Shown one piece after another: positions 1 to 26,883 of a stretch of DNA of 26,883 nt. The stretch comes from a virus. The position numbers were made by a program, and so were the translations under genes. The first letter of the stretch is position 1, and every line of letters begins with the position of its first letter. A model generated the notes under the pieces. That model saw only the letters and a program-made list of their open reading frames with translations. It was not told where the DNA came from and did no database searches. The DNA is taken from IMG/VR virus record IMGVR_UViG_3300037090_000575, positions 1 to 26,883 of that record. One strand, 5' to 3'.

Positions 1-525
1 ATGGAATATATGAGTGAAAGAAAATTAGTTGAGATGGAGAATGAGCAAGGATATTGGGCTCGTGGTACCAAAGTATGGGGAGTAACAGGAAGTCACCATG
101 TTGATTTTATGATGGAGCACCCTGATTATTTTGATACTACTACCAAAGAAATTCTTAATATGTTTAAAGCTAATAATGAAACTCTAGAGCATGATAAAAT
201 AACGAGAGAACAGTTAATTTTCATTGCATGTAAACAAGGTTGGATTAGGGTTCGTCATTATATTACTCCACAAAATTTTTGGTCTATTCAATGTGATAAA
301 ATTAAGCTTAGAGAAAGAACCATACGAGATTTTATTGAAGATTTTGCTCTTAAAAATAAGCTTATGGAATATAATGCTAAATTGATTATCATTGGATTGG
401 ATTCTAATGATGAAATGGATATATACAAATCTGAGGAAGGTGGGGCTGTTGCTTTCCTTAGAAAGGTAGGAATGGAGGAAAACTCTGAAGTAAAATTAGA
501 TGATTTGCTAAGGGAGTATAAATAA
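1..525 (+). CDS. Phage hypothetical protein, GYW-family paralogue, 5' end cut by window edge
   Basis: At least 174 aa, function not recognised. The sequence aligns along its whole length with the proteins encoded at 24678-25166 and 25181-26347. Shared blocks are GYWARGTKVWGVTGSHH (about residues 17-33), GWIRVRHYI with WSIQCDKIKLR (about 80-103), and an acidic end with SEEGGAVAFL. In both relatives the segment matching the first Met here (MEY) lies about 12 residues inside the protein, after an N-terminal block with DIKSDF or DILSDF. The true start is therefore probably upstream of the window. The stop overlaps the next start by one base (TAATG), so the two are probably co-translated. No membrane segment or signal peptide is visible. 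Family membership is certain from the window itself; any role is unknown. Confidence 0.8.
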   Translation: MEYMSERKLVEMENEQGYWARGTKVWGVTGSHHVDFMMEHPDYFDTTTKEILNMFKANNETLEHDKITREQLIFIACKQGWIRVRHYITPQNFWSIQCDKIKLRERTIRDFIEDFALKNKLMEYNAKLIIIGLDSNDEMDIYKSEEGGAVAFLRKVGMEENSEVKLDDLLREYK

Positions 526-719
526 TGGACAAAAACTATGTAATTAAAATCCAGAATGGTAAAGCCCATCGATATGATACTCATGGTGCTCATTATAATA
601 CTTATTTTTATGATAATGTAGTATCAGGATTAATCCAGAATGATGAAGTGATATTGACATTAAAGGATGGACATGTTAAGATATTGGGGTTGAGTGGAAC
701 ATTAAAACGTTCAATATAA
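525..719 (+). CDS. Small hypothetical protein, 64 aa
   Basis: The ATG lies inside the stop of the preceding gene (TAATG), with an AAGGGAG ribosome binding site 8 bases upstream. The protein is short and probably mostly beta-strand, with alternating hydrophobic residues (YVIKI, EVILTLKDGHVKILGL). There are no cysteines and no membrane segment. It is followed directly by another ribosome binding site (TAAGGAGA) serving the ORF at 730. The function is not recognised. Its reality rests on start spacing, operon position and codon use like its neighbours. Confidence 0.7.
   Translation: MDKNYVIKIQNGKAHRYDTHGAHYNTYFYDNVVSGLIQNDEVILTLKDGHVKILGLSGTLKRSI
654..682 (+). promoter_or_regulatory. Weak candidate sigma-70 promoter
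   Basis: A perfect TTGACA (654-659) is followed after 17 bases by TAAGAT (677-682), which matches the -10 consensus at four of six positions. It lies inside the 64-aa gene and would start transcription about 40 bases before the ORF at 730. It is listed because other perfect TTGACA boxes in the window have much better partners at the same spacing. Confidence 0.25.
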
Positions 720-729
720 GGAGAAATAA

Positions 730-858
730 ATGAGTAGAGAGCAAATGATAGTTTATCTTGATAATATCCAGCCTATTAAGGATAAGAGTTATCAACCTTT
801 GGCGGATAGTCTCACTAACTATACATGGCGTATTTCATTTATTGTATTGAGAACATAA
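730..858 (+). CDS. Short ORF, possibly a 5' gene remnant, running into a homing endonuclease gene
   Basis: This 42-aa ORF has a strong ribosome binding site (AAGGAGA, spacing about 5) and starts MSREQMIVYLDNIQPIKDKS. The last 11 codons lie inside the GIY-YIG gene that starts at 825, in another frame, so only about 31 residues are specific to it. The upstream signal is that of a normal, well-expressed gene, but the product is very short and its tail (after about WRIS) is simply the endonuclease DNA read out of frame. One reading is a gene whose 3' part was replaced when the endonuclease inserted. The other is a genuine tiny gene. No matching 3' fragment was found elsewhere in the window. Confidence 0.5.
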   Translation: MSREQMIVYLDNIQPIKDKSYQPLADSLTNYTWRISFIVLRT

Positions 859-1766
859 TAAACCACAAAAAATATATAGGGCAAACATCTAAAACTATTG
901 AAGAAAGATTTTGTGCCCATAAAAAATGCATGATTAGAAGAAAGAATCAAGTTTTGTATGATGCTATGAATAAATATGGTATAGATAATTTTATTATTTA
1001 CCAAGTGGAAGAGTGTAATAAAGAGAATTGTAGTGAAAAGGAACAGTATTGGATAAAACAATATAACACCACTAATAGGGATTTTGGCTATAATATGACT
1101 GGTGGTGGAGAGAAATGTAATAAGCTAGAAGGATGGTCAGAAGAAAATAAAAAAGAACTGTATAAGAAACAAGCTATGAAAAGAAAGAAATCTGCTCAAA
1201 AGTTAGGGGTAGAACATTTTAATCAATTACCTGAGAATAGGGTAAAATTAGGTAAACATCTGAAAGGAAAGACCTTTGAGGAAGTTTATGGAAAGGATCG
1301 TTCTGATGCTATCAAGCTTAAAATAAGTAGAACCTTAAAAAATATTGGGCATAAGCCCCCTATACACCATGGAGGGAATCATGGGTATCATCTTACTAAT
1401 GAGGATAAGCAAAAAATGAGCGTTGCTCGTAGAGGAAAGACATATGAAGAGATATATGGAATCACAACTGCTAAGGTGATGAAGGATAAAAAAGTAGAAG
1501 TTAGCCTTAAAAGACAGTTCAATATCAAAAAAGAATCACTAAAGATAAGAATAAAGGTTCTAGATTATCTTAGTAATAATAAGGGAGTCTCTTACAAAGA
1601 TATCCCTGTAGGGAAGGCTTCTATTCATAATATTAGAACACTTCTACGAGAAATTGGTATTGACAATTATCAATTTTTTAAGTATAATTTCTTAGGAAAT
1701 GATAAAGATTGGTGGGAATTCTTCCAATCTAAAATTTTATTTTTAAGGAGTAAATATGCAGAATAA
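825..1766 (+). CDS. GIY-YIG homing endonuclease with two GKT-type DNA-binding repeats
   Basis: This is a free-standing homing endonuclease of 313 aa. The N-terminal GIY-YIG nuclease domain spans about residues 1-95: the first motif is FIY (4-6), the second KYIGQT (17-21 region), with Arg28, and the catalytic Glu is probably Glu73 in KEQYWIKQYN. The middle of the protein has two copies of a GKT(F/Y)EE(V/I)YG motif (about 148-156 and 204-212), typical of the NUMOD-like DNA-binding linkers of phage endonucleases. The C-terminus (about 240-285) may form a helix-turn-helix. There is no ribosome binding site before the ATG, which lies inside the ORF at 730, so expression may depend on coupling. The last 11 bases overlap the RNA ligase start, and the 3' end carries a promoter for that ligase. 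Confidence 0.92.
   Translation: MAYFIYCIENIINHKKYIGQTSKTIEERFCAHKKCMIRRKNQVLYDAMNKYGIDNFIIYQVEECNKENCSEKEQYWIKQYNTTNRDFGYNMTGGGEKCNKLEGWSEENKKELYKKQAMKRKKSAQKLGVEHFNQLPENRVKLGKHLKGKTFEEVYGKDRSDAIKLKISRTLKNIGHKPPIHHGGNHGYHLTNEDKQKMSVARRGKTYEEIYGITTAKVMKDKKVEVSLKRQFNIKKESLKIRIKVLDYLSNNKGVSYKDIPVGKASIHNIRTLLREIGIDNYQFFKYNFLGNDKDWWEFFQSKILFLRSKYAE
1660..1688 (+). promoter_or_regulatory. Perfect-consensus sigma-70 promoter inside the endonuclease gene, for the RNA ligase
   Basis: TTGACA (1660-1665), 17-base spacer, TATAAT (1683-1688): all twelve consensus positions match at the optimal spacing. Transcription should begin near 1695, giving a leader of about 60 bases that contains the AAGGAG site before the RNA ligase ATG at 1756. 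The DNA also codes for the endonuclease C-terminus (around residues IDNYQFFKYN). Confidence 0.75.
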
Positions 1767-3030
1767 CACAGCAGTAGTGATGAAAATTAGTAGGATAGAA
1801 CCTATAGTAGGAGCAGATAACATTGTCAAAGCTATACTTAGCCTAGAGGGAATAGAGCAGGGGCAGGTAGTAGTAGGTAAAAATGATTTTTATGAAGAAA
1901 ATAATGTAGTATTTTTTGACTCCAATATGATATTAAACTTAGATTTTATTAAGGTAGTAGATAAGCAATCTCCTGATTATGGTAAGGAGGAGTTTAAGTC
2001 AATCGGGAGCTATTTATCCAAAGGTAATCGGGTAAAGGTAGTGAGACTCAAAAATACTATTTCACTGGGGCTTGCAATAGGGGTAGGCAAGTTTAAGCCC
2101 TACAATGTTGATCTTGAGGAAGGGAATAGTTTTACTTCCCTTAATGGTGTTGATGTCTGCCACAAATATGTGCCTCCACAGAAGCAGATTCAGGTTCAAG
2201 GTAAGAAGGGAAGGAAAGTAAAGAAAACTTCTCGTCTAATCCCTGATCAGTTTCATTTCCATATTGATACTTCACAACTATTGCGAAATGTACATAAGTT
2301 TAATCCTAACCAGATAATCAGTATCAGTCGGAAAATACACGGAACTTCAGCTATCTGTGCTAATGCTCTAGTAAAGAGGAAATTAAACCTGCTGGAGAAA
2401 ATAGCAAAGAGTATAGGAATAAAGATACAGGATACTGAGTACGATTATCTCTATGCATCCAGGTCAGTAGTCAAGAACGATGCTACTACTTCTGGCTTCT
2501 ACAAGGAAGATATCTGGACTGAGGCTGGAAAAAAATATTTCCTAACTAAACTTCATGCTGGTGAAACTGTCTACTATGAGATAGTGGGATTCCTCCCTTC
2601 TGGCAATGCTATCCAGAAGGGATATCGTTATGGTTGTATACCTAATACGTATAAAGTTGCTGTCTATAGGATTACTGCTACTGGTACTGATGGTACTGTG
2701 TATGAGTATTCATGGCAAGCAATGAAACAGCGCTGCGAAGAACTTCAGGTGCCTATGGTAGAGGAATTCTACTATGGCAAGGCTTCCGATTTCCCTCTAT
2801 ACTCCAATCCTACCAATCCTGAGTATTGGGTTAGCTATTTTATTAATGAATTGAAGGCTAATTATTTGGAAAAAAAGGCCGAAGATTGCGATGGTAACCC
2901 TGATGAGGGTATCGTTATCAGGATCGAGGGTATGAACATCGAGGCTTACAAGCTGAAGTCTGAAGCATTCCTCTTGAAGGAGTCAAAGGCACATGAAGAA
3001 GAGGTTATCGATATAGAAGAACAGGCATAA
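1756..3030 (+). CDS. ATP-dependent RNA ligase, DRB0094/Rnl5-like
   Basis: This 424-aa nucleotidyltransferase is predicted to seal RNA ends bearing 5'-phosphate and 3'-OH through an enzyme-AMP intermediate. Motif I is RKIHGTS, with Lys193 as the adenylylated lysine. A motif Ia-like YASRSVVKN lies at about 233-241, motif III/IIIa YYEIVGFLP at 273-281, motif IV DEGIVIRIEG at 383-392 and motif V EAYKLKSEAF at 396-405. The roughly 180 residues before motif I fit the N-terminal OB-fold extension of the Deinococcus-type ligase, which distinguishes it from T4 Rnl1 and Rnl2. An AAGGAG site precedes the ATG. The upstream endonuclease overlaps by 11 bases, and a consensus promoter lies about 70 bases upstream. 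A terminator follows. Family assignment is strong; the natural substrate (cleaved host or phage tRNA is likely) is inferred. Confidence 0.9.
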   Translation: MQNNTAVVMKISRIEPIVGADNIVKAILSLEGIEQGQVVVGKNDFYEENNVVFFDSNMILNLDFIKVVDKQSPDYGKEEFKSIGSYLSKGNRVKVVRLKNTISLGLAIGVGKFKPYNVDLEEGNSFTSLNGVDVCHKYVPPQKQIQVQGKKGRKVKKTSRLIPDQFHFHIDTSQLLRNVHKFNPNQIISISRKIHGTSAICANALVKRKLNLLEKIAKSIGIKIQDTEYDYLYASRSVVKNDATTSGFYKEDIWTEAGKKYFLTKLHAGETVYYEIVGFLPSGNAIQKGYRYGCIPNTYKVAVYRITATGTDGTVYEYSWQAMKQRCEELQVPMVEEFYYGKASDFPLYSNPTNPEYWVSYFINELKANYLEKKAEDCDGNPDEGIVIRIEGMNIEAYKLKSEAFLLKESKAHEEEVIDIEEQA

Positions 3031-3056
3031 AGGCTCCCCCATGCCCTTTTTAATTA

Positions 3057-3082
3057 GGCTACCAGAAATGGTAGCCTTTTTT
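3057..3082 (+). terminator. Rho-independent terminator after the RNA ligase
   Basis: A perfect 7-bp stem GGCTACC/GGTAGCC encloses a six-base loop and is followed by six T. It ends the RNA ligase transcript. The next gene starts only 26 bases further on with no promoter visible between, so its expression needs readthrough or an unrecognised phage promoter. Confidence 0.85.
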
Positions 3083-3108
3083 ATTACTAAATAAGTAGAG
3101 GTATTTTT

Positions 3109-3324
3109 ATGATAGATATGATGTTTGTTACCCAGCTCCAATCTAATTTCTCTAACAATGATATTGAATCTTTTGATGAGACTACTCTCTCTATAGATGG
3201 AACTCCCTATAATCCGTCACGATGGATAAATGAAATAGGCATGTATTCACAATTAACTTTAGGGTTACAAGAACAAATACTCAATGATATTACTAGCGAT
3301 ATTATTGTATTTATGAATAGATAG
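3109..3324 (+). CDS. Small phage protein, member 1 of a four-gene tandem family (71 aa)
   Basis: Function not recognised. It shares a module with the proteins at 3363, 3725 and 4462: a hydrophobic N-terminal helix (FVTQLQSNF), a short beta region with L.IDGT, then RWINEIG.Y..LT.GLQEQI and a C-terminal helix. It is the shortest member and has no extension after the module. A TAGAGG ribosome binding site lies 7 bases before the first ATG; a second Met at codon 4 is possible. It follows the ligase terminator closely. Tandem arrangement suggests duplication; a virion or assembly role is only a guess. Confidence 0.75.
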   Translation: MIDMMFVTQLQSNFSNNDIESFDETTLSIDGTPYNPSRWINEIGMYSQLTLGLQEQILNDITSDIIVFMNR

Positions 3325-3362
3325 TCTCATTTTACCTACTAATTATATAGAGAGGAGATTTT

Positions 3363-3716
3363 ATGATGGTTTCAGCAGCCTTTGTACGTGCATTGAGAAA
3401 TAATGGTAACACTGCATATACATTTAAGATAAATTTTAGTGGTACTATTATGCTAGTACAGTCAGGAACATACTCCCCAGTGGCGTTCATTCCTCAAAAG
3501 TGGATCAATGAAATGGAGACCTTCCCTAATTTGCAATCCTCATTGCAAACAGCAATCCTAACTGATTTCACTTCTACTATCACTACAGCAGCAGCTTCCA
3601 ACTACTTTACGTCCTCTCAAGCTTCTATCAATGCTCCAGTATTAGTAAATAACTCATTATTAGTTGTAAATAATGGTTCTGATGGCATTACTGGTGATCC
3701 TATGACTATTCAATAA
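3363..3716 (+). CDS. Small phage protein, member 2 of the tandem family (117 aa)
   Basis: It begins MMVSAAFVRALRNNG, matching the N-termini of the neighbouring paralogues. The core has LVQSGTYSPVAFIP followed by KWINEMETFPNLQSSLQ, which lines up with RWINEIGMYSQLTLGLQ in member 1. The C-terminal tail is rich in Ala, Ser, Thr and Asn and ends GITGDPMTIQ, like the GDTIIIQ end of member 3. A GAGAGGAG site precedes the start. No cysteine and no clear membrane segment. Function unknown; low-charge, Ser/Thr-rich tails are common in phage structural proteins, but that is only suggestive. Confidence 0.78.
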   Translation: MMVSAAFVRALRNNGNTAYTFKINFSGTIMLVQSGTYSPVAFIPQKWINEMETFPNLQSSLQTAILTDFTSTITTAAASNYFTSSQASINAPVLVNNSLLVVNNGSDGITGDPMTIQ

Positions 3717-3724
3717 GATATTAA

Positions 3725-4057
3725 ATGATGATAAGCTTAACGTTTCTACACAGAATAAAAAACTCATTTCCTGCCTATACAGTAAAACTTATAAATCATG
3801 GCACTACTTTTGAATTACAATCAGGAACCAATATACCTATAGTATTTATTCCTACAGTGTTCCAATCTGAAATAGAAAATTTTACTAATTTAACTTTGTT
3901 ATTACAAAATTATATTGTTTCAGCTATTTCTACTGATATAACTACAGCTATAAATCAGAATTATTTTGTTATACCTCCTCCCTCTATTACTACTGTACAA
4001 TATAGTACTAAAATATACGGTAATAAATTACCAGGAGACACTATAATCATTCAGTAA
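3725..4057 (+). CDS. Small phage protein, member 3 of the tandem family (110 aa)
   Basis: It starts MMISLTFLHRIKNSF and has FELQSGTNIPIVFIP, aligning closely with LVQSGTYSPVAFIP of member 2. Then FQSEIENFTNLTLLLQNYI matches the WINEMETF block. The tail ends PGDTIIIQ. Members 2 and 3 are the closest pair, and only 8 bases separate them. No good ribosome binding site is visible before the ATG, so coupling to member 2 is likely. Function unknown. Confidence 0.77.
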   Translation: MMISLTFLHRIKNSFPAYTVKLINHGTTFELQSGTNIPIVFIPTVFQSEIENFTNLTLLLQNYIVSAISTDITTAINQNYFVIPPPSITTVQYSTKIYGNKLPGDTIIIQ

Positions 4058-4087
4058 TCCTCTAATACTAAGTATGCAGGAGTTTTA

Positions 4088-4321
4088 ATGTATACAATAA
4101 CAGAGTATAACTATGAGGGTGTAGCAGAGGTACAGTGTAATAAATGCGACACTTCCTTCAGTATAGAGTTTTCTGGTGATGATGGGCAAAAAATAAAAGA
4201 TTCGATAAAAGAGTCTTTATTAGAGTTGGGTTGGACTAATAATTTTTGTCCACAATGCTCTGAGGAACTAACTGAACATGGAGACTCAGACGAATCAGAC
4301 GAATTTAATACCGATTGTTAA
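4088..4321 (+). CDS. Small zinc-ribbon protein (77 aa)
   Basis: Two CxxC pairs, C17-N-K-C20 and C54-P-Q-C57, are separated by 33 residues, as in a treble-clef or zinc-ribbon fold. The rest is acidic, with a Asp/Glu-rich tail (GDSDESDEF). A CAGGAG site lies 6 bases upstream of the ATG. It interrupts the tandem family and its 3' end overlaps the start of the 53-aa ORF at 4278. Metal binding is a safe inference; whether it binds nucleic acid or protein is not known. Confidence 0.8.
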   Translation: MYTITEYNYEGVAEVQCNKCDTSFSIEFSGDDGQKIKDSIKESLLELGWTNNFCPQCSEELTEHGDSDESDEFNTDC

Positions 4322-4439
4322 AGATTTATTAGAAGATAAAGGCGATACTTTGGATTACAATAATCCTAAATTTACTTGGGATTTAGTAGACGAAGGAAGT
4401 CAAACAATAAATAAAGACAATCCATTTTCAGGATTATAA
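4278..4439 (+). CDS. Small hypothetical protein, 53 aa
   Basis: An open frame starts at the ATG inside the zinc-ribbon gene (44-base overlap, other frame) and fills the otherwise empty space before the gene at 4462. It begins METQTNQTNLIPIVKDLL and ends NPFSGL. It is hydrophilic with a possible amphipathic helix near residues 10-20. The nearest ribosome binding site (TGAGG) is about 12 bases upstream, rather far. Composition and position support coding, but it is short and unrecognised. Confidence 0.5.
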   Translation: METQTNQTNLIPIVKDLLEDKGDTLDYNNPKFTWDLVDEGSQTINKDNPFSGL

Positions 4440-4461
4440 CTAACTAAATAAGGAGATTTAT

Positions 4462-4929
4462 ATGTTTATTAGTCATGAATTATTTACTCGGCTTAAAGCT
4501 GATATGGACAAGGACTTAGTAGAGCTTACCGATGGTGGTAAAACGCTTCTAATCAATGGTAAGAGTTTAGCTATTCATCTATGGGGAGAAGTAGCCGAGA
4601 GGTTCCATCTTCTAACCAAGGAAGCCAAAGACGAATTGTATGCTAAAATCAAAGCAGAGGCAGTAAAGTTATCTAATGAAGCTAAGGCTAAGATTGATGC
4701 TATTGATGCTACTATAAAAGCTGAAGAAGTTAAGGTAGCTGCTGATATTGATAAAGGTATTGCTGCTGTTGCTTCTGATGTAGAGAAAGAAGCTTCTACT
4801 GTAGCTGTAGATGCAACTAAGGAAGTTGATAAAGTAGCTGTAACTACAGAAAATGTAACTGTACAAGTAGGAACTACTGTAGATACTACTGTTGATACTG
4901 CTGATGCTGCTGTTCAAAGCATGAAATAA
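4462..4929 (+). CDS. Tandem-family member 4 with a long Ala/Val/Asp-rich helical tail (155 aa)
   Basis: The N-terminal 55 residues carry the family module: MFISHELFTRLKADM, then ELTDGGKTLLINGKS, then LWGEVAERFHLLTKEAKDEL, in the same order as the three genes upstream. From about residue 55 the protein changes to a low-complexity region rich in Ala, Lys, Val, Asp and Thr (runs such as KAEAVKLSNEAKAKIDAID) that should form a long amphipathic helix, ending in a TVDTTVDTAD repeat. A strong TAAGGAG site precedes the start and a terminator follows. The tail looks like an independent addition to the module. Function unknown; a rod-like structural protein is possible. Confidence 0.8.
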   Translation: MFISHELFTRLKADMDKDLVELTDGGKTLLINGKSLAIHLWGEVAERFHLLTKEAKDELYAKIKAEAVKLSNEAKAKIDAIDATIKAEEVKVAADIDKGIAAVASDVEKEASTVAVDATKEVDKVAVTTENVTVQVGTTVDTTVDTADAAVQSMK

Positions 4930-4933
4930 ATTA

Positions 4934-4958
4934 AAAGCCCTTTGTAATGAAGGGCTTT
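4934..4958. terminator. Bidirectional terminator between convergent genes
   Basis: A 9-bp stem AAAGCCCTT/AAGGGCTTT with a 7-base loop sits between the + gene ending at 4929 and the - gene whose stop is at 4960. On the + strand it is followed by a T run (total six T at 4956-4961). On the - strand it is followed by TTTTAATTT. It overlaps almost the entire convergent gap and should stop transcription from both sides. Confidence 0.8.
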
Positions 4959-4959
4959 T

Positions 4960-6246
4960 TTACAATCCAAATAAAGTTGTATTTTCTTGTAAAATGTTTT
5001 GAGAAGGCAGCATTACCATATCAAATATTTTATTATGAAAATCGTAATATTTATCATAATAAATAGTATATCCCTCTCTGGATAATCTATCATGAAATAC
5101 TTTATCCTTTATATCACTCCACGATATACTAAAAAGGTATCTCGACAAATTTGCCATAAAACCATAGTTTAGCTGCCCATTATAGATGCGTCTATCATCG
5201 CCCCATATAACAAAGTCTACACTAGGGGGGGGAATCATACGTTGTATTATGCTTGCTATATAATACTGATATGTCATATAAACCATATCATCAACAGTAC
5301 TACCTGCTAATTTACATAATTTCCTAACTTCTTCCCCTTTATTATATTCCTTATCATTAATATAGAATCCAGTGCCATTCATAATAGAAAAATCTAAATA
5401 TAGAAAATCAGCGTTATTCCTTACATCTACCCCTTTACCTATTTGTTTTATTATAATCTTTTCGTTTACTTCCTGCCCTGGTAGTATGCTCCAGTGCCTT
5501 TTGCCTTCCTTTTTCTCTTTCTGACGTATATCATAATGGTGAATAACCTCTATAGTATACTTGTCTAGTCTATTTATTTGTTGGGTTACACAAACTTTTT
5601 TCTCAGGGGGCATTTTAATACCACCACACTTTTGTATCCCTACTCTAGCATGAGCTATAATAGATGTCATATCCGTAAGAGTGAATGGTAGGGGTAAATT
5701 TATAATAAGATCTGTAGAACTATAACAAGTATAATCTTCAAAAACAGAAGTTTTCTTACTATTAGCTAAGATAGCTATTTTTTTCCATTTGAATTTAGGA
5801 TTATAGTTAATAAAATAAATTAGAAATTTATTTAGCTTTTTACAATATGACTTCCAGGCAAAAGCACTGTTTTCAGCAGTACACCACGTACCCTCTATAC
5901 CATTTATATATTTAGATGCTATCAATTTAGAGGCTTCATGTGTGAGAGGAACATATCCTATTATATTATCTTGATTATATACCTCAACATAGTCCTCATT
6001 TGGAATTAAACCTTCAATACCACTATTTTTTACATTTTTCTTTTTGGCTGTCCTTGATACACTATTGATAAGGGAAGTAAAATCTTCATATTTTAGGTTC
6101 TTCCAATTATTCCAATCTATCTGTCCTTCCTCATTTGGGTAAACATTGAAGTATTGAATTATTTGTGATTTCTGCTCAGGAGACAATGCAGGAATTTTAC
6201 TTATTATATGGTCTTTCTTTTCTGTTAATATCATATTAAAATCCAT
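4960..6246 (-). CDS. Phage hypothetical protein, mosaic family member A (428 aa)
   Basis: Not recognised by name. Residues 1 to about 165 match the protein encoded immediately upstream (6236-7606): IPALSPEQKSQI, IDWNNWKNLKYEDF, then SRTAKKKNVKNSGIEGL, GYVPLTHEASKLIAS, a Trp-Cys pair (WC at 121-122) and YFINYNP. The second half keeps weaker similarity to the C-terminal domains of both upstream proteins (IKQIGKGVD, GTGFYI, YTIYYDKYYDF) but lacks their conserved WVST...LDLDYG tail. The start codon lies within the 3' end of the upstream gene (11-base overlap, TTATGGATTTTAA) with no ribosome binding site, which implies translational coupling. Proximity to the terminase suggests a late, perhaps virion-associated gene. 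Confidence 0.8.
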   Translation of the reverse strand: MDFNMILTEKKDHIISKIPALSPEQKSQIIQYFNVYPNEEGQIDWNNWKNLKYEDFTSLINSVSRTAKKKNVKNSGIEGLIPNEDYVEVYNQDNIIGYVPLTHEASKLIASKYINGIEGTWCTAENSAFAWKSYCKKLNKFLIYFINYNPKFKWKKIAILANSKKTSVFEDYTCYSSTDLIINLPLPFTLTDMTSIIAHARVGIQKCGGIKMPPEKKVCVTQQINRLDKYTIEVIHHYDIRQKEKKEGKRHWSILPGQEVNEKIIIKQIGKGVDVRNNADFLYLDFSIMNGTGFYINDKEYNKGEEVRKLCKLAGSTVDDMVYMTYQYYIASIIQRMIPPPSVDFVIWGDDRRIYNGQLNYGFMANLSRYLFSISWSDIKDKVFHDRLSREGYTIYYDKYYDFHNKIFDMVMLPSQNILQENTTLFGL

Positions 6247-7606
6247 AATCTAAGTCCAATTGATGGTTATAAGCTCTTTGTGCTGGTGTTGATACCCAGT
6301 CAGTCCCTGCATATTTGTCGGGGGTTTCCCAGTCATAATCATCCCTATAGTATACATAATAAGATACTTCAGCAGAATCATATAAAGTGTCTTGTTTACA
6401 TTTACTTACTTTAATATAGCGACCCAGAATATTCATTAAGTACTCATCAATAGAAATATCATTTTTAATTAAAATATAACTATATTGCAGAGAGGAATCA
6501 GCATCTAGATGATGAAGAATTTTTTTAGCATTTATTGGATCTAATAATCTCAATGCCGTTCGTTTTATTTCATAATCATCAATATCGGTGATGTCCCCTC
6601 GTAAATTATTAGAAGCTTTTTGAGCATCATCAGGAGTATAATCATTCTCATACACAATATATATACCTCTACCTCTGCCGGTAGCAAATTTTCTCCCATC
6701 ATCCATAGTCAGCTCATCTAGGAAACCTAAATCAGCATTATCTATACCTTCTCCTACCCTTTGAATTTCGAATGAAGAAGATAAACCTTCAACACTAGTA
6801 TCTTCATCCTCAATATCATCACCAATTCGAACTAGTTGAACAAAAGAAACCCCCCCTTTTAGAATATCATTTTCAATTTCCTCCTGTATATAACAATCAA
6901 TAAAATACTCTTTATCTAACTCAGAGCGGGCGTCCCCTGCATCCATTATTAGTACTAAAGCTTTATCAATCAAAGATTTCATCTTATCTACATTAAAGAT
7001 AAAATTAGGGTATTTGTTAGGAACATTATATCTAGCGGTAGCTGACATTGAACTAAATATTACTTCATCCTTCCAATTCCAGGCTTGATAGTCAAGATTT
7101 AGCCACATTCTTATTGCTATTTTACCCCATGTGGAATCAGGATTATAGTCTACAAGATAAAGAAAACGATTATTATTATCGCCCTCTTCAGATACATAAT
7201 TATCCCAAAAGTTTCTATTATTGTGCAGTGCAACACACCACTTACCTGTTGTTTTACTAGCACCCACATAAGAAGATGCTATCATTTTTGATGCTTCCCA
7301 ATCCAGCGGGCAATATCCTACAATAGTACCACTGTTATAGGCAATAATATAATCAGTTCCTTCATCTAATCCGTTAATACCAGTATTCTTTACCATTTTC
7401 TGTCTAGCAGTTTTACTAATTTGAGATAATAATGGAACAAAATCATTATAGGTTAAAGTACGCCAATCATTCCAATCTATTTTAGATTCATAGTTTGGAT
7501 GTATTTTGAAGAAATCCTTTATCTGTTTTTTCTGTTCATCACTTAAAGAAGGTATCATGTTTATCATAGCTTCTTTTGTTTCTTGTAATAGTGTATTATA
7601 ATCCAT
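6236..7606 (-). CDS. Phage hypothetical protein, mosaic family member B (456 aa)
   Basis: It combines the N-terminal domain shared with the downstream gene (residues 1 to about 165, including DWNDWRTLTYNDF, GINGLDEGTDY, GYCPLDWEASKMIAS and GKWC at 121-124) with a C-terminal domain (about 278-456) shared with the upstream gene at 7596-8822. The C-domain match includes GRGIYIVYENDYTPDDA, a Y.VYYRDDYD block and the last 20 residues, which begin WVST and end with HQLDLDYGF. An acidic linker joins the two. There is no Shine-Dalgarno site; the ATG overlaps the upstream stop by 11 bases (TTATGGATTATAA). No catalytic motif is recognised. This gene is the bridge that shows the three proteins are recombined from shared modules. 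Confidence 0.82.
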   Translation of the reverse strand: MDYNTLLQETKEAMINMIPSLSDEQKKQIKDFFKIHPNYESKIDWNDWRTLTYNDFVPLLSQISKTARQKMVKNTGINGLDEGTDYIIAYNSGTIVGYCPLDWEASKMIASSYVGASKTTGKWCVALHNNRNFWDNYVSEEGDNNNRFLYLVDYNPDSTWGKIAIRMWLNLDYQAWNWKDEVIFSSMSATARYNVPNKYPNFIFNVDKMKSLIDKALVLIMDAGDARSELDKEYFIDCYIQEEIENDILKGGVSFVQLVRIGDDIEDEDTSVEGLSSSFEIQRVGEGIDNADLGFLDELTMDDGRKFATGRGRGIYIVYENDYTPDDAQKASNNLRGDITDIDDYEIKRTALRLLDPINAKKILHHLDADSSLQYSYILIKNDISIDEYLMNILGRYIKVSKCKQDTLYDSAEVSYYVYYRDDYDWETPDKYAGTDWVSTPAQRAYNHQLDLDYGF

Positions 7607-8822
7607 AATCTAAATCCAATTGATGGTCATATTTTCTCTGTGCTGCTGTTGATACCCAATCATCATTATTTCTCTTTGTTCTATTATATTCTTCTTGGTA
7701 ATAAATATTATAGGTATTACCAGAATAATCCTCAACGTCTAGCTCTATATATGCTTTAGTTCGTTTGAATTCCTCTTTATTATAGAACTTAAAATTATTG
7801 CTCAAAAAATCTTCCATCCACGACTCTAATGCTTCTTGTTTTACTATGATATAATCATAAGAAGGATGATCAAGATACTCTTTTAAATTTCTTTCTAACT
7901 CTAACTCGGAAGAGTCAATATCCATACTCTCATCATAAGTCCATATTCTACTTGCTTCTCTCTCTGCATCTTCCATAGTATAATCTTCTGTATACTCTAT
8001 ATATAGCCCTCTACCATTATTGATATTAAATCCTTCAAATTCATTTAACATATCTAAGTGATCTGGTAAAGGCTCTTCATTTGGTAATAATTGATATATA
8101 TCAAATGAAGAAGAAGTTTCGTTAGTAGCATTTTCTTCTATATCATAATCATCACCCTGGAAATAATATAAACTATATTGACAATAACCAGCAAAATGTG
8201 GTGAAGGTTCATCTTTTATTTCACCGTAAAGACTACATTCAAGATAGAGTATCTTAGGCTGTAAATCCTCTGTTTCTACATAAGATAATGGTTTTATCTG
8301 TCCTGTTCTATATGCGACTAAAACTAATCCATCTTGTCTACCTGTAAATACTATACCTGCGCATAATAAAGTGAAATTTTTTATATTGCGAGTACACTCA
8401 CGAGCCACATCTGAGGTAAATTTGGTATTATTAGTTTTTCTTTGATATTCTTCTCGTTCTTTAGGGGTTAATAACATCTTATAGTAAAGGAATTGATAAT
8501 CAATAAAATTCTGTTCAGTGAATTGTCTATTAGGATATCGTTTATTATGCTCTCTAAATAGGGGTGTTTTCACAAACTCATTATAGTCAAAGAAAAAGAA
8601 ATGACTTAAATTTACTCCAAACTTTACTACATATTGTCCATATTTGGATTGCATGTCTGAAGTAAGCTGAGACTCTAAATCATAAGTGGCATAGAAGCCT
8701 CTACCATAGTAGTCTCCTCCTCCTACTTTAAATCCTTCTTTATTTATTGAGTCTATTAGTTTTTCTTCATTAGTTCTATGGTATACCGTAGCTACATTAC
8801 CATAAATAGTCTCATTAAGCAT
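7596..8822 (-). CDS. Phage protein with ADP-ribosyltransferase-like N-terminus and mosaic-family C-domain (408 aa)
   Basis: Residues 10-75 resemble the start of an ADP-ribosyltransferase (ART/PARP) fold: VYHRT (His15), a short helix ending NKEGFKVGGG, then YGRGFYATYDLESQ (Tyr44), spaced like the His and Tyr of H-Y-E enzymes. A later block, GIVFTGRQDGLVLVAY (156-171), could form the region where the catalytic Glu would lie, but I cannot identify that Glu, so activity is uncertain. From about 235 to the end is the C-domain shared with the next gene, including GRGLYIEYTEDYTMEDA and the tail WVSTAAQRKYDHQLDLDYG. The ATG at 8822 has no strong ribosome binding site and lies 12 bases after the terminase stop. 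The fold assignment is an inference from short motifs. Confidence 0.72.
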   Translation of the reverse strand: MLNETIYGNVATVYHRTNEEKLIDSINKEGFKVGGGDYYGRGFYATYDLESQLTSDMQSKYGQYVVKFGVNLSHFFFFDYNEFVKTPLFREHNKRYPNRQFTEQNFIDYQFLYYKMLLTPKEREEYQRKTNNTKFTSDVARECTRNIKNFTLLCAGIVFTGRQDGLVLVAYRTGQIKPLSYVETEDLQPKILYLECSLYGEIKDEPSPHFAGYCQYSLYYFQGDDYDIEENATNETSSSFDIYQLLPNEEPLPDHLDMLNEFEGFNINNGRGLYIEYTEDYTMEDAEREASRIWTYDESMDIDSSELELERNLKEYLDHPSYDYIIVKQEALESWMEDFLSNNFKFYNKEEFKRTKAYIELDVEDYSGNTYNIYYQEEYNRTKRNNDDWVSTAAQRKYDHQLDLDYGL

Positions 8823-8834
8823 ATATAATTAGTC

Positions 8835-10928
8835 TTACTGAAACCCTAATTTTCTAATCAAGTCTTCGGTGTTTTTCTTTATATCATCGTTAGTTAGGAT
8901 TACTTTATTTTCATCCCAAATCTGTAATAATGATTGTCCATCAGTGGCTAAATACTTATGAGCAAGATAAACAGCACCAGCAACAGCATCACTACAGTCC
9001 TTGGCATTTATACCTAGTACAGAGGTATCCCAGGCATAATCCGCAGTAGCAGGATTGGGGGAATCACCCATAGTATGATTTATAGTGAGAGTTTTACTCC
9101 GAGGACGCTGTGTGATTCTCAATGACTTTAGATTATTTTTTATGAATACATTTCGTCCCATCTTCAAATTCCCCTGTTCTATTTGTTGCGCTAGAAATAG
9201 GTAGGGGTCCATAGTTTCATCTACGGATATATGGTCCATTTCAATTTCCGCTCTCTCTAGGTGCTGTAATGCTGCTTCGGACTGAAAAGTATCGTATGAA
9301 CCCATTATTATTGGCATTTGTCCTTTAGTAAATACATCGAATATGAATTCTTTAATAGCATCTAGATTGATTCTTCCTCCGAAAGGATGTATAGGTAAAA
9401 CAAAGTCTACTATATACATGATATCATGTTCTATATCTAATGCTTTATCAGTTTTCTTTCTTTCCACATGTACAAAAGCTATGGCAGACATATCATTAGA
9501 TACTGATTGGTCAATATGAAACACCCGAGGAATCCCCGGTTTATAGTAAAAATGATAACCAAATCCTGCTTTCTCAAAAAGAGTATCCCGTATGACTTTC
9601 CATATCAGTTCATGAGGTTCCATACGAGCATCAACATGAAGACAATGTTCTATAGATTTCATCTGTGGTACAAAGCAATTATTTATTTTATCATAATCAT
9701 AGAATAATTTATCCAAATTTCCTTGTGGTATGCCAGCAAAGTCCTTTAATGATTTATGTAAATCATCATGGAATAATTGATACATACCATTAGGGTCACT
9801 AATAGTTCCATAGGGAACCCTAATAATATCACTTTCATCATATCCTTGAATATTATTGAGAATAGTGGGGGGTTTTCCCGATCCTCCTTTGAATACAGGA
9901 AATGTATGTTCTAGATTAGAAAATTCTTCTGGTTGCCATTCCCATTTAGCCCCTTTTATAATAAAATTTTTAGGGCTATTAGGTGCATCAAACATACAAT
10001 AAGTATCAATAGGGGATTCCAAATCATTAGGTGAAGAGTCTAAAATAGTTCTACCCCAGTAGTTTCCCATCAAACGAGAATCAACACGACGCTTCATATC
10101 ATTAAAAAGTCGCATAACAAACTCATCACTCTTTCCTGCTTGTCGGAAAAATGTTATCTCTGACATAGTACCACATATAATAGTCAGCCCTAGTATAGTA
10201 ACAGGATTTGAAGCTAACTTATAGTGAAGATTATTAGAGAATTGTAAAGCAGATACACCATACCGGGAGGCTGTAGTCCAATATAGAGTATCTATTTTCT
10301 TCTCCCGTTGATAATCCCGTTCTCTTTTTATCATATCCTCTCTAGTTCGTACCTTACAAAAGAAGGTAGAGCCTTCAAGCATATTTATGAAAGGGGATAA
10401 CAATAATTCTGATGTTTTACGTAAATTATAAGAACATAATACAAAGCTCAATGTCTCTGAAGACATAATTCCAAAATATTTCTTTGGGTCCCGCATTAAT
10501 GCTAAATGAACAGTCATATAGAGATTTATCAATACTGATAATGTAGTTTTGCCTGAACCAATGTAGGTATATAAAACAGCATCTCTATAGGGTTCCTTGT
10601 CGTTCATGAATTCAATAAACCATTTTCGTACTCGTGGATAAATGGATTCAGCGACAGGTCCTAGATACTTAGCAGTTAGAAATTCCTCTGGTGTAGGGGG
10701 TTTTAATCTATAATTTACTCTCCAACTATTATTTAATAAATCCAATTTGGCTTTAGCATTTAAATTATCATTACTTATTATTGAGTCTAAAGCTGTCTGT
10801 ATCTTACTGATATCTAATTGATTATAAACATCAAACATATCTATAAGCTCAGTATCCCCTTCTAATACATCAAAAAGAATGTCATTTAAATTCTCTTGTT
10901 TATTTATATCTATTAAATTTGTATTCAT
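8835..10928 (-). CDS. terL: Terminase large subunit (TerL), ATPase and nuclease
   Basis: This is the DNA-packaging motor, which pumps phage DNA into the prohead and cuts the concatemer. The ATPase domain has a P-loop in YTYIGSGKTT (Lys near residue 127 from this start) and a Walker B-like LTIICGTMSEI with Glu near 257. The C-terminal RNase H-like nuclease has three acidic positions: VFHIDQSVSND (Asp near 473), MGSYDTFQSEAA (Asp near 546) and KDCSDAVAGAV (Asp near 647). At 697 aa it is at the large end for TerL, as in T4-like and larger phages. The ATG at 10928 forms an ATGA overlap with the preceding gene's stop; an in-frame TTG at 10934 is an alternative. No small terminase is seen in the window. 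Assignment is strong from the combined motifs. Confidence 0.93.
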   Translation of the reverse strand: MNTNLIDINKQENLNDILFDVLEGDTELIDMFDVYNQLDISKIQTALDSIISNDNLNAKAKLDLLNNSWRVNYRLKPPTPEEFLTAKYLGPVAESIYPRVRKWFIEFMNDKEPYRDAVLYTYIGSGKTTLSVLINLYMTVHLALMRDPKKYFGIMSSETLSFVLCSYNLRKTSELLLSPFINMLEGSTFFCKVRTREDMIKRERDYQREKKIDTLYWTTASRYGVSALQFSNNLHYKLASNPVTILGLTIICGTMSEITFFRQAGKSDEFVMRLFNDMKRRVDSRLMGNYWGRTILDSSPNDLESPIDTYCMFDAPNSPKNFIIKGAKWEWQPEEFSNLEHTFPVFKGGSGKPPTILNNIQGYDESDIIRVPYGTISDPNGMYQLFHDDLHKSLKDFAGIPQGNLDKLFYDYDKINNCFVPQMKSIEHCLHVDARMEPHELIWKVIRDTLFEKAGFGYHFYYKPGIPRVFHIDQSVSNDMSAIAFVHVERKKTDKALDIEHDIMYIVDFVLPIHPFGGRINLDAIKEFIFDVFTKGQMPIIMGSYDTFQSEAALQHLERAEIEMDHISVDETMDPYLFLAQQIEQGNLKMGRNVFIKNNLKSLRITQRPRSKTLTINHTMGDSPNPATADYAWDTSVLGINAKDCSDAVAGAVYLAHKYLATDGQSLLQIWDENKVILTNDDIKKNTEDLIRKLGFQ

Positions 10929-11446
10929 TTCCAATATTCATCTCTATAAAATACAATATTATCATTACATATACGTTTAATTAAATTAGGCTTGAAATAA
11001 CAACCTACTTCAGCAGTATGTAATTTATGCGCTTGTCTACGATAGAATATTGAATATTCCGGTAATTTATAATAATGGTTACAATCAAACTCTAATACTC
11101 CATAATCTTTGTTTGTTGCTAAACAATATTCTTTAGTATCATCAATAAGGTAAGATGGAACAGCAAAATAAAATTTATTAGGGCATATTATTGGGTCTGA
11201 AGTTTCATCATAAAGTGCTGCTTCTACAAATTTTTGATGCTTTTCTTTCTTATGCTTACTTTCATTCAATAGATCTGACTTTGATATCTTTATTTCTATC
11301 TCTATGACTTCTCCTGTAATATCATTAATAGCGATAACATCTGCTATTCCCTGAGAGTAACTTAATTCAGAACAACATAAATACCCTTTTTTAAATCTAT
11401 AAAAACTCATTAAAGCACATTTAATAACATTACTATTAACTTCCAA
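10925..11446 (-). CDS. PD-(D/E)XK-type nuclease, probable (173 aa)
   Basis: The core motif fits a restriction-endonuclease-like fold: Glu27, then GIADVIAI (Asp36), then EVIEIEIKISKSDLL with Glu51-x-Lys53, followed by a basic helix KHKKEKHQKF and a FYFAVPSYLI strand. This order (D...ExK, then a Lys/His-rich helix) matches small nucleases of the VRR-Nuc/MmcB-like kind. The start is a TTG with an AAGGAG site 9 bases upstream; the first in-frame ATG is 12 codons later and has no such site. It is the first gene of the minus-strand operon, and its stop overlaps the TerL start (ATGA). The context suggests DNA processing linked to packaging or recombination, but the substrate is unknown. Confidence 0.7.
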   Translation of the reverse strand: MEVNSNVIKCALMSFYRFKKGYLCCSELSYSQGIADVIAINDITGEVIEIEIKISKSDLLNESKHKKEKHQKFVEAALYDETSDPIICPNKFYFAVPSYLIDDTKEYCLATNKDYGVLEFDCNHYYKLPEYSIFYRRQAHKLHTAEVGCYFKPNLIKRICNDNIVFYRDEYWK

Positions 11447-11597
11447 CTTATTAGTCTCCTTAATAACTAATTATTTAGTTGAATAGGGGATTTCATATGT
11501 ATAAGCTTATCCTATTGTAAATAATAGGACTAATAGCACTGAATATAGGCTAAAGGCTTTGTATTACCTATTACAATAAAATCAAATGGAGGATTTT
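11447..11597. promoter_or_regulatory. Divergent intergenic region with an inverted repeat
   Basis: About 150 bases separate the minus-strand terminase operon from the plus-strand acidic protein, so both promoters should be here. I see no sigma-70 match of the quality found elsewhere; TTGAAT with TATAAG at 15 bases on the + strand is poor. An inverted repeat TCCTATT (11510-11516) / AATAGGA (11523-11529) with a 6-base loop could be an operator or hairpin. The lack of a host-type promoter before late genes would fit use of a phage-specific late factor. Confidence 0.4.
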
Positions 11598-13007
11598 ATG
11601 AGAATTGAAGAAAGAAAGAGAGAACATTTATGGTGGATGAATGAGAACGAAGAGTCTCTTCACGATGGTAGTAAATTGGAAGAGGCTTATGATCCTAAAA
11701 GATTAAAGCCAGGATATGATGGTAGAAATGGCCCCGATGTAAAGACATTATATGCTAAGAAAGGCGAAGCTCGTTTTGATAAACTTGGTGCCAATGGCGG
11801 TGATAATCAAGAAGTTTCAAAGCCAAAGAAAGGCGCTGCTGATACTAAAGACCTCTCAGTAAAAGAACGAAGAATGAGAGAGTTTGAAGATGAAGAGGGA
11901 ATGGACAATCTTGAGGGAGAGGGCATGGGTGGAGAGGGCATAGATGATGATGTTCCCCCAGAGATGGAAGAGCCCATGGATGATGAATTCGGAGATGAAG
12001 AGGGAATGGAAGGCGAAGGCGAAGGTGGCGACGAAGTAGCTGATGAGGTTACCGTTGAAATCCAAGGACAGAGATTCAAATTAGTTCCAGAAGAGCCCGA
12101 AGAGGGGATGGAAGGGGATGAATTTGGTGATGAGGAATTTGGTGATGAAGGTGGACAAGGACTCAATACAGAGCCTCCTCCTATGGGCCAAGTTGAACCT
12201 GAGGACGACGATGTTGAATTCCCTGAAGCTGCTCCACGTAAAAGAGTAATGAAAGAGAGTGCAAAGTCAAAGAAAGAGAAAGCTAACTATGTTAGAAAAT
12301 TATTGAAAATGAAGGACTTTGCTGAATCAGAATTAAAAGAACTCTTCACTGGTGATTATGTTGTAACTAAAGGTCAGAATGGTGGATTAGCAGGAATGAA
12401 CTTCAAACCAGTAACTGGTGATACTAAGTATGCTGTTGTAGCTCGTGCTGCTACAGGTGATCAATACACTGTTACTGATTCTAAATCACCTTATGAGCCT
12501 GGGTCAGATTCTAAGGGACAGACTGGTGGTGGTAAAGTAAATAAGCTTGCTGCTCCTACTGTAGAATCCTTCAAGAAGTGGCTTCAGAGTACGTATTTAA
12601 ATGAGGAAGAGGTAGGGGCTGAGGATGGTCAAAATGATCCTGGAAAGGATTCTCAAGATTTTAATAAAGAGGATTTGTTTGGACAGGTAACACCCATTTC
12701 TCCTTTAGACCCAAAGGATTACCCAGCACAACCAGAAATGGTAGGAATGGGAAACCCTGGAAAGCAGTCTAAACAGGATGCTAACCCGGTATCAGATACT
12801 ACTGTAATGACGATGGCTAAGACAGCTCGGGCAGGTGAGAGCACTACTACCACAAAGGCCCGCTTAGAGGCAGTTAAGAGGGCTCGTGTAGCTCGTAGAC
12901 AGCAAGAGTCAGCAATAGTAAAACCGGATGGAAAAGTAAGTGTGTTGGATGAAGAACTGGATTTTAAAAAACTGATGAATGGAGACTATTCTCATCTATC
13001 AGAATAA
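11598..13007 (+). CDS. Acidic, Gly/Glu-rich phage protein, possible virion or scaffold component (469 aa)
   Basis: The start at 11598 is chosen because GGAGG (11588-11592) lies 5 bases before it; the in-frame ATG at 11586 overlaps that site. Residues about 70-215 are extremely acidic and repetitive (runs such as EFGDEEGMEGEGEGG), broken by a short VTVEIQGQRFKLVPEEP strand pair. A basic helical segment follows (KSKKEKANYVRKLLKMK), then a Gly/Thr-rich part and a basic C-terminal helix (KARLEAVKRARVARRQQE). No cysteine and no catalytic motif. Its location beside the terminase operon with its own terminator, and the alternation of acidic and basic segments, resemble prohead core/scaffold or DNA-mimic proteins, but this is inference only. 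Confidence 0.8.
   Translation: MRIEERKREHLWWMNENEESLHDGSKLEEAYDPKRLKPGYDGRNGPDVKTLYAKKGEARFDKLGANGGDNQEVSKPKKGAADTKDLSVKERRMREFEDEEGMDNLEGEGMGGEGIDDDVPPEMEEPMDDEFGDEEGMEGEGEGGDEVADEVTVEIQGQRFKLVPEEPEEGMEGDEFGDEEFGDEGGQGLNTEPPPMGQVEPEDDDVEFPEAAPRKRVMKESAKSKKEKANYVRKLLKMKDFAESELKELFTGDYVVTKGQNGGLAGMNFKPVTGDTKYAVVARAATGDQYTVTDSKSPYEPGSDSKGQTGGGKVNKLAAPTVESFKKWLQSTYLNEEEVGAEDGQNDPGKDSQDFNKEDLFGQVTPISPLDPKDYPAQPEMVGMGNPGKQSKQDANPVSDTTVMTMAKTARAGESTTTTKARLEAVKRARVARRQQESAIVKPDGKVSVLDEELDFKKLMNGDYSHLSE
11880..12165 (+). repeat. Low-complexity GDEEG/EGEG-coding repeat
   Basis: Within the acidic gene the DNA repeats short units such as GATGAAGAGGGAATGGA and AATTTGGTGATGA, coding for runs of Glu, Gly, Asp and Met. 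It also produces spurious open frames on the opposite strand. Such tracts expand and contract by slippage, so length may vary between related phages. Confidence 0.7.
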
Positions 13008-13030
13008 ATAAAAATACTATGTAAAAATAA

Positions 13031-13057
13031 AGGGAGGGTTAAACACCCTCCTTTTTT
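13031..13057 (+). terminator. Rho-independent terminator after the acidic protein gene
   Basis: Stem GGAGGGT (13033-13039) / ACCCTCC (13045-13051), 5-base loop, followed by six T. The stem can be extended by two weaker pairs. It separates the acidic protein gene from the downstream endonuclease-RtcB unit. Confidence 0.88.
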
Positions 13058-13104
13058 ATTTGTATTGGTTAGAAACTCTGGAAGGTGGAAACCACTAATT
13101 ATCT

Positions 13105-13848
13105 ATGAACAATAAGTCATATAAGTTAGGGAAAACCTGTTCTATTTGTGGAAAGCAAATAATAGATAGTAATAAAGGTGGAAAGTGTTCTCTCCATAGA
13201 GATCGAACAGGAAAAAATAATCCTTTCTATGGTAAGCATCATGATAAGAAAACTATTGAAGCTACAAAAATAAAATTAAAAGAAATATCTAAAGATTTAT
13301 GGAAAGATAAGGGGTATAGGGAAAAAGTAATAAAAGCTATCTCTAAACCTCGAAGAGAGGGTTTTAAAAAAGAGCAAAGTGAAAGAATAACTCAATGGTA
13401 TAGAGATAACCCAGAGCAGTTAGATATAAGAAGAGAGGCTATGAAAGAATCTTGGAAGTCTGGGAGTATTTCCTATAATGAGCATTCTTCTTACAATAGC
13501 AGTAAAATAGAAAAATCTCTATTATATGATATACAACAATTTTGTTCAGAAGCACAAGAACACTATACTATTAAAACTACTGAAAAATGGTATTTACCAG
13601 ATATCTACATTGAAAGTAAAAAAATAATAATAGAATTATATGGTGAATATTGGCACGCTCACTCTGATCGTTACCAAGAAGAAGATGTTGTTCACCATAA
13701 TGTAAAGGCTAAAGATATTTGGAGCAAAGATAAAATAAGAGAAAAGGTCTTGACAGAACTAGGGTATACTGTTATTATTATATGGAGTGAGAAATATAAA
13801 AAGGATAAAGAAAATACTTTGTCCTATATTAGGAGTTTATTATGTTAG
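13105..13848 (+). CDS. Homing endonuclease with zinc finger, NUMOD3-like motif and Vsr-fold (EDxHD-type) nuclease domain
   Basis: The protein has 247 aa. An N-terminal zinc finger uses C12-x2-C15 and C28-x2-H31. A NUMOD3-like DNA-binding motif follows (GKNNPFYGKHH, 36-46). The C-terminal half is a very-short-patch-repair-like nuclease: KIEKSLL (Glu136), WYLPDIYI (Asp166), IIIELYGEYWHAHSDRY (Glu177, His184, His186), and ELGYTVIIIWSEKY at the end of the fold. This composition matches phage homing endonucleases of the EDxHD class. There is no close ribosome binding site before the ATG. The last 7 bases overlap the RtcB start, and the gene carries both RtcB's promoter and its AGGAG site. Confidence 0.85.
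   Translation: MNNKSYKLGKTCSICGKQIIDSNKGGKCSLHRDRTGKNNPFYGKHHDKKTIEATKIKLKEISKDLWKDKGYREKVIKAISKPRREGFKKEQSERITQWYRDNPEQLDIRREAMKESWKSGSISYNEHSSYNSSKIEKSLLYDIQQFCSEAQEHYTIKTTEKWYLPDIYIESKKIIIELYGEYWHAHSDRYQEEDVVHHNVKAKDIWSKDKIREKVLTELGYTVIIIWSEKYKKDKENTLSYIRSLLC
13750..13778 (+). promoter_or_regulatory. Strong sigma-70 promoter inside the endonuclease gene, for rtcB
   Basis: TTGACA (13750-13755), 17-base spacer, TATTAT (13773-13778): eleven of twelve consensus positions at optimal spacing. Predicted start near 13785 gives a leader of about 57 bases before the RtcB ATG at 13842. The same DNA codes for the LTELGYTVII core strand of the endonuclease. Confidence 0.7.
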
Positions 13849-14981
13849 AAATTCGTGGAAAATACAATTCTGCTATCATTTATAATGATAATGTGGAACA
13901 GTCAGCTTTATCTCAAATTTATGCTCTTCTAAATAATGAGGTTTCTATTGGAAGTAAAATTCGTATTATGCCAGATGTTCATGCAGGAGCAGGGTGTGTC
14001 ATAGGGTATACTGCAACTCTTACAAATAAAATAATAGTAAATTTAATAGGTGTTGATATTGGGTGTGGAATCACTTCTATATGTATAGGAAAAAAGGATA
14101 TAGATTTCCAGAAACTTGATGACATCATTCATACCTATGTACCTTCAGGTCACAATGTACATACTTCTCAATCTGGTGGTGAATGGATTCAAAAAGATTT
14201 TAAGAAATCTTCCATCTATGATGATGTCAGAAAAATATGTGAGAAGCAAGATCAGGATTTTAATCGAGTTATGGCTTCACTAGGATCGAGTGGGGGAGGC
14301 AACCATTTTTGTGAGGTAGATAAGGATCAAGATGGCCTACTCTGGCTTACTGTTCATTCAGGCTCTCGTAACTTTGGTTTGAAGATTGCCAATTACTGGC
14401 AATCTATAGCGAAGGCTAAAACTCATGGTACTGAAGGTACCATGAATGGGTTGGAGTATTTAAAGGATGAGGACTATCAAGGATACTTGACAGATATGAT
14501 GATAGCTCAAATTTATGCTCATAAGAATCGAGAGTATATATTACAGCAGATTCAAGAGAAGATGGATTTAGTCTATGGTGATGGTCGTTCTGTTGAGTCT
14601 GTCCATAACTATATTGATCTTGACCATGAAATTATCCGTAAGGGAGCAATATCAGCTATGCTAAATGAGCCTGTGATTATTCCTTGGAATATGCGAGATG
14701 GATTGATTATAGGCACGGGAAAGGGCAATCCAGACTGGAATTTCAGTGCTCCTCATGGTGCTGGTCGTATCATGGGTAGGCAGGTAGCAAAGAAATCATT
14801 ACAATTATCTGACTTTGAGGATTCAATGAAGGGAATATGGACTTCATGCGTTTCTAAGGATACTATTGATGAATCCCCAATGGCTTATAAGCCTTATGAG
14901 GAAATACAGGATTTGATAGGGGATACTGTAGATATAAAGTATACTTTAAAGCCTGTATATAGCTTCAAGGCGAATGAATAA
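13842..14981 (+). CDS. rtcB: RNA-splicing ligase RtcB (short, RtcB2-like)
   Basis: A GTP- and Mn2+-dependent RNA ligase that joins 3'-phosphate (or 2',3'-cyclic phosphate) to 5'-OH ends. Family signatures are all present: MPDVHAGAGCVIGYT (43-57), GVDIGCG (Asp72, Cys75), SSGGGNHF (His155), VHSGSRNFG (His172), SVHNYI (His255) and the catalytic APHGAGR with His305, the expected guanylylated residue, then DESPMAYKP near the C-terminus. At 379 aa it is shorter than E. coli RtcB and closer in length to the RtcB2 group linked to RNA repair. AGGAG lies 6 bases before the ATG, and the ATG sits within the end of the endonuclease gene. With the ligase at 1756 it gives the phage two complementary sealing chemistries. 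Confidence 0.95.
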   Translation: MLEIRGKYNSAIIYNDNVEQSALSQIYALLNNEVSIGSKIRIMPDVHAGAGCVIGYTATLTNKIIVNLIGVDIGCGITSICIGKKDIDFQKLDDIIHTYVPSGHNVHTSQSGGEWIQKDFKKSSIYDDVRKICEKQDQDFNRVMASLGSSGGGNHFCEVDKDQDGLLWLTVHSGSRNFGLKIANYWQSIAKAKTHGTEGTMNGLEYLKDEDYQGYLTDMMIAQIYAHKNREYILQQIQEKMDLVYGDGRSVESVHNYIDLDHEIIRKGAISAMLNEPVIIPWNMRDGLIIGTGKGNPDWNFSAPHGAGRIMGRQVAKKSLQLSDFEDSMKGIWTSCVSKDTIDESPMAYKPYEEIQDLIGDTVDIKYTLKPVYSFKANE

Positions 14982-14991
14982 GGAGTTGAAT

Positions 14992-15210
14992 ATGACTGTT
15001 AAAGACAAAGAACTATTTATTAATAATTTCCTCAATAGCATGAGGAACACATTCCTTAGTGAAATAGAAAAGTTCCCTGAGGAATGGGATGGAATAGAAC
15101 TACGTGCATACATAGCAGGGGCATTCAAGTATGAAAATAGCTATTCTATGGGCAGGAAAAGAAAAGCTAACTATAATAATGAGCGGTATGTAAGGAATTT
15201 GAAATACTAA
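14992..15210 (+). CDS. Small hypothetical protein, 72 aa
   Basis: The start at 14992 is preferred because TAAGGAG lies 7 bases upstream; an in-frame ATG at 14974 falls before that site, inside rtcB. The protein is mainly helical (LFINNFLNSMRNTFLSEIE) with WDGIELRAYIAGAFKYE in the middle and a basic C-terminus (MGRKRKANYNNERYVR). It probably belongs to the rtcB transcript. Its shape recalls small phage DNA- or RNA-binding proteins, but no family is recognised. Confidence 0.72.
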   Translation: MTVKDKELFINNFLNSMRNTFLSEIEKFPEEWDGIELRAYIAGAFKYENSYSMGRKRKANYNNERYVRNLKY

Positions 15211-15221
15211 AGGAGAATACT

Positions 15222-15473
15222 ATGACGTTAAAAGAAAGAAAGGAAAATTTTATTCAAAATATGAACCTTTCTGAATTAGAGGATGATTGTGATTGTATCA
15301 TCATAAAGAGGAGTTCTTATTTAGGATTTCCTAAAAAGCTCTATTTAGAGGCTATGAGTGAACTTAGAGCTACTTTAGCGATAGATAATGAATCACCTTT
15401 AGCTAACCTCGTGGTGTATCTACTAGAAGAAGCAATGATTACTGGATATAAAAAATCTGATTTTAAAAAATAA
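15222..15473 (+). CDS. Small hypothetical protein, 83 aa
   Basis: A strong AAAGGAG site precedes the ATG, 11 bases after the previous stop. The product is helical and mixed-charge, with a CDC pair (ELEDDCDCIIIKR) near residues 19-31 and PKKLYLEAMSELRATLA in the middle. No motif assigns a function. It is the last gene before the strong promoter at 15486, and no terminator hairpin is visible between them. Confidence 0.7.
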   Translation: MTLKERKENFIQNMNLSELEDDCDCIIIKRSSYLGFPKKLYLEAMSELRATLAIDNESPLANLVVYLLEEAMITGYKKSDFKK

Positions 15474-15485
15474 TAAAAATAATGC

Positions 15486-15514
15486 TTGACATAATAATAA
15501 AAGAGTAGTATATT
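15486..15514 (+). promoter_or_regulatory. Strong sigma-70 promoter for the DUF932-like gene
   Basis: TTGACA (15486-15491), 17-base spacer, TATATT (15509-15514). Transcription should begin near 15521, just before the palindrome at 15526, giving a leader of about 38 bases. The two hexamers and spacing are identical to those of the promoter at 16728. Confidence 0.8.
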
Positions 15515-15525
15515 CTAATTAAGAG

Positions 15526-15538
15526 AGGTTGACAACCT
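15526..15538. promoter_or_regulatory. Perfect 13-base palindrome in the leader of the DUF932-like gene
   Basis: AGGTTG-A-CAACCT is a perfect inverted repeat with one central base, at about +5 to +17 of the predicted transcript. The position suits a repressor operator. As RNA the loop would be too tight for a full hairpin, so DNA binding by a dimer is the likelier role. Confidence 0.45.
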
Positions 15539-15558
15539 AAACAGTCAAAGGAGCTAAT

Positions 15559-16482
15559 ATGAATACGACAATTCACATTCCGATGCACACCAGGACGGAC
15601 AAGAGCGCCCACATGGATGCTTTCTTCCCCGTTGAAACCCAGAAGTATATCAGAGAAGATGGTACTGATGATGGTCTCCGTGCTATCGTCAATATGAACA
15701 CGAAGGACACCCTGGGCAGGATTTCCGAGGGTTACAAAGTCGTTACCCACAAAGAAGTTAGCGACACTATCCAGAACCTCTTCACCGACATTGGCATCAA
15801 GTTCACCTCTGATCCCAAGGATATTCGGGTTGGAACCAAGGGAGCCCGTTTCTTCCAGACAATCTACTTCCCCGACCTGTCTTTCAACCCTGCGAAGAAC
15901 CTTGGAATTCCTTCCACCGCTCTTGACATTGGTGGTCACAATTTCCTCGATGAGGAAGTTTTGGTTCCCTTCGTCAAGGCCCGGAACTCCTACAACAAGA
16001 CGGAACGCCTCGGATTTGGGTACGGATGCGCTCGCCTCCGCTGCACCAATGGCATGGCTCTTCTCGTTTCCGAGACTTCCCTGTTCTATCGCCACAATCA
16101 GGAATTCGACCTTGAGAAAATCAAGAATGTTCTCTTCGAGCGAATCCAAGAGAACAGTTCCCTCGTGGAGAAGGTCTACGCTCGCCTGAATCAGGAGAAG
16201 GGCATCAACTATCTTCAGAACCTCATCAATGGCGATTTCCCTGCCAAATTTAAGCTCGCTGTTATTGAGAAAATGACACCCTATGCCACCATCAAGAGCG
16301 TTAGAAGGCCCCTGGTAGAGGGCGAGAAGAGGGAAGTGCTGGAAATTGAGAGCATCAAAACAAATGCTTCCGGTTGGGCAGTCTACAACGTCGCTACCGA
16401 TGTTTCCACCCATCAGATTACCTCCGCTGTGGAGCAGGACGTTCTGGACCGCAGGATCGCCAGAGCCTTCAACGTAAGGTAA
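15559..16482 (+). CDS. DUF932-like (phage/plasmid-like) protein, unusually G+C-rich gene
   Basis: The 307-aa protein has the pattern of the DUF932 / phage-plasmid-like family: GRISEGYKVVTHKE near residue 53-66, a central GFGYGCARLRCTNGMALLV (152-170) with the characteristic R-C-TNGM, and a C-terminal YNVATDVSTHQITSA (about 276-290) matching the family's N-x-x-TD-x-x-TH signature. The biochemical role of the family is not established; members are common on phages and plasmids. The gene has a strong promoter, a leader palindrome, an AAAGGAG site and a terminator, so it looks like a single, highly transcribed unit. Its G+C (28 and 32 of 60 in two sampled lines) and C/G-ending codons contrast sharply with its neighbours, indicating expression-driven codon use or recent acquisition. 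Confidence 0.82.
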   Translation: MNTTIHIPMHTRTDKSAHMDAFFPVETQKYIREDGTDDGLRAIVNMNTKDTLGRISEGYKVVTHKEVSDTIQNLFTDIGIKFTSDPKDIRVGTKGARFFQTIYFPDLSFNPAKNLGIPSTALDIGGHNFLDEEVLVPFVKARNSYNKTERLGFGYGCARLRCTNGMALLVSETSLFYRHNQEFDLEKIKNVLFERIQENSSLVEKVYARLNQEKGINYLQNLINGDFPAKFKLAVIEKMTPYATIKSVRRPLVEGEKREVLEIESIKTNASGWAVYNVATDVSTHQITSAVEQDVLDRRIARAFNVR

Positions 16483-16493
16483 AGTAAGTATAA

Positions 16494-16520
16494 AGGGGGA
16501 GGAAACTTCCCCTATTTTTT
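16494..16520 (+). terminator. Rho-independent terminator after the DUF932-like gene
   Basis: Stem AGGGGGA (16494-16500) / TTCCCCT (16507-16513) with one G-T pair, loop GGAAAC, then ATTTTTT. The next gene's AAGGAG site follows at once, so that gene depends on readthrough. Confidence 0.8.
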
Positions 16521-16532
16521 AAGGAGAATAAT

Positions 16533-16709
16533 ATGACAACAGAAGACAAAAAATTCAAAGACAAGATATATGAAGCTGTTGATAGTCATTATCCTCTTAT
16601 GATCACCAAACAGGAAAATAATAAACTGGATGAATTGATAGAACGAGGGTATATTAATCCCTTTTTTCTTATTATGTCAAGGAGATTTAAAATCGTCGTG
16701 AAACAATAA
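16533..16709 (+). CDS. Small hypothetical protein, 58 aa
   Basis: An AAGGAG site (16521-16526) lies 6 bases before the ATG. The product starts MTTEDKKFKDKIYEAVDS and ends in a basic SRRFKIVVKQ, with a hydrophobic NPFFLIMS patch. It fills the gap between the terminator of the DUF932-like gene and the next promoter. The gene returns to the A+T-rich composition of the rest of the genome, so the G+C-rich pair on either side is not one continuous block. Function unknown. Confidence 0.65.
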   Translation: MTTEDKKFKDKIYEAVDSHYPLMITKQENNKLDELIERGYINPFFLIMSRRFKIVVKQ

Positions 16710-16727
16710 AAAATAATACGAATTATA

Positions 16728-16756
16728 TTGACACCCTTCCTAATAAGATGTATATT
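16728..16756 (+). promoter_or_regulatory. Strong sigma-70 promoter for the AAA ATPase gene
   Basis: TTGACA (16728-16733), 17-base spacer, TATATT (16751-16756), identical in boxes and spacing to the promoter at 15486. Predicted start near 16763 leaves a short leader with GGAGAG before the ATG at 16784. This promoter shows that the longer open frame beginning at 16748 cannot be the real start. Confidence 0.8.
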
Positions 16757-16783
16757 ATTATTAGCTTAGATGAAGGAGAGTGT

Positions 16784-17695
16784 ATGAATACTGTTGGAAT
16801 GGGTAGGAAGCCTTTTGTATCTGAGGCTGTTGAGCAGTTCAAAATTGCCAACTCCCATGTGGACTTTACTGACACTTCTATAATGAGCGCTTACAATCTC
16901 TATCGGGATTGGGCTCAAATGACTGGAAAGAAAGAAGTGTCCTACGTCTCTTTTCTCCATACCTTCGAGGCTCCTGAAGCTCCCGTCAAGAAGGAAAACC
17001 TTCTGAGCCTCACTGAGCAGTTTGACCTTTTGGAGAGGTATGTGAAGATAGTGGACAGCGGAATTCTTAAAGCTCTCTACGTTCATGGAGAGCCTGGAAT
17101 AGGCAAGACATTGACAGTGGAGAAGCTTCTTCCCAAGACCAATGACAAGTATCAGTACTTCTCTGGTGGAGTTAAAGGTAGCTATGAACTTGCTAAGATT
17201 CTCTACAATAACAGGGAAGGTAAGGTACTGATATTTGACGACTTTGACTCTGTGTTCAAGACCCAAACCCAGGTAGACGTATTGAAGATAGCACTCCAGA
17301 ACAAGCCTGTAAGGACTATTACCTGGATGGACGGAACCAAGAGGACGAAGGGAGACAAGCTTCCTGAGAACTTCGAGTTCACCTCCTCCATTATCTTCAT
17401 CTCTAACAAGTGTAGATTGGACGCTGCTATTCAGTCCCGCTGCAAAATCATGGGTTTCAATACCTCTAAGATGCAGGTTCTAGACTATATCAAGAGCAAG
17501 TTTGGAACCTTCATGAAGGAGATTCCCCTTTCGGTGAGGATAGAGGTTTACAACTTCTTCGCTTCTAATCTTGCCTCGTTCCCCAGGGTGGACTTCAATC
17601 TCTTCTACAACGTGTCGATAGATTGCTTTCTGGATTATCAGGATAAGCGCACTGATGGCCACTGGAAGTTAGCTGCACTTAATGGAGTTGTATGA
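16784..17695 (+). CDS. AAA-family ATPase (303 aa)
   Basis: A single AAA module: Walker A GEPGIGKT (102-109), Walker B VLIFDDFD (148-155), a sensor-1 strand SIIFISNK (Asn208) and an arginine-finger candidate in AIQSRCK (Arg219). The first 90 residues (SVHVDFTD... region, then a helical YRDWAQMTGKKEVSY segment) show no known motif and probably select the target. The start is set by GGAGAG 5-10 bases upstream and by the promoter overlapping the more upstream ATG. Like the DUF932-like gene it uses G/C-ending codons (AAG, GAG, CTC, TTC) more than its neighbours, though less extremely. Its last codon overlaps the next ATG (ATGA). Likely a remodelling or loading ATPase; the partner is unknown, with the DUF932-like protein an obvious candidate. 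Confidence 0.85.
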   Translation: MNTVGMGRKPFVSEAVEQFKIANSHVDFTDTSIMSAYNLYRDWAQMTGKKEVSYVSFLHTFEAPEAPVKKENLLSLTEQFDLLERYVKIVDSGILKALYVHGEPGIGKTLTVEKLLPKTNDKYQYFSGGVKGSYELAKILYNNREGKVLIFDDFDSVFKTQTQVDVLKIALQNKPVRTITWMDGTKRTKGDKLPENFEFTSSIIFISNKCRLDAAIQSRCKIMGFNTSKMQVLDYIKSKFGTFMKEIPLSVRIEVYNFFASNLASFPRVDFNLFYNVSIDCFLDYQDKRTDGHWKLAALNGVV

Positions 17696-17892
17696 TGTTG
17701 CACTTTCTGTTTCACAGAATATTTACTAAAGAAATGAAGATAGACTTTATAGGGGTTTTATATGCCATCAAAGAACATAAAAAAATCTATGAAGTCTATC
17801 TTCAGGGAAAGAAGAGGTATTTTATTGCTTGGAATCTTGAGAATGCACAAACAAAATACCCTGGGCATATAGTTAGAAAAGTTTGGATATAA
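17692..17892 (+). CDS. Small hypothetical protein, 66 aa
   Basis: The ATG overlaps the ATPase stop (ATGA), with GGAG 4 bases upstream, so translation is coupled to it. The sequence is basic and aromatic, with beta-like IDFIGVLYAI, IYEVYLQGKKRYFIAW and a C-terminal GHIVRKVWI. Codon use is back to A/T-ending. No family is recognised. Confidence 0.7.
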   Translation: MMLHFLFHRIFTKEMKIDFIGVLYAIKEHKKIYEVYLQGKKRYFIAWNLENAQTKYPGHIVRKVWI

Positions 17893-17904
17893 GGAGAAAA
17901 GAAA

Positions 17905-18159
17905 ATGCAAGTGAAAATGAAAATGAAGTATGTAATGAATGAAAATGACACTTTTGTTCTCATTCCTATTTTTATGCCTCATACTACTTTAGGGTTTCAA
18001 GTAATTTCTGCTGGGTTTGTAAATTTTGATACCTACGAAGATGACTGTAAGAATCTTTGTTTAAGGGCTCTTTGTTATGGAGAATCAACAGGGCTTGGAG
18101 TAGAATCAAGAGAAGAGGATAGTAGTATTATCACTAAAGGACTTCAGTTTAATCTATAA
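17905..18159 (+). CDS. Small hypothetical protein, 84 aa
   Basis: The ATG follows AAGGAGAAAAGAA, a ribosome binding region repeated almost exactly before the next gene (18160-18170). The protein starts with a basic, Met-rich stretch (MQVKMKMKYVMNEN), then FVLIPIFMPHTTLGFQVISAGFV, and includes two cysteines in KNLCLRALCYGES. No known domain. The conserved leader suggests the small genes here evolved as one translational series. Confidence 0.7.
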   Translation: MQVKMKMKYVMNENDTFVLIPIFMPHTTLGFQVISAGFVNFDTYEDDCKNLCLRALCYGESTGLGVESREEDSSIITKGLQFNL

Positions 18160-18170
18160 GGAGAAAAGAA

Positions 18171-18578
18171 ATGGAAATCAAAGAAGTTAAACCAGGGCGC
18201 TATACTGGGACAGAGAAGGTCCTATTGAGGGAGTTTGGTTATTTTTATTTAGACAAGTATATGCCTAACTTTGAGTCAGTTCCAGAAGGCACTCTTACTT
18301 ATGCTCAAATAAATCAGTATCATTCTGCTTATGCTAAAGCTGATAAAGATATACTTATGCTAGGTATAACTCGATTTCAGTTTAATGAAGATGATGGTAT
18401 TCTTACCATTCAACTTCATCGTCCTGGCATATTCATAGGGTCCATAGGGGATAATCTGTATGGTATAGAGAAGAAACTGAAGGAAGAGAATCCTAGTCTC
18501 AAAAAGATAAAGCTAGTAGAGGAAACATTGAATGACTTCATCTATCCTGTTGATTATACAGAAGAGGAGGATTATTGA
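18171..18578 (+). CDS. KH-domain (type II, ribosomal S3-like) RNA-binding protein
   Basis: The 135-aa product has a segment (about 77-117) that reads like the KH domain of ribosomal protein S3: LTIQLHRPGIFIGSIG followed by DNLYGIEKKLKEENP and KKIKLVEE. Bacterial S3 has the same order, RPGIVIGKKG then a helix and INIAEV. The RNA-binding loop GxxG is G90-S-I-G93. The N-terminal 75 residues are unrelated to S3 and contain a helical YAQINQYHSAYAKADKD region. The acidic tail ends TEEEDY. A strong AAGGAG site precedes the ATG. Binding to single-stranded RNA is a good inference; whether the target is ribosomal, messenger or phage RNA is open. Confidence 0.72.
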   Translation: MEIKEVKPGRYTGTEKVLLREFGYFYLDKYMPNFESVPEGTLTYAQINQYHSAYAKADKDILMLGITRFQFNEDDGILTIQLHRPGIFIGSIGDNLYGIEKKLKEENPSLKKIKLVEETLNDFIYPVDYTEEEDY

Positions 18579-18579
18579 T

Positions 18580-18759
18580 ATGAATACACCTAATCCCTGT
18601 TCTACTTGTGGTTTTCTCTATGTAGACTGTATGTATCAGGATGATCCTAATTATGCTGCTGAATGCATAAAGAACTTAAAAATGGGAAATTTGGCATGCT
18701 CTAGTTATAAGTATTATAAGCAGGTAACACAGGAAGAGAAGTGGGGCATGACTAAATAA
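18580..18759 (+). CDS. Small cysteine-rich protein, 59 aa
   Basis: The start at 18580 follows GAGGAGG with a 9-base gap, and is preferred over an ATG 16 codons upstream that lies inside the KH gene. Cysteines fall at about positions 7, 10, 17, 29 and 40, starting with PCSTCGFLYVDC, which suggests a zinc- or iron-sulfur-binding fold. The C-terminus is helical and hydrophilic (KQVTQEEKWGM). The stop is two bases before the deformylase start. Function unknown. Confidence 0.7.
   Translation: MNTPNPCSTCGFLYVDCMYQDDPNYAAECIKNLKMGNLACSSYKYYKQVTQEEKWGMTK
18691..18720 (+). promoter_or_regulatory. Possible sigma-70 promoter for peptide deformylase
   Basis: TTGGCA (18691-18696), 18-base spacer, TATAAG (18715-18720), five of six in each box. 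It lies inside the cysteine-rich gene and would start transcription about 35 bases before the deformylase ATG at 18762. Confidence 0.3.
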
Positions 18760-18761
18760 CT

Positions 18762-19211
18762 ATGGAAATACTTACATTTGGTAATGAAATTCTAACTCGT
18801 AAAGCTAAAGAGGTTACAGACTTTACTGTAATCCCTAAACTGGTATCAGACATGTTTGAAGTTTTAGATAAAGGAGGAATAGGTTTGGCTGCTCCTCAAG
18901 TAGGAGTTTCACTACGTTTATTTATTACAGACGTAGTGGGAGATAAAAAAAGAATATTCATAAACCCTAAAATAACATCTATCTCTGCTATGACTTGTAG
19001 CATGGAGGAAGGCTGTCTGTCTTTTCCTGGAATCTATTTTCCTGTAGAAAGGCCGGAAGGGATAATGATTGAGTATTATGACGAGGAAAATAAAAAACAG
19101 GGTATGTGGGCATCAGGTATGTTAGCACGGGTAATCCAACATGAATATGACCATCTTGACGGAATTCTATTTATCAAGTATTATAATTGGGAGGTTAAAC
19201 ATGAAAAATAA
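18762..19211 (+). CDS. def: Peptide deformylase
   Basis: A metal-dependent hydrolase that removes the formyl group from the N-terminal Met of nascent proteins at the ribosome exit. All three family motifs are intact: GIGLAAPQ (39-46), EGCLS with the metal-binding Cys85 (83-87), and HEYDH (127-131), so it should be active. At 149 aa it is shorter at the C-terminus than typical bacterial enzymes, as is usual for phage copies, which lack the ribosome-binding C-terminal helix. The ATG has no clear ribosome binding site and follows the previous stop by two bases, which suggests coupling. The 3' end overlaps the next gene by 11 bases. Confidence 0.95.
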   Translation: MEILTFGNEILTRKAKEVTDFTVIPKLVSDMFEVLDKGGIGLAAPQVGVSLRLFITDVVGDKKRIFINPKITSISAMTCSMEEGCLSFPGIYFPVERPEGIMIEYYDEENKKQGMWASGMLARVIQHEYDHLDGILFIKYYNWEVKHEK

Positions 19212-19509
19212 ACATACTGTTGGAAAATGGTGGGTAGGGGATAGCTATGAAGGCCAGAGGGAAGGGTATGTAGGCATACATAGTCCTGAATGGGCGGCAT
19301 TAGCAGAAGTCTGTATTGAGGTGGATAATGAAAAATCAGAGGAGGGTTGGGATAATGCCTATCTGATGGCTGCTTCAATAGAATTATATGATGCGTGTAG
19401 GGCATTTGTAAAGGCAATGAAAACTGATGGGAATAAGGGGCTTAATAAAGCATATCAATTGGCACAAGAAGCTATAGCAAAAGCAAAGAGCAGAGGAAAC
19501 ATAATATGA
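19201..19509 (+). CDS. Hypothetical phage protein with NAYLMAASIELYDA motif (102 aa)
   Basis: The start at 19201 is fixed by GGGAGG six bases upstream; an ATG 20 codons earlier lies inside the deformylase gene. The N-terminus is a small beta region (VGKWWVGDS, EGYVGIHSP), followed by NAYLMAASIELYDACRAFV and a helical KAYQLAQEAIAKAKS. The block resembles the ANA.LIAAAPELY.AL motif of a widespread family of small phage and plasmid proteins of unknown role. The stop overlaps the next ATG by four bases. Confidence 0.75.
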   Translation: MKNKHTVGKWWVGDSYEGQREGYVGIHSPEWAALAEVCIEVDNEKSEEGWDNAYLMAASIELYDACRAFVKAMKTDGNKGLNKAYQLAQEAIAKAKSRGNII

Positions 19510-19715
19510 GTGATGTTGTAGAGGTTCAGAAAAAAGTAATAGAAGCTCAGTTTAGCGAAGTGCCAGAAGCTCTACTAAAATTAATAAATGTAAAACAAAG
19601 CTTGAATGATCTTATTTCTGATCCTCAAGCATCACAAATGCCCCCAGATTTACTGAAGATACTCACTATGTGTAATACTACATTATGTTCTTTTAATTTT
19701 GTGGATGAAAACTAA
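19506..19715 (+). CDS. Small hypothetical protein, 69 aa
   Basis: The ATG is in an ATGA overlap with the previous stop, and GAGG lies about 9 bases upstream. The protein is helical and slightly acidic: VVEVQKKVIEAQFSEVPEAL, then LLKLINVKQSLNDLI, with PPDLLKILTMCNTTLC near the end. No membrane segment and no known motif. It is placed in a run of genes with overlapping ends, so it is probably co-expressed with the deformylase. Confidence 0.68.
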   Translation: MSDVVEVQKKVIEAQFSEVPEALLKLINVKQSLNDLISDPQASQMPPDLLKILTMCNTTLCSFNFVDEN

Positions 19716-19726
19716 GGAGAAATACT

Positions 19727-19879
19727 ATGAATGATGATGAGAGAAACTTAAAATTCCTTATTGAATCAGGGGAACTGAGTATAGAGGACTTATATCCTAA
19801 AGATATATTAATAGAAAGGCAGCCAGGAGAGGTTTCCAAAATAGCAACTCCTTACAATCATCCTGAGTGGAGAGAATAG
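19727..19879 (+). CDS. Small hypothetical protein, 50 aa
   Basis: A clear TAAGGAG site lies 8 bases before the ATG. The product (begins MNDDERNLKFLIESGELSIE) is acidic, with EDLYPKDILIERQPGE in the middle. The stop TAG shares one base with the GTG start of the next gene. The ORF exactly fills the gap between two genes, which supports it being real. Function unknown. Confidence 0.62.
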   Translation: MNDDERNLKFLIESGELSIEDLYPKDILIERQPGEVSKIATPYNHPEWRE

Positions 19880-20256
19880 TGAATGTATTTATTTTAGAGG
19901 ACGACCCTAGCAACTATAGAATACCCTTATTTCAAGAGAAGCTACAAAATCATACTCTTTACATTGCTAAAGATGTAGAACAGGGTAAAAAAACTTTAGA
20001 GTATATCTTAAAAGAAGGTATCCATATTGATTTTATTTTCCTTGATCATGACTTAGGTGGTAGAGTCTATGTTAGTTCTGATGATTCTAATGTAGGTACC
20101 CGCATAGCAGAATTCCTCCAAGCTCATGAAGAGTTTAATAATACTAAAGTATATTTTCATACTCAAAACAGAGTAGGGGCTCAAGCAATGCAGGTGATAC
20201 TTCCAAAAGGTATAATATACCCCTTCCCTGAACTAATACAAAATTTATCAGGATAA
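19879..20256 (+). CDS. Receiver-like protein, predicted cyclic-phosphate-processing (cREC) type (125 aa)
   Basis: The fold begins VFILEDDPSNYR (acidic pair Asp8-Asp9), continues to FIFLDHDLGGR (LDHD 55-58), and ends VYFHTQNRVGAQAMQVIL with His94. This pattern (N-terminal LEDD, LDHDLGG, then H.QN..GA..M) matches the receiver-derived family annotated as cyclic-phosphate processing, predicted by others to act on RNA ends. It differs from ordinary response regulators, which lack the LDHD and HxxN motifs. I chose the GTG at 19879, which overlaps the previous stop and has GGAGAG 4-5 bases upstream; a GTG at 19867 is also possible. It fits the two RNA ligases in this window. Family call from motifs only. 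Confidence 0.7.
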   Translation: MNVFILEDDPSNYRIPLFQEKLQNHTLYIAKDVEQGKKTLEYILKEGIHIDFIFLDHDLGGRVYVSSDDSNVGTRIAEFLQAHEEFNNTKVYFHTQNRVGAQAMQVILPKGIIYPFPELIQNLSG

Positions 20257-20259
20257 TTC

Positions 20260-20288
20260 TTGATATTTACCTTTATAGGTAGTATACT
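20260..20288 (+). promoter_or_regulatory. Sigma-70 promoter candidate before the 77-aa gene
   Basis: TTGATA (20260-20265), 17-base spacer, TATACT (20283-20288), five of six in each box. The predicted start near 20295 falls at the AGGAGGG ribosome binding site of the gene at 20305, leaving a very short leader, which counts against it. Confidence 0.45.
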
Positions 20289-20304
20289 TCTTATAGGAGG
20301 GAAT

Positions 20305-20538
20305 ATGAACTGGTATTTTAGATTTATGTTCAAGCAGCCTCTCTTGAAGAGTAGATTTGTGAAGATTGCTGGAACATGCAATGAAACAAGAACTACTCTC
20401 TATAATATCATTGGTGATAAGTGGGGCTTTCAATATGAGGAAGAAGCATTTCTACCTCAAATTGATTACTACCACTTGACTGAGATTTCTTTAGATGAAC
20501 TGGAGAAGAATCCCCAGTTACTAGATTATGATGAGTGA
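20305..20538 (+). CDS. Small hypothetical protein, 77 aa
   Basis: AGGAGGG lies 3-4 bases before the ATG at 20305, one of the strongest sites in the window; the open frame extends upstream only through non-ATG codons. The sequence is aromatic (MNWYFRFMFKQPLLKS), with a central CNETRTTLYNIIGDKWGF and an acidic C-terminus (EISLDELEKNPQLLDYDE). No known domain. The end overlaps the upstream part of the following open frame, but not its chosen start. Confidence 0.72.
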   Translation: MNWYFRFMFKQPLLKSRFVKIAGTCNETRTTLYNIIGDKWGFQYEEEAFLPQIDYYHLTEISLDELEKNPQLLDYDE

Positions 20539-20548
20539 GGAGGAGAAT

Positions 20549-20821
20549 ATGAAATTTTTTAGGAATATACTACAAACAATGGCAACGGAATGTATTCATC
20601 AAATGGTTTCAAATAATCATTTAGGCGATGAGAATAGTATATACTATAAGTTGAACTTACAAGTCTATAAAGAAAAATTATGGAAAGTGAATAACTTATT
20701 ATATGATATACTCAGTTGGAACAGACTTAAATTTCTTGCTAGAATCCATGGTATCAAAGTAAAAAAGTATCCTAAGTATACCTGCTCACTGGAAGTGGAG
20801 GAACTATTTAAGGTGAAATAA
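20549..20821 (+). CDS. Small hypothetical protein, 90 aa
   Basis: The start at 20549 is chosen from GAGGAGG five bases upstream; ATGs at 20528 and 20531 lie before that site. The protein is helical and basic: MKFFRNILQTMATECIHQMV, then YKEKLWKVNNLLYDILSWNR, with a basic HGIKVKKYPKY. It is the last gene of the plus-strand run, and the convergent 867-aa gene ends three bases away. No terminator with a T tail is visible between them. Function unknown. Confidence 0.72.
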   Translation: MKFFRNILQTMATECIHQMVSNNHLGDENSIYYKLNLQVYKEKLWKVNNLLYDILSWNRLKFLARIHGIKVKKYPKYTCSLEVEELFKVK

Positions 20822-20823
20822 AT

Positions 20824-23427
20824 TTACCAATTCAATCCCTGGTCTTTTGGAGAAGTATCTGAGGTTTCCCCTGCTGTTTCCATACCACCAGTAGTATTCA
20901 CTATACCATAATCTAAATCTTTACCTATTTGCTCTGGAGATACTTCTTTACCATAGCATTTTATTAATGCCCATCTAATTATACCACATATATATGTTTG
21001 AAGCTCCTCACCACCCTCGTTTCTTCCAATATTTGTTGTATCTCTTGTGGGTTTATATAACTTTTTGAAAATATTAATTGCCTGTTTATACGGAATCTTA
21101 TCTGTTCCATTAGTTGGGGTTGGGTCATGAAAAAGTCTTCCTTCTAATGTTCCATCATTATACCATCCCACTAAATCTTGTTGTTTCTTTGGATTTATCA
21201 ACATATTATATAATAATTGGAGGTTTGCTTCTTGGAGGTGGGCACTCTCATTCATCCCCATCTTATTCTGTAATTCATACCTACAAATAGCAAATAGTTT
21301 TTTTAGCTGTTTTACATAAGGTAAATCAACAGCCTTTAGAAATCCTTGTTCATCATTATTCATAATAGCATTTACAGCCTCAATGGACTCTTCAGAGTTA
21401 TCAGGATTATTACCACCATAAGATGCTACTCTAAAATGCTCAAAGTCAAAGAAGCCCTGAGCAGTATGCTGTCCTTTGTTGGTAGTACCAATTTCTAGCA
21501 TATCTTTAGTTTCATCAGAGCCAGCTATAACCATTACCTCATTATAATGGTGGGTATATGCCCAATCCATAGCAGCATTGAAATCAGTAATTTCTTTATC
21601 AAAACAGCATTTTATTTTAGTCAACTCCTCTATTATTTGTGCTCTTTGCTTCACTGAAACTTCATCACCACTAAATGTCTTATCCCTTTGTAAAAACACT
21701 ATAGCCTCTGCCTGCTGGTGGTCTGCTGTAGCTTTTACTTTCTTCAGCATTTCAAAGTGTTGTTTAGTTGGAGGATTGAATGAACCAAAGGCACATACTA
21801 ATTTTTTACCTGGAACCTTATTATCTTCTTCGGTTGGAGGAGCTGGCAACCCCTTGTTAGGGTCTTCCATATCTGCCTTACCTTTAGGTTCTTCAGGATT
21901 CTCTTCACCAGTCTGTTCTTTATTACCAGGAAAAGAATCTATTTCATGTAGGGGGTTTCTATCTCTTTTGATTAAAGAAAGGGTAAAATCATTAGAATTA
22001 TTACTATTAGCTACAATCTTATTATAAATTGGAAATGCTAATTGAATAGTTTCTGCCAATACTTTAGACATATGGGCATGAGAATATTCAAGTAATGTAG
22101 ACTCAAAGGTAATAATATCAGGGCTATTTTCTTTGATGAAATTCAATGTCTCCTGTATCATCTGTTGATAGCGTTGTTCTTCAGCTCCCGTCTCAAATTG
22201 GATAACTATTTCTTTGAGTTTAGATAGGCTTTCATAGAGAGAAGTTCGTGTATCTACATTTAATTTCATAGGGAGCTCAAATTCATAGTTCTCATATTTT
22301 GAGTCTAACTCTAAAACACGATGTTTTAGGTGCTCTACAGTATTATTAAACCATGTTCTATATTGCTTTCCCTCTACTTCTTGTATAAGCATAGGACCAT
22401 AAGGTGATTGAACTGTACTTTCTGGCATAGGTGTTTCCTCTTTATCTAAATTATACTGCTGCGGATTCTCATTGGGGTTCCCAGGATAAGCTTGGGATTG
22501 CTGAATTTGTTGATTTACAGGACTATTAACTGTCCTATTAGCCATTATTTGCTGTGCGGGGTCTTTCTGCTGTAAAGCTTGTGTCTTGGCCTGATTCACA
22601 GGGGTATCAGTAGGGTTTATATCTACTATAGGCTTCACACTTGACCCATGCCCATTTTGAGATGGTATAGGGGCTTTTGGGGCAGCAGTAGGTGGAGGGG
22701 TAGGGTTTGATTCCCCTGGCAAATTAGGGTTCCTAATTTGTTTTAGCACGGACCCCGCTATTTGATTTAGGAAAAATTTAATATGAACAAAAAACTCTAA
22801 TGTATGCTTTGTTAGAATACTATTCATAGGGTGAATATCCAGCCATCCCATTCTTGTTTTACCATCAGGACCTAAATGTTTATGTGTTGGAGGAATATTT
22901 GTAGGCCATAAAGCCCCCCCTAACTGTGATAATTTATAATTAGCCCCCTGATATTGCCAAGAAACATCATCACAAAAAATCTTAAAATCAGTATCTGTTA
23001 GGAACGCCTTAATTTCCTCTATAGAGATGTTGTTTACTGGAGTATTAGATTTTCGAGTATCTTGGGGATTAAATTTCTTTTTTTGCTGTCTTGATTTTGC
23101 TAAAGCATATAACTTATTTAACCCCAAAAAAGAAATATAAATAGTGTAAAGTCCTGAAGGGTCTCTTTCTATAGCAAAATCTTTCTGAGGGTTTACAGAT
23201 TTATATATATGGGTGGGACCATACTTTTCCGTAGCAGTAACAAGAAGAGAACACTCAATAGTATTTTTCTCTTTATTTAATTTTACTTCAATTAATTTCG
23301 TACTTTTTGGTGCATCACCCTCAATAGATGTTCTTTCTTTTGAGTACCACCGAGTAGTAGCAGAGGCTAAATCAAAATCTTTTCTCTTAGAAAGGTCTCT
23401 AAGGCTAAATTCATCAAATTCTTCCAT
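20824..23427 (-). CDS. Large multidomain phage protein with an embedded nucleotidyltransferase domain (867 aa)
   Basis: Residues 1 to about 230 form an unrecognised domain with HKHLGPDGKTRMGWLDIHP (182-200). Residues 235-345 are a disordered Pro/Gln/Asn-rich linker. A helical region spans about 355-480, then an acidic Pro/Glu linker. Residues 541-640 read as a cytidylyltransferase/NMN-adenylyltransferase-like Rossmann fold: LVCAFGSFNPPTKQH (543-557), IVFLQRDKTFSGDEVSVKQRA, and EVMVIAGSDE (630-639). The usual HxGH motif is here T-K-Q-H, keeping only the last His. The C-terminus (about 720-867) is again unrecognised. No ribosome binding site is obvious before the ATG; the homing endonuclease ends 8 bases upstream. 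A virion role is plausible because such domains occur fused in phage late proteins, but it is inference. Confidence 0.8.
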   Translation of the reverse strand: MEEFDEFSLRDLSKRKDFDLASATTRWYSKERTSIEGDAPKSTKLIEVKLNKEKNTIECSLLVTATEKYGPTHIYKSVNPQKDFAIERDPSGLYTIYISFLGLNKLYALAKSRQQKKKFNPQDTRKSNTPVNNISIEEIKAFLTDTDFKIFCDDVSWQYQGANYKLSQLGGALWPTNIPPTHKHLGPDGKTRMGWLDIHPMNSILTKHTLEFFVHIKFFLNQIAGSVLKQIRNPNLPGESNPTPPPTAAPKAPIPSQNGHGSSVKPIVDINPTDTPVNQAKTQALQQKDPAQQIMANRTVNSPVNQQIQQSQAYPGNPNENPQQYNLDKEETPMPESTVQSPYGPMLIQEVEGKQYRTWFNNTVEHLKHRVLELDSKYENYEFELPMKLNVDTRTSLYESLSKLKEIVIQFETGAEEQRYQQMIQETLNFIKENSPDIITFESTLLEYSHAHMSKVLAETIQLAFPIYNKIVANSNNSNDFTLSLIKRDRNPLHEIDSFPGNKEQTGEENPEEPKGKADMEDPNKGLPAPPTEEDNKVPGKKLVCAFGSFNPPTKQHFEMLKKVKATADHQQAEAIVFLQRDKTFSGDEVSVKQRAQIIEELTKIKCCFDKEITDFNAAMDWAYTHHYNEVMVIAGSDETKDMLEIGTTNKGQHTAQGFFDFEHFRVASYGGNNPDNSEESIEAVNAIMNNDEQGFLKAVDLPYVKQLKKLFAICRYELQNKMGMNESAHLQEANLQLLYNMLINPKKQQDLVGWYNDGTLEGRLFHDPTPTNGTDKIPYKQAINIFKKLYKPTRDTTNIGRNEGGEELQTYICGIIRWALIKCYGKEVSPEQIGKDLDYGIVNTTGGMETAGETSDTSPKDQGLNW

Positions 23428-23435
23428 ATACTCAA

Positions 23436-24035
23436 TTAGTCTTTATTTTCTTTATAGTATTCCCAATGAAAACCTCCTGAAGTCTTTATTTTTCTTTTAC
23501 ATGCCATACAAATATTACTAGCGTGTACACCATATTTAATAGCAGCTTTATCAATAGAAGGGAAAACTTCTTGTGTTTCAATACAAAATACAGATTTTAC
23601 TCCACATTTTCTTTCTTTTTTAGTTTTAGATATTCTTTTTAATGTAGCTAAAGAGTGCCTCCTACCATAAAAAGGATTCTTTTTACCTATCATACACCTT
23701 CCCATCCTTTTTCTTACTTCTAGGGTGGGTATTCCATAATTATCTCCCCCGTTAGTCATATTATAACCTTTATCTATATTTGTGGTGTCATAAAAGGCTA
23801 TCCAGTATATTTCTCTTTCTAAAAGTTTTTCTCTTGTTTCTGTTTCTTCTAATACCCCCCAAATAAAAGAATTTTCCCCATATTCTCGAATAGCCCTATA
23901 AAAATGATAATCTAATCTTTTGTGTTTAGACTCATAAATATGAAAATACTTTCTTTTTTCTAAAGCTCTTACAGTTTGCCCTATATACCTTTTATTATTA
24001 AGTATATTAAGAGCATAATAAATAATACCATACAT
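23436..24035 (-). CDS. GIY-YIG homing endonuclease with NUMOD3 and IENR1-type motifs (199 aa)
   Basis: Residues 1-96 are the GIY-YIG nuclease: GIIYY (3-7), RYIGQT (16-21), Arg28 and catalytic Glu75 in LEREIYWIAFYDT. A NUMOD3-like GKKNPFYGRRHS (117-128) follows. The C-terminal 146-194 region (VKSVFCIETQEVFPSIDKAA, then KYGVHASNICMACK, KTSGGFHWEYY) is a NUMOD1/IENR1-like DNA-binding element. All expected parts are present, so it should be functional. Unlike the other two endonucleases it has a ribosome binding site (AAAGGA, spacing 7). It sits between a frame-broken small gene and the 867-aa gene. It is a different subtype from the GIY-YIG protein at 825 and not a recent duplicate. Confidence 0.93.
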   Translation of the reverse strand: MYGIIYYALNILNNKRYIGQTVRALEKRKYFHIYESKHKRLDYHFYRAIREYGENSFIWGVLEETETREKLLEREIYWIAFYDTTNIDKGYNMTNGGDNYGIPTLEVRKRMGRCMIGKKNPFYGRRHSLATLKRISKTKKERKCGVKSVFCIETQEVFPSIDKAAIKYGVHASNICMACKRKIKTSGGFHWEYYKENKD

Positions 24036-24097
24036 TGTAGTTCCTTTACCTTTTAAGTTGTTAGTGCAACTGGGTAATTAATTAGTATAAAAGGAAG

Positions 24098-24199
24098 TTA
24101 GACTAAGCGAACTACTCTTAGCCAGCAGTCACTAAACTGGTGTCCTTCCATCTTACTTCTAGCAGTGATATCTTTTATCAATGCTGCCCATTCATTAAC
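24098..24199 (-). other. Out-of-frame continuation of the 60-aa ORF, possible frameshift product
   Basis: Directly at the stop of the 60-aa gene, the +1 frame stays open for 33 codons and reads VNEWAALIKDITARSK, then MEGHQFSDCWLRVVRLV before TAA at 24098. The composition is that of a real protein end (amphipathic helix, then WLRVV), not of random A+T-rich DNA. It has no ribosome binding site of its own. It may be the C-terminus of the upstream ORF reached by +1 frameshifting, or lost through an indel. Confidence 0.45.
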
Positions 24200-24377
24200 G
24201 TGGATCACAATCACTATAAACAAGAAAAGCAGTATTAACAGCAGGATGTACTTCTACCCTATCTACAAACGCTACATGAGCATATCCTGTAGCAGTCCTA
24301 CCAACATCAATAAAATCATTGATGTCTTTAGCTAAGCCACCTGTCTCTACAATGCTAAATGCCTTCATTTGTGTCAT
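24195..24377 (-). CDS. Small hypothetical protein, 60 aa, possibly truncated by a frameshift
   Basis: GGAG lies 5 bases before the ATG. The product begins MTQMKAFSIVETGGLAKDIN and continues DVGRTATGYAHVAFVDRVEV to VYSDCDPR. It is a compact alpha/beta sequence without a recognised domain. It ends at a TAA, immediately after which the +1 frame continues as plausible protein for 33 codons (24098-24199). A full-length product of about 93 residues would need a +1 shift near CCACGTTAATGA. It lies upstream of the endonuclease at 24035, so disturbance by insertion is possible. Confidence 0.6.
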   Translation of the reverse strand: MTQMKAFSIVETGGLAKDINDFIDVGRTATGYAHVAFVDRVEVHPAVNTAFLVYSDCDPR

Positions 24378-24379
24378 AT

Positions 24380-24667
24380 TTACTCCTTTTTCTCAACCTT
24401 AGATAGAGTACCACTTGCCATATCCAAAGAGGTATCGCCTAAATTATATTTAGCCGTTACTAATTTCCACCACTTTGATTCTTGATACTTAGCCTCTGCT
24501 AGATTCTCACCAGCAGCTTTATAAAAGGCTGAAATTAAATTAGCTTCCATTTCCTTTGGAAATTCCGTTCTATTCATAGCGGAGTCTGCCGTGACTTTCT
24601 TCGATACAATCATCCTGATACTCTCTAGTTCCTCATCAGTCAATTTCACATCTAATGCTTCTGCCAT
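24380..24667 (-). CDS. Small hypothetical protein, 95 aa
   Basis: The ATG at 24667 has AAGGAG seven bases upstream; an in-frame ATG 23 codons earlier lies inside the previous gene and has none. The sequence is helical and charged: DVKLTDEELESIRMIVSKK, ANLISAFYKAAGENLAEAKY, then KWWKLVTAKYNLGDTSLDM. No cysteine and no membrane segment. The stop is two bases before the 60-aa gene, so they share a transcript. Function not recognised. Confidence 0.75.
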   Translation of the reverse strand: MAEALDVKLTDEELESIRMIVSKKVTADSAMNRTEFPKEMEANLISAFYKAAGENLAEAKYQESKWWKLVTAKYNLGDTSLDMASGTLSKVEKKE

Positions 24668-24677
24668 TTCTATCTCC

Positions 24678-25166
24678 TTATATATTAGTGTAACTTCGTT
24701 TTTCTTGTAAAAGAGTGGTGACTCCTCCTGAATCAATATCGTATATCTCTACATCCCCTTCAGTTTGTCTCATCAGGGTAATCTTATCATGATATTCCAT
24801 TATATTTTCTTTTATAGCCCAATAACAAAAATCTTTTATTTCTGGTTTTCTTAATGCTACTACATCACACCCTACCAACCAAAAACCCGTAAACCCATTA
24901 TTTGTGCTTATGGTATAATAACGTATACGCAACCACCCCTCTATGAATAATTTTTTCATTATTTGTTCGGGCAATAAGGGTTCAATAGAAATATCAATAT
25001 CAAATAGTGAAGGATTATCCAACACAAATTGGAAGTGTCCATCATTATTACCTATGTTATATATTTTAGAGCCCTTAACCCAATATCCTTTTTGGAGGGT
25101 ACCTTCTTGTAAAGTGCCTATATACTCCATAGGATGAAAATCTGATTTAATATCATTTATGTCCAT
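24678..25166 (-). CDS. Phage hypothetical protein, GYW-family paralogue (162 aa)
   Basis: It aligns over its length with the genes at 1-525 and 25181-26347: SDFHPMEYIG near the N-terminus, KGYWVKGSKIYNIG, then EGWLRIRYYTIS, a DVVALRKPEIKDF block, NIMEYHDKITLM and the C-terminal YDIDSGGVTTLLQE. This member shows the complete N-terminus that the copy at 1-525 lacks. AAGGAT lies 5 bases before the ATG. The relative immediately upstream carries an extra C-terminal domain, so this is the single-domain form. Function unknown; no catalytic motif visible. Confidence 0.8.
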   Translation of the reverse strand: MDINDIKSDFHPMEYIGTLQEGTLQKGYWVKGSKIYNIGNNDGHFQFVLDNPSLFDIDISIEPLLPEQIMKKLFIEGWLRIRYYTISTNNGFTGFWLVGCDVVALRKPEIKDFCYWAIKENIMEYHDKITLMRQTEGDVEIYDIDSGGVTTLLQEKRSYTNI

Positions 25167-25180
25167 GTCTATCCTTGTTT

Positions 25181-26347
25181 TTATCTAATTCTTACCCAGT
25201 ATTTTGTAGGTCTTCCTTCCTTATATGCTTGTAATCCATTCCAGCGCTCTAATATATGATACTCATACCATTTAATTTTATGTTCAGCAATGAAAGCAAA
25301 AGGTTTACGTTGATTCTTATTAGCATGAAGTAGTTGAGAATTGGCATATTGTAAAACTTCAGGATTAAAGGTAATAACAGAATTACCTAAAGCATTTTTA
25401 GCTACACGTTGTTTAAAGGACACACCTTTGTCCCCAATATGATATTCTTTATTACCATCAACAAAATCCTTAGTGTAAAAAATAGCAAAAACTTTCGTAT
25501 TCTTATGAATTATAGACTTTTGATTAAACTTTTTTCCAAGTTCAATTGATTCATCTAGGGGCATACCTAAAATAAAGTATGAAAACTCTGGGGCATTATC
25601 ATATACAGCCGCCTGTTCAATATAGCCATATCCCTCTCCTTTTAGATAAAGTTTTAATTTTTCTCCTGCTTCTAAATCCAGTTTTAGCGCATCTTCTTTA
25701 CTAATATCAGATTTACCCTCATCTAGGTTCCAGCCATTTATCTTATTTATTCCTCTACAACCAGAAACTATACTGAACATAGTACCATTTTCTATATGCT
25801 TAATAATAGTACTATAAGAAGATTCTTTTACTTTAGATTCTTCCATTAAGAAATTTTGTATCCCTCCTGACTGGAAGTCATATAAATCTCTATAGTCGTC
25901 TTCATATCCTAAAATAATTGCCTCATCATGATATCCCATGACTTTTTTATCTAAAGCCCAATTAACAAAGTCTCTCAAATTCTCTTTTCTAAGCTTTACT
26001 CTATCACATTGAATAGACCAATAGTCTCTAGGTTTAATATAATGACGCACCCTGATCCAGCCATCCTGAGCAACAAGTTTTATTATTTCTTCTCGTGCCT
26101 TTCCTTCACGAGTAGCCGCAGTTTGAAACTCTTCTCCATTTTTATTAAATATAGATTTTATCTCATCTATAGTAAGATTAAATAAATCTGGATGTTCAAC
26201 AATAAACTGGATATGATGGCTACCGGATACTTCATATACTGTAGTTCCATGCGCCCAGTAACCCCCCATTAATGTAGCCTCGGGAAACTCTGAGGGTCCT
26301 ATATACTCCATTGAGTGGAAATCCGATAAAATGTCTTTTATGTTCAT
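25181..26347 (-). CDS. GYW-family paralogue fused to a DUF3293-like domain (388 aa)
   Basis: Residues 1-170 are the family domain (SMEYIG, MGGYWAHGTTVYEVSGSHH, GWIRVRHYIKPRDYWSIQCD, FQSGGIQNFL). Residues about 188-290 look like DUF3293: FSIVSGCRGINK with an Asn, a two-helix EDALKLDLEAGEKLKLYL, GEGYGYIEQAAVYDNAPEFSYFILG (split here: GYG..E, then EFSYFILG), and ELGKKFNQKSIIHKN. The last 100 residues are basic and unassigned (HKIKWYEYHILERW). The start overlaps the previous gene's stop (ATGA); only a weak AAAGG precedes it. The fusion of two phage domains is the notable point. The DUF3293 assignment rests on pattern similarity alone. Confidence 0.75.
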   Translation of the reverse strand: MNIKDILSDFHSMEYIGPSEFPEATLMGGYWAHGTTVYEVSGSHHIQFIVEHPDLFNLTIDEIKSIFNKNGEEFQTAATREGKAREEIIKLVAQDGWIRVRHYIKPRDYWSIQCDRVKLRKENLRDFVNWALDKKVMGYHDEAIILGYEDDYRDLYDFQSGGIQNFLMEESKVKESSYSTIIKHIENGTMFSIVSGCRGINKINGWNLDEGKSDISKEDALKLDLEAGEKLKLYLKGEGYGYIEQAAVYDNAPEFSYFILGMPLDESIELGKKFNQKSIIHKNTKVFAIFYTKDFVDGNKEYHIGDKGVSFKQRVAKNALGNSVITFNPEVLQYANSQLLHANKNQRKPFAFIAEHKIKWYEYHILERWNGLQAYKEGRPTKYWVRIR

Positions 26348-26883
26348 AATACAGCCTTTGGTATAACAAAAAGAATAGTATGACTGCTATTATCTTTTAC
26401 TAATACCGATTGTTGCTTAAAGGAACGGGCTATCTCAGCCCCAATAACACAAACTAAGTCAAAAGGAATATCAATGATTTCTATTGAAAGAGAGTTTTCA
26501 TCATATAAATACCCATCTTGAGCTTTATACTTCCCCTTGAATAGCTTACCTATAGAATAACCAAACACTTCAGGATGCTTCAAATTTTGATTTATCCTGT
26601 TAGTGATAGACTCCCATGCACCCATTAATGCCTTCTTCATAGGAGAAGCGTCAGGGTACTGCTGTTCTATTTGAGCATTTACATCTACAGCAAATACAAT
26701 AATGCCACCATTATAAGTAGGAGCAGCAGTTTCATAAGGTTGCTCATTTCCTACCTCTGTAAAGTTAGACAAAATATTATGAAGAAAAATAGTTCCATTC
26801 CAGCGAGTAGCCTCTATCCAGCCTACTGTTGGACTATAGGTTGAGAAGGTAAACTCTTTCTTTAAAATATCTAATAATTTCAC
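26344..26883 (-). CDS. Hypothetical phage protein, 5' end at or beyond the window edge (179+ aa)
   Basis: The first readable codon is GTG on the last three bases of the window, so the true start may be that GTG or further upstream. The protein has a beta-rich core: SPTVGWIEATRWNGTIFLHN, GGIIVFAVDVNAQIEQ, a helix with MKKALMGAWESITNRINQNL, then YSIGKLFKGKYKAQDGYLYD and SIEIIDIPFDLVCVIGAEIA. It ends SHTILFVIPKAVL. No known family. Its stop overlaps the start of the GYW/DUF3293 gene, so the two are co-translated. Confidence 0.72.
   Translation of the reverse strand: MKLLDILKKEFTFSTYSPTVGWIEATRWNGTIFLHNILSNFTEVGNEQPYETAAPTYNGGIIVFAVDVNAQIEQQYPDASPMKKALMGAWESITNRINQNLKHPEVFGYSIGKLFKGKYKAQDGYLYDENSLSIEIIDIPFDLVCVIGAEIARSFKQQSVLVKDNSSHTILFVIPKAVL

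Follow-up and report, generated by a model that had tools for sequence, protein, structure and literature searches.

A GIY-YIG homing endonuclease gene apparently lodged within the start of a phage RNA ligase gene, with a predicted ligase promoter in its last codons

Introduction

What becomes of a phage RNA ligase gene when a homing endonuclease gene settles at its start, and from where could the ligase then be expressed? Phage T4 offers a precedent for part of this question. Its seg (GIY-YIG) and mob (HNH) genes are described as inserted near essential genes, with embedded promoters said to favour their retention; segG contains gene 32 promoters, and segA, segE, mobB and mobC are similar (PMC2988022). 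For segG, extension of the reading frame into the recipient's regulatory sequence has been proposed (PMC535899). That phage homing endonuclease genes may carry promoters of their neighbours, and be kept because of them, is already a published principle (PMC2988022).

The DNA analysed here, called the window below, is a stretch of 26,883 nucleotides from a virus (IMG/VR record IMGVR_UViG_3300037090_000575). Near its left end a GIY-YIG endonuclease gene runs into an RNA ligase gene, and an earlier note on this DNA proposed that a perfect sigma-70 promoter within the endonuclease codons drives the ligase. Our analysis points to a larger event that this note missed: the endonuclease gene appears to lie within an old ligase start, with the ligase restarting after it.

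Results

The locus and its relatives

The DNA of the window also occurs in contigs of 86.7 kb and 109.5 kb (the latter called G002), with 100% identity across the first 6,000 bases compared, while window positions 1-4200 gave no DNA-level match to named phages. The informative relative is contig IMGVR_UViG_3300044470_000192 (G003 as a whole; L004, L024 and L043 are stretches of it), which carries the same genes as the window with 75-77% DNA identity at the flanks (L024/L043). The features of the window that matter here are as follows.

1-525, + strand: gene of unknown function that opens the operon; its promoter falls just beyond the edge of the window, 36 bases upstream of the gene in G002
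525-719, + strand: 64-aa gene, unknown function, upstream of the probable relic
654-682, + strand: TTGACA-N17-TAAGAT (10/12), a weaker promoter-like sequence ahead of the relic and a possible old ligase promoter
730-858, + strand: ORF of 42 codons that aligns colinearly with the L024 ligase start and is likely a relic of the resident one
825-1766, + strand: GIY-YIG homing endonuclease gene, 313 aa, with a NUMOD3-like motif (PF01541, phrog_314)
1660-1688, + strand: predicted promoter TTGACA-N17-TATAAT, in endonuclease codons 279-288
1745-1750, + strand: AAGGAG, read from the sequence as the ribosome-binding site for today's ligase start
1756-3030, + strand: RNA ligase, 424 aa, with N-terminal OB and nucleotidyltransferase domains (phrog_968, PF21189, structure model, PDB match 5cot)
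1756-2160, + strand: part of the ligase gene encoding the OB domain, diverged from the endonuclease-free relative (43-45% aa identity, about 0.42-0.60 at the nucleotide level)

The endonuclease gene

The endonuclease matched PF01541 with an E value of 6e-9 (36.5 bits against a cut-off of 22.6), which identifies a GIY-YIG catalytic domain, and phrog_314 over residues 1-263 (E 2e-26); NUMOD3 scored just below its cut-off (20.0 against 20.4 bits). No clear ribosome site precedes its ATG. An Rfam scan of positions 500-2400 to E 5 returned a single irrelevant weak match and thus no group I or group II intron around the ORF.

Matches to family profiles end before the predicted promoter, at residues 263 and 259, so that the promoter lies in an uncovered tail, and past residue 263 the tail matched no family profile and no named phage protein. 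The structure model of the endonuclease was poor (mean pLDDT 65), too poor to serve as a basis for conclusions; for what it is worth, the tail is predicted to be partly helical, with pLDDT about 80 at residues 301-312. The tail may thus be a genuine part of the enzyme, which counts against an overrun of the reading frame. A second GIY-YIG gene of the window (23436-24035, - strand) immediately precedes a gene for an 867-aa protein, part of which is cytidyltransferase-like; its final 300 bases contain no promoter scoring 9/12 or higher.

An empty site and a remnant of the ligase start

At the corresponding place in L024 no endonuclease gene stands between the 64-aa gene and the ligase gene, so that the endonuclease is present or absent between the same neighbours at one site. 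The L024 ligase begins straight after a leader with AAGGAG that the window shares, and the place of window 654-682 is taken there by TTGACT-N17-TAAGAT. Where the L024 ligase starts, the window has the 42-codon ORF at 730-858. Matches to the L024 ligase start as good as that of this ORF arose in only 2 of 5000 protein shuffles and 2 of 3000 DNA shuffles, although the match spans only about 16-25 codons. Past the leader, the similarity continues in the ligase frame, with the shared pattern YLxNIQxI. Judging from this similarity, 730-858 is apparently the remnant of the resident ligase start. An arrival of the endonuclease ahead of an intact ligase, as one might picture it from the earlier note, is not supported: the ligase start of the empty relative matches the 42-codon remnant upstream, and the present ligase begins at a second start, with an N-terminal domain that has diverged.

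The ORF at 730-858 has its own AAGGAG (718-723) and overlaps the endonuclease start by 34 bases. Since the endonuclease lacks such a site, the ORF may now help to translate it. One could go further and regard 730-858 as nothing but an unrelated leader ORF aiding endonuclease translation, the endonuclease having merely entered intergenic space before the ligase. This would suit an endonuclease ATG that overlaps the ORF by those 34 bases and has no ribosome site, and T4 endonuclease genes are described as overlapping upstream ORFs by 11-24 bases (PMC2988022). Yet the shared leader reaches to the start of the ORF and the YLxNIQxI similarity goes on in the ligase frame, so that we consider an unrelated ORF highly improbable. 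The roles of relic and leader could, moreover, both hold.

The ligase and its diverged N-terminal domain

The downstream gene matched phrog_968 (E 5e-49) and PF21189 (29.7 bits against a cut-off of 27), with PF09414 below its cut-off. In its structure model (mean pLDDT 87.7), an OB-like domain reaches residue ~138 and is connected through a loose linker (141-160) to the catalytic domain. The best PDB match was 5cot, an RNA ligase of Naegleria (E 4.5e-16; TM 0.70 by target length and 0.58 by query), with which, by the model, the window ligase shares the N-terminal OB and nucleotidyltransferase domains, at 16% identity and an rmsd of 6.4. Residues K193, H195 and G196 are invariant among 44 sequences. 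The predicted architecture, an N-terminal OB domain, a nucleotidyltransferase fold and a lysine motif, is thus Rnl5-like, and nick-sealing activity is putative; the nick-sealing RNA ligases of the Naegleria type are those that we take to be the Rnl5 group.

Compared with the ligase of the empty relative, the protein falls into two parts. Residues 1-135 are identical at 55 of 122 positions, whereas the remainder is identical at 241 of 289 (83%); over the part encoding the OB domain amino acid identity is 43-45%. DNA identity climbs from about 0.42-0.60 to 0.73-0.83 near codon 134, blastn first aligns the two genes at position 2156 (~codon 134), and this step falls near the end of the OB domain, at the domain border. 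The dip is not unique, since the C-terminal part holds a second stretch of low identity (alignment columns 341-380). Nevertheless, among 2,415 pairs of 71 distinct ligases, the pair of window and relative had the largest gap of N-part below C-part identity (these 71 came from 79 proteins, namely the window's and those of 78 of 80 loci kept from 98 relatives).

A third ligase, L044, helps to place the change. Its C part is 53% identical to that of the window and to that of the relative (L043) alike. For the N part, identities were 57% between L043 and L044, 43% between the window and L043, and 36% between the window and L044, and the pair L043-L044 shows no bias between its parts (N 57%, C 53%). 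In trees of the C part, the window and L043 were joined with support of 100/99, and the grouping of L043 with L044 was rejected (AU p 0.004). The best tree of the N part instead grouped L043 with L044 and left the window outside (support 89/63 and 89/85 in two trees), with the grouping of the window and L043 not rejected (AU p 0.28 and 0.22). Path length between the window and L043 was 2.7 for the N part against 0.26 for the C part.

On these comparisons, the part encoding the OB domain was likely replaced together with the arrival of the endonuclease. Replacement from a donor is the best reading of the data and stops short of proof; the rival keeps the insertion but makes the OB domain native: a duplication of the resident 5' end, or entry of the endonuclease between tandem copies, would have left one copy as the relic and another that then evolved fast. 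Codons were identical at 30 of 51 shared residues in the N part and at 121 of 233 in the C part, above chance in both. The agreement being no lower in the N part, it is not what a distant donor predicts, and it speaks for duplication, as do the tree test that left the window beside L043 and the fact that, among the sequences compared, the nearest N domain to that of the window is still that of L043 (43%). On the other side, duplication would need change about tenfold faster in one domain of one lineage, going by the path lengths, with no such bias between L043 and L044, and the step is abrupt at a domain border. We regard duplication, the rival of replacement, as doubtful.

A donor for the N part did not emerge from the collections searched: scans of viral contigs recovered, apart from the identical contigs, nothing but relatives at 41% or less, of two scans of bacterial and archaeal genomes one found nothing and the other a single match at 32%, and GenBank phages contributed 6 records at 26-28%. 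Endonuclease-like matches were present in 7 of 78 ligase loci, none of them less than 1 kb upstream of the ligase on its strand.

The predicted promoter within the endonuclease codons

The geometry given in the earlier note was confirmed. The hexamers TTGACA (1660-1665) and TATAAT (1683-1688) lie on the + strand, 17 bases apart, within codons 279-288 of the 313 of the endonuclease; the endonuclease stop codon (TAA, 1764-1766) is 11 bases into the ligase, whose ATG is at 1756-1758; and a transcript start near 1695 would give the ligase a leader of ~61 bases, as against the roughly 60 claimed. The leader RNA itself showed no structure beyond chance (z -0.24).

Such a site could be a chance product of AT-rich endonuclease codons and remain unused, the ligase being expressed only by read-through from upstream. 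Indeed, although 1660-1688 is the sole 12/12 match in the window (spacers 15-19), 4 of 100 shuffles of the window also contained a match of this quality, and weaker promoter-like matches in 1-14000 were at chance level (68 found, 66.2 expected). However, the site has the sigma-70-type sequence, TTGACA and TATAAT at a spacing within 16-18, in the form of the phage's other promoters. A weight matrix was built from 17 other sites of the phage and its relative (all 13 consensus matches of 11/12 or better outside ORFs in G002, and 4 from G003, with 1660-1688 excluded); its form is TTGACA-N16-G-TATAnT, which adds to the consensus the spacer and a G just before the -10. By this matrix 1660-1688 ranks 12th among 218,946 positions of G002, a rank partly built in since the matrix sites were themselves selected for consensus, and in 20 shuffles of G002, where only sites beginning with TT were scored, no site scored as high. 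The site thus fits the phage's own promoter class, on a par with its other promoters, and is followed, after ~61 bases, by a start codon that has a good ribosome site.

That the ligase needs this promoter is less evident. The best-scoring promoter of G002, itself one of the matrix sites, precedes the operon's first gene by 36 bases, and window 1-3055 holds no + strand terminator-like site. Therefore, the ligase need not depend on the embedded promoter and could also be transcribed from the upstream one, a point that favours chance hexamers as well.

GIY-YIG genes that end at promoters in related phages

Other GIY-YIG genes bear on the same question. In G003, the last eight codons of the gene at 2146-2979 are resident sequence that includes the -35 hexamer of the next gene's promoter, and the empty site in G002 carries this hexamer too. 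The gene at 14753-15448 (L024 5248-5943) takes in the first four bases of a promoter's -35 before it stops, and G002 has this promoter without the endonuclease gene. A third gene (9217-10158) overlaps a -35, with no empty counterpart seen. Across G002 and G003 together, a promoter starts in the last 110 bases of 4 of 7 GIY-YIG genes but of only 11 of 193 other ORFs (p 6e-4; the limit of 110 bases was set after the site had been seen, and other limits with a slightly different rule gave p 0.003-0.037). This association argues against chance hexamers.

No general rule follows from it. Among other viral contigs, matches of 11/12 occurred in 3 of 52 GIY-YIG tails against 18 of 475 other ORFs (p 0.34), and at 10/12 in 4 of 52 against 42 of 475, without enrichment; the 52 tails came from 80 loci kept of at least 425 relatives, duplicates and tails too near a contig end having been dropped. 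Ending at a promoter is therefore a habit of this phage group at most, and the lack of enrichment elsewhere is what chance hexamers would lead one to expect. Weighing both sides, we think it distinctly unlikely that the hexamers are an unused product of chance. In one GIY-YIG gene of an unrelated viral contig (L193 2459-3361), a 12/12 TTGACA-N17-TATAAT begins within the final 15 bases.

The proposal that the endonuclease brings or preserves its neighbour's promoter is thereby upheld in part. A promoter of the phage's class lies wholly within its 3' codons and points at the ligase, and preservation gains from the two G003 genes that end inside a -35 shared with the empty G002 sites. By analogy with these genes, the endonuclease frame of the window probably overran the promoter of the ligase with which it travelled.

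Other genes of the phage

Besides the Rnl5-like ligase, the window encodes an RtcB-type tRNA-splicing ligase (13842-14981, + strand; phrog_1075, E 1.6e-123), and ARAGORN predicted 19 tRNA genes in G002; a role of the phage ligases in tRNA repair is a guess. A tRNA with the amber anticodon CTA was predicted in both related contigs (L030 18908-18978, - strand; L035 3631-3702, + strand). Amber recoding was considered on this account and set aside, since TAG terminates 22 of 112 ORFs of at least 100 aa and is thus an ordinary stop. The phage also encodes a peptide deformylase (18762-19211, + strand; phrog_2890, E 8.8e-39).

Discussion

The reading that we favour, at a probability of roughly 0.55, is that the endonuclease, the promoter, the ribosome site and a replacement N-terminus of the ligase came as a single block, the endonuclease frame having overrun the promoter of a donor ligase. 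The GIY-YIG gene would make up a single unit with the beginning of the ligase gene that follows it. It would have settled, in a donor phage, just upstream of the ligase promoter, with a reading frame that continued past the promoter, the leader and the ribosome site and took in the first four codons of the ligase. On homing into the present lineage, break repair would have copied the block from the endonuclease through the OB domain of the donor ligase. The left join would lie ~20-30 codons into the resident ligase, whose start was left as the relic at 730-858, and the right join near codon 134 (about 2156), the point at which similarity to the relative's DNA returns. Both the relic and the identity step are seen in the DNA; the copying between them we infer. 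The ligase would now be made from its own promoter (1660-1688) and ribosome site, plus read-through from upstream. Since deletion of the endonuclease would remove the promoter and start of the ligase, its retention would be favoured.

More broadly, and more tentatively, an endonuclease and its victim's replacement 5' part (promoter, ribosome site, start codon and first domain) may travel as a self-sufficient block, each transfer swapping a substrate-binding domain and locking the invader in; we hold this to be somewhat less probable than its opposite. If true, insertion of a selfish gene into a coding sequence need not carry a cost, and phage repair enzymes can have individual domains reassorted by homing. 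The locus would then be a testable case of co-conversion that yields a chimeric enzyme together with its promoter, mirroring at the N-terminus what is known from fungal mitochondria. In the open-licence literature searched, we found no such N-terminal arrangement, promoter and start included, described for a phage.

How does this arrangement compare with known systems? As in T4 segG and gene 32, a promoter of the downstream gene, predicted here from sequence, is embedded in endonuclease codons on the same strand. In the T4 cases named in PMC2988022, however, the neighbour keeps its own start, whereas the window has an old-start remnant upstream, a second start and a diverged domain. The endonuclease gene mobE of phage Aeh1 likewise interrupts a coding sequence for a nucleic-acid enzyme, nrdA, and similar splits are described; there both halves are described as being used as separate polypeptides, while in the window the downstream copy alone (424 aa) looks complete (PMC2988022). 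Endonuclease genes of ICP1 and its relatives are reported to mark borders of sequence exchange between phages, but that work describes larger islands and swaps within endonucleases, and here one domain of the neighbour appears to have been replaced (PMC10448857). There is a likeness, too, with mobile ORFs of fungal mitochondria (atp6 of Allomyces; atp6, atp9, cox2 and nad3 of Glomus), which brought a substitute C-terminus and displaced the native end (PMC3630166). The window, too, would have an endonuclease ORF with a substitute gene end, and 730-858 answers to the displaced remnant of the native one. In Allomyces and Glomus, as described there, the C-terminus was replaced and the promoter kept, whereas in the phage it would be the N-terminus, so that promoter, ribosome site and start codon must come too.
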